Source: Oceanicola sp. 22II-s10i
GTDB lineage: Bacteria > Pseudomonadota > Alphaproteobacteria > Rhodobacterales > Rhodobacteraceae
Assembly (NCBI RefSeq): GCF_002210105.1
Contig: NZ_AQQU01000002.1
Location: forward strand, 310,001 to 374,000
Direction of reading: 5' to 3'
Length of the DNA stretch: 64,000 bases
The first letter of the stretch is position 1, and the number at the start of each line of letters is the position of its first letter. The notes below the pieces were generated by a model that was not told the DNA's origin, did not search any database, and worked only from the letters and a program-made list of their open reading frames with translations. Shown here one piece after another: positions 1 through 64,000 of the stretch. The translations under genes were made by a program, and so were the position numbers.

Positions 1-1
1 G

Positions 2-928
<927 letters not shown>

Positions 929-1078
929 TTATATAACGAACCGGCAACAATTCGCCGCCGCATTCAACCCGCTGGAAAGGGTGTTACCTGCCCTTGGGTG
1001 GATCTGAACGACATTTTGGACTAGGCGTGGTCGCCGTGCGCCTTCTGGGGGAGGCGTGAGGTAAGGGATTTTGCTGCT

Positions 1079-1717
1079 ATGTCCATCATACGTGCGGTGC
1101 TCATTTTGTGTGCGCTTGCCGGAGTTGTGCGTGCCGAAGAGAGCCCGATCGCTGCGGCCCTCGGTCAGGAGCGTAAGGCGCTCCTCGCGCTTCCGAACAA
1201 TACGCTCAGCGCCATGCTGAACGCCCCGGCGGGCGATCGGCTGGATATGGGCCGTCCGATTATCGAATATTCCCGCGCATGGCTGTCCAAGCAGCCGCGC
1301 GCGACCGGTGACTCCGAATGGGCCTGCCTGGCCGAGGCGCTGTACTTCGAAGCGCGCGGCGAAACGGTGAAGGGCCAGTTCGCGGTGGCCGAGGTCATCA
1401 TGAACCGCGTCGACAGCCCGGCGTTTCCGAATTCGATCTGCGGGGTGATCCACCAGGGCACCGGGCGCAAGTACGCGTGCCAGTTCACCTACACCTGCGA
1501 CGGCCATGCCGAGGTGATCGCCGAACCGCGCGCCTATCAGCGCGTGGCCAAGGTCGCCGCCGCGATGGTCGCGGGCGCGCCGCGTGCACTTACCGACGGG
1601 GCGACCTACTATCACACCGCCCACGTCTCGCCGTCCTGGGCGCGCAAGTTCGCGCTGACCGCGTCGATCGGCGTGCACCACTTCTATCGCCGCCACGTTC
1701 GCGTCTCGTCGAACTGA
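1079..1717 (+). CDS. SleB-type cell wall hydrolase
   Basis: Encodes 212 aa with an N-terminal hydrophobic signal peptide (about residues 1-19, ending near VRA). The C-terminal half is the Hydrolase_2/SleB fold: [15 protein letters not shown], then [25 protein letters not shown] and later [14 protein letters not shown]. The glutamate in the first motif is the usual catalytic residue of this family. It should act in the periplasm on peptidoglycan glycan strands (lytic transglycosylase or amidase-like). In proteobacteria this family is not linked to spores and works in wall remodelling. The start has GGTAAGGG upstream. It stands alone between ppdK and folB. The fold call is strong; the exact bond cleaved is not known. 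Confidence 0.88.
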
Positions 1718-1826
1718 GCGCATCGACGTCCGCCGGTCGCCGCAAATGGCGGCTGGCCTGCCGCCTTTTGTCCTGATAGGCCGCGCCTGACGTGGCAGGT
1801 ATGGGTCGCGACAAGGACGGACCGGC

Positions 1827-2747
1827 ATGAGCGACCGCATTTCCCAGGCTTTCGGCCATCCCTACGAACGCGCCGTGGCCCTGTCCGGCGAGGACCCGCT
1901 CGACCGGATCTCGCTGCGCGATCACGTGGCCGAGGTCGAGATCGGGGCGTTTCAGGCCGAACGCGGCACGACGCAGCGCCTGCGCTTCAACGTGGTGGTC
2001 GAGGTGGCGCGGCCGGACGACGATCTGGCCGACGACGTGGACCGCATCCTGTCCTATGACAAAGTGACCGAGGCGATCGCGGCCGAGCTGCATGCCGAAC
2101 GCCTGAACCTGCTGGAAACGCTGGCCGAGAACATCGCGCACCGGATCCTGCAGGAGGATCTGGCGGTCCGTGTCTACGTCAGGATCGAGAAGCTGGACCG
2201 CGGCCCCGGCGCGCTCGGGGTGGAAATCGTCCGCTCGCACGAGGATGCGCCGCTTGCGGCGGATGAACCGCACGAGGCGGGGCAGCATCCGGTCGTCGTG
2301 CATCTGTCGGCTGACGCGGTGATGTCGCCCGCACTCGGCGGCTGGCTGGACCGGCTGGCGGCGGGCGGGGCGCCGGTGATCCTGACCGTGGGCCTGCCGC
2401 CCGTGCCTCAGCCCGAAAGTGCGGCGAAGCTGGCGCAGCGGCGGATCGACCTGCTGGCCATCGAACAACAGGCCTGGGTGCTGGCCGGGCGGGATCGGCG
2501 CTGCGTGGTGGTGAACACCCGCACCGAACTCGACTGGGCGATGAAGCACGGGCAGATCTCGGTCTGGGCGCCGTCCAAGATCGTGCTCGACGCGCCCGAG
2601 GGGCCGCACGGCTCTGTCCGCGACACCGCCGCGCTGGCGGCATGGTTCGCGGGCCTGATGGGCGCGCGGGAACTGGTCGTCGTGGGCGACCGCGCCCCGC
2701 TGGCCCCGGTGCCGGTCCGCGCGGTGACGGCGGAGGTCGGGCCTTGA
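1827..2747 (+). CDS. folB: Dihydroneopterin aldolase with a long C-terminal extension
   Basis: The first ~140 of 306 residues are FolB: IGAFQAERGTTQRLRFNVVVEV, LSYDKVTEAI, LLETLAENIA and the RIEKLDRGPGA segment with the catalytic-type lysine at residue 122. FolB splits 7,8-dihydroneopterin to 6-hydroxymethyl-dihydropterin and glycolaldehyde in folate synthesis. Usual FolB proteins are about 120 aa, so residues ~145-306 are extra. That part ends in a WAPSKIVLDAP...DTAALAAWFAGLMGARELVVVGD block (about 248-288), reminiscent of the C-terminal region of amino-acid-kinase folds; this resemblance is by eye only. The stop overlaps the TTG start of folP, and folP then overlaps glmM, so the three are cotranscribed. 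Confidence 0.9.
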   Translation: MSDRISQAFGHPYERAVALSGEDPLDRISLRDHVAEVEIGAFQAERGTTQRLRFNVVVEVARPDDDLADDVDRILSYDKVTEAIAAELHAERLNLLETLAENIAHRILQEDLAVRVYVRIEKLDRGPGALGVEIVRSHEDAPLAADEPHEAGQHPVVVHLSADAVMSPALGGWLDRLAAGGAPVILTVGLPPVPQPESAAKLAQRRIDLLAIEQQAWVLAGRDRRCVVVNTRTELDWAMKHGQISVWAPSKIVLDAPEGPHGSVRDTAALAAWFAGLMGARELVVVGDRAPLAPVPVRAVTAEVGP

Positions 2748-3751
2748 GCGACCTGCTGCGCCCGCTGGCGCAAACGCATACGCCGCGCCCCGCCGAAGCA
2801 CAGCCGCTGGCAGGCAGCGCGGCGGTCTGGTGGCGCGACGGACTCGCCCTGGGGGGACAGGCGGTGGATGCGTCGGAGACACCTGCCGCGTTCTCGGCCC
2901 CCCGCGTGCCGGTCTGCGGCGTGCCGATGGACGGGCCCCGGATCATGGGCATCCTGAACGTCACCCCCGACAGTTTCTCGGATGGGGGCCGGCACCTTGC
3001 CCTGACCGATGCCGTGGCCCGCGCCCGCGACATGGCGGCTGAGGCCGCGTTCATCGACATCGGTGGCGAAAGCACCCGCCCCGGCGCGCGCGAGGTGCCC
3101 GTGGACGAGGAAATCGCCCGCACCGCCCCGGTGATCCGCGCCATCCGGGCCGAAGGGATCACGACGCCCATCTCGATCGACACCCGCAAGGCCAAGGTGG
3201 CCGAGGCCGCGCTGGAGGCGGGGGCGGACATGGTGAACGACGTCACCGCGCTGCGCTACGATCCCGACATGGCGCGGCTGGTGGCCGACAGGGGCGTGCC
3301 GGTCTGCCTGATGCATTCGGTCGCCGATCCGGAAACCATGCAGCAGCACGCCCGCTATTCGGACGTGGTGGCCGAGGTGCACGCGCATCTGGCCGAGCGG
3401 ATTGAGGCGGCCCTGAAGGCCGGTGTCGGCGAGGCATCCATCATCGTCGACCCCGGCATCGGCTTCGGCAAGACGCTGGATCACAACCTCGACCTGCTGC
3501 GCAACCTGACCACCCTGCATTCCTTCGGGCTGCCGGTCCTGCTGGGCGCGTCGCGCAAGCGGTTCATCGGGACGCTGAGCGGGGCCGAGGCGGCCGACGC
3601 CAGAATGCCGGGATCGCTCGCCGTGGCCTTGCATGGCGCGGCGCAGGGGGTACAAATCCTGCGTGTGCACGACACGGCGGAAACGCGGCAGGCGCTGCTG
3701 GTGCAGCAGGCGATCTGGCACGCGGGGGCAGGGCAGGACAATGACTCGTAA
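2744..3751 (+). CDS. folP: Dihydropteroate synthase
   Basis: Joins 6-hydroxymethyl-dihydropterin diphosphate to p-aminobenzoate, the sulfonamide-sensitive step of folate synthesis. The protein of about 335 aa has the classic signatures [57 protein letters not shown] and [12 protein letters not shown], followed by [12 protein letters not shown] chose the TTG at 2744 because it overlaps the folB stop (TTGA) and gives a family-length protein. A longer in-frame extension to 2642 would run inside folB and looks like shadow sequence. The ~60 residues before GPRIMGILN are extra relative to short DHPS proteins. The 3' end overlaps glmM by 11 bp. Confidence 0.93.
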
Positions 3752-5081
3752 ACTCTTTGGCACGGACGGCATTCGCGGGCAGGCCAACACCGCCCCGATG
3801 ACCGCCGACATCGCCCTGCGCATCGGCGCGGCGGCGGGGCGTTACTTCCGCCGCGACGACAGCCGGGCGCACCGGGTGGTGATCGGCAAGGACACGCGCC
3901 TGTCGGGCTACATGTTCGAGAACGCGCTGACCGCCGGTCTCACCTCGACCGGCATGAACGTCCTGCTGCTCGGCCCCGTGCCGACCCCGGCGGTCGGGCT
4001 GCTGACCGTGTCCATGCGCGCCGACCTCGGCGTCATGATCTCGGCCAGCCACAACCCGGCGGCGGACAACGGGATCAAGTTCTTCGGCCCCGACGGGTTC
4101 AAGCTGTCGGACGAGGCCGAGGCCGAGATCGAGGCACTGGTCGCCAGGGGCGTCGAACCCGCACAGGCCCGCAACATAGGCCGCGCCAAGCGGATCGACG
4201 AAGGCCGCTTCCGCTACATGGAGCGCCTGAAATCGACCCTGCCGACGGGCATCCGGCTGGACGGGATCAAGGTCGTCGTGGACTGCGCCAACGGCGCCGC
4301 CTACCGCACCGCGCCGGACCTGTTGTGGGAGCTCGGCGCCGATGTCGTGCCGCTCGGCACCACGCCGGACGGGTTCAACATCAACGAGAAATGCGGCTCC
4401 ACCAAGCCCGAGGCGGCGGCGGCGGCGGTGGTCGCGCATGGCGCGGACCTCGGCGTCTGCCTCGACGGGGACGCGGACCGGGTGATCCTGATCGACGAGA
4501 ACGGCCATATCGCGGACGGCGACCAGGTGATGGCGCTGCTGGCCGCCCGCTGGTCCGAAGAGGGCCGCCTGAGTGGCGGCGCGCTGGTTGCGACGGTGAT
4601 GTCGAACCTCGGGCTGGAACATTTCCTGCGCGCCCGTGGCCTGCGGCTGGAGCGGACCAAGGTCGGCGACCGCTACGTCGTGGAGCGGATGCGTGCCGGG
4701 GGCTTCAACCTCGGCGGCGAACAGTCGGGCCACATCGTGATGACCGACTACGCCACCACCGGCGACGGCCTGATGGCCGCGCTGCAGTTCATCGTGGCGA
4801 TGGTGAAGAGCGGAAAGCCCGCCTCGGCCCTCGCGCGCCAGTTCGACCGCGTTCCGCAGAAACTGCAGAACGTCCGCTACGCCGCCGGCACCGATCCGCT
4901 GTCGACAGACAGCGTCCGCGCCGCGATCAAGTCGGCCGAGGCGCGGCTGGCCAAGAACGGCCGCCTCGTGATCCGCAAGTCGGGGACCGAGCCGCTGATC
5001 CGCGTCATGGCCGAGTGCGACGACGAACGGCTGATGGAAGACGTCGTCGCCACACTCTGCGCGGCGGTCGAGGCCGCCTGA
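3741..5081 (+). CDS. glmM: Phosphoglucosamine mutase
   Basis: Converts glucosamine-6-P to glucosamine-1-P for UDP-GlcNAc, peptidoglycan and lipid A. The 446-aa protein begins [15 protein letters not shown], has the phosphoserine active-site loop [21 protein letters not shown], the metal loop DGDADR, the sugar-binding [10 protein letters not shown] motif and the C-terminal phosphate-binding [15 protein letters not shown]. Length and domain order are complete for the alpha-D-phosphohexomutase family. The ATG at 3741 sits inside the end of folP (11-bp overlap), giving tight folB-folP-glmM coupling. The folP-glmM pairing is widespread in bacteria. A small hairpin follows the stop. Confidence 0.96.
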
Positions 5082-5093
5082 CACGGTGCGGCA

Positions 5094-5112
5094 GGGGCCC
5101 CTTGAGGGCCCC
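5094..5112. terminator. Short hairpin between convergent glmM and hemerythrin gene
   Basis: GGGGCCC and GGGCCCC arms (7 bp) flank a CTTGA loop in the 36-bp gap between two convergent genes. There is no U-run on either side, so it is a weak or bidirectional terminator candidate. Confidence 0.45.
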
Positions 5113-5117
5113 CGCCG

Positions 5118-5681
5118 TTATCCGCGCAACCTGTGCTCGAGGATGATCGGCACGACGAGGTCCTCCTCGTCCGCCAGATGCCGGTCGAGCAGCGCCGCGA
5201 TCGTCGCGGCGTCCTTCTCGACCCCCGGCACCTCGCGCGCGACATCCACCGGCGACAGCTGCGCCAGCTGCACCACCCGGTTGGCCCCGCGCGCGAAACT
5301 GTCGAGCGTCGCGTCCAGCGCCTCGTGATCCGCCTCCAGAATGTCCAGCCCGCGCTGCAGCCGCCCCTCGGCCGCGCCGAGCTCCGGGAAGAAGGTGCGG
5401 TCCTCCCACGTGTGGTGCCCATGCAGGTTGCGGATCAGGATATGGCCGTATTTCGCCAGCGTGTGCGCATAGGTCCGTTCGTCGATCTCCTTGTCGAGGA
5501 ACCGCGCGGTGTCCTCCGTGACATAGGAGGCCAGTGTGCGGAACGTGGCATGGGCGCCCATCCAGTTCTGGACGGAGCGGGCGAAGTTCGGGTGATCCGG
5601 CCAGGTTTCGCGCGGATGCGCCCGAAGCAGGAACTGCATCTCGTCCGGCAGTCCCTGTCTGAGGGTCACGGTTTCGGTCAT
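5118..5681 (-). CDS. Hemerythrin-like HHE domain protein
   Basis: The 187-aa cytoplasmic protein is helical and carries the spaced iron-ligand histidines and acidic residues of the HHE family: ILIRNLHGHHTWEDRTFFPEL, then LEADHEALDATLDSF, and a C-terminal LLDRHLADEEDLVVPIILEHRL. Such proteins bind a di-iron centre and sense or buffer O2, NO or iron. No signal peptide or membrane segment is present, and there is no fused output domain. The gene faces glmM. Upstream (5682-5913) is a 232-bp gap shared with a small rightward gene. Family assignment is good; ligand and role are unknown. Confidence 0.8.
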   Translation of the reverse strand: MTETVTLRQGLPDEMQFLLRAHPRETWPDHPNFARSVQNWMGAHATFRTLASYVTEDTARFLDKEIDERTYAHTLAKYGHILIRNLHGHHTWEDRTFFPELGAAEGRLQRGLDILEADHEALDATLDSFARGANRVVQLAQLSPVDVAREVPGVEKDAATIAALLDRHLADEEDLVVPIILEHRLRG

Positions 5682-5913
5682 CGCCGGGATATGGGGTGCT
5701 GCTTTGGTGTTACAACATAACGCCCCGACTGGCGGGGTTGCATCCGATGACTGGCTCCCGCACTGCGGTCATGGCTGTAAATTGAGCAAATTTTCATGAT
5801 TGCTTGGTAAATACGCTGACAAACACACAACATGTCGCGGAATGACTCGGCGCAAGGGACATCAGGGCGCATGCTTGGGGCAGGGGAGGCCACACCGCAC
5901 AGGAGACCTGAAC

Positions 5914-6120
5914 ATGTGCCTGACCGCCGAAGCCCTGCTGATCTTCCTCAACCTGCTGCCGCCCGAGATCGTGGACCGCGCGCCCGACCGCATCCTCGTC
6001 CATGCCGAGGAGCGCACGGCCGTCTGGACGCTGGTCAGCGAAACGCCCAAACAGAAATGGTGCACCGACGCCAAAAAGATCGACGCCGCCTTCCGTCTGA
6101 AAGGCGGCGTCGACGCGTGA
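5914..6120 (+). CDS. Small protein of unknown function (68 aa)
   Basis: Starts at an ATG preceded by AGGAGAC at good spacing (5901-5907). It encodes a compact 68-aa protein beginning MCLTAEALLIFLNLLPPEIVD and ending RLKGGVDA. It has one leucine-rich helix and two cysteines, and no clear membrane segment or signal peptide. The good ribosome site, high-GC third positions and a clean stop just before the ilvC-side hairpin support a real gene. I do not recognise the family. It is convergent with ilvC. An upstream in-frame extension to 5800 lacks a ribosome site. Confidence 0.6.
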   Translation: MCLTAEALLIFLNLLPPEIVDRAPDRILVHAEERTAVWTLVSETPKQKWCTDAKKIDAAFRLKGGVDA

Positions 6121-6131
6121 GTCCGGGGCCG

Positions 6132-6150
6132 GGGCGGCATCCGGCCGCCC
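6132..6150. terminator. Hairpin between convergent small gene and ilvC
   Basis: GGGCGGC / GCCGCCC arms (7 bp) with a 5-nt loop lie in the 44-bp gap after both stop codons. No clear T-run; probably a bidirectional weak terminator. Confidence 0.4.
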
Positions 6151-6164
6151 GCAGCGCGTAAAAC

Positions 6165-7793
<1,629 letters not shown>

Positions 7794-7797
<4 letters not shown>

Positions 7798-8252
7798 TCG
7801 CACTCGACGACCGCGACCGCGCCATCCTGCGCGCGCTCTCCGACGACGCCACCCAGACCGCGGGCGCCCTCGGCCGCCGCCTCGGCCTGTCGCAGCCCGC
7901 CACGTGGCGCCGCATCCGCCGCCTCGAAGAGGCCGGCATCCTTGCCGGCCGCCGCGTCGACCTCGACCTCGCGGCCCTCGGCTTCGGCGTCACGGTCTTT
8001 CTCGGCGTCAAGATCGCCACCCGTGGCCGCGCCAGCATGGACGATTTCGAACGCGCCGTCTCGGCCATCCCCGAAGTCCAGTCGGTCGAGCACATCCTCG
8101 GCCTCTACGACTACCGCCTCCGCGTCACCGCCCGCGACATCGCCGATTTCGAACGCGTCCTGCGCCGCCGGATCATGACCCTGCCGGGCGTCGCCAGCGT
8201 CGACGCCAACGTCATGCTCTCCGAAGAACGTCTGCCCGGCCCCCTGGGCTGA
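7794..8252 (+). CDS. Lrp/AsnC-family transcriptional regulator (second of a pair)
   Basis: The 152-aa protein has the same two-domain plan as its upstream neighbour: HTH about residues 5-50 (DDRDRAILRALSDDATQTAGALGRRLGLSQPATWRRIRRLEEAGIL) and an RAM domain ending RIMTLPGVASVDANVMLSEE. Sequence identity to the first copy is moderate, so this is an old duplication. The start ATG overlaps the previous stop (ATGA). Co-translation of two Lrp proteins suggests hetero-oligomers. Siroheme decarboxylase subunits share this fold, but no tetrapyrrole genes are near, so a regulator is the better call. A repeat element begins 14 nt after the stop. Confidence 0.88.
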
Positions 8253-8265
8253 GCACAGGTCCCCT

Positions 8266-8319
8266 GCTTCTTCTGGTCACAAATACTTTGGGGGAGTTCG
8301 AGGGGGCAAAGCCCCCTCG
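8266..8319 (+). repeat. 3'-end repeat element, copy A (head plus hairpin)
   Basis: Begins 14 nt after the stop of the second Lrp gene and is oriented with it. The head is GCTTCTTCTGGTC (8266-8278), then ACAAATACTTTGGGGGAG. A perfect 9-bp hairpin follows: CGAGGGGGC (8299-8307), loop AAA, GCCCCCTCG (8311-8319). The head matches copies at 34.0 kb and 49.3 kb, while the stem sequence is different in each. It may act as a terminator or 3'-end stabiliser. It also lies ~58 bp beyond the stop of the convergent UbiH-type gene. Confidence 0.8.
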
Positions 8320-8377
8320 TCGGCAGACAAGTAAAGGCGCGCGCCGCAGGCGCACATCTGGATCGCGACCGGGCCGA

Positions 8378-9589
8378 TCAGACTGCGTCGGCCCCGCGCG
8401 CACCCAGCCCCATCTGCATCAGCATCTTCCGCACCGGGGCCGAGCCGTAAAGCGCCGCCAGCCCCGCCGCCCGCAAGTCGCGCAAAGGCCGCGCATGGAC
8501 CTGGCTCGCGCGGTTCAGCGCGTCGATCCCGGTGGCGCGGATCACGACCTCGCGGTGCCGCGCGGCGTGATAGCTCTCCAGCACCGCCGCAGCGCCCGGA
8601 TCGTCGCGATGCGCGACAACGAGGTCCCGCAACGCCCGCAAATCCCCGAGCGACATGTTCAGCCCCTGTGCGCCGATCGGCGGCACGACATGCGCGGCCT
8701 CGGCCATCAGCGCGACGCGCTCGCCGGCCATCCGCTCGGCCACCTGCGTGACGATCGGCCAGACCGCGCGGGGCGTTTCCAGCTTCAGCGGCCCGAGGAT
8801 TCCGCAGGACCGCTCGAACAGCGCCGCCTCGAAGGCCCCGGTCTCCAGTCCCGCCAGCCGCACAGCTTCCGGCCCGTCCTCCATCCAGACCACGGCCGAT
8901 GAGGGCCGCCCGTCGCGGTCGGGCAGTGGCACCAGCGTGAACGGCCCGCCGGAGCGGTGGATCTCGGTCGACACGTTCTCGTGCGGGATCGGGTGCGTCA
9001 CGGCAAAGGCCAGGGCCTTCTGCCCGTAGCGCGTCACCTTCATCCCGATCCCTGCCGCCTCGCGCATCGGCGAGCCGCGGCCGTCGGCGGCGATGACCAG
9101 TTTCGTGCGCACGCGCGACCCATCGGACAGCCCGACGCGCGCCTCGGCGGTGCGGGTGAACAGCGACACCGTCGCGCAACCGGGCCGGAAATCCACGTTC
9201 GGCAGCGCCTCGATCCGGGCCACCATCTCACGCCGCAGCAGCCAGTTCTGCAGGTTCCAGCCGAAGGGCGCGCCGCCCAGTTCGGCTGAATCGAAATCCC
9301 GCACCTGTCGCGCCACCGGCTCCGCGCCGCCCGCATCCACGATCCGCATGATCCGGAGCGGCGCCGCATGGGGCGCCAGCGCAGGCCAGAGCCCGGCATC
9401 CTCCAGCAGCGCGCGGGCGGGCTGCAGGTAGGCCGTCGTGCGCATGTCCGCGCCCGCGGCCCCTTCCTCGGTCACCGGCGGGGCGGGGTCGACGCAGAGC
9501 ACCCGGAACCCCTCGGTCCCGAACAGGCAGGCCGCGGTCAGGCCGGCGGGGCCGCCGCCGGAAATGACGATGTCGAAATGCTGGTCCAT
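8378..9589 (-). CDS. UbiH/UbiF/Coq6-family FAD-dependent hydroxylase
   Basis: The 403-aa flavoprotein has the N-terminal Rossmann dinucleotide motif DIVISGGGPAGLTAACLFG, a middle VIAADGRGSPMREAAGI (the DG motif that contacts FAD and NADPH) and a C-terminal GERVALMAEAAHVVPPIGAQGLNMSLGDLRAL, the usual GD-type flavin motif of aromatic-ring hydroxylases (here GER...EAAH). Length and PIGAQGLN match ubiquinone-biosynthesis hydroxylases. It probably hydroxylates the quinone ring in aerobic ubiquinone synthesis at the membrane surface. Which ring position is hydroxylated cannot be decided from sequence alone. Confidence 0.85.
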   Translation of the reverse strand: MDQHFDIVISGGGPAGLTAACLFGTEGFRVLCVDPAPPVTEEGAAGADMRTTAYLQPARALLEDAGLWPALAPHAAPLRIMRIVDAGGAEPVARQVRDFDSAELGGAPFGWNLQNWLLRREMVARIEALPNVDFRPGCATVSLFTRTAEARVGLSDGSRVRTKLVIAADGRGSPMREAAGIGMKVTRYGQKALAFAVTHPIPHENVSTEIHRSGGPFTLVPLPDRDGRPSSAVVWMEDGPEAVRLAGLETGAFEAALFERSCGILGPLKLETPRAVWPIVTQVAERMAGERVALMAEAAHVVPPIGAQGLNMSLGDLRALRDLVVAHRDDPGAAAVLESYHAARHREVVIRATGIDALNRASQVHARPLRDLRAAGLAALYGSAPVRKMLMQMGLGARGADAV

Positions 9590-9674
9590 CGTGACGCCTC
9601 CTGCCGCTCTATCTAGGGCGGCGGCGGGGCGGGCGAAAGCGGCAAAGCGTCCCGGTCGGCGCAGCCGTTCCGTG

Positions 9675-9917
9675 CTACTTGCCGACCGTGATCAGGATCA
9701 GGACCGTGAACATCACCGGGACCAGTGCCAGCGCGATCAGGCTCAGCGCCATGATGCCCCAGGTCTTCACCGCCAGCACCACGAGGGTCAGCAGGATCAC
9801 CAGCAGATACCAGACGTTGCCCTCGAAATCCGCGTACAGCTCGCGGGCGATGCGGCCGAGGACGGGAAGGCGGTAGAGGATGCCGCGCGGGGCGGCGGGG
9901 GCGATGGCGTGGGACAT
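9675..9917 (-). CDS. Small inner-membrane protein, unknown function
   Basis: Encodes 80 aa: a basic-hydrophobic N-terminus (RGILYRLPVLGRIARELYADFEGN) and two strong membrane helices, about residues 35-52 (VWYLLVILLTLVVLAVKTW) and 55-77 (IMALSLIALALVPVMFTVLILITV). I do not recognise the family. It sits between the UbiH-type gene and a HAD hydrolase on the same strand, with 94 bp to the HAD gene stop. Composition and codon use match its neighbours. Confidence 0.65.
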   Translation of the reverse strand: MSHAIAPAAPRGILYRLPVLGRIARELYADFEGNVWYLLVILLTLVVLAVKTWGIMALSLIALALVPVMFTVLILITVGK

Positions 9918-10011
9918 GGGGGCCTCAGGACATAAGATGCAGCCCAGATATGCCTTGGCCGCCCGCGCTCAACGCGACACGGCGCCCCGGCGCGACACCC
10001 TGTCGCCTGCG

Positions 10012-10680
10012 TCAGATGATCCGCGCCAGAAAGCCCGGCAGGTCGTCCGTGTGGTGGTGGATGTGCGGGGCCGGGGCCGCCGCCGGGGCGACATGCACAG
10101 TGCGCATCCCCATCTCGTGCGGGGCGGCGAGGTTGCGGGCATCGTCCTCGAACATCGTCGCCCGCTTCGGATCCAGCCCGTCGAGCGCGAAGACCGTGTC
10201 GAAGGCCGTCCGGTCCGGTTTGGGATGAAAGCCCGCGTGCTCCACCCCGTAGACCGCGTCGAACAGCCCCGTCAGCCCGCGCGCCTCGATCACCCGTTCC
10301 GCATAGGGGCCGCAGCCGTTGGTATAGACGATCTTGCGCCCCGGCAGCGCCCGGATGCGCGCGGCGAGGTCTGGATCGCGGGCCAGACCGGACAGGTCGA
10401 TCTCGTGCACATGGGTCAGGTAGGGCAGGGGATCGACGTCGTGCAGCCGCATCAGACCGGCCAGCGTCGTGCCGTGGTCGCGCCAGTACTGCCCGCGCAG
10501 GCGGTCCGCCTCGTCCCGGTCGACGCCGAGCGTGGTCATCACCCAGTCGGTCATCCGCACCTCGATCTGGTCGAAGAGCCGCGCCTCGGGCGGGTAGAGC
10601 GTGTTGTCGAGGTCGAAGACCCAAGTCTCGACATGGGCGAATTGCGGGGCGAGGTCGATGGAGAGCGGCGCGTTGGTCAT
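10012..10680 (-). CDS. HAD-superfamily pyrimidine 5'-nucleotidase
   Basis: The 222-aa HAD hydrolase has motif I VFDLDNTLYPPEARLFDQIEVRM, motif II IVYTNGC, motif III lysine (HPKPDRTAFD) and motif IV MFEDDARNL. The DLDNTLYP motif with a helical cap of this size is characteristic of SDT1/pyrimidine 5'-nucleotidase-type proteins, which dephosphorylate UMP/CMP or modified nucleotides in the cytoplasm. A histidine cluster near the C-terminus (APHIHHHTDD) is unusual but not a known motif. The start is 90 bp from the divergent GntR gene. Confidence 0.83.
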   Translation of the reverse strand: MTNAPLSIDLAPQFAHVETWVFDLDNTLYPPEARLFDQIEVRMTDWVMTTLGVDRDEADRLRGQYWRDHGTTLAGLMRLHDVDPLPYLTHVHEIDLSGLARDPDLAARIRALPGRKIVYTNGCGPYAERVIEARGLTGLFDAVYGVEHAGFHPKPDRTAFDTVFALDGLDPKRATMFEDDARNLAAPHEMGMRTVHVAPAAAPAPHIHHHTDDLPGFLARII

Positions 10681-10770
10681 GGCGCGACACTAGGGGCCGG
10701 CACGGGGTGGGACAAGGGTGGGACAAGGCGCCGCTTGCCGAAACCGGCGGGGGGCGTCTACTGTCGCGCG

Positions 10771-11445
10771 ATGAAGGACACGACGGGAAAGCCTCGGGCC
10801 ATGAAGCCGCAGCAGACGGATGCCTATTCGCTGATCCTCGAGGCGATCGATGTGGGCGACTACAAACCCGGCGACCGGCTGGTGGAAAGCGAACTGGCCG
10901 ACCGCTTCGGTGTGTCGCGCACCCCGATCCGCGAGGCGCTGCAGCGGCTGGAAACTCAGTCCCTGCTGACCCGCGACGGGCGGTCGCTGATCGTCGCCTC
11001 GCTCGATCACAACCAATTGGCCGAGCTTTACGTCGTCCGGGCCGAGCTTGAGGCGCTGGCGGCCAAGCTGGCGGCGCGTCATGCCACGGCCGAGGAGATC
11101 CGCGTGCTGTCCGACATGGTCGAGGCCGACCGCGCGCTGCTCGGCGATCCGGGGGCGCTGGCCCGTGCCAACCGGCGGTTCCACAAGCAGGTGCATCTGG
11201 CCAGCCACAACCGTTTCCTCGTCCAGCAGCTGGACCTCGTCCACCGGTCGATGGCGCTGCTGGCCACGACATCTCTGGCCGCGCAGGGAAGGGATTCGGT
11301 GGCGCTGGCCGAACACGAGGCCATCGTGACCGCCATCGCCAACCGCGACGAGACCGCGGCCGGGGACGCGCTGCGCGATCACATCTCCAAGGCCTTCGTG
11401 ACCCGGCTCAAGCTCGATTCCGGCGGCGTGTCGCCGGTCGTCTGA
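10771..11445 (+). CDS. GntR-family regulator, FCD type
   Basis: The 224-aa protein has a winged helix at residues ~15-80 (DAYSLILEAIDVGDYKPGDRLVESELADRFGVSRTPIREALQRLETQSLL) followed by an all-helical FCD effector domain. The domain has the family metal-binding pattern: RRFHKQVHLASHN and LAEHEAIVTAIANRDETAAGDALRDHI. FCD regulators usually sense organic acids or sugars. The ATG at 10771 is preferred; another ATG 10 codons later is possible. Its 3' end overlaps the 3' end of the convergent glycosyltransferase gene by 67 bp. The target is unknown. Confidence 0.9.
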   Translation: MKDTTGKPRAMKPQQTDAYSLILEAIDVGDYKPGDRLVESELADRFGVSRTPIREALQRLETQSLLTRDGRSLIVASLDHNQLAELYVVRAELEALAAKLAARHATAEEIRVLSDMVEADRALLGDPGALARANRRFHKQVHLASHNRFLVQQLDLVHRSMALLATTSLAAQGRDSVALAEHEAIVTAIANRDETAAGDALRDHISKAFVTRLKLDSGGVSPVV

Positions 11446-13307
11446 TCGCCGGCCCCGGTACTGGTCCCGCGCTCGGGCAGGGACAGGCCGTGGCTTGTCT
11501 TGTCCCAGTAGAACGGCGCGACGATCAGTTCCGCCAGCGCCTTGCTGGCCGCGATGCAGGTCAGCGGCGCGTAGAACACCATCGTCGGCACCCAGGGCCA
11601 GAGGTGCCGGTGTTCCGCCCGGCGGGTGCCGATCAGCGCCAGCCCGAGGTTCAGCGCCTCGGTCACGATGAACAGCAGGCTCAGTCCCGTGATCCAGCCC
11701 GTGTCTATCACGCCTTTTGCGGGATGCGGCAGGCCCAGCGAAAGCGCCCAGCCCGACGCGATGATCGGGCCGCAGAAGGCCAGTGACAGGGCTGTCACGA
11801 AATGCGCCTGAAAGCCCGCGAACCGCCAGGGGCCGAGGTCACGCAACAGCCGCAGAGGCCGGCGCATGTGGACGAGGTAGGTCACGCAGTAGCCCTTGAT
11901 CCAGCGCGATCGCTGCCTGATCCAGCGCAGGGGGCGGCAGTTCGCCTCTTCCCGTGTCGTGGTGTCGATGACCTCGGTCCGGTAGCCCATGCGGCAGAGC
12001 CGGAAGCCCAGATCGGCATCCTCGGTCACGTTATGCGCGTCCCATGCCCCGACCTCCTCAAGCGGTGCGCGCCGGATGAACAGCGTGGTTCCGCCAAGCG
12101 GCAGGCCGAAGCCGAGCCGCCCCATGCCGGGCAGGAGCAGTCGGAACCACGTGTTGTATTCGACCGTAAAGCAGCGCGCGATCCAGTTCTGGCGGGGGTT
12201 GTAGTAATCCAGCGCACCCTGCAGGCAGACGACCTCGGGCGGGGCCGCGGCGAAATGGGCGGCGACCTTGAGGATCTGATCCGGATCGGGCGCGTCCTCG
12301 GCGTCGTAGATGCCGATGATTTCGCCCCGGCAGAAGTCGAGCGCATGGTTCATCGCGCGCGGCTTTGTCCGGGGCGCGCCGTCAGGCACGGTGACGACGC
12401 GGATCCACGGTGGCAGCTGTGCCTCGGCCACGGCCTGTGCCGTGGTTTCGTCCGTTTCCTCCAACACGATCAGGACGTCGAGCCGTCCGCGCGGGTATTC
12501 GATCGCCTCCAGCCGGCGGATCAGGTGTTCCGCGATCCGACGTTCGCGATAGAGCGGCACGAGGATGGAGACGAGCGGCAGGCGGATCAGCGGCGGGACC
12601 GGCGGCGGAGTGCGGGCCTGTGTGGTCAGCCGGGCGATGGCGGCGGCGGTCTTGAGCGTCATGGCGACGACGAGCGTGACGACGGCCCAGAGGAATATGG
12701 CGCCGAATACGGCGCCCGGAGCGACGGCCATCACGCACAGAAGCGCCGCGCAGAAGAGGAGCGCGGCAAGGGCCAGACGGCCGGGCGCATGGCTGCGAAA
12801 GCTGAACTCCGGCGCGGGGCGGGCGGCGATGCGCGCGATCATCCGGTCGCGATGCACGGCGGAAAGGTGGTCATGCACGTCCTGGCGCGGGGCAAAGACC
12901 AGTCGCACCGGCCCGATATCCTTGCTCAGGATGTCTGTCAGCCGTGACGCGGTTTCGGGATAGGCGGTGGCCAGCGTCAGACCGCGCGCATCCCGCCGCA
13001 CCGGGACCATCGCGTGACGCAGGCAGTCGCGCAGCGGCAAAAGGCCGGACAGGGCCGGGTCCGGTGGTGTCAGATGCAGCGATATGCGGCTGGTCCCGAG
13101 CGCCCGTGCCGCGAGGTCCAGCATCCGGGTTTCGCCAATCCGGCCCGAGGCAAAGAGTTCGCGCAGCGTTGCCGCGTCACCCGGAGCATGGAGTGACGGC
13201 GAGGCGGACAGTGCCGCCGATGATTGGGCCTGCATGACAGCAGGGGACGGCGCCGCCCGGTGCAGGCCGTCGTGCCAGTCCAGAGACTCGGGGTCCGACG
13301 ACGCCAA
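11379..13307 (-). CDS. Membrane GT2 glycosyltransferase with N-terminal GspE_N/MshEN-like domain
   Basis: The 642-aa protein has three parts. Residues ~40-155 resemble the GspE N-terminal (MshEN-like) domain: a helical ATLRELFASGRIGETRMLDLAARAL part, then LLPLRDCLRHAMVPVRRDARGLTLATAYP and VRLVFAPRQDVHDHL. Two membrane helices lie at ~178-220. The GT-A catalytic core follows: VSILVPLYRERR (~247), DAEDAPDP (335-341, metal-binding), EDADLGF (429-435) and QRSRWIKG (465-472, the QxxRW motif of processive synthases). More helices follow at ~495-600. It most likely polymerises or exports an exopolysaccharide. The N-terminal domain in related proteins binds c-di-GMP; that is inference here. It overlaps the GntR gene tail. 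Confidence 0.85.
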   Translation of the reverse strand: MASSDPESLDWHDGLHRAAPSPAVMQAQSSAALSASPSLHAPGDAATLRELFASGRIGETRMLDLAARALGTSRISLHLTPPDPALSGLLPLRDCLRHAMVPVRRDARGLTLATAYPETASRLTDILSKDIGPVRLVFAPRQDVHDHLSAVHRDRMIARIAARPAPEFSFRSHAPGRLALAALLFCAALLCVMAVAPGAVFGAIFLWAVVTLVVAMTLKTAAAIARLTTQARTPPPVPPLIRLPLVSILVPLYRERRIAEHLIRRLEAIEYPRGRLDVLIVLEETDETTAQAVAEAQLPPWIRVVTVPDGAPRTKPRAMNHALDFCRGEIIGIYDAEDAPDPDQILKVAAHFAAAPPEVVCLQGALDYYNPRQNWIARCFTVEYNTWFRLLLPGMGRLGFGLPLGGTTLFIRRAPLEEVGAWDAHNVTEDADLGFRLCRMGYRTEVIDTTTREEANCRPLRWIRQRSRWIKGYCVTYLVHMRRPLRLLRDLGPWRFAGFQAHFVTALSLAFCGPIIASGWALSLGLPHPAKGVIDTGWITGLSLLFIVTEALNLGLALIGTRRAEHRHLWPWVPTMVFYAPLTCIAASKALAELIVAPFYWDKTSHGLSLPERGTSTGAGDQTTGDTPPESSLSRVTKALEM

Positions 13308-13380
13308 TATACCCTCCTGCCGATACGACGGGAGAGTGCACGGAGTGCATTAATCTGCGGCTAACGACGAGTAAACAAAG

Positions 13381-13407
13381 GGTTAATCGCCGGGCCGGCG
13401 ATTAACC
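13381..13407 (-). terminator. Rho-independent terminator of carA
   Basis: A 12-bp perfect stem built on GGTTAATCGCC / GGCGATTAACC with a 3-nt loop lies 18 bp past the carA stop. On the minus strand it is followed by CTTTGTTT, a classic intrinsic terminator. Confidence 0.8.
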
Positions 13408-13425
13408 TTGCGCGGCGCCTGCGGC

Positions 13426-14583
13426 TCAGGCCGCCGCGTCCATCGAGGCGACGAAGCGTTCGAACAGGTAGAAGCTGTCCTGCGGGCCGGGGCTCGCCTC
13501 GGGGTGATACTGGACCGAGAACACCGGGCGGCCTTCGACACGGATGCCGCAGTTCGATCCGTCGAACAGCGACACGTGCGTTTCCTTGACGCCCTCGGGC
13601 AGGGTCTGGCTGTCCACGGCGAACCCGTGGTTCATCGAGGTGATCTCGACCTTGCCGGTCTCCAGATCCTTGACCGGGTGGTTCGCACCGTGGTGGCCGT
13701 GGTTCATCTTGACCGTCCGCGCACCGAGCGCCAGCGCCAGCATCTGGTGGCCGAGGCAGATGCCGAAGACGGGCAGGCTGGTCCGCTCCAGCACTTCGCG
13801 GATCATCGGGACGGCATATTCGCCGGTCGCCGCCGGGTCGCCGGGGCCGTTCGACAGGAACACGCCCGCCGGGTTGTGCGCCAGAACCTCTTCCGCGGTC
13901 GCTGTCGCGGGCAGCACGGTCACTTCGCAGCCCACCGAGGCGAGGCAGCGCAGGATGTTGCGCTTGGCGCCGTAATCCAGCGCGACGACCTTGTGCCGGG
14001 CGTTGTCCTGCCGGACGAAGCCCTGCGGCCAGGCCCACCTCATTTCATCCCAGCGATAGGACTGGGCACAGGTCACGCCCTTGGCCAGATCCTTGCCGAC
14101 GAGGCCGGGGAAGGCGCGGGCGCGGGCGACCAGCGCCTCGAGGTCGAAGTTGCCTTCGGGATCGTGGGCCAGCGCGACGTGCGGCGCGCCCTGCTGGCGG
14201 ATCGCGCGGGTCAGGCGACGGGTGTCGATGCCGCCGATGGCGATCCGGCCACGCGCGGCCAGCCAGTCGGACAGTCGCCCGGCCGAGCGCCAGTTCGACG
14301 GCTCGGTCGGGTCCCACTTGACCACCATGCCGTCCGCGACGGGATCGCCCGTCTCGTCATCCTCGGGGTTCACGCCGACATTGCCGACATGCGGGAAGGT
14401 GAAGGTCACGATCTGCCCGGCGTAGGAGGGATCGGTCATGATCTCCTGATACCCGGTCATCGCGGTGTTGAAGCACAGTTCGGCCTGCGTTTCGCCCGTC
14501 GCGCCGAAGCCCTTGCCATAGAATATGGTGCCATCGGCCAGTGCGAGGCAGGCGGTCGGTTTCTGTCCGTGGGAAAACGGCAT
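13426..14583 (-). CDS. carA: Carbamoyl-phosphate synthase small subunit
   Basis: Glutamine amidotransferase subunit that supplies ammonia to CarB for arginine and pyrimidine synthesis. The 385-aa protein has the N-terminal CPSase small-chain domain (ACLALADGTIFYGKGFG...AELCFNTAMTGYQEIMTDPSYAGQIVTFTFPHVGNVGVN) and a class-I GATase domain with the nucleophile in VFGICLGHQMLALALGA and the histidine-glutamate pair in VQYHPEASPGP. The ATG at 14583 has AGGA nine nt upstream; a TTG at 14607 is in frame but lacks a site. carB is not in the window. The yqeY-like gene diverges from it. Confidence 0.96.
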   Translation of the reverse strand: MPFSHGQKPTACLALADGTIFYGKGFGATGETQAELCFNTAMTGYQEIMTDPSYAGQIVTFTFPHVGNVGVNPEDDETGDPVADGMVVKWDPTEPSNWRSAGRLSDWLAARGRIAIGGIDTRRLTRAIRQQGAPHVALAHDPEGNFDLEALVARARAFPGLVGKDLAKGVTCAQSYRWDEMRWAWPQGFVRQDNARHKVVALDYGAKRNILRCLASVGCEVTVLPATATAEEVLAHNPAGVFLSNGPGDPAATGEYAVPMIREVLERTSLPVFGICLGHQMLALALGARTVKMNHGHHGANHPVKDLETGKVEITSMNHGFAVDSQTLPEGVKETHVSLFDGSNCGIRVEGRPVFSVQYHPEASPGPQDSFYLFERFVASMDAAA

Positions 14584-14768
14584 GGGGTGAGTCCTAGCTG
14601 GCGGCAAATTGGCGCGAACCTAGTGTCGCAGGCGATAGGGGTCAAGGCTTCAAGGCGCCGTGATGCCGCGTCGCAGCAATAAGCGCTGCTGCCGCACGGG
14701 AACAGTTGTTTTGGGACGTGCGTTTGGGTAGAAAGGCATCTTGTCACTCGATCCAGGGGATGGGACCG

Positions 14769-15230
14769 ATGGAATTGCGCACACGGATCAACACGGCCCT
14801 CAAGGAGGCCATGAAGGAACGTGTCGCCAAACGGCTGAGCACGCTGCGGCTTATCAATGCAGCAATCAAGGACAAGGACATCGAGGCGCGCGGCGAGGGC
14901 CGCGAGGACGGTGTCGGCGATGCCGAAGTACTGGCGATTCTCGGCAAGATGGTGAAGCAGCGCCAGGAAAGCGCGCGCGCCTACGAAGAGGGCGGCCGCA
15001 TCGACCTCGCCGAGAACGAACTGGGCGAGATCAAGGTGATCGAGGAATTCCTGCCGCGCCAGCTGAACGAGAAAGAGGTCGTCTGCGCCGTGGACAAGGC
15101 GATCGCCGAGATCAACGCCGAGACGGTCCGCGACATGGGCCGCGTGATGGGCGTGCTCAAGTCGCGCTACACCGGGCAGATGGACTTCGGCTCAGTCGGG
15201 CCGATGGTCAAGTCGCGCCTCTGCGGCTGA
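14769..15230 (+). CDS. yqeY: GatB/YqeY domain protein
   Basis: The 153-aa helical protein starts MELRTRINTALKEAMKER and contains STLRLINAAIKDKDIEAR, VLAILGKMVKQRQESARAYEEGGR, LAENELGEIKVIEEFLPRQL and the C-terminal MGRVMGVLKSRYTGQMDFG. This is the complete YqeY fold, homologous to the tRNA-binding tail domain of GatB. Free-standing copies are near-universal, but their role is uncertain. The alternative ATG at 14760 adds three residues. It diverges from carA with a 185-bp gap, and the pairing of these two genes is common in alphaproteobacteria. Confidence 0.9.
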   Translation: MELRTRINTALKEAMKERVAKRLSTLRLINAAIKDKDIEARGEGREDGVGDAEVLAILGKMVKQRQESARAYEEGGRIDLAENELGEIKVIEEFLPRQLNEKEVVCAVDKAIAEINAETVRDMGRVMGVLKSRYTGQMDFGSVGPMVKSRLCG

Positions 15231-15343
15231 GCGCGACGCTCCGGCCGGGCCTGCGACAATTGCGCGGCCCGTCCCACCTGTCGCGCCCCGGTGCCTTCGG
15301 CTAGAACGGCGCAGACGCGCTTAATCTGAGTGGAGGAGTCATC

Positions 15344-15775
15344 ATGACCTCGAAATTCGCAGTCACCGCAATCGCCGCCCTCGTCGCCCTGTCCGCCCCG
15401 GCCTTCGCCGAGGGCGATGTCGCAAAGGGCGAGAAGGAATTCGGCAAGTGCAAATCCTGCCACACCATCGCCAGCGCCGATGACGTCATCGTCAAGGGTG
15501 GCAAGACCGGGCCGAACCTTTATGGCGTGATCGGCCGCACCGCAGGCACGGGCGAAGACTTCAAATACGGTGACGATATCGTTGCCGCCGGTGAAAAGGG
15601 CCTCGTCTGGACCGCCGAAAACATCGCCGAATACATGGAGGACCCGAAAGAGTTCCTTCAGGAGTATCTCGGCGACAAGGGCGCGAAGTCCAAGATGACC
15701 TTCAAGATGCGGAAGAATCAGGAAGACGTCGCGGCTTACCTCGCCACCGACGCCAACGGCGCCGTCTCGAACTGA
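15344..15775 (+). CDS. cycA: Cytochrome c2 (periplasmic electron carrier)
   Basis: The 143-aa precursor has a Sec signal (residues 1-22, ...SAPAFA) and one haem-c site CKSCH (C36, C39, H40). The axial methionine is M118 in KSKMTFKM. Stretches GGKTGPNLYGVIGRTAGT and EYLGDKGAKSKMTFKMRK match class I cytochromes c2/c550 of Rhodobacter and Paracoccus closely. It should carry electrons from the bc1 complex to oxidases or other terminal reductases. A strong GGAGGAG site precedes the ATG. ctaD lies 2.4 kb downstream, beyond a block of opposite-strand genes. An intrinsic terminator follows. Confidence 0.93.
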   Translation: MTSKFAVTAIAALVALSAPAFAEGDVAKGEKEFGKCKSCHTIASADDVIVKGGKTGPNLYGVIGRTAGTGEDFKYGDDIVAAGEKGLVWTAENIAEYMEDPKEFLQEYLGDKGAKSKMTFKMRKNQEDVAAYLATDANGAVSN

Positions 15776-15798
15776 GGCGCTGCCGGACACGGGGAACA

Positions 15799-15823
15799 GG
15801 CCGTCCTTCGGGGCGGCCTTTTT
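15799..15823 (+). terminator. Rho-independent terminator of cytochrome c2 gene
   Basis: GGCCGTCC, loop TTCG, GGGCGGCC, then TTTTT, 23 bp after the stop. One G-U pair in an 8-bp stem with a stable UUCG loop. Confidence 0.88.
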
Positions 15824-15883
15824 CATTGGCCGGGCGCCTGGATCGCCGAGCCGCGATGCAGTGAAAGTCGGCACGTGAGGCGT

Positions 15884-16714
15884 TCAGCCAGCCTTGCGGG
15901 AGACGATCTGGACTGGATGGGTTCGCCGTTCTTCGATGTTGCGGGCGGCGTTGCGTACAATTTGCGGGGCGAGCTTGCCCAGCAGTATGTGCGTGCCGAA
16001 CACGGGCGCCTGGCCCTTTTCCGCAAGCTCGATGGCGGTTCTGTAGCCCTGCAGGTACTTCTCGCCCGTATCCGTCACCGTGATCCCGGTGAACCCGGCC
16101 TTCTCCAATGCGGCCACCGTGTCGTCCGGGCGCATCAGGTAGGCGCCGCTGCCATCCTCGGACCACGGCACGGGGTGATGCGGGTCGCCGGTTTCGCCCA
16201 GCCCGTGCTCGGTCAGCGCGAGAAAGGCGCCGGGCTTCAGCACCCTGTGGGCCTCGCGGAAGAACGCGTCCCGGTCCGCGACGTTCATCAGCACATGCTG
16301 GCAGTAGCCGCCATCGAACATGGCATCCCCGTAGGGCAGGGCCTGTCCGTCGCCAGTCACGCAGGTCACGGCGCCCGTCATGCCGACAAGAACGCTCAGC
16401 TTGTTGGCCGCCTCGACAAACGGGGCGGTGATGTCGACACCGTCCACGTGGCAGTCAAAGCGTTTCGCAATGTAGCGGGCGGGACCGCCAAGTCCGCACC
16501 CTATGTCGACCAGCCGGTCGCCGCGCTTTATGGGCAGGGCATCGGCAAGTTCGACCGTGGCGGGGAAGCCGCGGGCGTGGAAATGATCGACGGGCGCCAG
16601 CTGTTCGAGCGTCACGGTGTCGGGGTTGATCCCGGCCAGCGCCATCTGATCGAGTATGCGGGCGTATACGTCACCCTTACCCCAGTGGTCCGCAATGGAC
16701 TGCAAGTCTGTCAT
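15884..16714 (-). CDS. Class I SAM-dependent methyltransferase
   Basis: The 276-aa protein has SAM-binding motif I LVDIGCGLGGPARYIAKRF, then VDGVDITAPFV, CVTGDGQALPYGDAMFDGGYCQHVLMNV and FFREAHRVLKPGAFLALTEHG. This order is typical of Methyltransf_11/UbiE-like small-molecule or lipid methyltransferases. Start MTDLQSIADHWGKGDVYARIL at 16714 has AGG ten nt upstream. It is on the strand opposite to the flanking cytochrome genes. The tail carries many basic residues. The substrate is not evident; sarcosine/dimethylglycine-type and sterol-type methyltransferases share this motif set. Confidence 0.8.
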   Translation of the reverse strand: MTDLQSIADHWGKGDVYARILDQMALAGINPDTVTLEQLAPVDHFHARGFPATVELADALPIKRGDRLVDIGCGLGGPARYIAKRFDCHVDGVDITAPFVEAANKLSVLVGMTGAVTCVTGDGQALPYGDAMFDGGYCQHVLMNVADRDAFFREAHRVLKPGAFLALTEHGLGETGDPHHPVPWSEDGSGAYLMRPDDTVAALEKAGFTGITVTDTGEKYLQGYRTAIELAEKGQAPVFGTHILLGKLAPQIVRNAARNIEERRTHPVQIVSRKAG

Positions 16715-16825
16715 CGTACACCTGCCTTTCCGGTCACAGGGTACCATTGTGAGTGAGCCGCAAGAATATCCCGGAATGTGTCAGGTCGCACGCCTCGGGC
16801 CGCGTTCAACGCTCCGCGGACCGAC

Positions 16826-17779
16826 TTACTCCAGAAACCGCAACAGAGCCGATTCCGTGCGGCTGAGCCCCCGGCGGGGACGGGCCAGCCGGAACCGCTC
16901 GCCGCTGCCGGCGAGGTCGATGACATCGGGGTGGATGTAGCTGGTCCGGCACACCGCCTGCGTATTCGCCAGCCGATCCGAGGCCGCGCCGGTCATTGCG
17001 GCGATGGTGCCCTCGGGATCGTCCAAATGCGCCTCGAACGCGGCGAGGGTGCCGGCCCATGTGCGGAAGGACTTGGCCGTGAACCCGGCATCCCCACCGA
17101 TCCGGGCGAGGTAGGCGTTCAGAGAACCGGAGCCCACGCTGCGCACCGTGCCATCCTCCGCGACCCAGGTGAACAGCTCTGCCCCCGGCAGGTCGCGCGC
17201 CTTTTGCAGAGCCTTCTGCAGGCGCCGGGACCGGATGACCTGACGTTGGCGGCGGCCGCCCTTGGCGGTGTAGCTCAGGTGCAGCACGCCGTCCTTCACC
17301 CGCAGGTGGCGGCGGCGCAGGGTGGTGGCGCCGTATGTGCCGTTCTCCTCGGCATAGGCTTCGGTGCCCACGCGGATTGCCAGCCGGTCGATCAGCATCA
17401 GGGCCGCCGCGTGGGCAAAGTCCATGTCGCCGGGCGGTTCGCGCAGATCGCGTTTCAGCGCCTCGCGGATGCGGGGCAGGGTGGCCCCGAACTCGGCCAG
17501 CCGGTCATACTTGGCGGCGGACCGCTGCGCGGACCAGTCGGGATGATAGCGATACTGCTTGCGCAGCCGCGCGTCGAAACCGGTTGCCATCAGGTGCCCG
17601 TTCTCGCGCGGGGACATCCAGACCTTGTCATAGGCGGGGGGCACCGCCATCGCCTCCAGCCGCTGCCGCTCGGGCCCGCGGTCGATCCGGGTGCCGTCCG
17701 GCGCGGTGTAGCTGAACCCGCGCCCGCAGCGGCGGCGCGAGATGCCGGGGCGGGTGTCGGGATAGAACACGAGGCCCAT
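16826..17779 (-). CDS. DNA topoisomerase IB (poxvirus/bacterial type)
   Basis: The 317-aa enzyme relaxes supercoils through a 3'-phosphotyrosine. Catalytic residues are visible: R136 (LAIRVGTE), K173 (YTAKGG), R239 (KSFRTWAGT) and the nucleophile Y281 in CRTSYIHP. The N-terminal YDKVWMSP and GHLMATGFDARLRKQYRYH stretches match bacterial TopIB. It lies 3 bp after the DUF2945 gene and is probably cotranscribed with it. Bacterial TopIB genes are sporadically distributed and are often found next to DUF2945, so this pair may have been acquired together. Composition does not differ obviously from its neighbours. Confidence 0.92.
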   Translation of the reverse strand: MGLVFYPDTRPGISRRRCGRGFSYTAPDGTRIDRGPERQRLEAMAVPPAYDKVWMSPRENGHLMATGFDARLRKQYRYHPDWSAQRSAAKYDRLAEFGATLPRIREALKRDLREPPGDMDFAHAAALMLIDRLAIRVGTEAYAEENGTYGATTLRRRHLRVKDGVLHLSYTAKGGRRQRQVIRSRRLQKALQKARDLPGAELFTWVAEDGTVRSVGSGSLNAYLARIGGDAGFTAKSFRTWAGTLAAFEAHLDDPEGTIAAMTGAASDRLANTQAVCRTSYIHPDVIDLAGSGERFRLARPRRGLSRTESALLRFLE

Positions 17780-17782
17780 GGC

Positions 17783-17992
17783 TCAGGCCCGATCCACTTC
17801 GGACACCAGCTTGAGCACGCGGTCGCCGTCGTCCTGTTCGATCAGCAGGGCGCGGTCGTCGTCAGAACCGTCGCGGGTGATCTCCTCGCCCTTGATCGTG
17901 CGGGTGACCTTGCGGGCAAAGCTTTCCACCACCTTGCCGGTGGCGCTGCCGTTGCCCCATTTCCACGTCACCTCGGTGCCCTTGCGGATCAT
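17783..17992 (-). CDS. DUF2945 (hypervirulence-associated TUDOR-like) small protein
   Basis: The 69-aa protein is MIRKGTEVTWKWGNGSATGKVVESF... followed by RTIKGEEITRDGSDDDRALLIEQDDGDRVLKLVSEV. This is the DUF2945 beta-barrel pattern. The ATG at 17992 is chosen because GGAGGA lies just upstream and the family starts there. A longer in-frame start exists but would run into the ctaD promoter region. The stop is 3 bp from the topoisomerase IB start, so the two form a small operon. The molecular function is unknown; TUDOR-like folds suggest nucleic-acid or protein binding. Confidence 0.8.
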   Translation of the reverse strand: MIRKGTEVTWKWGNGSATGKVVESFARKVTRTIKGEEITRDGSDDDRALLIEQDDGDRVLKLVSEVDRA

Positions 17993-18076
17993 GATGCGTC
18001 CTCCCGGTTGCACAGGCGAACCCGCGGCAGGGCGGCCCGGTTCCCGCGGCGGGGCGGCAAGGTGCGACAGAATAAC

Positions 18077-18090
18077 TTGATCTGCATCAA
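18077..18090. promoter_or_regulatory. FNR/FnrL-type operator upstream of ctaD
   Basis: TTGATCTGCATCAA is a perfect match to the FNR-family consensus TTGAT-N4-ATCAA. It is centred ~114 bp before the ctaD start and ~91 bp before the divergent DUF2945 start. FNR homologues are known oxygen-responsive regulators of oxidase genes in this group. Confidence 0.8.
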
Positions 18091-18197
18091 ATCCGTGCAT
18101 TGCCCACAAGCCCTTGGCATTCTAGAACACGCATAATTCGGATGGCCCGACTCCCTCTGGCTTTCCGATCCAAGGACATCCAGCAGGAGGCGAGGGC

Positions 18198-19868
18198 ATG
18201 GCGGACGCAGCCATTCACGGCCATGATCATCACGACGACCGCGGGTTCTTTACCCGCTGGTTCATGTCGACCAACCACAAGGACATCGGGATCCTCTACC
18301 TCGTCGTTTCGGCGATCGCGGGTCTGATCTCGGTCACGTTCACCGTCTACATGCGCATGGAGCTCATGTCGCCGGGCGTTCAGTACATGTGCTTGGAGGG
18401 CGCACGTTTCTTCGCCTCCGACGCGCCCTGTACCCCGAACGGACACCTCTGGAACGTGATGATCACCTATCACGGCGTCCTGATGATGTTCTTCGTCGTG
18501 ATCCCGGCCCTGTTCGGCGGTTTCGGCAACTATTTCATGCCGTTGCAGATCGGCGCGCCGGACATGGCGTTCCCGCGGATGAACAACCTGTCGTTCTGGA
18601 TGTACTTCGCCGGCACCCTGCTGGGTGTCGCGTCGCTGCTCGCTCCGGGTGGCAACGGACAACTCGGGTCCGGCGTGGGCTGGGTGCTCTATCCACCGCT
18701 CTCGACGTCAGAAGGCGGCATGTCGATGGACCTCGCGATCTTCGCGGTCCACGTCTCGGGTGCCTCGTCGATCCTCGGCGCGATCAACATGATCACCACC
18801 TTCCTGAACATGCGCGCCCCCGGCATGACGCTGTTCAAGGTGCCGCTGTTCTCGTGGTCGATCTTCGTCACCGCATGGCTCATCCTGCTGGCCCTTCCGG
18901 TCCTCGCAGGCGCGATCACCATGCTGCTCACCGACCGGAACTTCGGCACGACGTTCTTCGATCCGTCGGGCGGCGGTGACCCGATCCTCTACCAGCACAT
19001 CCTGTGGTTCTTCGGCCACCCGGAAGTGTACATCATCATCCTGCCCGGTTTCGGCATCATCAGCCACGTGATCGCGACCTTCTCCAAGAAGCCGATCTTC
19101 GGCTACCTGCCGATGGTTCTGGCGATCATCGCGATCGGTCTGCTCGGCTTCGTCGTGTGGGCGCACCACATGTACACCGTCGGCATGTCGCTGACCCAGC
19201 AGTCCTACTTCATGCTGGCCACGATGGTCATCGCGGTTCCGACCGGGGTGAAGGTCTTCTCGTGGATCGCGACGATGTGGGGCGGCTCGGTCGAGTTCAA
19301 GACGCCGATGCTCTGGGCCTTCGGCTTCCTGTTCCTGTTCACCGTCGGCGGCGTGACCGGCGTGGTGCTGTCGCAGGCCGGTATCGACCGCGCCTATCAC
19401 GACACCTACTACGTCGTGGCGCACTTCCACTACGTGATGTCGCTGGGCGCCGTCTTCGCGATCTTCGCGGGCATCTACTTCTACTTCGGCAAGATGACCG
19501 GCCGTCACTACCCGGAATGGGCAGGCAAGCTGCACTTCTGGGCGATGTTCATCGGTGCCAACCTGACCTTCTTCCCCCAGCACTTCCTGGGCCGTCAGGG
19601 GATGCCCCGCCGCTACATCGACTACCCCGAAGCCTTCGCGACCTGGAACTATGTCTCCTCGCTCGGCGCCTTCCTGTCGTTCGCCTCGTTCATCTTCTTC
19701 TTCGGCGTGGTGATCTATTCGCTGCGGGCCGGTGCGAAAGTGACCGAGAACAACTACTGGAACGAATATGCCGACACGCTGGAGTGGACCCTGCCGTCCC
19801 CGCCGCCGGAGCATACGTTCGAAATCCTCCCCAAGCAGGAGGACTGGGACAAGGGCCACGCTCACTGA
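18198..19868 (+). CDS. ctaD: Cytochrome c oxidase subunit I (aa3, A1 type)
   Basis: Catalytic core of the aa3 oxidase, reducing O2 and pumping protons. The 556-aa, 12-helix protein has all ligands. Low-spin haem ligands: the histidine in [11 protein letters not shown] and the second histidine of VVAHFHYV, whose first histidine binds high-spin haem. Cu-[13 protein letters not shown] (with the His-Tyr crosslink pair and the A1-type glutamate) and the AHHMYTVG pair. The D-channel aspartate is in [21 protein letters not shown]. The start has AGGAGG upstream. Subunits II and III are not adjacent, as is usual for this gene in Rhodobacter and Paracoccus. An FNR-type box lies upstream. Confidence 0.97.
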
Positions 19869-19899
19869 GCCGGGCCTGATCCCCGACACGGACCAGAAG

Positions 19900-19928
19900 G
19901 GGCCCCGGCACAGCGCCGGGGCCCTTTT
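19900..19928 (+). terminator. Rho-independent terminator of ctaD
   Basis: GGGCCCCGGC / GCCGGGGCCC (10 bp), loop ACAGC, followed by TTTT, 32 bp after the ctaD stop. Confidence 0.87.
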
Positions 19929-19958
19929 GCTTTCAATGACGGAAACGGAGACAGGAAC

Positions 19959-20495
19959 ATGAGCGGAGCACAGGGTATGGCCGCCGCGGCCCCCGTCCTG
20001 CGTGCGGTCTGGCTGATCGGCGTGCCGGTGCTGGCCGTCCTGTGGGCGGCGCGGGTGGACCGGCGCCTGATGACGGCGGCGCTGTTCGCCGGGGCGGCCG
20101 CGGCCTTTGCGCCGGTGGCGATCTTCGACATCGGCATGTCGATGGCGCTTGGCGTCGATCCCAGCGGGGCGCAGGGGGCGGGGCTGTTCACCGCCGGCGT
20201 CCTCGCGCTGATCGTCGTGGCGCTCGGCGCGGGCGGGGCGGCGATCCTGCGCTACATGCGGCGGCACGGGCGGCCCATGCCGACGCTGCCGGTCGTGGTG
20301 CTGTTCCTGATCTACTACGTCACCGCCATCGCGCCCTTCCATTCCCGCACCTCGGACGCCTTCGCCCCCGGTCTGGGCGGCCCCGGCGACCCGCTGGCCA
20401 TCCTCGCGCCCCTGCACGCGGTCGAGGCGCCCGCGATGGCCTTTGCCGCCGTGGCCTTCATCGCGCTGGCCCTGCTGTCGTGGCGGAGGGCCTGA
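19959..20495 (+). CDS. Multi-spanning membrane protein, unknown function
   Basis: The 178-aa protein has five or six hydrophobic segments: about residues 13-31, 38-56, 75-95, 107-124 and 155-174. No recognised catalytic motif is present, and a short periplasmic loop APFHSRTSDAFAPGLGGPGDP is notable. The ATG follows ACAGGA. The next gene starts 4 nt after its stop, so the two are cotranscribed. A role in oxidase biogenesis could be imagined from its place behind ctaD, but the ctaD terminator separates them and nothing in the sequence supports it. Confidence 0.6.
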   Translation: MSGAQGMAAAAPVLRAVWLIGVPVLAVLWAARVDRRLMTAALFAGAAAAFAPVAIFDIGMSMALGVDPSGAQGAGLFTAGVLALIVVALGAGGAAILRYMRRHGRPMPTLPVVVLFLIYYVTAIAPFHSRTSDAFAPGLGGPGDPLAILAPLHAVEAPAMAFAAVAFIALALLSWRRA

Positions 20496-20499
20496 GCCC

Positions 20500-20988
20500 T
20501 TGCCCTATGAATGGAGCGACAGCCGCCGTCACCTGACGCTCTGGCCGCACCGGTCGCTGCCCATGGGCGGTTTCGCCGTTGTAATCGGACTGTTCTTCAC
20601 CCTGCTGACCGTGCCGCTCTTCGCGATGATCGGGACGGTGCTGCTGTGGGGGCTGCTGCCCTTCGGCCTCGCCGCGCTGGCGGCGCTGTGGTTCGGGCTG
20701 CGGCTGAGTTACCGGTCTGGCGAGATCGTCGAGACGCTGGAAATCGGGCCCGAGGAAACCGCGCTCCGCCGCCGCAACCCGGACGGGTCCCGGCAGGAAT
20801 GGCTGTGCAACACCTACTGGGCCCGCGCCGAGCTGCACCGGACCGGCGGCAAGGTGCCGTGGTATGTCACGCTGACCGGCAATGGCCGCACGGTCGAGAT
20901 CGGCGCCTTCCTCTCCGAAGAGGAACGCCGCGCGCTCTACGGCGAACTGGCCTCGGAACTGGCCGAGAAGCGCCGCGCGGGTCCGTAG
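20500..20988 (+). CDS. DUF2244 inner-membrane protein
   Basis: The 162-aa protein has two close membrane helices (about residues 24-58: GGFAVVIGLFFTLLTVPLFAMIGTVLLWGLLPFG...) after a LTLWPHRSLP motif. A cytoplasmic domain follows with YRSGEIVETLEIGPEE, the WARAELHRTGGKVPWYVTLTGNGRTVEIGAFLSEEERRALYGEL block and a basic tail. LWPHRSL and the FLSEEER...L segments are the DUF2244 signature. Start TTG at 20500 has GGAGG ten nt upstream. Such proteins are often near cox genes in alphaproteobacteria; the function is unproven. Convergent with lipB, 4 bp apart. Confidence 0.75.
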   Translation: MPYEWSDSRRHLTLWPHRSLPMGGFAVVIGLFFTLLTVPLFAMIGTVLLWGLLPFGLAALAALWFGLRLSYRSGEIVETLEIGPEETALRRRNPDGSRQEWLCNTYWARAELHRTGGKVPWYVTLTGNGRTVEIGAFLSEEERRALYGELASELAEKRRAGP

Positions 20989-20992
20989 CGGT

Positions 20993-21691
20993 TCAGCCGA
21001 ACACCGGACCGAACTGACGTTTCAACGCGACATCCAGATCGTCCATCGTCACCGGCAGGCCGAGATCGACAAGGCTGGTGACGCCATGCCCGGTGATGCC
21101 GCAGGGGACGATCCCGCCGAAATGGCTCAGGTCCGGTTCGACGTTGATCGAGATCCCGTGGAAGCTGACCCATTTCCTGAGCCGGATGCCGATCGCCGCG
21201 ATCTTGTCTTCGCGCGGGGTGCCGTCGGGCAGGGGGGTCTTGTCCGGCCGGGCGATCCAGACGCCGACACGGCCGGGGCGGATTTCGCCCTTCAGGTTGA
21301 ACTCGGCCAGCGTGGCGATCACCCAGTCCTCGAGCTGCCGGACGAAGCAGCGGACGTCGCGGCCACGTTTGCCGACATCCAGCATCACGTAGACGATCCG
21401 CTGCCCCGGCCCGTGATAGGTGTACTGCCCGCCGCGCCGCGCCTCGTAGACCGGGAAACGGTCCGGCTCGATCAGGTCCTCGGGCCGCGCCGAGGTCCCG
21501 GCGGTGTAGAGCGGCGGATGCTCCAGCAGCCAGATCGCCTCGGACGCCTCGCCGCGCGCGATGGCATCGGCGCGGGCCTCCATCGCCGCCAGCGCGTCCT
21601 CGTAGGACACCAGACCGGTCGAGGTGATCCATTCCACCGGCTGATGCGCATTTTCCGCGCCGGGATGCGTCAATTCATTCGCCTGATTCAT
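20993..21691 (-). CDS. lipB: Octanoyl-ACP:protein N-octanoyltransferase
   Basis: Transfers octanoyl from ACP to lipoyl domains, the first step of lipoate assembly. The 232-aa protein shows [35 protein letters not shown] (the RGG...HGPGQ motif), [28 protein letters not shown] with the catalytic lysine, and [11 protein letters not shown] with the nucleophilic cysteine. Start [11 protein letters not shown] at 21691 gives normal length; an ATG 8 codons upstream is possible, but neither has a strong ribosome site. It diverges from the peptidoglycan-binding protein. Confidence 0.94.
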
Positions 21692-21742
21692 TTTCGTCGC
21701 GTAACCTGAGTCCATTAAAGAGATAGATAGGGATTTTCGGGT

Positions 21743-23422
21743 ATGTTCTCCAAGTCCATTAAGACCGCGATTGCCGCAACCCTGATTGCCGGCGCCCCGG
21801 TTCAGTCCATGGCAAGCGACCTCGGGGCTGCGATCGTCGGCGGCATCATCGGCGGCGCCATCATGAGCGGGGCAGGCCAGCAGCGCAAGCGCACCTACTC
21901 CTCGTCCTCCTCGACCAACCGCAACACCGCCGCGCGCAGCGCCAACCGCGAGACGCAGACGGCGCTGAACTACTTCGGTTTCAACGCGGGCACGCCGGAT
22001 GGCGTGATGGGGTCGCGGTCGCGCTCCGCCGTCGCGGCCTACCAGGGCTATCTCGGCTGGCCCGCCACCGGGAACCTGACCACGTTCGAACGCGATCACC
22101 TCCTTAGCTCCTACAGCCGGGCACAGATCGGCGGGCCGGACGTCATCAAGGCGATGCAGCGCGACCCGAACGGCGTCCGCAGCCTGCTGGTGGTCTGGCG
22201 CGATCAGAAGTTCGGGACCCAGACGGCGCGGACCACCGGCTATGCCGGCCTGCCGATCGAGGTGTCGAACGCCATCGACGAGATCGCCGACAGCTCCGAG
22301 CCCTCGGCGGAACAGCTGCTGCAGCGGACCGGCTTCATCCAGCTGGCCGAGCTGAACGGCGACGGGCGCAACGACTATGTGATCGACACCGCCGTCACCG
22401 GGTCGAGCTTCTGGTGCGGCCAGACCCAGTGCGCCGTGCTGGTCTTCGCCAGCCAGCCCGACGGCTACCGCCGCAATGAATTCCGCTACATGCGAAATGC
22501 GCAGCTGTCGAACACCGCGACGCCCGCGATGTTCCAGTGCCACCAGTCCAGCTGCTCCATGACCGACCCGCTGGCCGGTGGTGGCGGCGGCGGCATGCTC
22601 GCCGCGGCCCCTGCGCCCGCACCGGCCCCTGCGCCCGCAGCGCCGCTCCAGCCGCCCGCGATGATGGCGGCGGCCCCGGCGCCGGCTCCGGCGGCCCCTG
22701 CCGCCCCCGCACCGGCGGGCGGGCTGATGGCCCTGCCGATGGCGGGCGGCGTGGCGGACCAGCCCTCGCTGGCCAGCTACTGTTCCAAGGTCAACCTGCT
22801 GACCAGTTCCAACGGCGGCTTCATCACCGCGGGCACGATGACCGACCCCGAGCTCGCGCTGTCGGAACAGTTCTGCCTGACCCGCACCTACGCCATCGCG
22901 CAGGGCGAGGAGATGGTGAAATCCGTTCAGGGCCTCTCGACCGCGCAGATCGAACAGCAGTGCGACGCCTTCGGCCCCGCATTGGCCCCCTACGTGGCGG
23001 CGCTGGACACCAAGCCCGCGCCGCAGGTGCTGGCCGAGACGCAGAAGTTCGTGCTGGGCGCGAACATGACGATCGAGCAGTTGCAGAGCACCGGTACGAT
23101 CTGCCTCTACACAGGGTATCGTCGGGACAAGCTGGACGTGGCGCTCGGCGCGGCGCTGCTGCTGACGGCTGCCGGGCAGGCGCCCTATGCGGAACTGGTC
23201 GGCCATCACCTGTCGCAGGGCTTTGGCGCCGCGCAATCGGCGGACCGGGCAAGCGGCTGGTATGACCACGCGCTGGCGGCGCTGGACAGCGGCGCCGCGC
23301 CGGTCTTCGTGCCGGGCCAGACCGACCGGGTGGAGCTGCTGCGCGCGGCCGTCAGCGGCGGCCCCGGCACGGCCCCCGCGACATCGACACCGGCGGCGCT
23401 GCCCAGCTTCTCGCTGCAGTGA
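21743..23422 (+). CDS. Exported protein with a peptidoglycan-binding domain
   Basis: The 559-aa protein has a signal peptide (1-24, ending MAS). A glycine-rich segment [18 protein letters not shown] and a Ser/Asn-rich linker follow. A PG_binding_1 module lies at about 68-115 ([44 protein letters not shown]). A middle domain with [13 protein letters not shown] resembles a calcium-binding-type repeat. An Ala/Pro-rich spacer (~290-330) leads to a long C-terminal region of unknown fold. It should be periplasmic and wall-bound. I recognise no catalytic domain. A terminator hairpin follows. Confidence 0.8.
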
Positions 23423-23426
23423 TCGT

Positions 23427-23458
23427 GCGGGGCCTCCGGGCCCCTCCGCCCCGCTTTT
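23427..23458 (+). terminator. Terminator after the PG-binding protein gene
   Basis: GCGGGGC (23427-23433) pairs with GCCCCGC (23448-23454), with an inner GGG/CCC, and is followed by TTTT. Confidence 0.7.
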
Positions 23459-23534
23459 CCGCCGGTCCCCGAGGGGGCCGGCGGTCTGCTTCGGGTGCCC
23501 GGAAAAATCTGCCATTGGCCCCGCGTTTTGCCCC

Positions 23535-23563
23535 TTCACATCGCGATACAGGGCGGCTATACG
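23535..23563 (+). promoter_or_regulatory. Promoter of tRNA-Leu
   Basis: TTCACA (-35, one mismatch to TTGACA), 17-nt spacer, TATACG (-10). The tRNA begins 23 nt after the -10 box, a fitting leader length. Confidence 0.65.
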
Positions 23564-23585
23564 GCCCCGCACTACCTGATCACGT

Positions 23586-23672
23586 GCGGTCGTGGCGGAA
23601 TTGGTAGACGCGCAGCGTTGAGGTCGCTGTGGGGTAACACCCGTGGAAGTTCGAGTCTTCTCGACCGCACCA
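23586..23672 (+). tRNA. tRNA-Leu (anticodon GAG)
   Basis: An 87-nt gene including an encoded CCA. Acceptor arms GCGGTCG / CGACCGC pair fully, with A as discriminator. The anticodon loop is TTGAGGT, giving GAG for CUC/CUU leucine codons. The long variable arm (TGGGGTAACACCCGT region) marks a class II tRNA. The T-loop contains GTTCGAGTC. A putative promoter lies 23 nt upstream. Confidence 0.95.
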
Positions 23673-23800
23673 TTTACGGCAAGTAACTGCCTGAACTTCC
23701 CGGCATTTCTGAGATCTGCTTCGGTCGGTCCGTCAGCTGGTCCCTCATCGTCCCGTGCAGAGTCCGCCACTTCCCGCGTCACTGCGATGGTCGGTCCCGC
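23673..23800. other. Non-coding stretch between tRNA-Leu and the IS remnant
   Basis: 128 bp with no convincing gene, repeat of the tRNA 3' end, or integrase sequence. A run-through T-rich terminator for the tRNA is not obvious. Its position between a tRNA and an insertion-sequence remnant makes it a possible scar of an integration event. Confidence 0.4.
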
Positions 23801-24079
23801 TTACCGATAGGGCCGAATGTGCCCGGTGACCCAACTCTCCTCCGAATTAGCGGAAAGTCCGCAGGTTAATTCTTGGGTCCATGCGGCGCGCATTGCCGGC
23901 CCCTTCTTAGCCACGAACTCGACTGGTGGGATATTCCCCAGGCAGGAGGGAGGGCGGTGGTGATAGTAGTCGTGCTGCCATGCCAGGACCTGCCGGCTGG
24001 CATTGGTCAGCGACGGGAATAGCGTCTCGTTGAGAAGCTCATCCCGGAAAGCGCCACTGATGATGAGCCGTTGATCACC
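23801..24079 (-). pseudogene. IS3-family transposase C-terminal remnant
   Basis: About 90 codons ending at 23801 encode the tail of an IS3-type OrfB integrase core: SGAFRDELLNETLFPSLTNASRQVLAWQHDYYHHRPPSCLGNIPPVEFVAKKG. The conserved pattern is FRDE-LNE-LF, the WxxDYxxxRPHSSLG-type motif (here HHRPPSCLG) and TPAEF (here PPVEF). The DDE domain upstream of this, including the first two catalytic acids, is absent, and the frame continues into unrelated sequence. No matching terminal inverted repeats were found. It is a decayed fragment beside tRNA-Leu. Confidence 0.75.
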
Positions 24080-24428
24080 GGTGGCAGGCGCTGTCCAGGG
24101 CCGCCTCGCATGCCTGCGACGGTCTCGGGCGGTCGTCCCGAATGTGGTGCTGAGAGTCGGATCGGCCGGGGAGAGCGTCCCTGACATACTGTCCGCGTTC
24201 GCCAATCCGGAAATGGCCCGGTTTTCGGAACAGCCCCAAAACGCGGCAGGTCCGCCGGGGCCCCGCGCCGTCCCCGTCCCGTTGGCCCGACCACGTCCGA
24301 GGAGCGCCGGATCCTGCCGGCGAGGGAACCATTCCGCGGTCCGAACGCGGGGGCGGTTCCCTATGGCGGAGTCCGATGCCACAGTGTCCGTGCCGCGGTG
24401 TTGCGGCCAAGGCCAGAGGAGGGGCGGG
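24080..24428. other. Leader region of the alkyl sulfatase gene with a long hairpin
   Basis: A 349-bp gap between the IS fragment and the sulfatase gene. No gene with plausible codon use is seen. The notable element is an interrupted hairpin at 24323-24362: AGGGAACC pairs with GGTTCCCT, and inside it CCGCG pairs with CGCGG. It ends 66 bp before the sulfatase start and could be a structured leader, an operator, or a residue of a mobile element. Confidence 0.5.
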
Positions 24429-26312
24429 ATGGAGCAGAAACTGACCGAGGCGCTGTCGGAGGCGACGGCACGGGCGAATGCGAAAGTGGCGGAGCGCCTG
24501 CCGATCGGCGACCAGGCGGATTTCGAAGCGGCACGGCGCGGGTTCCTTGCTCCGCTGCCCGAGGGCCGGATCGAGACGCGCAACGGCTCGACCGCGTGGA
24601 ACATCCACAACTGGGATTTCCTCGATGCGCCTTGCCCGCCGACGGTCAATCCTTCGCTCTGGCGGCTGGCGCAGCTGAACGCGATCTCGGGCCTGTTCGA
24701 GGTCTGCGACGGCGTCTACCAGGCGCGGGCCTGCGACTATGCCAACGTGACGCTGATCCGGGGCGAAACCGGATGGATCATCGTCGACCCGCTGACCGTC
24801 GCGGAAACCAGCGCGGCGGCGCTGAAGCTGGCGAATGACACGCTGGGCGAACGTCCAGTCGCGGCGATCCTCGTGACGCACAGCCACCCGGACCACTACG
24901 GCGGCCTGCAGGGGGTGATCGCGGACAGCGCGAACCCGCCGCCGATCTACGTGCCCGACGAATTCCTCGAATACGTCGCGTCCGAAGGGGTGATGGGCGG
25001 CACGCCGATGCGGCGGCGCGCGACCTACCAGTTCGGGAACTTCCTGCCGACCGGCCCAGAGGGGGCGGTGGACGGCGGCATCGGCAAGGCGCTGGCGCGG
25101 GGCACCCAGACCTTTGCCCGCCCGACCGAGCTGATCCGCGAAACCGGCGAGGAGCGGGTGATCGACGGCGTGCGGTTCCGCTTCCTGATGGCAAGCGGGA
25201 CCGAGGCGCCGGCGGAATTCGCCTTCTACATGCCGGATTACAAGGTGCTGTGCATGGCCGAGGTCTGCAACCAGACCTTCCACAACCTGATCCCGCCGCG
25301 CGGGGCCGAGGTGCGGGACGGCCGTCTCTGGGCGCGGACGATCGACCGGGCGATCGAGATGTTCGCGGACGAGGCGGAGTATCTGATCAACGTCCACAAC
25401 TGGCCGGTCTTCGGCGGGGAGGCCCTGCGCGGCTACCTGCACGAACAGCGCGACATGTACAAATACACCCATGACCAGGCGATCCGGCTGGCCAACCTCG
25501 GGCATACGCCGAACGAGATCTCGCATCTGGTGAAAGAACCCGACTGGCTGTCGACCCGGTTCCATGCGCGGGGCTATTACGGGTCGCTCAGCTTCAATGT
25601 CCGGGCCGTCTACCAGCGCTATTTCGGCTTTTTCGATGGCGTGCCGACGCAGCTCGAACCGCTGCCGCCCGAGGACCTCGGGACCCACATGGTCGAGGCC
25701 ATGGGCGGGCCCGATGCGGTGCTGGACAAGGCGCGCGCGGCGATTGCCGCGGATCAGCTGCAATGGGCCGCGACGCTGCTGAACCACCTGATCTTTGCGG
25801 GGCAGGGCGGTGACGCGGCGAAGACCCTGCTGGCCGGCGTGCACCGCCACCAGGGCTTCCGCCACGAAAGCGGGATCATGCGCAACATCTACCTCACCGG
25901 CGCGCAGGAGCTGGAGCGCGGGGTGGACCCGCGGCTGAAGGCGCGGCGGCGGAACACGGATCTCGGCGCGATGATGGAGCCGGTGGACTGGTTCGACGCG
26001 CTGGCGGCCCAGCTGAACCCCGACCGCGCGCGCGGAGAGGATTTCGCGCTGAACATCCGGATGGGCGGGACGGAGGTGCTGGTCTCGGTCGCGCGGCAAA
26101 CGGAATTCGCGCGGGTCGGGGCGCAGTCCGCCACCGCCGCCGCCACGCTGACCATCGCGCAGGGGGTTCTGGACGCGCTCGTCGCGGGGGATCTCTCGCT
26201 GGACGATGCGGTCGAGAAGGGGGCCTCGGTCGAGGGCGACAGGGCCTTGGTGACGCGCTGGATCGCGCTGCACGACCAGCCGGATGGCGGATTCGACATC
26301 ATGACGCCCTGA
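24429..26312 (+). CDS. SdsA1/BDS1-type alkyl sulfatase (metallo-beta-lactamase fold)
   Basis: The 627-aa protein hydrolyses alkyl sulfate esters by family analogy. The MBL-fold zinc motif THSHPDHYGG supplies H151, H153, D155 and H156. Further metal-site segments are MAEVCNQTFHNLIPPRGAEVRDGRLWA and LINVHNWPVFGG. A helical dimerisation domain follows (RGYYGSLSFNVRAVYQRYFGFFDG...), and the last ~120 residues (DALAAQLNPDRARGEDFALNIRM...TLTIAQGVLDALVAGDLSLDDAV) resemble the SCP2-like substrate-binding domain. Known SdsA proteins are exported; no signal peptide is seen here, so it may be cytoplasmic. It lies beside an IS remnant and tRNA-Leu. Confidence 0.88.
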   Translation: MEQKLTEALSEATARANAKVAERLPIGDQADFEAARRGFLAPLPEGRIETRNGSTAWNIHNWDFLDAPCPPTVNPSLWRLAQLNAISGLFEVCDGVYQARACDYANVTLIRGETGWIIVDPLTVAETSAAALKLANDTLGERPVAAILVTHSHPDHYGGLQGVIADSANPPPIYVPDEFLEYVASEGVMGGTPMRRRATYQFGNFLPTGPEGAVDGGIGKALARGTQTFARPTELIRETGEERVIDGVRFRFLMASGTEAPAEFAFYMPDYKVLCMAEVCNQTFHNLIPPRGAEVRDGRLWARTIDRAIEMFADEAEYLINVHNWPVFGGEALRGYLHEQRDMYKYTHDQAIRLANLGHTPNEISHLVKEPDWLSTRFHARGYYGSLSFNVRAVYQRYFGFFDGVPTQLEPLPPEDLGTHMVEAMGGPDAVLDKARAAIAADQLQWAATLLNHLIFAGQGGDAAKTLLAGVHRHQGFRHESGIMRNIYLTGAQELERGVDPRLKARRRNTDLGAMMEPVDWFDALAAQLNPDRARGEDFALNIRMGGTEVLVSVARQTEFARVGAQSATAAATLTIAQGVLDALVAGDLSLDDAVEKGASVEGDRALVTRWIALHDQPDGGFDIMTP

Positions 26313-26703
26313 GCCGGAAACGGCGCGCGACCGTCTGAATCTGATTTTCAAAGATCCGGTATGGTCGCGCGAAATTTGTATGACAGTTTCACGCTTTCTG
26401 CGTTGCGGCGATGGCGCGTCCGGGAACACGTTTGCGAGATGCGCAGGGTGACGTGACGTCGCCTCGGCGCTGGACGCCGTTAACGCGTTACTTATCAAGT
26501 CATTGCACATATGCGGAATTTTAGTTCGCAAGCGGGATCCGGCCTGTCCGGCGCCTCTCCCCTCGCCGCCGGCTGCGCAAAGTCACATGCCGCGGTTGGC
26601 CCGAGTTTCGAAGATTGGGTATTCACACAGAAGCCAAATGGCGTCACAATTCGCACAGACCCCAGCGAACAACGGGGCACAACGATCAGGGAGGATCACC
26701 GAA
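26313..26703. other. 391-bp non-coding region before the peptide ABC operon
   Basis: No gene with convincing codon use. The middle (about 26375-26530) is richer in A/T than the surroundings, with GTTAACGCGTTACTTATCAAG near 26477, and is the likely promoter zone of the ABC operon. The last 15 bases hold the strong ribosome site GGGAGG. No riboswitch pattern was recognised. Confidence 0.4.
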
Positions 26704-28266
26704 ATGCGGACACTTCGTCTGCCGAAGTCCGGGCGCATCATGGGCGCACTCACCGGGGTTGCGCTGAGCGCGCTGGTGGCGGCTGCACCGGCTGTCTCGG
26801 CACAGGAAGTCAAGAAAGGCGGCACGCTGAACGTCGCCATCGAAACCGATGTGCGCGGCTTCGACACCGTCAAGGGCGGCGTCTTTGGCCAGACCGGCGA
26901 GATCGTCTCGCGCACCATCTACGAACCGCTCCTGGGCTGGAATTCGGAAACCGGCCAGCCGGAACCGCTGCTGGCCACCGAATGGTCGGTGAGCGACGAC
27001 AACCTCGTCTGGACCTTCAAGCTGCGCGAGGGCGTCAAGTTCCATGATGGCAGCGACTTCGATTCCGAAGACGTGGCCTATCACTACAACCGCATCCTCG
27101 ACCCCGAGATGAAGTCGTCCTCGCGGTCGTTCATCGCCTCGATCGACAAGGTGGTCCCGGTCGATCCGATGACGGTGGAATTCCACCTGAAGCACCCGTG
27201 GATGGCGCTGCTGCCGTATCTCGCGACGACCTCCATGTCCGGCCCGATCCGCTCCAAGGAGAACGTCGAGTCCGACAACGAGAACCGCAACCCGATCGGC
27301 ACCGGGCCGTTCAAGTTCGTGGAATGGGCCTCGGGCGACCGCATCGTGGTCGAAAAGTGGGACGGCTACCGCGACGCGGACGAGATCAACCTCGACAAGA
27401 TCAACTTCCGCATCCTGCCGGACACCCAGACCCGCTATGCCTCGCTCAAGTCGGGCGAAGTGGACGTGATCTGGACCGACCGTGGCCCGACCATCGTCGA
27501 GGCGCAGAACGATCCCAAGATCGTCACGCTGACGACCGACGGGGCAGGGGCCGCCATCAACCTGATGAACGGCAAGAAGGAACCGCTGTCGAACGCCACG
27601 TTGCGCAAGGCGCTGGCGCATGCCTGGAACCAGGACGCGCTGGTCAAGATCTCCTGGCAGAACACCCGTCCGGCGGTCACGCACCCGCTTGGGGCCGCCA
27701 AGGACTGCGGCGAGGCGAACTATCGCAAGTTCGACATCGCCAAGGCCAAGGAATACGTCGCGCAGTATCTGCAGGAAACCGGCAAGACCGAAGTCCCCGA
27801 GATCGTGATGATCCACACCACCACCCCGCGCGGGCGTGAACTGGGCGAGATCTATCAGCAGACGGCCAAGGCGGCCGGCATCACCCTGACGCTGGAACCG
27901 GTCGATCAGTCGACGCTGGTGGCGCGGACCTTCAAGGGTGATTTCGACATCACCGGATGGCGGATCGCGGACGGTGCCGACATGGGGCCGCAGCTCTACG
28001 CCTATGCCAAGATCGGCTCGTCCTACAACCTGACCGGGTTCAACAACCCGGAACTGGACGCGCTGGCCGACAAGATGCGCGTGGCGACCACGATGGAAGA
28101 GCGTCTGGAGCTTCAGTGCCAGATGGTCTCGATGATGAACGACGACGGCTCGATCGAGTATCGGGGCGGCGGGCGCTACTACGCCTTCACCAACCCGCGC
28201 GTCAAGAACGTGCCGCCGCCCTACCGCGGCGTGGTGGACGTGACGCGGGCCTGGGTCGAAGAGTGA
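26704..28266 (+). CDS. ABC transporter periplasmic binding protein, SBP_bac_5 family (copy 1)
   Basis: The 520-aa lipid-free precursor has a Sec signal (about 1-34, ending VSAQ). It has the family pattern KKGGTLNVAIETDVRGFDTV, EPLLGWNSETGQPEPLLATEWSVSDDNLVWTFKLREGVKFHDGSDF, PIGTGPFKFVEW and RILPDTQTRYASLKSGEVDVIW. It binds an oligopeptide or other small ligand for the permease 2 kb downstream. ATG at 26704 has GGGAGG upstream; an extension to 26503 has no ribosome site. It is followed by two hairpins and then a close paralogue. The ligand is not predictable; this family also binds opines, nickel and glycosides. Confidence 0.92.
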   Translation: MRTLRLPKSGRIMGALTGVALSALVAAAPAVSAQEVKKGGTLNVAIETDVRGFDTVKGGVFGQTGEIVSRTIYEPLLGWNSETGQPEPLLATEWSVSDDNLVWTFKLREGVKFHDGSDFDSEDVAYHYNRILDPEMKSSSRSFIASIDKVVPVDPMTVEFHLKHPWMALLPYLATTSMSGPIRSKENVESDNENRNPIGTGPFKFVEWASGDRIVVEKWDGYRDADEINLDKINFRILPDTQTRYASLKSGEVDVIWTDRGPTIVEAQNDPKIVTLTTDGAGAAINLMNGKKEPLSNATLRKALAHAWNQDALVKISWQNTRPAVTHPLGAAKDCGEANYRKFDIAKAKEYVAQYLQETGKTEVPEIVMIHTTTPRGRELGEIYQQTAKAAGITLTLEPVDQSTLVARTFKGDFDITGWRIADGADMGPQLYAYAKIGSSYNLTGFNNPELDALADKMRVATTMEERLELQCQMVSMMNDDGSIEYRGGGRYYAFTNPRVKNVPPPYRGVVDVTRAWVEE

Positions 28267-28294
28267 TCCGACACCCGTGACGGGCCGGGATCGC

Positions 28295-28320
28295 ACCGCC
28301 GCGCTGACCAGCGCGGCGGT
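28295..28320 (+). terminator. Hairpin after binding-protein copy 1 (no T-run)
   Basis: ACCGCCGCGCT / AGCGCGGCGGT, a perfect 11-bp stem with loop GACC, 28 bp after the stop. The lack of a T-run suggests partial termination or mRNA 3'-end protection. Confidence 0.65.
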
Positions 28321-28364
28321 CTCTATCCCTCGGTTTCAAAAGACTTTTCACACTCTCGAAAACT

Positions 28365-28399
28365 GCCGCCACCCGCAACATTGTGTTCCGGGTGGCGGC
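28365..28399 (+). terminator. Second hairpin between the two binding-protein genes
   Basis: GCCGCCACCCG / CGGGTGGCGGC, perfect 11-bp stem with a 13-nt loop, followed by TTTGAAA. Likely terminator, so copy 2 may have its own promoter in the following 100 bp. Confidence 0.65.
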
Positions 28400-28498
28400 T
28401 TTGAAACCACCCCCACGGGTATACAGGCGACGCCCATTTCCCTACGCTGATCCTGCGGGTTCTGAGGAGAAACCCGCGCACAACGGAGGAGGAAACCA

Positions 28499-30070
28499 AT
28501 GCGGAAGATCATGATCTTGCCTGCTGCGCACCTGCGCACGGCGACTGCGACGGCGGCGCTGGCTGCCGGCATGGCGCTGGCGGCACCGGCCTATGCGCAG
28601 GACAGCGAGATGAAGAAGGGCGGCACGCTGCATGTCGCCATCGAAACAGATTTCGAAGGCGGCGATCCGGTCGAATCCGGCGCGGCCGGGGCCACCGACC
28701 AGACCGTCCTGATGACCATCGAGGAACCGCTGCTTGGCTGGAACCACGAGACGGGCCAGCCCGAACCGCTGCTGGCGACCGAGTGGAGCGCCAATGACGA
28801 CGGCACCGTCTGGACGTTCAAGCTGCGCGAAGGCGTCAAGTATCACGACGGGTCCGACTTCACGTCCGAGGACGTCGCGCACCATTTCAACCGCATCTTG
28901 GATCCCGAGAACAAGTCGCGGTCGCGGAACTACATCTCGGTGGTCGACGAGGTCGTCGCGGTCGATGACTACACCGTCGAATTCCACCTGAAACATGCCT
29001 GGGCGGCCCTGTTGCCGTGGCTGTCGGCGACGCAATACGTGTCGATGATCCCCTCGTCCGAACAGGTCGAGGCCGGTGAACAGCAGCGCAAGCCAATCGG
29101 CACCGGCCCGTTCAAGCTGGTCGAATGGCGGTCGGGCGACCGTCTGGTCATGGAGAAGAACCCCGACTACTGGAACGCGGACGAGATCAACCTCGACAAG
29201 ATCGAATTCCGCATCCTGCCCGACACCCAGACCCGCTTCGCCTCGCTGCAATCGGGCGAGGTGGACGTGATCTGGTCCGACCGCGGTCCGACGATCATCC
29301 AGGCGCAGAAGGACCCCGACCTCGTGACGCTGGTGTCCGAAGGGGCAGGCGGCGCGACGATCAACCTGAACGGCAAGCCGGGCAAGCAGCTGGCAAACGA
29401 CAACCTGCGTTTCGCCGTGGCCCACGCGTGGAACCAGGCGGCGGTGACCAAGATCAGCTGGCAGGACACCCGGCCCAACATCGAGCATCCGCTGGGCGGC
29501 AATGTCGAATGCGGCGACGTGAACTATCGCGACTTCGACATCGCCAAGGCCAAGGAATACATCCAGGCCTACCGTGACGAGACCGGCGATCAGGATCCGA
29601 TCAAGTTGGTGATGATCCACACCACCACCCCGCGCGGCCGGGAACTGGGCGAGATCTACCAGCAGACCGCGCGTGCCGCCGGGATCGAGCTGGAGCTTCA
29701 GCCGGTCGACCAGACGACGCTTGTGAAACGCACCTACGGGGGCGATTTCGACCTGACCGGCTGGCGGATCGGCGACGCGCCGGACATCGGCCCGCAGCTC
29801 TACAGCTACACGCGGCCCGACACGTCCTACAACCTGACCGGCTTCGACGACGACCAGCTGACCGAGCTTGGCGACAAGATGCGCACGGCCACGACGCTGG
29901 AGGAACGGATGGACCTGCAATGCCAGATGGTCGCCCGGATGAACGAGCGGGCGCGCATCCTCTATCGCGGGGGCGGGCGCTACTACGCCTTCACCAAGAC
30001 TTACGTGAAGAACGTGCCGGAACCCTATGGCGGCGCAGTGAATGTGACCCGCGCCTGGCTGGACCAGTGA
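28499..30070 (+). CDS. ABC transporter periplasmic binding protein, SBP_bac_5 family (copy 2)
   Basis: The 523-aa paralogue of the preceding gene shares long stretches such as MIHTTTPRGRELGEIYQQT, IETD, RILPDTQTR and the ending YRGGGRYYAFT...VKNVP-PY-G-V-VTRAW. Signal peptide about 1-34 (...APAYAQ). GGAGGAGG precedes the ATG. It most likely feeds the same permease. Differences cluster in the middle and C-terminal lobe, so ligand preference may differ. A 10-bp hairpin separates it from the permease genes. Confidence 0.92.
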   Translation: MRKIMILPAAHLRTATATAALAAGMALAAPAYAQDSEMKKGGTLHVAIETDFEGGDPVESGAAGATDQTVLMTIEEPLLGWNHETGQPEPLLATEWSANDDGTVWTFKLREGVKYHDGSDFTSEDVAHHFNRILDPENKSRSRNYISVVDEVVAVDDYTVEFHLKHAWAALLPWLSATQYVSMIPSSEQVEAGEQQRKPIGTGPFKLVEWRSGDRLVMEKNPDYWNADEINLDKIEFRILPDTQTRFASLQSGEVDVIWSDRGPTIIQAQKDPDLVTLVSEGAGGATINLNGKPGKQLANDNLRFAVAHAWNQAAVTKISWQDTRPNIEHPLGGNVECGDVNYRDFDIAKAKEYIQAYRDETGDQDPIKLVMIHTTTPRGRELGEIYQQTARAAGIELELQPVDQTTLVKRTYGGDFDLTGWRIGDAPDIGPQLYSYTRPDTSYNLTGFDDDQLTELGDKMRTATTLEERMDLQCQMVARMNERARILYRGGGRYYAFTKTYVKNVPEPYGGAVNVTRAWLDQ

Positions 30071-30088
30071 CGCGCGGATGAAAGATGG

Positions 30089-30114
30089 CCGGCGGCGACG
30101 GGACTCGCCGCCGG
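30089..30114 (+). terminator. Intercistronic hairpin between binding protein and permease genes
   Basis: CCGGCGGCGA / TCGCCGCCGG, perfect 10-bp stem with a 6-nt loop and no T-run, 19 bp after the stop. It fits a partial terminator or RNA-stabilising element that keeps binding protein in excess over permease. Confidence 0.6.
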
Positions 30115-30155
30115 TGCCCTGACAACAGGCCGGACGACATGCCGGGGGAGAGGCG

Positions 30156-31109
30156 ATGAACTACCTGATCAAGCGGTTCCAGAGACTACTGATCGTCCTG
30201 GGGGTCGTGACCCTGATCACGTTCCTTCTGGTGAACGTGCTGCCGGGCGATGTCGCCTATGAAATCGCGGGCATGGACAGCTCCGAGGAGGAGGTTCAGG
30301 AAATCCGCGAGGAACTGGGCCTGAACCGCCCGGTCCTGATCCGTTATGTCGAATGGGTCACCGGCATCTTCACCGGTGACTGGGGCACCTCCTACATCAG
30401 CGACGAAGACGTGTGGGAGGCGATCACCGACCGTTTCCCGGTCTCGTTCGAACTGATGATCCTGGCCCAGATACTGGCGCTGCTGCTGGCGATCCCAGCC
30501 GGCATGATCTCGGCCTTCCGGCCCAACGGGCGGGGCGACAGGATCATCGGCACCATCGCCTTCGCCAGCGTTTCCATGCCGTCGTTCATGACGGCGATCC
30601 TGCTGATCTACTTCTTCTCGCTGCACCTCGGCTGGCTGCCCGCCACGGGCTACGAGCCGCTGTCCGAGGGACTTTGGCAGAACCTCAGGCCGATGATCCT
30701 GCCCGCGCTGTCGCTGGCGCTGGTCGAATGGACCATCCTGATGCGGACGCTGCGGGTCGAGATGATCGCGGTGCTTCAGGAAAACTACATCGCGCTGGCC
30801 CGCGCCAAGGGGATGTCGAACCTGCGCATCCTGCTGGTGCACGCGCTGCGGCCCTCGTCCTTCTCGATGATCACGCTTCTGGGCCTGCAGGTCGCGCGCC
30901 TGCTCGGCGGGACCATCATCATCGAACAGATCTTCGGCATTCCCGGCGTCGGGCGGCTGCTGATCCACGCGGTCTACACCCGCGACTTCATCGTCATCCA
31001 GGGCTGCGTGACCTTCTTCGCGCTGGCCTTCGTCACCGCAAACTTCCTCGTGGACATCGCCTATGCCTGGCTCGATCCGCGGGTCCGCACGAGAGGCGCA
31101 CATGGCTGA
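30156..31109 (+). CDS. ABC transporter permease, DppB/OppB type
   Basis: The 317-aa inner-membrane protein has six helices. N-terminal signature: MNYLIKRFQRLLIVLGVVTLITFLLVNVLPGD. BPD_transp_1 signature: MRTLRVEMIAVLQENYIALARAKGMSNLRILLVHALRPSSFSMITLLG, containing the EAA loop that contacts the ATPases. It pairs with the next permease, whose start overlaps its stop by 8 bp. GGGGGAGAGG upstream gives a clear ribosome site. Confidence 0.93.
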   Translation: MNYLIKRFQRLLIVLGVVTLITFLLVNVLPGDVAYEIAGMDSSEEEVQEIREELGLNRPVLIRYVEWVTGIFTGDWGTSYISDEDVWEAITDRFPVSFELMILAQILALLLAIPAGMISAFRPNGRGDRIIGTIAFASVSMPSFMTAILLIYFFSLHLGWLPATGYEPLSEGLWQNLRPMILPALSLALVEWTILMRTLRVEMIAVLQENYIALARAKGMSNLRILLVHALRPSSFSMITLLGLQVARLLGGTIIIEQIFGIPGVGRLLIHAVYTRDFIVIQGCVTFFALAFVTANFLVDIAYAWLDPRVRTRGAHG

Positions 31110-32016
31110 GCTTTCGCAATCCTCCGGCAAGCGCGCGGCGGCCACGGCCCCCGCGCAGCAGGACCGCCACGCCGCCGCCATCGCGATGTATCGCAAGCGG
31201 AACAAGTTCGGCCTGTTCTTCTGGATCCCGCTGGTCTGGCTGATCATCGTGGCTATCGCCGCCATCGGCGCCCCGTTCTGGGGCCTGCCGCCGGCGGATG
31301 AAATCGACTGGGTTTACCTCCAGTCCCCGCCGGTCGAAGGTCACCCCCTCGGCACCGACGTGCTGGGCCGCGACCTGCTCAGCCGCATCATCTGGGGCGC
31401 GCGGGTGTCGCTGACCGTCGGCTTCGCCGCGCCGTTCATCGGCGTGGGCGCGGGGATGATCCTCGGCATGATCGCCGGCTACTACCGTGGCTGGGCGGAC
31501 GAAGTCATCGGCATCGCCATCGACAGCTGGCTGGCGATCCCCGGCCTCGTCGTCCTGCTGCTCTTCGCCGTGGTCTTCGGCGGCTCGCTCTTCATGGTCT
31601 GCTTCTCGCTCGGGCTGCTGTTCATCCCGACCGCCGCGCGGATCACGCGGGCGGCGACGCTGAACTACGCGGGGCGCGAGTTCGTGCTGGCGGCACGGGC
31701 CATGGGGGCGTCCGACTTCCGCATCCTGACCAAGGAAGTCCTGCCCAACATCATCTGGCCGCTGATCGCCTTCATCCTGATCGACATCCCGATCGCCATC
31801 GTGATCGAGGGCGCGCTGTCCTTCCTCGGCCTGTCGGTCAAGGCGCCGACGCCGTCCTGGGGCGGGATCATCGCCGAGGGGCGTGAGCACCTCAGCGTCA
31901 GCCCGCATATCTCGATGTATCCGACCATCGTCATGTTCCTGACGGTGCTGTCGTTCAACCTGGTGGGCGACGCGATCCGCCGCCGTCTCGCGGATGTCCG
32001 CGAAGGCGCGATCTGA
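31102..32016 (+). CDS. ABC transporter permease, DppC/OppC type
   Basis: The 304-aa protein has a cytoplasmic N-terminal OppC_N segment (YRKRNKFGLFFWIPLVWLIIVAIAAIGAPFW), then GTDVLGRDLLSRIIWGARVSLTVGFAAPFIGV and the EAA loop LNYAGREFVLAARAMGASDFRILTKEVLPN. Start ATG at 31102 lies inside the end of the DppB-type gene, so translation is coupled. An upstream in-frame extension is shadow. Forms the transmembrane heterodimer with the previous product. Confidence 0.93.
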   Translation: MAELSQSSGKRAAATAPAQQDRHAAAIAMYRKRNKFGLFFWIPLVWLIIVAIAAIGAPFWGLPPADEIDWVYLQSPPVEGHPLGTDVLGRDLLSRIIWGARVSLTVGFAAPFIGVGAGMILGMIAGYYRGWADEVIGIAIDSWLAIPGLVVLLLFAVVFGGSLFMVCFSLGLLFIPTAARITRAATLNYAGREFVLAARAMGASDFRILTKEVLPNIIWPLIAFILIDIPIAIVIEGALSFLGLSVKAPTPSWGGIIAEGREHLSVSPHISMYPTIVMFLTVLSFNLVGDAIRRRLADVREGAI

Positions 32017-32027
32017 GGAGGAACCCG

Positions 32028-33014
32028 ATGGGAGAGATCATTCTCGACGTGCGCAACCAGCGCACCGCCTTCGCCACCGGCCGCGGCATGCTGCAGGCGG
32101 TGGACGGGGTCAGCTTCACCCTCGAACGCGGCAAGACGCTGGGGGTCGTGGGCGAATCCGGCTCCGGCAAGTCGGTCCTGTCGCGCTCGATCATGCGGCT
32201 TCTGCCCGGCACCTCGATGACCGGGCCGGGCAGCCAGATCCTGCTGAACGGCAAGGACCTGACGGCGATGACGGAAAACCAGCTCCGCCGGATGCGGGGG
32301 CCGGAAATGGCCATCGTGTTCCAGGATCCGATGACGGCGCTGAACCCGACGCTCAGCATCGGCAAGCAGATCATGGAAGTGCTGATGTTCCACCTGAAGA
32401 TGTCCAAGCGCGACGCGCGGGCCAAGGCGGTGGACCTGCTCAAGGCCGTCGGCCTGCCGCAGCCCGACGTCCGCGTGGATCAGTATCCGCACCAGCTGTC
32501 GGGCGGCATGCGCCAGCGGGTGGCCATCGCCATCGCCATCGCCTGCGAACCCGACCTGCTGATCGCCGACGAACCGACCACCGCGCTCGACGTGACGGTG
32601 CAGGCGGAAATCCTCGACCTGCTGCAGCGCATGGTGCGCGAGCGGAACATGGCGATGATCCTGATCACCCACGACATGGGCGTCGTCGCCGGGCGCTGTG
32701 ACGACGTGGCGGTGATGTATGCCGGCAAGATCGTGGAGAAGGCCCCGGTCCGGTCGCTGTTCTCCGAAACGCGGATGCCCTACACGGCGGCGCTGCTCAG
32801 CTCGATCCCGCGGGTGACCGATCCGCCGCACCGCAAGCTCGACGCGATCGAGGGGCGGCCGCCCGACCTCATCAACCCGCCGCCGGGCTGCCCCTTCGCG
32901 CCCCGTTGCCGCCATGCCGAGGACGCCTGCAACCGCGCGGTGCCCGAGCTGACCGGCACCGCCGACCACCAGTGGGCCTGCATCAAACCGCTCAACACCG
33001 AGGCCGCCGCATGA
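32028..33014 (+). CDS. ABC transporter ATPase, DppD/OppD type
   Basis: The 328-aa ATPase has Walker [11 protein letters not shown]-loop [11 protein letters not shown], signature [33 protein letters not shown] (with Walker B) and H-loop LITHDMGVV. The C-terminal oligopeptide-transporter domain has the cysteine pattern [15 protein letters not shown]...W-C, an iron-sulfur-type site known in this family. GAGGAG precedes the start, 11 bp after the permease gene. Ends in an ATGA overlap with the partner ATPase. Confidence 0.94.
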
Positions 33015-34003
33015 ACGCGCCGACACCGAACATCGACAGCTTCCTCTCCATCGACAACCTGACGGTGGAATACCCGCTGAGCCGCCGCGCCAAGGTGCAT
33101 GCAGTGACGGAGTTCACCGCCCATGTGAAGCGCGGCGAGACGCTGGGCCTCGTGGGCGAGTCCGGCTGCGGCAAGTCCTCGGCCGCCCGCGCCGTGATGC
33201 AGCTGCCGCGTCCGACCTCCGGCTCGGTCCGTCTGGACGGGCAGGAGCTGACGACGCTGCGCGGCGCCGCGCTCCAGCATGCGCGGCGCAAGTTCCAGAT
33301 GATCTTCCAGGACCCGATCGCCTCGCTCAACCCGCGCCAGACGATCCGCGACATCGTGGCGGCGCCGCTCGAGATCGCAGGCATCGGCACGAAGGAGGAG
33401 CAGACCGCCAAGGTGGCCGAGATGCTGGACCTCGTCGGCATCAACCCGGACCAGGCGATGGAGCGCCGCCCGCACGAGTTTTCGGGCGGCCAGTGCCAGC
33501 GGATCTCGATCGCTCGCGCGCTGATCCTCTCGCCGGAACTGCTGGTCTGCGACGAGGCGGTCTCGGCGCTCGACGTTTCGGTTCAGGCGCAGGTGCTGAA
33601 CCTGCTGGAGAAGCTCAAGGGCGAACTGGGCCTGACCATGCTCTTCATCAGCCACGACCTCGCGGTGGTGAAGCACGTCTCGGACCGGGTCGCGGTGATG
33701 TACCTCGGCAAGCTCTGCGAACTGGCGGATGCGGAGACCATCTACCGCAAGCCGGTGCACCCCTACACGCGCACGCTGCTTGCGGCGGTCCCGGAACCCG
33801 ACCCCGACGCCCTGCGCGACCGGGTGGAGCTGATCCCCGGCGAACTGCCCTCGCCGGTGAACCCGCCGTCGGGCTGCCGCTTCCGCACCCGCTGCCCCTT
33901 CGCCACGGCACGCTGCACCGACGAGGTCCCCGCCATCCGCGAGATCGCGCCGGGCCACACGGTCGCCTGTCACCACCCGCTGATGGAGCACTCCGCAGCC
34001 TGA
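33011..34003 (+). CDS. ABC transporter ATPase, DppF/OppF type
   Basis: The 330-aa ATPase has Walker A GESGCGKSS, Q-loop IFQDPIASLNP, signature FSGGQCQRISIARALILSPELLVCDEAVSALDV and H-loop FISHDLAVV. The C-terminal domain has GCRFRTRCPFATARC and the final ACHHP. Note DEAVSALD in Walker B, normal for DppF-type proteins. Start ATG at 33011 overlaps the previous stop (ATGA). Last gene of the operon; a composite repeat begins 18 nt after its stop. Confidence 0.94.
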   Translation: MNAPTPNIDSFLSIDNLTVEYPLSRRAKVHAVTEFTAHVKRGETLGLVGESGCGKSSAARAVMQLPRPTSGSVRLDGQELTTLRGAALQHARRKFQMIFQDPIASLNPRQTIRDIVAAPLEIAGIGTKEEQTAKVAEMLDLVGINPDQAMERRPHEFSGGQCQRISIARALILSPELLVCDEAVSALDVSVQAQVLNLLEKLKGELGLTMLFISHDLAVVKHVSDRVAVMYLGKLCELADAETIYRKPVHPYTRTLLAAVPEPDPDALRDRVELIPGELPSPVNPPSGCRFRTRCPFATARCTDEVPAIREIAPGHTVACHHPLMEHSAA

Positions 34004-34020
34004 GGCCTGGTGCCTCCACC

Positions 34021-34193
34021 CGCTTCATCTGGCCGGATAAACTCCCGCCGGAGGCATGGGTCGGGAGGGGTCACACCCCTCCCGACCCATTTCGTTTGCG
34101 CCGCCTCCGGCGTCGCGCGGGTGTTGGACTGCGAGGGGATCGACCCCTCGCAGTCCAAGCCTCCGGCGGGAGTTTATCCGGCCAGATGAAGCG
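34021..34193. repeat. Composite inverted-repeat element: two 3'-end repeats head to head (copies C1 and C2)
   Basis: The outer arms 34021-34055 and 34159-34193 are perfect 35-bp inverted repeats. From the outside each reads CGCTTCATCTGGCC, GGATAAACT, CCCGCCGGAGGC. Inside are two further perfect hairpins: 34056-34090 (16-bp stem from ATGGGTCGGG, loop CAC) and 34124-34158 (15-bp stem from TTGGACTGCG, loop ATCGA), separated by 33 bp. The arms match the heads of copies A and B. C1 starts 18 nt after the DppF-type stop; C2 starts 5 nt after the stop of the leftward nitronate monooxygenase-like gene. No gene is encoded. The whole can fold as a three- or four-way structure. Confidence 0.92.
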
Positions 34194-34197
34194 GGGA

Positions 34198-35139
34198 TCA
34201 GTTTGCGTCGTACTCGGCGGCCATCTCGGCCACGATCTCGGCCACCGGGCGGGTGCCGGTGACGCCCGAGACGGAATGCCCGGCCGCCCAGATGTTCTTC
34301 CACCGTTTCGGACGCTCGGTGCCGCCCGCGCCGTACATCTCCGCCGCGCGGGCCTGGGTCATCGTCTCGTCGAGGTCGTCGAGGGTCAGGCCGGTGGCAA
34401 GGATCGCGGGCTTGAGGAAGTTCGCGTCGAGGCCGGTGAAGGTTTTGGTCGTCACCACGTCGTCGAGCGAGCAGTCGGAGAGCATCTGCTTGTAGCCGTC
34501 CTCGGCCATGCTTTCGTCCGAGGCGATGAAGCGGGTGCCCATGTAGGCGAGATCCGCCCCCAGCACCCGCGCCGCGCGGATCGAGGGGCCGTCGGTCAGC
34601 CCGCCCGACAGGATCACCGGCCCGTCGTAGAAGGACCGCACCGCGCGGACGAAGGCGAAGGGGTTGGCCCAGCCGGTCTGGCCGCCGGCGCCGGCCGACA
34701 GCAGGACGAGGCCATCGACCCCCGCCTCGACCGCGCGCTTGGCGTGGTGCAGCGTGGCGATGTCGGCGAAGACCAGCGTGCCGGCTTCCTTCAAGAGCGG
34801 CATCACCGGCTTGGGCGAGCCGACGGCGGTGATGACGATCTCGACGCCCGCATCGGCGATGATCTTCGCATCCTCCTGCACGCGCGGGTTGCGCATGATC
34901 AGGTTCGCGGCCCAGGGCGCGGCGTCGGGGGACAGCCCCGCGCGGATCTCGGCGACCCAGTCGACAAGCTGGTCGGTCGTGCGCGCGTTCACCGTCGGGA
35001 AGGACCCGATGACGCCCGCGTTGCAGCAGGCGGTCACCAGCGCCGGACCCGAGATGCGCAGCATCGGGGCCGAGACGACCGGAAGGCGCAGGCGGGACGT
35101 GATGGTGGCCGGCAGGCGGGAGGGGGGCAGGGTGCTCAT
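34198..35139 (-). CDS. Nitronate monooxygenase-type flavin oxidoreductase
   Basis: The 313-aa FMN TIM-barrel protein has LRLPVVSAPMLRISGPALVTACCNAGVIGSFPTVN at the N-terminus, then [39 protein letters not shown] and VILSGGLTDGPSIRAARVLGADLAYMGTRFIASDESMA. These fit the NMO / 2-nitropropane dioxygenase family. The same fold includes trans-enoyl reductases, so the activity could differ. The SDR gene lies 3 bp upstream on the same strand, so they are cotranscribed. Repeat copy C2 starts just past its stop. Confidence 0.87.
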   Translation of the reverse strand: MSTLPPSRLPATITSRLRLPVVSAPMLRISGPALVTACCNAGVIGSFPTVNARTTDQLVDWVAEIRAGLSPDAAPWAANLIMRNPRVQEDAKIIADAGVEIVITAVGSPKPVMPLLKEAGTLVFADIATLHHAKRAVEAGVDGLVLLSAGAGGQTGWANPFAFVRAVRSFYDGPVILSGGLTDGPSIRAARVLGADLAYMGTRFIASDESMAEDGYKQMLSDCSLDDVVTTKTFTGLDANFLKPAILATGLTLDDLDETMTQARAAEMYGAGGTERPKRWKNIWAAGHSVSGVTGTRPVAEIVAEMAAEYDAN

Positions 35140-35142
35140 GTC

Positions 35143-35940
35143 TCAGATCCCGAGGTGAAAGCCGCCGGAGACCGAGTAGGTCTGGCCGGTGATCCATTCG
35201 GACGCGTCCGAGGCGAGGAACAGCGCCATGTTGGCGATGTCCTGCGGCTCGCCCGGACGCCGCACGATGTAGCGCTGCATCATGCGCTTCAGCCGCTCCG
35301 GATCGGCCTCGTACTTCTTGCGCACGTCGGGGGTGGCGGTGAAGGCGATGGCGATGCAGTTCGCGGTGATCCCGTGACGCCCCAGCGTCCGCGCGCAGCC
35401 GCGCATGAAGCCCGCGGCGCCGGCCTTGGCGCCCGCGTAGATCTCGAGCCCCGAGTCGCCGAAATGCGCGGCCTCGGAGATGATGGTGATGATCCGCCCC
35501 GGCCCCTGCCGGTCGATCATGCCGGGGATCACAGCGGAGGTCGCGTTGATCACGCCGTAGAAGTTCACGCCGATGAAGCTGTTCCATGCCTCGGGGCCGG
35601 TGGTCCAGAACGGCTGGCGCGCGTCCTCGGTCGGGCTGACGCCGATGTTGCCCGCGTTGTTGACGAGGATGCCGATATTGCCGAAGGCCTCGGCCCCCCT
35701 GGCGGCCATCGCCTTCACCGCCTCCAGGTCCGTGACGTCCGCCTGCACCGCCAGTGCCTTGCCGCCGAGCGCGCGCACCTCCTCGGCCACGGCCTCGGCC
35801 CGGTCGAGGTGGTAGTCGTTGACCACCACGCCGGGGCAGCCGTGGCTGGCCAGATGCAGGGCGATCTGGCGGCCCACGCCCTGGCCCGCGCCGGTGATCA
35901 GGGCGGGGCGGCCGCCGAGGTTGAGAATGTCGTCGCTCAT
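35143..35940 (-). CDS. Short-chain dehydrogenase/reductase
   Basis: The 265-aa Rossmann enzyme has cofactor motif ALITGAGQGVGRQIALHLA, LVNNAGNIG, a catalytic serine in TIISEAAHFGDSG, and YAGAKAGAAGFMRGCARTL carrying the YxxxK pair (Y-AGA-K). The end SEWITGQTYSVSGGFHLGI is classical. In place of the common R/D after the first strand it has NDYHLDRAEA, hinting at NAD preference. First gene of an SDR-NMO operon divergent from tesB. The substrate is unknown; hydroxyacyl-CoA or alcohol oxidation are possible given the acyl-CoA neighbour. Confidence 0.9.
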   Translation of the reverse strand: MSDDILNLGGRPALITGAGQGVGRQIALHLASHGCPGVVVNDYHLDRAEAVAEEVRALGGKALAVQADVTDLEAVKAMAARGAEAFGNIGILVNNAGNIGVSPTEDARQPFWTTGPEAWNSFIGVNFYGVINATSAVIPGMIDRQGPGRIITIISEAAHFGDSGLEIYAGAKAGAAGFMRGCARTLGRHGITANCIAIAFTATPDVRKKYEADPERLKRMMQRYIVRRPGEPQDIANMALFLASDASEWITGQTYSVSGGFHLGI

Positions 35941-35984
35941 GGTGTCTCCTCCAGACGTGAGCCGCAGGATCGCGGTATTCTACC

Positions 35985-36003
35985 GAAGGGTCAATAACCC
36001 TTC
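35985..36003. promoter_or_regulatory. Inverted repeat between SDR and tesB (operator candidate)
   Basis: GAAGGGT, 5-nt spacer CAATA, ACCCTTC: perfect 7-bp arms in the 173-bp divergent region. The dyad size fits a dimeric regulator; no regulator is adjacent to assign it to. Confidence 0.45.
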
Positions 36004-36113
36004 CCACGCGTCTGTTGCCTGCTGCAAAGGCGTGAAATACCCTTGCAATCCTCGCGTCTTTGGCAGACGAAGCCTGCGTCCCGTGCTGCAGTGCAATATG
36101 ACGGAGCCTCCAG

Positions 36114-37004
36114 ATGAGCGACATCGCGAACCGCGCCCCCGAGGGTGACGACGAACTGACCCGGATCCTCGACGTCGAGCAGATCGAGCAGAACTTCTTT
36201 CGCGGCATCGCCACGCCCGAAGGCACCGGCCGCAGCTTTGGCGGGCAGGTGATCGGGCAGGCGCTGGCCGCCGCGACGCGGACGGTCGATCCGGACCGCG
36301 CGGCCCATTCGCTGCATGCCTATTTCATGCGCCCCGGCAACGCCGCCCAGCCGGTGCTCTACCGGATCGAGCGGGACCGCGATGGCGGCAGCTTCAACAC
36401 CCGGCGCGTGGTGGCGATCCAGAACGGCCAGCCGATCCTGAACATGGCCGCCTCCTACCAGGTGTCCGAGCCGGGCCTGCATCACCAGGAAGAGATGCCG
36501 GACGTCCCGCCGCCCGACGACCTGCTGAACGAACAGCAGTTGGCCGAGAAATACGCGGCGAACCTGCCCGAGGGCTATGGCAAGTTCCTCCGCAAGGAGC
36601 GTCCGATCGAGGTCCGCCCCTGCGAGCCGCGCCCGCCGTTCCAGGACGCGGGCAAGATCCTGCAGCAGCATTCGTGGATGCGTGCGCGGATCGCCATGCC
36701 AGACGATCCCGCGCTGCACCGCGCTGCGCTGGCCTATACCTCGGACATGGGGATCATCGGGTCCTCGCTGACCCGGAACGGGGTCAGCTTTGGCCGCCGC
36801 GACCTGATGGTGGCCAGCCTCGACCACGCGCTGTGGATGCATGACGACATGCGGATGGACGAATGGCTGCTCTATGTCATGGACAGCCCCTGGACCGGGA
36901 ATGCGCGCGGCTTTGCGCGCGGGCGCATCTTCACGCAGGACGGGCGGCTGGTCGCCAACGTGGCGCAGGAAGGGCTGATCCGTCAGATCACCAAGAAGGG
37001 CTGA
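36114..37004 (+). CDS. tesB: Acyl-CoA thioesterase II
   Basis: The 296-aa double-hotdog thioesterase hydrolyses medium and long acyl-CoA. It has EQNFFRGIATPEGTGRSFGGQVIGQALAAATRTV, SLHAYFMRPGNAAQPVLYRIERDRDGGSFNTRRVVAIQNGQPI in the first hotdog, and a second with LAYTSDMGIIGSSL...ASLDHALWMHDDMRMDEWLLYVMDSPWTGNARGFARG, containing the catalytic D-S/T-Q type residues. AGCCTCCAG upstream is only a fair ribosome site. It converges on the methyltransferase gene with 6 bp between stops. Confidence 0.93.
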   Translation: MSDIANRAPEGDDELTRILDVEQIEQNFFRGIATPEGTGRSFGGQVIGQALAAATRTVDPDRAAHSLHAYFMRPGNAAQPVLYRIERDRDGGSFNTRRVVAIQNGQPILNMAASYQVSEPGLHHQEEMPDVPPPDDLLNEQQLAEKYAANLPEGYGKFLRKERPIEVRPCEPRPPFQDAGKILQQHSWMRARIAMPDDPALHRAALAYTSDMGIIGSSLTRNGVSFGRRDLMVASLDHALWMHDDMRMDEWLLYVMDSPWTGNARGFARGRIFTQDGRLVANVAQEGLIRQITKKG

Positions 37005-37010
37005 ACCCGC

Positions 37011-37829
37011 TCAGGCCGGCGTCGCGGAAATCAGCGCGACCGGCACGGGGACGGTGTAGCCATCGCCGTCGGCGTGCTTTTCAGCGACCGTTGCCGCGAT
37101 GGCGTCGGCGACCTTTTGTATCGTCTCGCTGGTCTGGCTGCGGATCAGCATCCCCGCGCCCACGGTCGCGGTCAGGAAAATCTCGAACAGCTCGCCGGGA
37201 CTGTCGATGACCCAGGCGTGGTCGAGCGTTTCGTGTCCGGTCATCTCCAGTCCCGCCGCCTCCAGCATGCCCTTGGCCTGACCGGCATCCGCGAAGGCGA
37301 AGAGGTCGGGCTGCGGCGGCGCGGCGGAGAAGTCCGCATGGGTCTTCAGCGCGCCGAAGACGGCGGCGAAAGCGGGGGAGGCGGCGGGACCGACCCACGT
37401 GGCCATGGCAAAACCGCCGCCCGGCTTCAGGACGCGGCGGATTTCCGAAAGCGCTTTGGGCTGGTCGGGAATATGCATCATGCCGAAATTGCAGAGCACC
37501 CGGTCGAAGGACGCATCGGCGAAGGGCATCGCCATCGCGTCGCCTTCCACGATCTCGGCCTCGGGTGCGGCCCGGCGCGCCAGTGCCAGCATCTCGGGCG
37601 AGAAGTCCATCCCGGTGATCGCGGCGCCTGTCGCCGCAAGCTGTGCGGTCAGCGTGCCCTGTCCGCAGCACAGGTCCAGCACGGTATCCGTTGGCTGGAC
37701 GAACCGGCGGGCCATCCCGGTGCCGACCGCATCGGTGATCGGCGCGAAATGCCGGACGTAGGCTTCAACGATTCCGGGGTCCGACCATCCGTCCTTTTCC
37801 CGCGAACCAAACTCGGCAAACTGGGTCAC
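37011..37829 (-). CDS. Class I SAM-dependent methyltransferase
   Basis: The 272-aa protein has motif I VLDLCCGQGTLTAQLAATGAAITGMDFSPEMLALARR, then AEIVEGDAMAMPFADASFDRVLCNFGMMHI and LSEIRRVLKPGGGFAMATWVGPA. The arrangement is that of UbiE/Methyltransf_11 enzymes acting on small molecules. No membrane segment. It is on the same strand as the P5CR-like and hydrolase genes to its right but separated by 85 bp. The substrate is unknown. Confidence 0.82.
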   Translation of the reverse strand: MTQFAEFGSREKDGWSDPGIVEAYVRHFAPITDAVGTGMARRFVQPTDTVLDLCCGQGTLTAQLAATGAAITGMDFSPEMLALARRAAPEAEIVEGDAMAMPFADASFDRVLCNFGMMHIPDQPKALSEIRRVLKPGGGFAMATWVGPAASPAFAAVFGALKTHADFSAAPPQPDLFAFADAGQAKGMLEAAGLEMTGHETLDHAWVIDSPGELFEIFLTATVGAGMLIRSQTSETIQKVADAIAATVAEKHADGDGYTVPVPVALISATPA

Positions 37830-37914
37830 ATCACACCCCCATGGTTCCGTCCGGGTCAGGCTATCACGGATTGCGCCTTTCGCGGTCCGGAAAGTGGCCG
37901 CCGGGCGCCGCGGG

Positions 37915-38706
37915 CTATCCCGCGATGCCCCGCGTGCGCGCGACGGCGGCGTCGAGGCCCTTGGCGATGGCCTCGGCGATGTCGGTCTCCTGCATGGCCA
38001 GCAGGCCCGCGGCCGTGGTGCCCGCGTAGTCGATCATCTGGCGGACGTGGGTGTCGGGGGCGGGGCCATCGGCCATCATCTGCCCCGCGGAAAGGAAAAG
38101 CTGGCGGACGGCGCGTTCGGCCACCTCGGGCGCGACGCCCCGGTCCGTGGCGTAGCCCTGCATGCAGGCGGCGAAAAAGGCGACGAAGCCGGGGACGGGG
38201 CCTGTCATGGCGGTGAAGAGGTCGATCTGCGCCTCGTCCGGCACCTCGTCGGTCGTGCCGATGGCCGACAACAGGTGGCGGATCATCGTCCTGTCGTCCT
38301 CGGTGGCGCCGGAGGCGGCGAAGGGAGAATAGGCCAGCCGCAGCGCGGCGGCGGGGCTGGACATGGCGCGGACGACGCGGGTGGTGCCGGTCAATGCCGC
38401 GATGCGGTCGAGCGTGACGCCCGCCATGACCGAGGCGACAAGCCTGTCGGGGGCGCTGATCCCGATCCCTCCGGCCAGCGCCGGGGGGACCGAGAGCAGG
38501 ATCACGTCGCAGGCGTCGGCCAGCGCCTGACTGTCGGCGGTGACGGTAACGTCCGGCCAGTCCTCGAACCCTGCGCGCGACCCGCTCCGGTTGGATATCC
38601 AGAGCCGATCCGGAGAAACCGCGCCGGACGACAGCCAGCCCGTCGCGATGGCGTGGCCGAGCATGCCCGACCCGCCGACGATCCCGACCGTCGCCCCGGT
38701 GCTCAT
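37915..38706 (-). CDS. Pyrroline-5-carboxylate reductase-like NAD(P)-binding protein
   Basis: The 263-aa protein has VGIVGGSGMLGHAIATGWLSSG (Rossmann), LWISNRSGSRAGF, ACDVILLSVPPALA and the C-terminal helical domain with AMTGPVPGFVAFFAACMQGYATDRG and a final MIDYAGTTAAGLLAMQE. This matches ProC-like folds, where GSGPAY and PGG-TTA motifs bind the substrate; here they are TGPVPGF and AGTTAAGL, so it may not make proline. Its start overlaps the alpha/beta hydrolase stop (ATGA), implying a joint pathway with that enzyme rather than a stand-alone proline gene. Confidence 0.78.
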   Translation of the reverse strand: MSTGATVGIVGGSGMLGHAIATGWLSSGAVSPDRLWISNRSGSRAGFEDWPDVTVTADSQALADACDVILLSVPPALAGGIGISAPDRLVASVMAGVTLDRIAALTGTTRVVRAMSSPAAALRLAYSPFAASGATEDDRTMIRHLLSAIGTTDEVPDEAQIDLFTAMTGPVPGFVAFFAACMQGYATDRGVAPEVAERAVRQLFLSAGQMMADGPAPDTHVRQMIDYAGTTAAGLLAMQETDIAEAIAKGLDAAVARTRGIAG

Positions 38707-39605
38707 GCCGGGGCGGGCGCCTTGAGCGCGGCCAGTTCGATCGCGTCGATGACCCGGTCGAAGATCTGCGGCGGGATGTTGTGCCCCATGCCGTCGATCT
38801 CGACCAGCTCAGCGCCCGGCGTGTTCTCGGCCGTGTCGCGGCCACCGGCCACGGGCACCAGCGGGTCCTGCACGCCGTGGATCACCACCGTCGGCACGTC
38901 GAGCTTCTGCAGGTGAGGGCGGCGGTCGTAGGTGCCGAGGATCGCGCCGTATTGCCGCGAGAAGCCGGTCGGGTGGAAGGAGCGTTCGTAGTCGCTGACG
39001 ATATTGGCGCGGATCACGTCATCGGGCAGCGGCCACGACGGGCTGCCGATCACGCGGGCGGTGTTCATGCTGGCGGCGACGAAGCCGTCGAAATCCTTGG
39101 CCGGATCGGGCTTGGGCGTGGTCAGCGCCGCCATCGCCTCGGGCGTGCCGCCGGGCAGGTCGGGGTTGCCGGTGTTTGACATGATCGAGGTGAGCGAGAG
39201 CGTCTTCTCCGGATGCTCGATCGCCACGAGCTGCGCGATCATCCCGCCCATGGACGAGCCGACGATATGCGCGGCGGGGATCCCGAGGTGATCCAGCAAC
39301 CCGGCCACGTCGCCCGCCATGTCAGACAGCTGGTAGGGCAGGTCGGCCTTTGTGCCCGCCTTCTTGGCCGCCGTGGCCGCCTTGAAGTCGGGGATGCCGG
39401 CCTCGGTGAATTTCTGGCTCAGCCCGATGTCGCGGTTGTCGAGGCGGATCACCCGGTAACCGCGCGCCTGAAGCTTTTCGACGAAAGGCGCGGGATAGCG
39501 GGTCATCTGGGTGCCCACGCCCGAGATTAGAACGATCGGTTTGCCGTCCTGCGGCCCGTGATCCTCGTAGTAGATGGTAATTCCGTTGACCTTGGCCTCG
39601 GGCAT
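38703..39605 (-). CDS. Alpha/beta hydrolase
   Basis: The 300-aa hydrolase starts MPEAKVNGITIYYEDHGPQDGKPIVLISG. The nucleophile elbow is GSSMGGMIAQLVAIEHP (GxSxGG), the acid is in VIHGVQDPLVPVAGG and the histidine in IDGMGHNIP. The N-terminal GTQMTRYP region replaces the usual HG oxyanion motif. AGGGAGG precedes the ATG at 39605. It is cotranscribed with the P5CR-like gene and divergent from the Baeyer-Villiger monooxygenase gene. An esterase or lactonase acting on that monooxygenase's ester product is a natural inference. Confidence 0.88.
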   Translation of the reverse strand: MPEAKVNGITIYYEDHGPQDGKPIVLISGVGTQMTRYPAPFVEKLQARGYRVIRLDNRDIGLSQKFTEAGIPDFKAATAAKKAGTKADLPYQLSDMAGDVAGLLDHLGIPAAHIVGSSMGGMIAQLVAIEHPEKTLSLTSIMSNTGNPDLPGGTPEAMAALTTPKPDPAKDFDGFVAASMNTARVIGSPSWPLPDDVIRANIVSDYERSFHPTGFSRQYGAILGTYDRRPHLQKLDVPTVVIHGVQDPLVPVAGGRDTAENTPGAELVEIDGMGHNIPPQIFDRVIDAIELAALKAPAPA

Positions 39606-39751
39606 GCGCGTGTCCTCCCTTCGCGTTTCCTCCACGTTATGGCGGGTTGGAAAGGATGAAAAGCGCATGTTTCGCTGCGCTGCAACGTGGAAGGGTGGTT
39701 CCCATGAGGGATCGCAGGGGTTATGCAGGGACAGGTTTTCGAAGATCGGGT

Positions 39752-41281
39752 ATGCAGATGGCGCAGGAAGTTCTGGACGTTCTCATCATCGGTGCGGGCC
39801 TGTCGGGCATCGGCGTGGCGCGGTATCTCAAGCATCGCTGCCCGGACAAGAGTTTTGCCATCCTCGAACGCCGCAAGGCCATCGGCGGCACATGGGACCT
39901 GTTCCGCTATCCCGGCATTCGCTCGGACAGTGACATGCACACGATGGGCTATGCGTTCAAACCGTGGAAACACGCCAAGGCGATTTCCGACGGCCACCTG
40001 ATCCGCGAATATGTGGAGGAGACGGCGGAGGAGAACGGGCTGACCCCGCTGATCCGATTCGAACATCGGGTATTGAGCGCGGTCTACGACAGCGCCGACA
40101 ACCTCTGGACCCTGACCTGCGCCACGCCGGAGGGCGAGACGGTGATCCGCACCCGCTTCCTGTTCATGGCGGCGGGCTACTACAAATACGACCGGGGCTA
40201 CCTGCCTGACTTCGCCGGGTACGAGGATTTCACCGGCACGATCATCCACCCCCAGCACTGGCCGCAGGACTACGACCACGCGGGCAGGCGGATCGCGATC
40301 ATCGGCTCGGGCGCGACGGCGGTGACGCTGCTGCCGACGCTGGCCGAAACGGCCGCGCATGTGGTGCAGGTCCAGCGCTCGCCCACCTATATCGCCACGC
40401 GCCCCTCTGTCGATGTCTGGGGGAACCGGCTGAAACGGTTCTTTCCGGGCAGGACCGGCTATTCGCTGGCCCGCTGGCGGATCATCTTCCGCGGTGCGCT
40501 GATGCGGCGCAAGTTTGCCAAGGACATCAAGGCGGCGCGGCGGATGCTGATCGGTCTGGTCGGCAAGCAGCTCGGCGGCAAGGTGCCCGACTGGCAGACC
40601 CATTTCACGCCGAAATACATGCCATGGCAGCAGCGCCTGTGCCTCGTGCCCGACGGCGACATGTTCGCGGCGCTGCGCTCCGGCAAGGCCGAGATCGTGA
40701 CGGGCGATATCGAGCGGTTCACCCCGACCGGCATCCTGATGACCGACGGACGGCAGGTGGAGGTCGACACGATCGTCACCGCGACGGGGCTGGACCTCGA
40801 CCATTTCGGCGGGATGCGGATGGAGGTCGACGGCCAGCGCGTCGAGCCGGGCAGGCAGCTTATGTACAAGTCGATGATGTACGCCAACATCCCGAACCTC
40901 GTGTATTTCCGGGGCTATACGAATGCCTCTTGGACGCTGAAGGTCGACCTGGTGGCCGAATTCGCCTGCCGCCTGCTCAAGTTCATGGACCGCAACGGCT
41001 ATGCGCAGGTCCGCGCGCCCGCCACGTCCGGGGATTTCGCCAAAATCGACACCTCGACGCCCTTCACCAGCGGCTACGTCCTGCGCGCCAAGGCCCGCTC
41101 GCCCAAGAGCGGGACCGAGGCGCCTTGGCTGGCCAAGCAGGATTACATGCACGACCGAAAGGTGCTGCGGCGGGGCAGGATCGACGACGGCACCCTGAAA
41201 TTCGCGACCAAGGCGGAGAGGGTGGTGTTTCCGCCCGAGCAGCAGGCCGGCAGCGCGCCTGCGGAACTGGCGGCCGAGTGA
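39752..41281 (+). CDS. Baeyer-Villiger-type flavin monooxygenase
   Basis: The 509-aa enzyme has FAD motif DVLIIGAGLSGIGVARYL, the type I BVMO fingerprint FTGTIIHPQHW (F160-x-G-x3-H-x3-W170), NADPH motif RIAIIGSGATAVTLLPTLAE and a C-terminal TATGLDLDHFGG. It should insert one oxygen of O2 into a ketone next to the carbonyl, giving an ester or lactone. The start could be at 39752 or 39758; a longer start at 39704 has a better ribosome site (GGAAGGG) but extends beyond the family N-terminus. Neighbours are a hydrolase, SDR and TetR regulator. Stop is 4 bp from the convergent tetR-like stop. Confidence 0.9.
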   Translation: MQMAQEVLDVLIIGAGLSGIGVARYLKHRCPDKSFAILERRKAIGGTWDLFRYPGIRSDSDMHTMGYAFKPWKHAKAISDGHLIREYVEETAEENGLTPLIRFEHRVLSAVYDSADNLWTLTCATPEGETVIRTRFLFMAAGYYKYDRGYLPDFAGYEDFTGTIIHPQHWPQDYDHAGRRIAIIGSGATAVTLLPTLAETAAHVVQVQRSPTYIATRPSVDVWGNRLKRFFPGRTGYSLARWRIIFRGALMRRKFAKDIKAARRMLIGLVGKQLGGKVPDWQTHFTPKYMPWQQRLCLVPDGDMFAALRSGKAEIVTGDIERFTPTGILMTDGRQVEVDTIVTATGLDLDHFGGMRMEVDGQRVEPGRQLMYKSMMYANIPNLVYFRGYTNASWTLKVDLVAEFACRLLKFMDRNGYAQVRAPATSGDFAKIDTSTPFTSGYVLRAKARSPKSGTEAPWLAKQDYMHDRKVLRRGRIDDGTLKFATKAERVVFPPEQQAGSAPAELAAE

Positions 41282-41285
41282 CCGC

Positions 41286-42548
41286 TCAGAGCGGCCGGAA
41301 CAGCCCGTGTGCGATGGAATGGGAATAGAGCCGGATCGCCGTCGCGCGGTCCGCACGCTCCTCGGCCCAGAGCCGCATGTCGCTGGCCGAGTTCATAAGC
41401 CCCGTGACCCATTGCGCCGCGATCAGCGGATCGACCGGGCGGATGGAGCCTTCGGCGATCCCGTCCGAGATCATGCCGGCAAAGCGCATCGCGATCCGGT
41501 CGGAGCGGTCCAGCACGATCCGTCTGAGGTCGGCGGGCAGGGCCTGCAGCGCGGTGATGCGGACCAGCGGGAATTCCGCGTCGAACTGGATCGACAGCAC
41601 GTCGCCGATGCAGGCCGCGATCCTGTCGGCATGGCTGCCCGGCAGGTTGATCGCCCGCCGCTGCGCCTGGCTGAATCGCCCGTAGCCGCGGTGGAAACAT
41701 TCAAGCACCAGATCATCCTTGCCCTGCAAGTGGTGGTAAAAGCTGCCTTTCGAGACGTTCAGCTCACCCGCGATCCGCTCGACGGACGCCCCGCGATAGC
41801 CGCGTTCGTTGATCAGCCGGGTGGCCGCGTGCAGGTAGGTTTCGGGCGTGATGTCTGCACCTTCGGGGTGGTCCGGCACCTCGGCCACAGGGGCGCGCAC
41901 CGTCCAGTCGGCCCCGTCGGGCAATATTCCCCGCGCGAACAGGTCCATCAGCCGCTGGCCCGCCCGTTCGTAGTCGCCCACGGAATACTTCGTCAGCCAG
42001 GCTCGCGACCAGTAGAGCGCATCCACCATCATGTGGGCGCGCGCAAAGTTCAGCCCCGGCCCGTCGCCCGTGGGGCTGCGGTCAAAGAACTGCGCCGCGG
42101 GCTTCAGCACCCTGACCCGGTAATCCTCGAGCAGATCGGTGCGCTGCGGCTCCTCCAGCGCGCGCAGGTCGGACAGCAGGGCGGTCGGCCGGTCCTGTCC
42201 CAGCCGGGTGGCGCCGGCCAGTTCCAGATACCGCCGCACGAAACTCTTGACCCGCAGCTCCGCCGTCGGTTCCTGCCCGGCGCTGTCAATGATCTCGCCG
42301 AGCTGTTCGATGGTGCGCTCGATGGTGGCCGCCGCCAGCATCTCCTTGCGCTTGAAGTAATAGGTGACCGAGGTGGTGTTCAGCCCGACCGCTTCGGCAA
42401 CCGAGACGAAAGTCAGACCCTTGAGCCCGCGTTCGTTGATGATCACCGCCGCCGCGTCGAGGATCGTATCCCGCTTGCGCCGGAACCTGTCGGAGGTATC
42501 GGAAGCGTCGTCCTGCGCCTGAGGCAGTTGTTTGGCCGTCGTATCCAT
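41286..42548 (-). CDS. TetR-family regulator with two tandem HTH domains
   Basis: The 420-aa protein is twice the usual TetR length. HTH 1 is at about residues 25-72 (RDTILDAAAVIINERGLKGLTFVSVAEAVGLNTTSVTYYFKRKEML) and HTH 2 at about 235-282 (YLHAATRLINERGYRGASVERIAGELNVSKGSFYHHLQGKDDL). Each is followed by a helical ligand-binding-type region. This is two TetR modules fused in one chain, and the halves are divergent in sequence. It sits between the BVMO gene (convergent) and an SDR gene (divergent, 81 bp), which are its likely targets. Confidence 0.9.
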   Translation of the reverse strand: MDTTAKQLPQAQDDASDTSDRFRRKRDTILDAAAVIINERGLKGLTFVSVAEAVGLNTTSVTYYFKRKEMLAAATIERTIEQLGEIIDSAGQEPTAELRVKSFVRRYLELAGATRLGQDRPTALLSDLRALEEPQRTDLLEDYRVRVLKPAAQFFDRSPTGDGPGLNFARAHMMVDALYWSRAWLTKYSVGDYERAGQRLMDLFARGILPDGADWTVRAPVAEVPDHPEGADITPETYLHAATRLINERGYRGASVERIAGELNVSKGSFYHHLQGKDDLVLECFHRGYGRFSQAQRRAINLPGSHADRIAACIGDVLSIQFDAEFPLVRITALQALPADLRRIVLDRSDRIAMRFAGMISDGIAEGSIRPVDPLIAAQWVTGLMNSASDMRLWAEERADRATAIRLYSHSIAHGLFRPL

Positions 42549-42629
42549 CGCTTAGTCTTTACCAATCGCCGGGCCGCATGTCATCGGCAGGTTGCAGCAT
42601 AAATCGAGGAAGAAAGGGAGGGAATTCCC

Positions 42630-43481
42630 ATGACCGGGATAAACATAGATCTGAGCGGGCAGGGCGCCGTCGTCACCGGCGCCGCATCGGGCATCGGGCG
42701 CGCCACGGCGCGGATGCTGGCCGAGGCCGGCGCCGGGGTGCTGTGCTGCGACATGGCCGAGGCGGTGGAGGCGGTCGCCGACGAGATCCGAGAGGCTGGC
42801 GGCCGGGCCGAGGCGATGCGCATGGACGCCGGATCGGAGGCGGATGTCGCCGCCGCTGTCGCAAAGGCCGAAGAGCTGTTCGGCGGGCTCGACATCTTCC
42901 ACGCCAACGCCGGTATCACCGGCGGGCCGGGATCGCTGTTCGAGGTCTCGCCCGAGATCTGGACCGAGGTGCTGCGGGTGAACCTGATCGGCCCGTGGCT
43001 GGCCGTGAAACACGCCACGCCCGCGATGCAGAAGCGCGGCGGCGGGTCGATCGTGCTGACCGCCTCGGTCGCCGGGATGCGGGCGAATGCAGGCCCGGCG
43101 CAGTATTCGGCGTCCAAGGCCGGGGTCATCAACCTCGCGCAGACGGCATCCTATCAGCTGGCCGGGACCGGGGTGCGCGTCAATGCCATCTGTCCCGGCC
43201 TGATCGAGACCGGCATGACCCGTCCGATCTACGACTATGCCAAGGCCACCGGCACGGCGCTGCGGATCGGGTCCATGACCCCGATGAAGCGCGGCGGCGA
43301 ACCTGAGGAGATCGCCTCGACCGTGCTCTGGCTGTCCTCGCCGCTGGCCAGCTACGTGAACGGGCAGGCGATCCCGGTCTGTGGCGGCCTGTCCGCCAGC
43401 CATCCCTACGGCCCGCGCCCGGACCGCGAAAAGATGGAACAGGCGATCGCCGAGATGAAGGCGCGCGACGCCACGGGCTGA
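42630..43481 (+). CDS. Short-chain dehydrogenase/reductase
   Basis: The 283-aa SDR has AVVTGAASGIGRATARMLAEAGAGVLCCDMAEA (NAD-type aspartate after strand 2), FHANAGITG in place of the usual NNAG, a catalytic serine in IVLTASVAGMRAN and YSASKAGVINLAQ (YxxxK). The tail VCGGLSASHPYGPR is typical. Strong GGGAGGG site upstream. It is divergent from the tandem TetR gene and probably controlled by it. A secondary alcohol dehydrogenase feeding the BVMO is a reasonable guess. Confidence 0.9.
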   Translation: MTGINIDLSGQGAVVTGAASGIGRATARMLAEAGAGVLCCDMAEAVEAVADEIREAGGRAEAMRMDAGSEADVAAAVAKAEELFGGLDIFHANAGITGGPGSLFEVSPEIWTEVLRVNLIGPWLAVKHATPAMQKRGGGSIVLTASVAGMRANAGPAQYSASKAGVINLAQTASYQLAGTGVRVNAICPGLIETGMTRPIYDYAKATGTALRIGSMTPMKRGGEPEEIASTVLWLSSPLASYVNGQAIPVCGGLSASHPYGPRPDREKMEQAIAEMKARDATG

Positions 43482-43558
43482 ACCGCTTGCCGGACTCACC
43501 GGTGCGGCCGTATCCTTGCCTCAGCGCCGATACGGCCGCGCCATTTCCGGAGGCTTCG

Positions 43559-44557
43559 ATGCCCGTCCAGCGCCTGCGATTCCTGTGTCTTGCCATCACC
43601 GTCGCACTCTCGGGACTGGCCGCCATGCCCGCGGCCCATGCTCAGACCCGCAGCAGCGACATCCGATTCCAGTCGGGCACCAGCCAGGCCACCGTCACCG
43701 GCCGCGTCTCGGGGCGGCAGATCGACGCCTACCGGATCGGCGCGCGGCGGGGGCAGGAGATCGACCTGAACCTCACCTCGCGCAACACCGCGCTCCGCTT
43801 CAGCATCGAGGCGCCCGACGGCAGGGGGCGGGCCATGACGCTGGACGGCGGTCGCGCGTCCTCGGTCAGCCGGTACACAGGGGTCCTTCCGGCGACAGGC
43901 ACCTATGTCGTCCGGGTTTTCCTTGACCGCGATGCAGCGCGGCGGAACGAAACCGCCCGCTACAGCCTGACCGTCGGCATCGACAGCGCGCGACCGCCGA
44001 GCCCGCCGCCGCCGCAGGGCGGGACCGTCACCTACATGCGTGTCACCGGCCTGCGCGCGGGGGACACGCTGAACGTGCGACAGGGTCCGTCCACCGCGAA
44101 CCCTGTGCTCTTCACGCTGGATCAGGGCGACGTGGTCGCCAGCCTCGGGTGCCGGTCCTTCGGCAGCGGATCGGCCTGGTGCGAGGTCTACCGCCCCGAC
44201 CGTCCGCGCAGCGTCGGCTGGGCCTCGTCCCGCTACCTTGCCCCCGCCGCGCGCCCGGACCGCCCCGGCGGGCCCGATCCCGACCGCCCGGTGTCCGGCA
44301 CGCTGGACTGCCGGTTCGTGATCGGGATCATCAACCAGACCTGTCGCTATTCCGCACGGCGCATCGCCCGCGGTGTGCACGAGATCACGGTGCAATTGCC
44401 CGGCCGGACCCGGACCATCCGCATGGAGGGCACACGCGCCGTGTCGTCCAACGGAAACGGGCCTGTTTTCAGTGTCCTGCGCGGCGATGTTGTCGATGTT
44501 TCCATCGGCGCGCTGGAGCTTTACCGCGTTCCGCTGAGCGCGCTTGGCGGGCGCTAG
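43559..44557 (+). CDS. Exported protein with pre-peptidase-type and SH3-like domains
   Basis: The 332-aa precursor has a signal peptide (1-28, ...AAHAQ). Residues ~35-140 form a beta-rich domain (ATVTGRVSGRQIDAYRIGARRGQEIDLNLTSRNTALRFSIEAPDG...GTYVVRVFLDRDAAR) like bacterial pre-peptidase C-terminal domains. A PPSPPPPQ linker leads to an SH3b-type domain (GDTLNVRQGPSTANPVLFTLDQGDVVASLGCR...GWASSRYL). A C-terminal region with paired cysteines (DCRFVIGIINQTCRYSARR) follows. CCGGAGG precedes the ATG at 43559. It is likely periplasmic or wall-associated; no catalytic residues are recognised. Confidence 0.78.
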   Translation: MPVQRLRFLCLAITVALSGLAAMPAAHAQTRSSDIRFQSGTSQATVTGRVSGRQIDAYRIGARRGQEIDLNLTSRNTALRFSIEAPDGRGRAMTLDGGRASSVSRYTGVLPATGTYVVRVFLDRDAARRNETARYSLTVGIDSARPPSPPPPQGGTVTYMRVTGLRAGDTLNVRQGPSTANPVLFTLDQGDVVASLGCRSFGSGSAWCEVYRPDRPRSVGWASSRYLAPAARPDRPGGPDPDRPVSGTLDCRFVIGIINQTCRYSARRIARGVHEITVQLPGRTRTIRMEGTRAVSSNGNGPVFSVLRGDVVDVSIGALELYRVPLSALGGR

Positions 44558-44670
44558 GACACGGACGCAAGGAACATTCGCCCCCGTGCCCTTGCAGCCC
44601 CGGATATGCGTGACTAAGACTCCTTTAGGAACTGATCGGTAGGGATCAGGTGGCAAAAGGGCAGGTCGCG

Positions 44671-45303
44671 ATGAGAGATCCGGCAGAATTCTACATGAAC
44701 AACCTCGTTCCGATGGTCGTCGAACAGACCAGCCGGGGCGAACGGGCGTATGACATCTTCTCGCGGCTGCTGAAGGAGCGGATCATCTTCCTCTCCGGTC
44801 CGGTGCACGACGGGATGTCCTCGCTGATCGTGGCGCAGCTGCTGCACCTCGAGGCGGAAAATCCGTCGAAAGAGATCAGCATGTACATCAACAGCCCCGG
44901 CGGCGTGGTGACCTCGGGCCTGTCGATCTACGACACGATGCAGTACATCAAGCCCAAGGTCTCGACCCTCGTGATCGGGCAGGCGGCCTCGATGGGCTCG
45001 CTCCTGCTGACGGCGGGCGAAAAGGGCATGCGCTTCTCGCTGCCGAACAGCCGGGTGATGGTGCACCAGCCCTCGGGCGGCTATCAGGGTCAGGCGACGG
45101 ACATCATGATCCACGCCGAAGAGACGCTGAAGCTGAAAAAACGGCTTAACGAGATTTACGTGAAGCACACCGGTCAGGACCTCGAAACGGTCGAACGGGC
45201 GCTGGAGCGTGACAACTTCATGTCCCCGGAAGATGCCAAGGCATGGGGACTTATCGACGAAATCGTCGAAAACCGGATCAAACCGGGCGACGGCGACAGC
45301 TGA
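44671..45303 (+). CDS. clpP: ATP-dependent Clp protease proteolytic subunit
   Basis: The 210-aa serine protease has its triad S107 ([11 protein letters not shown]), H132 (VMVHQPSGG) and D181 ([16 protein letters not shown]). N-terminal [35 protein letters not shown] and [19 protein letters not shown] are standard. It forms tetradecamers that degrade substrates unfolded by ClpX. The ATG at 44671 matches the family start; a GTG 21 nt upstream would add seven residues. clpX follows 141 bp on, with a hairpin between them. Confidence 0.96.
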
Positions 45304-45308
45304 TGCCG

Positions 45309-45325
45309 CCCGGATCACATCCGGG
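45309..45325 (+). terminator. Hairpin after clpP
   Basis: CCCGGAT, loop CAC, ATCCGGG, then after 9 nt a TTTTT run. Probably a partial terminator, since a TTGACA -35-like box for clpX begins at 45338. Confidence 0.55.
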
Positions 45326-45444
45326 ACAGGGGCATTTTTGACATTGTGGTGACAGGGGGCCTGTCCTAGTCTGTACGGCAACACAGGCAAAGGCGGGCCC
45401 CGGCCCCTAACCGACAATGCCCGCAAACGGGCGATAGGTGCGAG

Positions 45445-46710
45445 ATGGCGAACAACTCGGGTGGCGACAGCAAGAACACGCTCTACTGCAGTTTCTGCGG
45501 CAAGAGCCAGCACGAGGTGCGCAAGCTGATTGCAGGCCCCACGGTGTTCATCTGCGACGAATGCGTCGAACTCTGCATGGACATCATCCGGGAAGAAACG
45601 AAATCGACCGGGCTGAAAAGCTCGGACGGTGTACCGACCCCGCAGGACATCTGCGGCGTGCTGGACGACTACGTGATCGGCCAGATGAAGGCCAAGCGCG
45701 TCCTGTCGGTCGCGGTGCACAACCACTACAAGCGTCTGAACCACTCGTCGAAATCCGGCGATATCGAACTGGCGAAGTCGAACATCCTGCTGATCGGCCC
45801 CACGGGCTGCGGCAAGACCCTGCTGGCACAGACGCTGGCGCGGATCCTCGACGTGCCGTTCACGATGGCCGACGCGACCACGCTGACCGAGGCCGGGTAT
45901 GTTGGCGAGGACGTGGAGAACATCATCCTCAAGCTGCTGCAGGCGTCGGAATACAACGTCGAACGCGCGCAGCGCGGCATCGTCTATATCGACGAGGTCG
46001 ACAAGATCACCCGCAAGTCGGAAAACCCCTCGATCACCCGCGACGTGTCGGGCGAGGGCGTTCAGCAGGCGCTGCTCAAGCTGATGGAAGGCACCGTCGC
46101 CTCCGTCCCGCCGCAGGGCGGGCGCAAGCATCCGCAGCAGGAATTCCTGCAGGTGGACACGACCAACATCCTGTTCATCTGTGGCGGCGCCTTCGCGGGC
46201 CTCGACCGGATCATCGCGCAGCGCGGCAAGGGCTCGGCCATGGGCTTCGGCGCCGATGTGCGGGACAATGACGACCGGGGCGTGGGCGAGCTGTTCAAGG
46301 AACTCGAACCCGAGGACCTGCTGAAATTCGGCCTGATCCCGGAATTCGTCGGCCGCCTGCCGGTTCTGGCGACGCTCGAGGATCTGGACGAAGAGGCGCT
46401 GGTCACCATCCTGACCCAGCCCAAGAACGCGCTGGTAAAGCAATACCAGCGCCTGTTCGAACTGGAAGACGCGCAGCTGACCTTTACCGACGACGCGCTG
46501 AACGCGATCGCCAAGCGGGCCATCGCCCGCAAGACCGGCGCACGCGGCCTGCGGTCGATCCTCGAGGATATCCTGCTGGACACCATGTTCGACCTGCCGG
46601 GTATGGAGAATGTGGAAGAGGTCGTGGTGAACGAAGAGGCCGTGACCTCGGAAGCCAAGCCGCTGATGATCTACGCCGACGCCAAGAAGGAAGAGGCGAG
46701 CGCGGGCTGA
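45445..46710 (+). CDS. clpX: ATP-dependent Clp protease ATP-binding subunit
   Basis: The 421-aa AAA+ unfoldase has the N-terminal zinc-binding domain (C15, C18, C37, C40 in YCSFCGKSQ...[10 protein letters not shown]). Walker A is [15 protein letters not shown], Walker [11 protein letters not shown], the pore loop GYVGEDVEN, the RKHPQQEF segment and sensor 2 [15 protein letters not shown]. The ClpP-docking IGF loop is conserved as [16 protein letters not shown]. Partner of ClpP. Separated from it by a hairpin and a possible promoter; a strong terminator follows. Confidence 0.97.
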
Positions 46711-46735
46711 AGCCTGCGCGCAACGTGACACCCGA

Positions 46736-46763
46736 CGGGCCCGCGCAGCACTGCGCGGGCCCG
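46736..46763 (+). terminator. Terminator after clpX
   Basis: CGGGCCCGCGCA / TGCGCGGGCCCG, perfect 12-bp stem with loop GCAC, followed by CGTCGTTT. Confidence 0.72.
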
Positions 46764-46859
46764 CGTCGTTTCCGGATCCACCCCGCACGGAAGCCTCTGG
46801 CTTTCGGCGCGAAAACCGGGTCTAGCTGCGGCGCATCCAACCAGTGAGAGACAACCGAG

Positions 46860-47243
46860 ATGACACACAGACGCATTCATTCCGGCAGCGCCTTCGAGCC
46901 CAAGATGGCCTATTGCCGCGCCGTCGTGACGGCGGATGGCTGGGTTCACGTCGCGGGCACCGTGGGGCAGGGCGCCACCGTAGTCGACCAGTGCCGCGCG
47001 GCGCTGGACACCATCGGCAAGGCCCTGGCCGAAGCTGGCGCGCAGTGGTCCGATGTCGTCCGCGTGCACTACATCCTGCCCGACCGGACCGAGTTCGAGC
47101 CCTGCTGGCCGGTGCTGGCCGAGGTTTTCGGCGCACACCCCCCGGCGGCCACGATGTTCGAGGCCGGCCTCATCGACCCGGTCTACCGGATCGAGATCGA
47201 GGTGACGGCAAAAATCGCCGGCTCGGACGAACCCGGCCGCTGA
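46860..47243 (+). CDS. RidA/YjgF/YER057c-family protein
   Basis: The 127-aa protein belongs to the Rid superfamily that hydrolyses reactive enamine/imine intermediates. Signatures: [64 protein letters not shown] and [25 protein letters not shown]. The position equivalent to the catalytic arginine of RidA (R in PxRxT/x) is replaced in PPAATMFEA, so imine deamination may be absent and it fits a Rid subgroup other than RidA. It stands alone, 59 bp before the NDUFA12-like gene. Confidence 0.85.
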
Positions 47244-47302
47244 GGGCTGGACCTCGCCCCCCCGATACGCCATATCGGAGGGGCAATTCCCGGAGGTGTC
47301 CC

Positions 47303-47686
47303 ATGGGGCTTCTGAACACTCTTCTGCGCGCCGCGACATGGTGGAACGGCTCGACCCTCAACACCCAGCTCTACACCGCCCGCAAGGGCGTGAAGGTGGG
47401 CGAGGATGACGAGGGCAACATCTTCTACCGGTCCAAGGACGGCAAGCGTCGCTGGGTGATCTTCAACGGCGAGGCCGAGGCGTCGCGCGTCAGCGCCGAC
47501 TGGCACGGCTGGCTGCACCACACGTTCGACGAGGTGCCGACCGACAAGCCGCTGACCCACAAGGCTTGGGAAAAGCCGCACAAGGAAAACCTGACGGGCA
47601 CGCCGCTGGCCTATGCACCCGCGGGCTCGATCCGCCGCGAAGCCCCGGCCGAACGCCGCGACTACGAGGCGTGGAGCCCCGAATAA
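47303..47686 (+). CDS. NADH:ubiquinone oxidoreductase accessory subunit, NDUFA12 (B17.2) family
   Basis: The 127-aa protein starts [54 protein letters not shown] and contains [22 protein letters not shown] and [23 protein letters not shown]. These are the signatures of the mitochondrial/alphaproteobacterial complex I supernumerary subunit. GGAGG precedes the ATG. mlaD starts 13 bp after its stop. This subunit occurs in alphaproteobacteria and supports the taxonomic call. Confidence 0.92.
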
Positions 47687-47699
47687 GGGGCCGCAGCTT

Positions 47700-48152
47700 A
47701 TGGCAGAGAATACCACCGAGATCATCGTCGGCGGCGCCGTTCTGGCGCTGGCCGTGGGGTTCGGCATCTACTCCGCGCAGATCGCGGGGCTGTCGTCGGG
47801 CACGACGGGCTATCCGCTGACCGCCGCCTTCCGTTCGGCCGAGGGGATCGGCGTGGGGACGGACGTGCGGCTGGCCGGCGTCAAGGTCGGCACGGTGACG
47901 GGCGTGGACCTGAACCCCGACACCTACCGCGCCATCACCACCTTCAGCGTGGACGAGGCGATCCGCATTCCTGACGACAGCGCCGTCATCGTGGCGAGCG
48001 AGGGGCTGCTCGGCGGGAACTTCCTCGAACTGTCGCCGGGCGGATCGCCGTTCTACCTGGAGGCCGGGGACGAGGTTCTGGACACGCAGGGCGCGGTCAG
48101 CCTGATCTCGCTGCTGCTGAAATTCGTCTCCTCGGGCGGGTCGTCGGAATGA
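47700..48152 (+). CDS. mlaD: Outer membrane lipid asymmetry protein MlaD (MCE domain)
   Basis: The 150-aa protein has one N-terminal anchor helix (IIVGGAVLALAVGFGIYSAQIAG) and a single MCE domain: LTAAFRSAEGIGVGTDVRLAGVKVGTVTGVDLNPDTYRAITTFSVDE and IPDDSAVIVASEGLLGGNFLELSPGG. It forms a periplasm-facing hexamer carrying phospholipids between membranes. The other mla genes are not adjacent in this window. Start by position 47700; a weak ribosome site. The stop overlaps the DUF2155 start (ATGA). Confidence 0.93.
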   Translation: MAENTTEIIVGGAVLALAVGFGIYSAQIAGLSSGTTGYPLTAAFRSAEGIGVGTDVRLAGVKVGTVTGVDLNPDTYRAITTFSVDEAIRIPDDSAVIVASEGLLGGNFLELSPGGSPFYLEAGDEVLDTQGAVSLISLLLKFVSSGGSSE

Positions 48153-48550
48153 GACACCTGGCCGCCTTCCTGATCGCGCTGCTGCTGGCGCTGCCCGTCG
48201 CCGCACAGGTGCAGGACGAGATCGAAGGCGCGACCACCGAGGAGCTGCGCACCTCGACGGGCCTTGGCGCGCGACTCAAGGCGCTGGACAAGATCAACGG
48301 GCAGGTGTCCGAGTTCGACATGATCGCGGGCGGGTCGGTGCAGATCGGCAAGCTGGTCGTGGAACTGCGCGAATGCCGCTACCCCGAGGACAACCCCGAG
48401 GGCGAGGCCTTTGCCTATCTGGTGATCTCCGAACCCTCCAAGGGCACCGACCCGGTGTTCAGCGGCTGGATGATCGCCTCGGCCCCCGCGCTGAACGCGC
48501 TGGACCATTTCCGCTATGACATCTGGGTCCTGCGCTGCAGCACGCTCTGA
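48149..48550 (+). CDS. DUF2155 exported protein
   Basis: The 133-aa precursor has a signal peptide (1-19, ...LPVAAQ). The body LGARLKALDKINGQVSEFDMIAGGSVQIGKLVVELRECRYPEDNPEGEAFAYLVISEP and FSGWMIASAPALNALDHFRYDIWVLRCS is the DUF2155 pattern, common in alphaproteobacteria beside aat. Two cysteines, near the middle and the C-terminus, may form a disulfide in the periplasm. Its end overlaps the convergent aat gene by 37 bp. The function is unknown. Confidence 0.86.
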   Translation: MRHLAAFLIALLLALPVAAQVQDEIEGATTEELRTSTGLGARLKALDKINGQVSEFDMIAGGSVQIGKLVVELRECRYPEDNPEGEAFAYLVISEPSKGTDPVFSGWMIASAPALNALDHFRYDIWVLRCSTL

Positions 48551-49164
48551 CCGTCGCGGGGCAGGGCGGGCGCGTTGAAATCCGCATGCCGTGACAGGGC
48601 GTCGCGCAGGCGGGCTTGATAGTCCGCCCGCGAGATCTCGATCGCGCCGAGCGAGGCGAGGTGCGGGGTCAGGAACTGGGTGTCGAACAGGGTGAACCCG
48701 GCGCGGTTCAGCCGGTCGATCAGCCAGGCCAGCGCGATCTTGGACGCGTCGCGGCGGCGCGAGAACATGCTCTCGCCGAAATAGGCGGCCCCGATGGCGA
48801 CGCCGTAGGTGCCGCCGATCAGGTCGCCGTTCAGATCCCGGACCTCGACAGAATGTGCATGGCCCGCATCGTGCAGCGCGTCGTAGAGGCGGGCGATCTC
48901 GGCGTTGATCCATGTCTCGGGCCGGTCGGCGCAGCCATCCACCACGCCCGCGAAGTCCCGGTTGACGGTGACGCGGTAATCGCCCCGGCGCAGGGTCCGG
49001 GCCAGCGAGCGGGAGATGCAGAACCCATCCAGCGGGAAGATGCCGCGGCGGCGCGGGTCGACCCAGAATATCTCGGGATCGTCGCGGCCTTCGGCCATGG
49101 GAAAAATGCCCGCCGTATAGGCGTGCAGCAGCAGGTTCGGGGTGAGACCGTCGTGATCTTTCAT
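48514..49164 (-). CDS. aat: Leucyl/phenylalanyl-tRNA--protein transferase
   Basis: The 216-aa enzyme adds Leu or Phe to N-terminal Lys/Arg of proteins, creating N-degrons for ClpAP. Family signatures: LLHAYTAGIFPMAEGRDDPEIFWVDPRRRGIFPLDGF, VTVNRDFAGVVDGCADRPETWINAEIARLYDALHDAGHAHSVEVRDLNGDLIGGTYGVAIGAAYFGESMFSRRRDASKIALAWLIDRL and LFDTQFLTPHLASLGAIEISRADY. Its product links functionally to the Clp genes 2-4 kb away, although they are not in one operon. Confidence 0.95.
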   Translation of the reverse strand: MKDHDGLTPNLLLHAYTAGIFPMAEGRDDPEIFWVDPRRRGIFPLDGFCISRSLARTLRRGDYRVTVNRDFAGVVDGCADRPETWINAEIARLYDALHDAGHAHSVEVRDLNGDLIGGTYGVAIGAAYFGESMFSRRRDASKIALAWLIDRLNRAGFTLFDTQFLTPHLASLGAIEISRADYQARLRDALSRHADFNAPALPRDGQSVLQRRTQMS

Positions 49165-49278
49165 GGCATTGTCCGGGGTCAGGATGCCATGAACATCAGG
49201 GGAAGGCGAGGGGGCTCGCCGGGCCCTTGCGCGCCCGTCTCGCGCTGTGCGCCGCGACCGCGGGAAGGGGGGGAGGGG

Positions 49279-49323
49279 CGGGGGGATGTCTGCCCCCCGA
49301 AGGTATTTCAGACCAGAAGAAGC
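49279..49323 (-). repeat. 3'-end repeat element, copy B (head plus hairpin)
   Basis: On the minus strand it starts 11 nt after the accC stop. The head is GCTTCTTCTGGTC (49323-49311), then TGAAATACCTT, then a perfect 7-bp hairpin CGGGGGG / CCCCCCG with a 7-nt loop (49279-49299). The first 13 bases are identical to copy A; the stem differs from A and from both copies at 34.0 kb. Confidence 0.8.
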
Positions 49324-49333
49324 CGGGGCCCCG

Positions 49334-50686
49334 TCAGGCCTTCTGGAGATTCTGTTCCAGCCAGTGTTCCAGCCAGTGGATGTTGTAGTTGCCGGTCAGG
49401 ATGTCCGGTTCTTCCAGCAGCGCGCTGAACAGGGGAAGCGTGTTTTCCACGCCATCCACGATCAGCTCGCCAAGCGCGCGGTGGAGGCGGGCCAGCGCCT
49501 CGGGCCGGTCACGGCCGTGCACGATCAGCTTGCCGATCAGGCTGTCGTAATAGGGCGGGATCGAATAGCCGTCGTAGAGCGCGCTGTCCATGCGGACGCC
49601 GAGCCCGCCGGGCGCGTGGAAATGCGTGATCCGGCCCGGACGGGGGGCGAAGTCGGGCAGGCGTTCGGCGTTGATCCGGACCTCGATCGCGTGGCCGTTG
49701 ATCGTGAGGTCGTCCTGGGTGAAGGAGAGCGGGTAGCCTTCGGCCACGCGGATCTGTTCGCGCACGAGGTCGACGCCGAAGATCGCCTCGGTCACCGGGT
49801 GTTCGACCTGCAGGCGGGTGTTCATCTCGATGAAGTAGAACTCGCCGTTTTCGTAGAGGAACTCGATCGTGCCCGCGCCGGCATAGCCGATCTCGGCCAC
49901 GGCGCGGGCGCAGGTGGCGCCGATCTCGGCCCGGAGTTCCGGGGTGATCACGGGGCCGGGCGCCTCTTCCAGCACCTTCTGGTGGCGGCGCTGCAGCGAG
50001 CAGTCGCGTTCGCCGAGGTGGACGGCATGGCCGCGCCCGTCGCCGAAGATCTGGATCTCGATATGGCGCGGCGTGGTGAGGTATTTCTCGATATACACCT
50101 CGTCGTTGCCGAAGGCGGCCTTGGCCTCGGCCCGCGCGGTGGTGAAGGCGCGTTCGATGTCGGCCTCGGTCTTCGCGACCTTCATGCCGCGTCCGCCGCC
50201 GCCGGCGGTGGCCTTGATGATGACCGGATAGCCGATCTCGGCCCCGATCCGTTTCGCGTCGGCCAGCGTCGGCACGCCGCCGTCGGATCCGGGCACGCAG
50301 GGCACGCCGAGCGCCTTCATCGTGTCCTTGGCGGTGATCTTGTCGCCCATGATGCGGATGTGTTCCGCGCGCGGGCCGATGAAGGTCAGGCCGTGATCCT
50401 CGACGATCTGCACAAAGCCCGCGTTTTCCGACAGGAAGCCGTAGCCGGGGTGGATCGCCTGTGCGCCCGTGACCTCGCAGGCGGCGATGATCGAGGGGAT
50501 GTGCAGGTAGCTTTCCGACGAGGCGGGCGGCCCGATGCAGACGCTTTCGTCGGCCATGCGGACATGCATCGCGTCGGCATCGGCGGTCGAATGGACCGCG
50601 ACCGATCGGATGCCCATCTCGCGCGCCGCGCGGATGACGCGGAGCGCGATCTCGCCCCGGTTCGCGATGAGGATCTTGTCGAACAT
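49334..50686 (-). CDS. accC: Acetyl-CoA carboxylase, biotin carboxylase subunit
   Basis: The 450-aa enzyme carboxylates biotin on AccB using ATP and bicarbonate. Visible: [26 protein letters not shown], the ATP-grasp glycine loop [70 protein letters not shown] and the catalytic-type INAE. AccB lies 10 bp upstream on the same strand, so they form the accBC operon. accA and accD are not in the window. Repeat copy B lies just past the stop. Confidence 0.96.
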
Positions 50687-50696
50687 CGGAACCGCC

Positions 50697-51185
50697 TTAC
50701 TCGAGGATGACGAGGGGCGCGCCGAATTCCACCGCCGACTTGTCCTCGACGAGGATGCGCTTGACCGTGCCGGAGCGCGGTGCGGGGATCTGGTTCATCG
50801 TCTTCATCGCCTCGATGATCAGCAGCGTGTCGCCTTCGGACACGGTGTCGCCGACCTTGATGAAGGCGGGGGCGCCCGGTTCGGGCTGCAGGTAGACGGT
50901 GCCGACCATGGGCGACGTCACGGCGCCGGGGTGATTGGCGGGATCCTCGGCCGGGGCCGGGGCGGCGGCTGCCGGGGCCGCAGCGGCGGGTGCTGCCGGA
51001 GCCGCGGGTGCGGCCGGGGCGGCGATGGTGGTAACGACGGCGGCCTGGCGGCTGACGCGGACGTTGATGCTGTCGTCTTCGCCGAACTCGCGTTTGACCT
51101 CGATCTCGCTCAGGTCGTTCTGTCTGAGAACGGCCGCGAGGGCCTCGATGAAGGCGACGTCGGCGTCGTGCGACTGTTTGCTCAT
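50697..51185 (-). CDS. accB: Acetyl-CoA carboxylase, biotin carboxyl carrier protein
   Basis: The 162-aa carrier has an N-terminal helical part ([46 protein letters not shown]), a low-complexity Ala/Pro linker (~55-80) and the biotinyl domain with the thumb region and EAMKTMNQ, whose lysine is biotinylated (the usual motif is EAMKMMN). GAGGAC precedes the ATG. Coexpressed with accC. Confidence 0.95.
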
Positions 51186-51309
51186 GAAGTCCTCTTGGCT
51201 TGCCGTGGACCCTCTCGGGGGCCCTGTGCCCGCGCTTATAGGCCAAGCAAAGGGCCATGGAAAGCGACGACATGCGTCAAACCGGGGCGCGGGGCCGGCG
51301 GCCCCCCAA

Positions 51310-51768
51310 TCAGGACTGGCCGAGCCGGATGGCGGTTTCGCGGTCCAGCCGTTCGGACTGACCGGCGTCGAAGTCGCGCATGCTTTCAAGCTGCACCTCG
51401 GTGTAGCCCGGTGCGGTCAGCCGGTCGTCGCGCAGCGCCAGTTCGGTCAGCGGCACGGCGACATCGCGGCTGCCAAAGCCGAAGAACCCGCCGACCCCGA
51501 TGATCGCCAGCACCTCGCCACGCATCTGCACGACGTCGTCAACCACGCCGATGTTGTCGCCGGCCGTCGAATTGACGGTGGCTCCGATCAGGTCTCCGAC
51601 CGTCAGCGTGGCCTCCTGCGAGACTGACGCCAAGGCGGCGCCGTCTTCCGTCGTTTCGGCTGAAACGGTCGAATGTGACACGTCCGCCTGTGCCTTGGCG
51701 GCCGGTGATCCCGTCGGGATCGCGATCAAGATCGCGAGTAGACCGGCGAGGTATGCCCGCTCTGTCAT
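51310..51768 (-). CDS. Exported PRC-barrel domain protein
   Basis: The 152-aa precursor has a signal peptide (about 1-27, ...AAKAQ). The body [65 protein letters not shown] is a PRC-barrel beta domain, and the tail has [21 protein letters not shown]. Exported PRC-barrel proteins of this kind are common in Rhodobacterales; the role is not established. It lies between acs and accB on the same strand, separated from acs by an intrinsic terminator. Confidence 0.78.
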
Positions 51769-51916
51769 GGCTCGTTCCTTTCGTCTGCGTCTTCGTCCTG
51801 CCCGTGTAAGCAACTGGAGAAAGTCGGCAGGGTTCCCGGAAACGCCGTGCCGTCCGCAGGGAATCGCCGGTGACGTTGCGGTATTGGCACATAGTCACCG
51901 GTTCCATCGCGGGGGC

Positions 51917-51949
51917 AAAAAAACGAAGGGCGGACCTGATGGCCCGCCC
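51917..51949 (-). terminator. Rho-independent terminator of acs
   Basis: On the minus strand GGGCGG pairs with CCGCCC (51928-51933 with 51944-51949), with extra CC/GG pairs inside, followed by a 7-T run at 51923-51917. Confidence 0.82.
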
Positions 51950-51973
51950 GTCCGGTTCGCATGTGCCGCCGGA

Positions 51974-53935
<1,962 letters not shown>

Positions 53936-53953
53936 GACGCGCCTCCCTTTCGC

Positions 53954-53967
53954 GTGAAACTTTTCAC
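53954..53967. promoter_or_regulatory. Operator-like dyad upstream of acs
   Basis: GTGAAA, 2-nt spacer, TTTCAC (perfect 6-bp arms), 19 bp from the acs start codon. Its position suggests binding of a repressor near the transcription start. Confidence 0.45.
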
Positions 53968-53986
53968 TGAGGTCTTCAACAAATAC

Positions 53987-54019
53987 CCCGGCCCGCCGGA
54001 TTGCAACCGGCAGGCCGGG
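53987..54019 (-). terminator. Hairpin between livF and acs
   Basis: A 12-bp stem with one mismatch (CCGG and GGCC blocks) and a 7-nt loop ATTGCAA, 6 bp after the livF stop; on the minus strand it is followed by GGTATTTG. Likely limits read-through into acs. Confidence 0.6.
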
Positions 54020-54025
54020 CCGGGA

Positions 54026-54781
54026 TCAGATCGCCAGATACTCGGCGCGCAGGTCGGCATTGCCCAGAACCTCGGCGGCGGAGCCGTCGAAGACGACCGA
54101 ACCGGTGTCGAGGATCACGGCACGGTCGGCCAGTTCCAGCGCACGCACGGCGTTCTGTTCGACGAGGATCGTGGTGATCCCCTGTTCCTTGATGATCCGC
54201 AGGGTCTTTTCGATCTCGTCCACGATGACCGGCGCCAGACCCTCGTAGGGTTCATCCAGCAGCAGCACCTTGATGTCACGGGCGAGGGCACGGGCGATCG
54301 CCAGCATCTGCTGTTCGCCGCCCGACAGCGTCACGCCTTCCTGCATCCGGCGTTCGCCGAGGCGCGGGAAGAGTTCGTACAGGCGCTGGATCGACCAGCC
54401 GATCGGCGGCGCGATCTGGGCCAGCTTCAGGTTCTCCTCGACCGTCAGGCCGGGGATGATGCGCCGGTCCTCGGGGACGAGCCCGATGCCCGCTTGCGCC
54501 GCCTCGTGGCTCTTCATCATGTGCAGCGGCTTGTGGTCCAGCCAGACCTCGCCATGCGTCACCTGCGGTGCGTCCATCCGGGCGATGGCGCGCAGGGTCG
54601 AGGTCTTGCCCGCGCCGTTGCGGCCCAGCAGGGCGAGGATCTCGCCCTCGTGCACGTTGAAGCTGACGTTCTGGACGATGTAGCTCTCGCCGTAATAGGC
54701 CTCCACGTTCCAGACCGACAGGAAGGCCGGGGCTGTTTCGGCGTAGTTCTTGCCCTTGGAAAAGTCGGGTTTGACGTTCAT
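54026..54781 (-). CDS. livF: LIV-type ABC transporter ATPase (LivF)
   Basis: The 251-aa ATPase has Walker A LLGRNGAGKTSTL, signature LSGGEQQMLAIARALARDIKVLLLDEPYEGLAP and H-region VEQNAVRALELADRAVILDTG. It begins MNVKPDFSKGKNYAETAPAFLSVWNVEAYYGESYIVQNVSFNV, a longer N-terminus than plain LivF. It works with the LivG-type ATPase on the LivH/LivM pair. The ligand of the system is not established; the assigned symbol reflects the family. Confidence 0.9.
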   Translation of the reverse strand: MNVKPDFSKGKNYAETAPAFLSVWNVEAYYGESYIVQNVSFNVHEGEILALLGRNGAGKTSTLRAIARMDAPQVTHGEVWLDHKPLHMMKSHEAAQAGIGLVPEDRRIIPGLTVEENLKLAQIAPPIGWSIQRLYELFPRLGERRMQEGVTLSGGEQQMLAIARALARDIKVLLLDEPYEGLAPVIVDEIEKTLRIIKEQGITTILVEQNAVRALELADRAVILDTGSVVFDGSAAEVLGNADLRAEYLAI

Positions 54782-54793
54782 CTGATCGTCTCC

Positions 54794-55555
54794 TTACGCC
54801 ACTTGCGTTTCGCCGAGGTAGGCTTCGCGCACCTTGGGATGGCCCTTGATGTTGGCCGGGATGTCCTCGACCAGCGGGGTGCCTTGCGCCAGCACCGTGA
54901 TCCGCTCGGCCAGGCTGAAGACAACGTGCATGTCGTGTTCGATGATCGCGATGGTGATGTCGCGCTCGGCCTTGATCTGCTTGAGCAGGTCGATGGTGTT
55001 GTTGGTGTCCGCGCGCGCCATGCCCGCTGTCGGTTCGTCCAGCAGCAAGAGCCGGGGTTCCTGCGCGAGGCACATCGCGATTTCCAGCCGCCGCTTGTCG
55101 CCGCGCGACATGGACGCCGCGTGCATGTTCCGCTTCTCGGCCAGGTTCATGCTCTCCAGCATGTGCTCGGCCTTTTCGCGCACGTCCTTCTGCGAGGCGA
55201 TCGAGGTGATCGCGTTCAGCTCGAACGACCCGTCCCGCTTGGCGAAGCAGGGGATCATCATGTTCTCCATGACGGTCAGCTCGCCGAAGATCTCGGGTGT
55301 CTGGAACACGCGGGAGATCCCCATCTGGTTGATCTCGTAGGGGGTGCGCCCCAGCACCGACTGCCCGTCGAACATGACGCTGCCGGTGTCCGGGATCAGC
55401 TTGCCGACAAGGCAGTTCAGCAGGGTCGACTTGCCCGCGCCGTTCGGCCCGATGATCGCGTGGACGGTGTTCTCGGCCACGCTCAGGTTCACGTCGGTCA
55501 GCGCCTTGAGGCCGCCGAAGCGCTTGTTGACGTTCTTGATCTCAAGAATGCCCAT
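54794..55555 (-). CDS. livG: LIV-type ABC transporter ATPase (LivG)
   Basis: The 253-aa ATPase has Walker A IIGPNGAGKSTLLNCLVG, FQTPEIFGELTVMENMM, signature MSRGDKRRLEIAMCLAQEPRLLLLDEPTAGMA and IIEHDMHVVFSLAERITVLAQG. Signature SRGDKR instead of LSYGQQ is a variation shared by some carboxylate/urea-type systems. Gaps to the neighbours are 12 bp on each side. Part of the five-gene transporter operon. Confidence 0.9.
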   Translation of the reverse strand: MGILEIKNVNKRFGGLKALTDVNLSVAENTVHAIIGPNGAGKSTLLNCLVGKLIPDTGSVMFDGQSVLGRTPYEINQMGISRVFQTPEIFGELTVMENMMIPCFAKRDGSFELNAITSIASQKDVREKAEHMLESMNLAEKRNMHAASMSRGDKRRLEIAMCLAQEPRLLLLDEPTAGMARADTNNTIDLLKQIKAERDITIAIIEHDMHVVFSLAERITVLAQGTPLVEDIPANIKGHPKVREAYLGETQVA

Positions 55556-55567
55556 GGTGCTGTCTCC

Positions 55568-56773
55568 TCATTCGGCGGGGTGCTTCTGGGCGGCCCCGTC
55601 CGGGGCCTCCGATTTCGACTTGCGGCGGAAGAGACCGGCCAGCTTCTGGCCGCCTTCGACAAGGCCGCCGGGCAGGAAGGTCACGACCAGCATGAACAGC
55701 AGGCCCAGCGTCAGGTGCCAGCCGGGGCCGACGAAGTGCTCGGTCACCCAGACCACGCCGTTTTCCATGCCTTCGGGCAGGAAGCTGAACCAGCCGTGCA
55801 GGACGCTTTCGTTGATCTTCGAGAAGATGTTCTCGAAATACTTGATGAAGCCCGCGCCGACGACCGGACCGATCAGGGTCCCGGCACCGCCGAGGATGGT
55901 CATCAGAACGACCTCGCCCGAGGCGGTCCACTGCATCCGCTCCGCACCCGCCAGCGGGTCCATGGAGGCGAGCAGGCCACCGGCCAGACCGGCATACATC
56001 CCCGAGATCACGAAGGCCGCGAGGGCGTAGGGACGGGTGTTCAGGCCGGTGTAGTTCAGCCGCGTCTTGTTCGCCTTGATCGCGCGCAGCATCAGGCCGA
56101 AGGGCGACCGGAAGATGCGGATCGAGATGTAGAAGGCGATCAGCATGATGACGCCGCAGAGGTAGTAGCCGTTGTTGAACTGGAACGCCCAGGGCCCGAT
56201 GTTCAGAACCTCGGTCCCGCGCATCTCCAGCCCGAACAGATTGGTGACCGGGATCCCGCCTTCGGCCGTGGCCGAGACGCCGAGGATGCGCGGGTCGTTC
56301 AGGGTGATCTGCAGCCCGGTTTCCCCGTTGGTGATCGGCGTCAGCACCGAGTAGGCCAGGTTGAACGACATCTGCGCGAAGGCCAGCGTCAGGATCGAGA
56401 AGTAGATCCCCGTCCGGCGCAGCGACACGAAGCCGATGACCAGCGCGAACACGCCCGAGACGATGACGGCGAGGATGATCGCCGGGATGACGTTCATGCT
56501 GAGCAGCTTGAACATCCACACCGCCGAGTAGGAGCCGACCCCCAGGAAGGCCGCGTGGCCGAAGGACAGGTAGCCGGTCAGGCCGAACAGGATGTTGAAG
56601 CCGATCGCGAAGATCCCGAAGATCACGAACCGCTGCATCAGGTCGGGGTAGCCCGCGTTGAACTGCGCCATCGCGCTGTCTGCGGGGAAGGGGTTCAGGA
56701 TGAACGGCGCCAGAAGGACCAGCGCGGCCACCACGAGGAGAAGGGTGAAGTCTTTCTTGTCGAGGCCAAGCAT
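55568..56773 (-). CDS. livM: LIV-type ABC transporter permease (LivM)
   Basis: The 401-aa inner-membrane protein has about ten hydrophobic segments. Family motifs: [60 protein letters not shown] and [45 protein letters not shown], the cytoplasmic coupling loop. It carries an extra C-terminal tail ([22 protein letters not shown]). Starts 3 bp after the livH stop. Confidence 0.92.
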
Positions 56774-56776
56774 GGG

Positions 56777-57808
56777 TTATTCCTCCATCACGCCCTTGCG
56801 GCCCATGAGGCCACGCGGACGGGTCAGCAGAATGATGATCGCGACGAGGTAGATGATGATCTGGTCGATGCCGGGCAGCAGCGACTTGATCTCGTTCATC
56901 GAGGCGAAGCTTTCGAGAATACCGAGCAGGAAGCCCGCGGCGACGGCGCCGGGCAGCGAGCCCATGCCGCCGACGACCACCACCACGAAGGACAGCACGA
57001 GGAAGTCCATGCCCATGTGGTAGTTGGGCGAGTTGATCGGCGCGTACATGACGCCGGCCATGCCCGCGACGGCGGCGGCGATCCCGAACATGATGGTGAA
57101 GCGCTTGTCGATGTTGATCCCGAGAAGGCCCACCGTCTCGCGGTCCGCCATCCCGGCGCGGACGACCATGCCGAAGGTGGTGAACTGGAGGAAGGCGAAG
57201 ACCGCGCCGATCACGACCGCCGCGAAGGCGAAGTAGACGAGACGCCAGTAGGGATAGATGACCACGTTCGGATCAAACCCGATCAGCGCGCCGAAATCGA
57301 ACGACCCGGTCAGGGCTGCGGGCGCGGGCGTCGGCAGCGGGTTGGCACCGTAGTAGTGCTTGATCAGTTCCTGCAGGACAATGGCAAGGCCGAAGGTCAC
57401 GAGGATCTGGTCCGCATGCGGGCGCTTGTAGAAGTGCTTGATCAGCCCCCGCTCCATGATGAAGCCGACGGCGATCATGATCGGGATGGAGAACAGGATG
57501 GCGAGTGGCACCGCCCAGTCGATCAGCGTGGCGCCCAGGTCATGCCCGAACCAGTGTTCGAGGTAGGGCTCCTTGATCTTCAGCGGGTTGCCGAGGAAGT
57601 CCTTGCGGGTCGGATCGACGGTCTCATAGCTGATGTTGAACAGCTTGCTGAGCGTGACGGCACAGAACGCCCCGATCATGAAAAGCGCGCCGTGCGCGAA
57701 GTTCACGACACCGAGCGTGCCGAAGATGAGCGTCAGACCAAGGGCGATCAGCGCATAGGCCGAGCCCTTGTCGAGCCCGTTCAACAATTGGAGGATTATG
57801 GCGTCCAT
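56777..57808 (-). CDS. livH: LIV-type ABC transporter permease (LivH)
   Basis: The 343-aa inner-membrane permease has the N-terminal LLNGLDKGSAYALIALGLTLIFGTLGVVNFAHGALFMIGAF, the coupling loop GMVVRAGMADRETVGLLGINIDKRFTIMFGIAAAVAGMAGVMYAPI and LPGAVAAGFLLGILESFAS. A roughly 55-residue insertion after the second helix (SYETVDPTRKDFLGNPLKIKEPYLEHWFGHD) is longer than in short LivH proteins. A 10-bp hairpin lies between it and the upstream binding-protein gene. Confidence 0.92.
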   Translation of the reverse strand: MDAIILQLLNGLDKGSAYALIALGLTLIFGTLGVVNFAHGALFMIGAFCAVTLSKLFNISYETVDPTRKDFLGNPLKIKEPYLEHWFGHDLGATLIDWAVPLAILFSIPIMIAVGFIMERGLIKHFYKRPHADQILVTFGLAIVLQELIKHYYGANPLPTPAPAALTGSFDFGALIGFDPNVVIYPYWRLVYFAFAAVVIGAVFAFLQFTTFGMVVRAGMADRETVGLLGINIDKRFTIMFGIAAAVAGMAGVMYAPINSPNYHMGMDFLVLSFVVVVVGGMGSLPGAVAAGFLLGILESFASMNEIKSLLPGIDQIIIYLVAIIILLTRPRGLMGRKGVMEE

Positions 57809-57882
57809 GTCTCTCGATCCCGAAATGCATCGCGCGCGCCGATGGCGCCCGCGTCAGATGGCTGCGACAGGGGAATGTGAAG

Positions 57883-57908
57883 GGGAGGGCGCAGGGGCGC
57901 GCCCTCCC
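57883..57908 (-). terminator. Intercistronic hairpin between binding protein and livH
   Basis: GGGAGGGCGC / GCGCCCTCCC, perfect 10-bp stem with a 6-nt loop and no T-run, 10 bp after the binding-protein stop. Same place and type as the hairpin at 30089-30114 in the peptide transporter operon. Confidence 0.6.
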
Positions 57909-57918
57909 GGTCCGGTGC

Positions 57919-59274
57919 TTACGCGCCGGGGTTGCAGGAGCCCAGGGCGCCGCCTGCGAACATCGGATGGTCCGGCGCGTAGGTGACCTGGCCCACGGGC
58001 GTGACCTCGACGATCTCCACCAGGTGGAATTCGTCCTGCGGGTTCTCGGCGCCACGCACGACCAGCACGTCCTTGAAGCACTGGTGGTCTTCGGCGCGGT
58101 ACAGCGTCTTGCCGTTGCCCAGACCGTCGAACTCGTAGCCTTCCAGGGCCTCTGCAACAGCGCAGGGGTTGAACGACTTGGCGCGTTCCACGGCATCGGC
58201 GTAGAGCAGGGTCTGCGCGTAGCAGGTCTGCGCGGCCTGGCTCGGCGGGAAGCCGTACTTGGTGCCGAACGACTGCACGAAGGCCTTGGTGCCCTCATCC
58301 TCGAGTTTCCAGTCCCAGTTCTGGGAGCCGACGATGCCTGCGATGTTCTTGCCGGCACCTTTCGCCATCAGCTCGGAGTAGAGCGGGACGACGATCTCGA
58401 AGTTCTTGCCGTTCACCTGCTTTTCACGCAGGCCGAACTGCACGGCGTTGGTCAGGGAGTTGACCATGTTGCCGCCGTAATGGTTCAGGACCAGAACATC
58501 TGCGCCCGAGTTCAGGACCGGCGCGATGTAGGACGAGAAGTCGGTCTGCGCCAGCGGCGTCAGCACGTTGTTGATGGTCTTCCAGCCGATCGCCTCGGTC
58601 GCCGCCTGGATCGACTCCTGCTGGGTCCAGCCCCAGGTGTAGTCGGCGGTCAGGTGGTAGGCCGCACGGTCCTTGCCGTAGAGCTTTTCCAGCACCGGTG
58701 CCAGCGCGGCACCCGACATGTAGGCGTTGAAGAAGTGACGGAAGCCGTTCGCCTTCTTGTCCTTGCCGGTGGTGTCGTTGGAGTGGGTCAGACCCGCCAT
58801 GAAGATGACGCCGGCTTCCTGGCAGAGGCCCTGAACGGCCACGGCCACGCCCGAGGACGAGCCGCCGGAGATCATGATGGCGCCGTCTTTTTCGATCATC
58901 GACTTGGCCGATGCGCGGGCCGCGTCCGACTTGGTCTGCGTGTCGCCGGTGACGAACTCGACCTTCTTGCCCATGATCCCGTTGCCCTGCAGCGTCTTGG
59001 AGCTGAAGGTCGAGATCATGCCGCCGTCGCCTTCGCCGTTCAGGTGCTCGACGGCCAGCTGGAAGGCGCGCAGTTCGTCTGCACCTTCGTCAGCGTAGGG
59101 GCCGGTCTGCGGAACGTTGAAGCCGAGCGTGACCGACGAACCCTGCGGCGCGTTGGTGTAGCCCGAGTGCGCGGCAGCCCAGACGTTGCCGGTAAAGATG
59201 GTCGGCAGCGCAAGGCCGGCCCCGGCCCCGGCACCGGTCTTGAGCACGCCGCGGCGTGTGAATTTGTTGGACAT
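57919..59274 (-). CDS. LIV-type ABC transporter binding protein (twin-arginine-type signal)
   Basis: The 451-aa protein has an N-terminus MSNKFTRRGVLKTGAGAGAGLALPTIFTGNVWAAA, with an RR-x-V/L motif and AxA cleavage region typical of Tat export. The mature domain is periplasmic-binding type I: TLGFNVPQTGPYADEGADELRAFQLAVEHLNGEG, VEFVTGDTQTKSDAARASAKSMIEKDGAIMISGGSSSGVAVAVQGLCQEAGVIFMAG and a C-terminal segment with paired cysteines (CYAQTLL, NPCAVAEAL). GGGAGG precedes the ATG. First gene of the operon; the ligand is unknown and need not be an amino acid. It faces the XRE regulator across 217 bp. Confidence 0.9.
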   Translation of the reverse strand: MSNKFTRRGVLKTGAGAGAGLALPTIFTGNVWAAAHSGYTNAPQGSSVTLGFNVPQTGPYADEGADELRAFQLAVEHLNGEGDGGMISTFSSKTLQGNGIMGKKVEFVTGDTQTKSDAARASAKSMIEKDGAIMISGGSSSGVAVAVQGLCQEAGVIFMAGLTHSNDTTGKDKKANGFRHFFNAYMSGAALAPVLEKLYGKDRAAYHLTADYTWGWTQQESIQAATEAIGWKTINNVLTPLAQTDFSSYIAPVLNSGADVLVLNHYGGNMVNSLTNAVQFGLREKQVNGKNFEIVVPLYSELMAKGAGKNIAGIVGSQNWDWKLEDEGTKAFVQSFGTKYGFPPSQAAQTCYAQTLLYADAVERAKSFNPCAVAEALEGYEFDGLGNGKTLYRAEDHQCFKDVLVVRGAENPQDEFHLVEIVEVTPVGQVTYAPDHPMFAGGALGSCNPGA

Positions 59275-59389
59275 TGATATCCTCCCGTTACGGTGATCCC
59301 GGACGCATCTCCTCACGCAGCCCGGATCGCACGTTCGTGCAAAGGCACTATCGCGCAGGTCGTGAAAACCAATCAACAAATGCCTTAGG

Positions 59390-59444
59390 GTAAACAATTT
59401 TTTTGTAAACAACTGCACAATGCGAGTGTATACATCGTAAATAA
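59390..59444. promoter_or_regulatory. AT-rich regulatory segment with repeated GTAAACAA
   Basis: GTAAACAA occurs at 59390-59397 and 59405-59412 and GTAAATAA at 59437-59444, in an AT-rich patch in the 217-bp divergent region. It is a candidate binding site set for the adjacent XRE/DUF2083 regulator. A TATACA box begins at 59429. Confidence 0.5.
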
Positions 59445-59491
59445 CTTTTTCGTGCGCCGCAGAAAGGCGCTGAATCGCAAGGGATTTTCCG

Positions 59492-60817
59492 ATGCCGAGA
59501 TCCGCGTTGACAGGCAGCCGTATCCGCGAACGCCGCATGATCCGCGCGATGCGTCAGGCCGATCTGGCGCGCAAGGCGGGTATCTCGGCCTCCTACCTCA
59601 ACCTGATCGAACACAACCGCCGCAGAATCGGCGGCAAGCTGCTGCTCGACATCGCCGCCGCGCTGGAGGTGGAGCCGTCGCTGCTGACCGAAGGCGCCGA
59701 GGCTGCGCTGATCGCGACCCTGCGCGAAGCCGCCGCCGACCGGCCCGCCAGCGGCGCGGAACTGGACGGGGTGGAGGAACTGGCGGGCCGCTTTCCGGGA
59801 TGGGCCGCGCTGGCCGCCGACCAGCACCGCACCATCGCCGGGCTGGAACAGACGGTCGAGGCGCTGACCGACCGGCTGACCCACGACCCGCACCTGGCCG
59901 CCTCGCTGCACGAGGTCCTGTCGACCGTCACGGCCATCCATTCCACCGCCTCGATCCTCGTCGACACAAAGGGGCTGGAACCGGAATGGCGCGACCGCTT
60001 TCACCGCAACATCAACGAGGACGCCCAGCGACTGGCCGAGGGGGCGCAGCGGCTGGTGGCGGAGCTCGATGCCGGGCAGCGCAAGGACACCACGCTCAAT
60101 GCCCCGCAGGACGAGGTGGAGGCGTTCCTGTCCGCGCGCGGGTTCCACATTCCGGAACTGGAGCGTGGCGGCGAGGCGACGGTGGACGAGATGCTGGACC
60201 GCGCCGTGAAGGGGCGGGACCTGACCTCGGCCTCGGCCCAGTCGATGGCGCGGGTGATCCTGCAGCGTTATGCCGAGGATGCGGCGCAACTGCCCGTTCA
60301 GGCGGTCGCCACCGCTGCGGCGGCGATGGAGCGGCTGGACCCCGCGGCGCTGGCCGGCCGTTTCGGTGTCGGCACCGGGCGCATGATGCGCCGCCTTGCG
60401 ACGCTGCCCGACGCGCTGACCGCGCCCATGGGCGGGCCCTTCGGCCTCGTGATCTGCGATGTCTCGGGCACGCTGACCTTCCGCCGCCCGCTGCCGTCCT
60501 TCCCGCTGCCCCGCTTCGGCGCGGCCTGTCCCTACTGGCCCCTGTTCCAGGCACTGACCCGGCCCATCGTCCCGATCCGCCAGCGCCTGCGCCTTGCCGG
60601 CCGGTCCGAGGGCCGCTTCATCGCCCATGCGGTGGCCGAGCCGCTCGGGCCACTGTCGGCGGGGGTGGAGCCGCTGTTCGAAGCGCATATGCTGATCCTG
60701 CCGGACCCGGTCGAAACGCCCGAGGGCGCACGGCGGGTCGGCGTGACCTGCCGGATCTGTCCGCTGGACGGCTGCCGGGGTCGGCGCGAGCCGTCGATCA
60801 CGGCCGAGGGGGCGTAG
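59492..60817 (+). CDS. XRE-type short-chain fatty acyl regulator with DUF2083 domain
   Basis: The 441-aa protein has an N-terminal XRE HTH at about residues 10-65 (IRERRMIRAMRQADLARKAGISASYLNLIEHNRRRIGGKLLLDIAAAL). A middle helical part follows, then a C-terminal domain with conserved cysteines (RFGAACPYWPLFQALTRPIVP, VTCRICPLDGCRGRR). This is the ScfR/RamB/PrpC-regulator architecture, which senses acyl-CoA or related signals and controls acetate, propionate or methylcitrate genes. The position next to the LIV-type transporter and near acs fits that role. An acs-adjacent dyad and an AT-rich repeat region are candidate sites. Confidence 0.87.
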   Translation: MPRSALTGSRIRERRMIRAMRQADLARKAGISASYLNLIEHNRRRIGGKLLLDIAAALEVEPSLLTEGAEAALIATLREAAADRPASGAELDGVEELAGRFPGWAALAADQHRTIAGLEQTVEALTDRLTHDPHLAASLHEVLSTVTAIHSTASILVDTKGLEPEWRDRFHRNINEDAQRLAEGAQRLVAELDAGQRKDTTLNAPQDEVEAFLSARGFHIPELERGGEATVDEMLDRAVKGRDLTSASAQSMARVILQRYAEDAAQLPVQAVATAAAAMERLDPAALAGRFGVGTGRMMRRLATLPDALTAPMGGPFGLVICDVSGTLTFRRPLPSFPLPRFGAACPYWPLFQALTRPIVPIRQRLRLAGRSEGRFIAHAVAEPLGPLSAGVEPLFEAHMLILPDPVETPEGARRVGVTCRICPLDGCRGRREPSITAEGA

Positions 60818-60930
60818 GTCGAATGTTTTCCCGCAATGCGGAATTCCGTTTTTGACAGTGACGATTGTGTGATGGATAACAAAATTACCAATAGGCGTTC
60901 TGCGCCGCTCGGATGGGAGGGGAGGACCGG

Positions 60931-61299
60931 ATGAGCAAGACCGTTCTGGTGATCGAGGACGAGCCGAACATAATCGAAGCCATCGGGTTCATCCTGTCTC
61001 GGGACGGCTGGCGCGTCGCGGTGCATTCCAACGGGGTCGATGCCGTGGAAACCGTCCGCCGCCGTGCACCGGACCTCGTGATCCTCGACGTGATGCTGCC
61101 GGGACGCTCCGGCTATGACATCCTGCGCGACCTGCGCGCCGAAAGCGGCACAGCCGACCTGCCGATCCTGCTGCTGACCGCGCGCGGCCAGTCCCGCGAC
61201 CGCGAGATGGCCGAGGCCTCGGGCGCATCCCGTTTCATGACCAAGCCCTTCTCCAACGCCGAGGTGCTGGAGGCGGTGCGCGACCTCGCGGGGGGGTGA
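60931..61299 (+). CDS. Receiver-only response regulator
   Basis: The 122-aa CheY-like protein has acidic residues D10 and E11 (VIEDEPN), phosphoacceptor D53 (VILDVMLPGRSGYDIL), T83 (LLLTARG) and K105 (FMTKPFSNAEVL). The chain ends right after the receiver, so there is no DNA-binding or enzymatic output. GGGAGGGGAGG gives a strong ribosome site. It starts a compact operon with a small membrane protein (4 bp later) and the symporter-kinase, which is its likely phosphate donor. Confidence 0.93.
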   Translation: MSKTVLVIEDEPNIIEAIGFILSRDGWRVAVHSNGVDAVETVRRRAPDLVILDVMLPGRSGYDILRDLRAESGTADLPILLLTARGQSRDREMAEASGASRFMTKPFSNAEVLEAVRDLAGG

Positions 61300-61303
61300 G
61301 CCG

Positions 61304-61594
61304 ATGCCGGACGCGCCGGGACCGCTGTTCTACGAACGCCGGACCTACCGCCGGCGCCGTCTGGCCGACCTCAGCCGCCTGCTGCCTGTCGCGGGGCTGA
61401 TCCTGATGCTCGTCCCGCTGTTCTGGGGGGACAGCAGCGGCAGCACGGTGCCGATGTCGCTCGCGATCCTCTATATCTTCGGCCTGTGGTTCGCGCTGGT
61501 GATCGCCGGGGCGCTGCTGTCGCTGAACCGGCCCGAGGAGCTGATCGACCCGCAGGCCCCACGCAGCCCGCTGCCCGGTGAGGAGCGGCGCTGA
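61304..61594 (+). CDS. Small two-helix membrane protein, symporter-associated
   Basis: The 96-aa protein has a basic N-terminus (YERRTYRRRRLADLSRLL) followed by two membrane helices at about 27-42 (VAGLILMLVPLFWG) and 48-73 (TVPMSLAILYIFGLWFALVIAGALLSL) and a charged tail. Its place between the receiver and the sodium/solute-symporter-type kinase, with an overlapping stop/start (TGATG), parallels the DUF485/DUF4212 small subunits encoded before acetate-type symporters. I cannot confirm membership of those families by eye. Confidence 0.72.
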   Translation: MPDAPGPLFYERRTYRRRRLADLSRLLPVAGLILMLVPLFWGDSSGSTVPMSLAILYIFGLWFALVIAGALLSLNRPEELIDPQAPRSPLPGEERR

Positions 61595-64000
61595 TGGCCT
61601 CGCTCAACGTCCTGATCGCCGTCTGCCTGAGCTACGTGGCCGTGCTCTTCACCGTGGCCTTCATGGCCGAGCGGGTGGCGATGCGCGGACAGGCGCACTG
61701 GCTGCGCTCGCCGCTGGTCTACACGCTGTCGCTGTCGATCTACTGCACGGCGTGGACCTTCTATGGGGCGGTCGGTTACGCGGCGCGGTCGGGGCTGGAA
61801 TACCTGACGATCTACATCGGTCCCAGCCTCGTGATGATCGGCTGGCTGTGGCTGGTGCGCAAGATGGTGCGGATCGGGCGCAGCCAGCGCATCACATCGA
61901 TCGCCGACCTGATCTCGTCCCGCTACGGCAAGTCCAACGCGCTGGGCGTCTGCGTGACGCTGTTGGCGGTGATCGGCACGACGCCCTACATCGCGCTGCA
62001 GCTGCAGTCGGTGGTGGAGAGCTTTTCGATCTTCGCCGCCGAACCGGGTTTCCGCCCCCGGCCCGAGGAGAACGTGTCGACCGCGCTCTGGGTCGCGGCG
62101 GGGCTGGCGTTCTTCACCGTGCTGTTCGGCACCCGCAACCTCGACGTCAACGAGCGGCACCACGGCGTCGTCATGGCCATCGCGGTCGAGGCGGTGGTCA
62201 AGCTGATCGCCCTTCTGGCCGTCGGCATATTCGTCGTCTGGGGCGTCGGCGGCGGGCTGGCCGCGACGATGGAGCGGATCGACGCCTCGTCGCTCGGCTA
62301 CTGGCACACGGACGGCAGCCGGTGGGGCGGGCTGATCTTCCTCTCCGCCGCCGCCTTCCTCTGCCTGCCGCGCATGTTCCAGGTGCTGGTGGTCGAGAAC
62401 GACATGGAGGCGCATCTGCGCACCGCGTCCTGGGCCTTTCCGGCCTACCTGATGCTGATGTCGCTGTTCGTGGTGCCGATCGCGGTCGTGGGGCTGGACC
62501 TGATGCCCGCGGGATCGAACCCGGACCTCTTCGTGCTGACCGTCCCGCTCAGCCAGGGCCGGGACGGGCTGGCGATGCTGTCCTTCCTCGGCGGTTTCTC
62601 CTCGGCCACCTCGATGGTGATCGTCGCCTCGATCGCGCTGTCGACGATGGTGTCGAACCATATCGTCATGCCGATCTGGCTGCGCCTTACCGGCGACGGC
62701 GCGTCGATCTCGGGCGATGTGCGGCACGTCGTCATGCTGGCGCGGCGGGTCTCCATCGTGGGGGTGGTCCTGTTGGGCTATGTCTATTACCGCATCTCGG
62801 GCGGCGGCACGGCGCTGGCGGCAATCGGCCTGATCTCGTTCTCGGGCGTGGCGCAGTTCCTGCCGGTGCTGGTCGGCGGGATCCTCTGGCGCGGCGCGAC
62901 CCGGATCGGGGCCTTCGCCGGGCTCGGCGTCGGGGCGGTGATGTGGTTCTGGTGCCTGTTCCTGCCGAGCTTCGGCGCCGATGTGATCCTGAGCGCGGGC
63001 GTGCTGGCCGAGGGACCCTTCGGGGTCTCGTGGCTGCGCCCGCACGGTCTGTTCGGGCTCGACGGGGTGGACCCGCTGGTCCACGGGGTCTTCTGGTCGA
63101 TGCTGTTCAACGCGGGCGCGTTCTTCGTCGTGTCGATCTTCACCTTCCCCTCGCCGATGGAACGGCTGCAGGGCGCGCAGTTCGTCAACGTCTTCAACCA
63201 TTCCCGCGCGCCGCAGGGCTGGCAGGGCGGGCGCGCGCAGGCCGAGGACCTGATGATCATGGCGCAGCGCATCCTTGGCCCCTCCGATGCGCAGGCGCTG
63301 TTCCACGACGAGGCGCGGCGGCAGGGGCTGGCGGGCTATCTGCCCGATCCGACCGCGGATTTCCTGCAGCGGCTGGAGCGGGAACTGGCCGGGTCGGTGG
63401 GCGCTGCGACGGCCCATGCCATGGTGGGACAGATCGTCGGCGGCACCGGCGTGTCGGTGCAGGAGCTGATGGCGGTGGCCGACGAAAGCGCCCAGATGAT
63501 GGAATATTCCAGCCAGCTGGAAGCCAAGTCCGAGGAACTGACCCGCACCGCACGCCAGTTGCGCGAGGTGAACGAGAAGCTGACCCAGATCTCGGTGCAG
63601 AAGGACGCCTTCCTGTCCCAGATCAGCCACGAGCTGCGCACGCCCATGACCTCGGTCCGGGCGTTTTCCGAGATCCTGCGCGACACCGACGGCCTGACGC
63701 CGGAGGAGCGCGGGCGCTATGCCTCGATCATCCACGACGAGGCGATCCGCCTGACGCGCCTGCTGGACGACCTGCTGGACCTCAGCGTGCTGGAGAACGG
63801 GCAGGTCAGCCTGAACTTCCGCCGCGGGACGCTTGAAGAGGCGCTGAGCCACGCGGTCTCGGCCGGACGGCAGGGCGACCGGCTGGCGATCCGCCGCGAC
63901 AGGGGCGACGAACTGGTCGAGATCGAGACCGACATGGACCGCCTGTCGCAGGTCTTTATCAACCTGATCGCCAATGCCCAGAAATACTGCGACGCCGAGG
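61594..64000 (+). CDS. Sodium/solute symporter-type sensor histidine kinase (CrbS-like), 3' end outside window
   Basis: At least 802 codons, truncated by the window edge. Residues 1-~490 are a solute:sodium symporter with some 12-13 helices (LSLSIYCTAWTFYGAVGYAARSGLEYLTIYIGPSLVMIGW, SRYGKSNALGVCVTLLAVIGTTPYIALQLQSV, FLGGFSSATSMVIVASIALSTMVSNH). A cytoplasmic linker and coiled segment (LEAKSEELTRTARQLREVNEKL) lead to a HisKA domain with phosphoacceptor H679 in SQISHELRTPMTSVRAFSEIL, and the start of the ATPase domain (RLSQVFINLIANAQKYCD). This is the CrbS-type transporter-kinase. The start is ATG at 61594, sharing a base with the preceding stop. Confidence 0.93.
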   Translation, partial: MASLNVLIAVCLSYVAVLFTVAFMAERVAMRGQAHWLRSPLVYTLSLSIYCTAWTFYGAVGYAARSGLEYLTIYIGPSLVMIGWLWLVRKMVRIGRSQRITSIADLISSRYGKSNALGVCVTLLAVIGTTPYIALQLQSVVESFSIFAAEPGFRPRPEENVSTALWVAAGLAFFTVLFGTRNLDVNERHHGVVMAIAVEAVVKLIALLAVGIFVVWGVGGGLAATMERIDASSLGYWHTDGSRWGGLIFLSAAAFLCLPRMFQVLVVENDMEAHLRTASWAFPAYLMLMSLFVVPIAVVGLDLMPAGSNPDLFVLTVPLSQGRDGLAMLSFLGGFSSATSMVIVASIALSTMVSNHIVMPIWLRLTGDGASISGDVRHVVMLARRVSIVGVVLLGYVYYRISGGGTALAAIGLISFSGVAQFLPVLVGGILWRGATRIGAFAGLGVGAVMWFWCLFLPSFGADVILSAGVLAEGPFGVSWLRPHGLFGLDGVDPLVHGVFWSMLFNAGAFFVVSIFTFPSPMERLQGAQFVNVFNHSRAPQGWQGGRAQAEDLMIMAQRILGPSDAQALFHDEARRQGLAGYLPDPTADFLQRLERELAGSVGAATAHAMVGQIVGGTGVSVQELMAVADESAQMMEYSSQLEAKSEELTRTARQLREVNEKLTQISVQKDAFLSQISHELRTPMTSVRAFSEILRDTDGLTPEERGRYASIIHDEAIRLTRLLDDLLDLSVLENGQVSLNFRRGTLEEALSHAVSAGRQGDRLAIRRDRGDELVEIETDMDRLSQVFINLIANAQKYCDAE

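Follow-up and report, generated by a model that had tools for sequence, protein, structure and literature searches.

What are the short repeats that lie just past several stop codons in this window, a stretch of 64,000 nucleotides from the genome of Oceanicola sp. 22II-s10i (contig NZ_AQQU01000002.1, positions 310,001 to 374,000), and does their direction follow that of the neighboring genes? The original prediction described four units, each with a conserved head, an A-rich box, a C/G-rich box, and a perfect hairpin of 7 to 16 bp, all placed shortly after a stop codon and oriented with the gene upstream. A weight-matrix scan of the window (threshold of ≥10 bits) returned exactly these four units, against a mean of 0.0 in five shuffles, and the head, A-rich box, and G/C box were present in all of them where predicted. 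Unit 1 (subfamily B; 8258 to 8319, forward strand) follows an Lrp/AsnC gene in a convergent gap and is built from a conserved lead (8258 to 8266), the head CTTCTTCTGGTC (8267 to 8278), a free dinucleotide (8279 to 8280), the A-box (8281 to 8289), a G-run (8290 to 8294), and a 9-bp hairpin (8299 to 8319). Unit 2 (subfamily A, CCG core; 34021 to 34090, forward strand), with an oligopeptide ABC ATPase gene upstream, comprises a head (34023 to 34034), free GG (34035 to 34036), an A-box (34037 to 34045), the core CGCCGGAGGC (34046 to 34055), and a 16-bp hairpin (34056 to 34090). It is faced by unit 3 (subfamily A, CCG core; 34124 to 34193, reverse strand), which comes after a nitronate monooxygenase (NMO) gene and has its head at 34191 to 34180, free GG, its A-box at 34177 to 34169, its core at 34168 to 34159, and a 15-bp hairpin at 34158 to 34124. 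A third module (34091 to 34123, reverse strand), consisting of GCGCGACG, a loop, and CGGCGCAA, lies between the two and is present in several units; by eye, sequence related to it is also seen near the NMO gene in loci L253 and L254. Unit 4 (subfamily B; 49279 to 49323, reverse strand), in the gap between the biotin carboxylase (accC) and leucyl/phenylalanyl-tRNA-protein transferase genes, has its head at 49322 to 49311, free TG, its A-box at 49308 to 49300, and a 7-bp hairpin at 49299 to 49279. The Lrp/AsnC, oligopeptide ABC ATPase, nitronate monooxygenase, and biotin carboxylase products that flank units 1 to 4 are Pfam assignments.

The four hairpins (9, 16, 15, and 7 bp) thus have the predicted lengths, and the closeness to stop codons was borne out, the CTTC of the head beginning 14, 19, 6, and 11 nt after the stop in units 1 to 4, respectively. 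The stems had been said to differ completely; units 1 and 4 are, however, both of the G-run type. Fold z-scores were −3.3, −6.7, and −6.4 for units 1 to 3 and −0.25, no better than shuffles, for unit 4. As a whole, therefore, the observation of the four units was partly confirmed. A fifth exact head (45679 to 45690, reverse strand) was set aside as a chance match because it lies inside a called gene and is devoid of an A-box. At the Rfam gathering score, only tRNA was found in the window and nothing in loci L002, L146, L156, and L004, while the stretch from 33980 to 34230 gave only matches below gathering, the best of which placed a plant miRNA model across the facing pair; a known RNA family was accordingly rejected.

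The four units form, as supposed, a repeat family whose head is conserved in sequence, and this family proved larger than the window. Exact copies of the head number 91 in the genome (39 forward and 52 reverse), against 12 for a reversed control, and a longer pattern that tolerates as many as three mismatches raises the number to 183 copies, against 3 in the control. One match near a contig end was dropped, and 85 of the 90 exact heads analyzed came with an A-box and were taken as the family, leaving out the 5 that had none. The common anatomy is a 12-nt head, two free bases, an A-box, a core (CCGCCGGAGGC or GGGGG), and optional hairpins. Given that the units of this genome were collected by the exact spelling CTTCWTCTGGYC and those at the named loci by a similar pattern, the invariance of their heads, also in the same-locus comparisons below, is by construction; among the parts that the search did not force, the A-box was found in 37 of 37 subfamily B units (after dropping the 5 of 90 heads without one) and the TTCA of the head in 61 of 61 units of genomes G153 and G162. 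Head and A-box spellings are linked in subfamilies, CTTCATCTGGCC with ATAAACTCC in subfamily A, CTTCTTCTGGTC with AAATACTT in B (GGTT in the variant B'), CTTCATCTTGCC with AAATATGCC in C, and CTTCCTCTGGCC with AAATACT in D. The cores CCGCCGGAGGC and GGGGG...GGGGGC..GCCCCC each combine with several heads, so that the family is a mosaic.

Near-identical copies also occur, with seven pairs of subfamily B units at different loci having 58 to 59 of 60 nt in common. L023 compared with L148, L152, and L160, and L011 compared with L030, are identical at 58 to 59 of 60 nt and yet differ in the free dinucleotide, as if this were a junction between two modules. Many of the mismatched heads (among the 100 of 183 places listed, from which these details come) are shared subfamily variants. 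Private head variants were few in the stretches fetched around exact units, which, being centered on such units, are no random sample of decayed copies. Most units are single, and the neighbor pairs within 250 nt of the units of this genome, relaxed heads included, comprise nine facing or back-to-back and five tandem arrangements. In L019, L025, and L179, two heads lie back to back, 18 to 19 nt apart, and together make a single long palindrome centered on the GATCCC lead. An exact intergenic head at 1501 to 1512 on the reverse strand of L002 (G000:C1:132696-132707) lacks both A-box and core; the hairpin after it is unrelated, and there is no Rfam match at the gathering score.

Do the hairpins behave as a structure under selection? 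A perfect stem of ≥7 bp followed 69 of the 85 units of this genome (17% of shuffles), 54 of 100 named units (14% of shuffles), and 16 of 31 in G153 (10% of shuffles), with no excess in G162 (3 of 30, against 8% of shuffles); window gene ends without a unit had such a stem in 8 of 27 cases. Each unit had been predicted to carry a perfect hairpin, which holds for the four window units, but family-wide the hairpin is optional, as G162 and G153 indicate. Covariation was strong around the nine copies of GGGCTCGATGCCC in the genome, all of which lie nine bases after the GGCC that closes a unit's core. These nine hairpins have one loop in common and different 9-bp stems, with 79 of 81 positions paired (G-U counted), while arms exchanged between the units paired at a mean of only 4.8 of 9 positions. 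In a pair count, 98.3% of the cells were paired, and changes on both sides numbered 31, compared with 10.1 in shuffles. The stems are therefore kept by compensatory change, a stronger result than the matching arms originally put forward, and the nine hairpins amount to a clean natural experiment on selection for structure. Length is matched too in the GGG core, in which the two G-runs and the C-run were 4/4/4, 5/5/5, or 6/6/6 in 85 of 110 parsed units. Head plus core alone, in turn, gave no consistent fold on either strand, so that what is conserved in the head seems to be its sequence; an RNA hairpin of head and core, attractive in subfamily A, was rejected as inconsistent across spellings and cores (group mean z of ca. 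−1.4 to +0.8).

With gene calls from a home-made codon-usage caller, 82 of the 85 units were intergenic and 3 lay inside called genes. The intergenic units fell into 32 convergent, 22 tandem sense, 25 tandem antisense, and 3 divergent gaps, which places 79 of the 82 beside one or more gene 3' ends. At the named loci, the gaps of 60 to 600 nt that hold a unit (56 tandem, 27 convergent, 3 divergent) differ in kind from those without one (173 tandem, 29 convergent, 84 divergent; chi-square P = 3e-9), and divergent gaps are avoided. Given that stem-loops in general are described as preferring convergent gaps (PMC1590033), the convergent part of this rule is not peculiar to the family. By eye, some units seem to supply the stop codon itself from the TGATCC of their lead. 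In L180 (1800 to 2313), a unit lies between a stop codon and the tmRNA gene; a link to tRNA neighbors was discarded, with only two stable RNA genes in 79 loci of this genome, one of them that tmRNA.

The orientation half of the predicted rule fared differently from its gene-end half. A sense gene lies upstream of 54 of the 82 intergenic units, and 31 of 82 are both in sense and within 30 nt of a stop. In tandem gaps, in which direction is informative, sense and antisense were nearly equal (22 against 25). Pooling 253 units from this, sister, and named genomes (six named matches near locus ends dropped), tandem gaps held 56 sense and 89 antisense units over all cores. GGG cores made up 31 and 33 of these, CCG cores 21 and 48 (P = 0.0016, an antisense lean), and the remaining ones 4 and 8; outside tandem gaps, 82 units were convergent and 9 divergent, 13 fell within called genes, and 4 lay at an edge. 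That all four window units point with their gene says little, since three of them are in convergent gaps, where either direction is "with" one gene. The place of the units is the gene end, and their direction is not that of the gene. Of the two expectations on which the original prediction was to stand or fall, orientation relative to stop codons was thus refuted, and covariation of the arms was upheld; its interpretation is partly supported overall and, in the sense-oriented version, largely refuted for orientation.

Canonical terminators, one of the roles that had been suggested, were not supported by folds or by a hairpin-plus-T scan. Over positions 33500 to 50500, which hold units 2 to 4 and leave out unit 1, the scan found five sites, against a mean of 7.2 in shuffles, with unit 2 alone among the units passing, so that across these 17 kb U-tract terminators were no commoner than in shuffles. 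Read from the opposite strand, the A-box becomes UAUUU and follows a mini-stem of ca. 4 bp, in some cores only. For Rhodobacter sphaeroides, the accessible part of one report gives no motif upstream of PNPase-dependent 3' ends (PMC7866481).

How widespread are these repeats, and how are they spelled elsewhere? Of 149 genomes sampled from the order, 6 contain the exact head plus A-box, all of them in one family, and 93, covering 48 of 73 genera, contain the A-box plus CCG core, for which the control gave 0 matches. The carriers among the matches listed include Jannaschia, Ruegeria, Roseovarius, Salipiger, Shimia, Loktanella, and Limimaricola. The scan of named genomes gave at least 106 loci, with titles for 80 among the matches listed, five of which (L036, L043, L058, L076, and L087) belong to other groups and are matches without either core. 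Within the genus, 11 of 22 genomes (this one included) matched a pattern allowing either spelling. In G153, the spelling was TCTTGCC nn AAATACTCC in 29 of 29 matches, the pattern leaving G or T free; it was TCTTGC(C/T) nn AAATATGCC in 9 of 9 in G163 (7 of them inside fetched stretches) and TCTGGC(C/T) nn AAATACTCC in 13 of 13 in G150, with G153, G162, and G163 having been chosen by a CCG-core pattern. Spelling is thus nearly uniform within a genome and differs between genomes, in agreement with a putative role of the head as a recognition tag. G153, G154, G161, and G162 nevertheless have one spelling in common, and the genome studied here mixes several. In G139, eleven AAATACTCCCGCCGGAGGC copies among the matches listed lie on contig C8 between 62 and 76230, a high local density, out of 45 in that genome.

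In twelve same-locus comparisons, spread over eight loci at which the genes on both sides match, each genome showed its usual spelling; units of this genome and the named ones had been collected by exact TCTGG heads, while G153, G162, and G163 were free at G or T. Orientation was kept in 11 of 12, and the core type differed in 4 of 12. At one locus (L146, L275, and L308), all three species have AG as free bases but differ in head and A-box, suggesting a change of spelling in place, although only tentatively, since free bases differ even between near-identical copies. The NMO gene was found in 4 of 22 genomes, this one included. At accC, steady conservation was counted against, only 2 of 21 orthologues (those of this genome and G159) carrying a unit by eye.

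Building on the observed family, with its anatomy, position at gene ends, compensated stems, some loci in common with sister species, and differences in spelling, we give about even chances to the explanation that the units are modular REP/BIME-like repeats of Rhodobacteraceae at gene 3' ends, with hairpins that protect or end transcripts and a head recognized in trans. The role of the hairpins is probable by analogy, REP elements of Escherichia coli being reported to protect or end transcripts (PMC5082802, PMC8049555) and REP effects in general to include termination, mRNA half-life, and ribosomes near stops (PMC8049555, PMC12306157, PMC5082802). Given that the units lie at gene 3' ends in either orientation, they should be transcribed within 3' untranslated regions. 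There, the hairpins would act like REP stem-loops, stopping 3'-5' exonucleases, and would help transcription to end from either side, with no fixed orientation needed; recognition in trans, by a host factor or by a copying enzyme outside those known, would be what preserves the head as primary sequence. Against this explanation stand the antisense lean of CCG-core units, which an orientation-free role does not predict, the missing hairpin excess in G162, the scarcity of private head variants, unlike an ageing mobile family, the rarity of the unit among accC orthologues, and the lack of a PF01797 transposase in the 22 genomes of the genus. A more specific proposal, that a Rhodobacteraceae factor recognizes head plus A-box and that, as its preference drifts, about a hundred sites follow in place while the hairpin arms change together, is speculative and rather unlikely.

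Some of the same evidence could be read in other ways. Purely mobile, selfish REP- or MITE-like repeats, moved by an enzyme outside those known and with no host role, their gene-end bias reflecting purging from genes and promoters, are a possible though somewhat doubtful alternative, to which the near-identical copies at different loci, the linked head and A-box changes of the subfamilies, the avoidance of divergent gaps, and the placement within a few nucleotides of stops, some seemingly supplied by the TGATCC lead, all lend weight. The same repeats, however, have few private head variants, a constant A-box beside variable free bases, which argues for constraint in place, and no PF01797 transposase, and sister species retain some of the units at matching loci. 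Sites for a sequence-specific DNA-binding protein, either a roadblock terminator or a chromosome-organizing mark, with a recognition that drifts and so separates the spellings, would account for a head and A-box kept as primary sequence around a 2-nt free spacer, for head plus core lacking a consistent fold on either strand, for the absence of a sense bias, and for uniform spelling as in G153. Such a protein would not need long compensated hairpins, and both the several spellings at once in this genome and the common one of G153, G154, G161, and G162 speak against it, making it unlikely. Still less probable are sense-oriented terminators, processing sites, or small-RNA sources of the upstream gene, as originally favored: all four window units do begin 6 to 19 nt after a stop and most intergenic units have a sense gene upstream, but tandem gaps of the genome show no sense bias, CCG cores lean antisense, and a T-rich tail is confined to unit 2 among units 2 to 4. 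Hardly credible are DNA uptake sequences of the Neisseriaceae kind, with species dialects. Uptake sequences form inverted pairs at gene ends and are far more numerous and common inside genes; the family resembles them in facing pairs at gene ends and as a dispersed motif with species-specific spelling, but differs, by that general yardstick, in its low copy number (183, with up to three mismatches) and in being all but confined to intergenic DNA (3 of 85 in genes).

Under either the host-factor or the mobile reading, a motif spelled differently between species at the same loci is directly testable. Heads kept in place by a host factor would offer a handle on transcript ends in a high-GC group, and mobile ones would represent a REP-like family lacking the known copying enzyme. 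No description of the family was found in the literature searched, in which the motif strings matched no paper and whose coverage excludes most subscription journals.

Among known systems, intrinsic terminators likewise have a GC-rich hairpin after a stop codon, but the T-rich tail is confined to unit 2 among units 2 to 4. Also comparable are Br-REP1 and Br-REP2 of Bradyrhizobium, Rhodopseudomonas, and relatives, which the accessible part of their description (PMC5082802) presents as alphaproteobacterial 3'-UTR repeats, transcribed and differing between related genera; their sequence is another one, and neither a head spelled by species nor hairpins with a shared loop figure in that part. The REP, BIME, and REPIN elements of enterobacteria and Pseudomonas are likewise short, palindromic, and extragenic, and occur at gene ends in copy numbers from tens to hundreds, both singly and as facing or back-to-back pairs, with a mosaic build. 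Unlike them, the family described here has as its constant part a head and A-box without a consistent fold, with hypervariable, compensated stems, and most of its units are single, with few private variants. A RAYT-driven REPIN was rejected, and REPIN membership is not claimed, since PF01797 was matched in none of the 22 genomes of the genus, this one included, at an E value of 0.001 (the control was positive in 5 of 14). In the broad sense of a short palindromic extragenic repeat in many copies, the units are REP elements.
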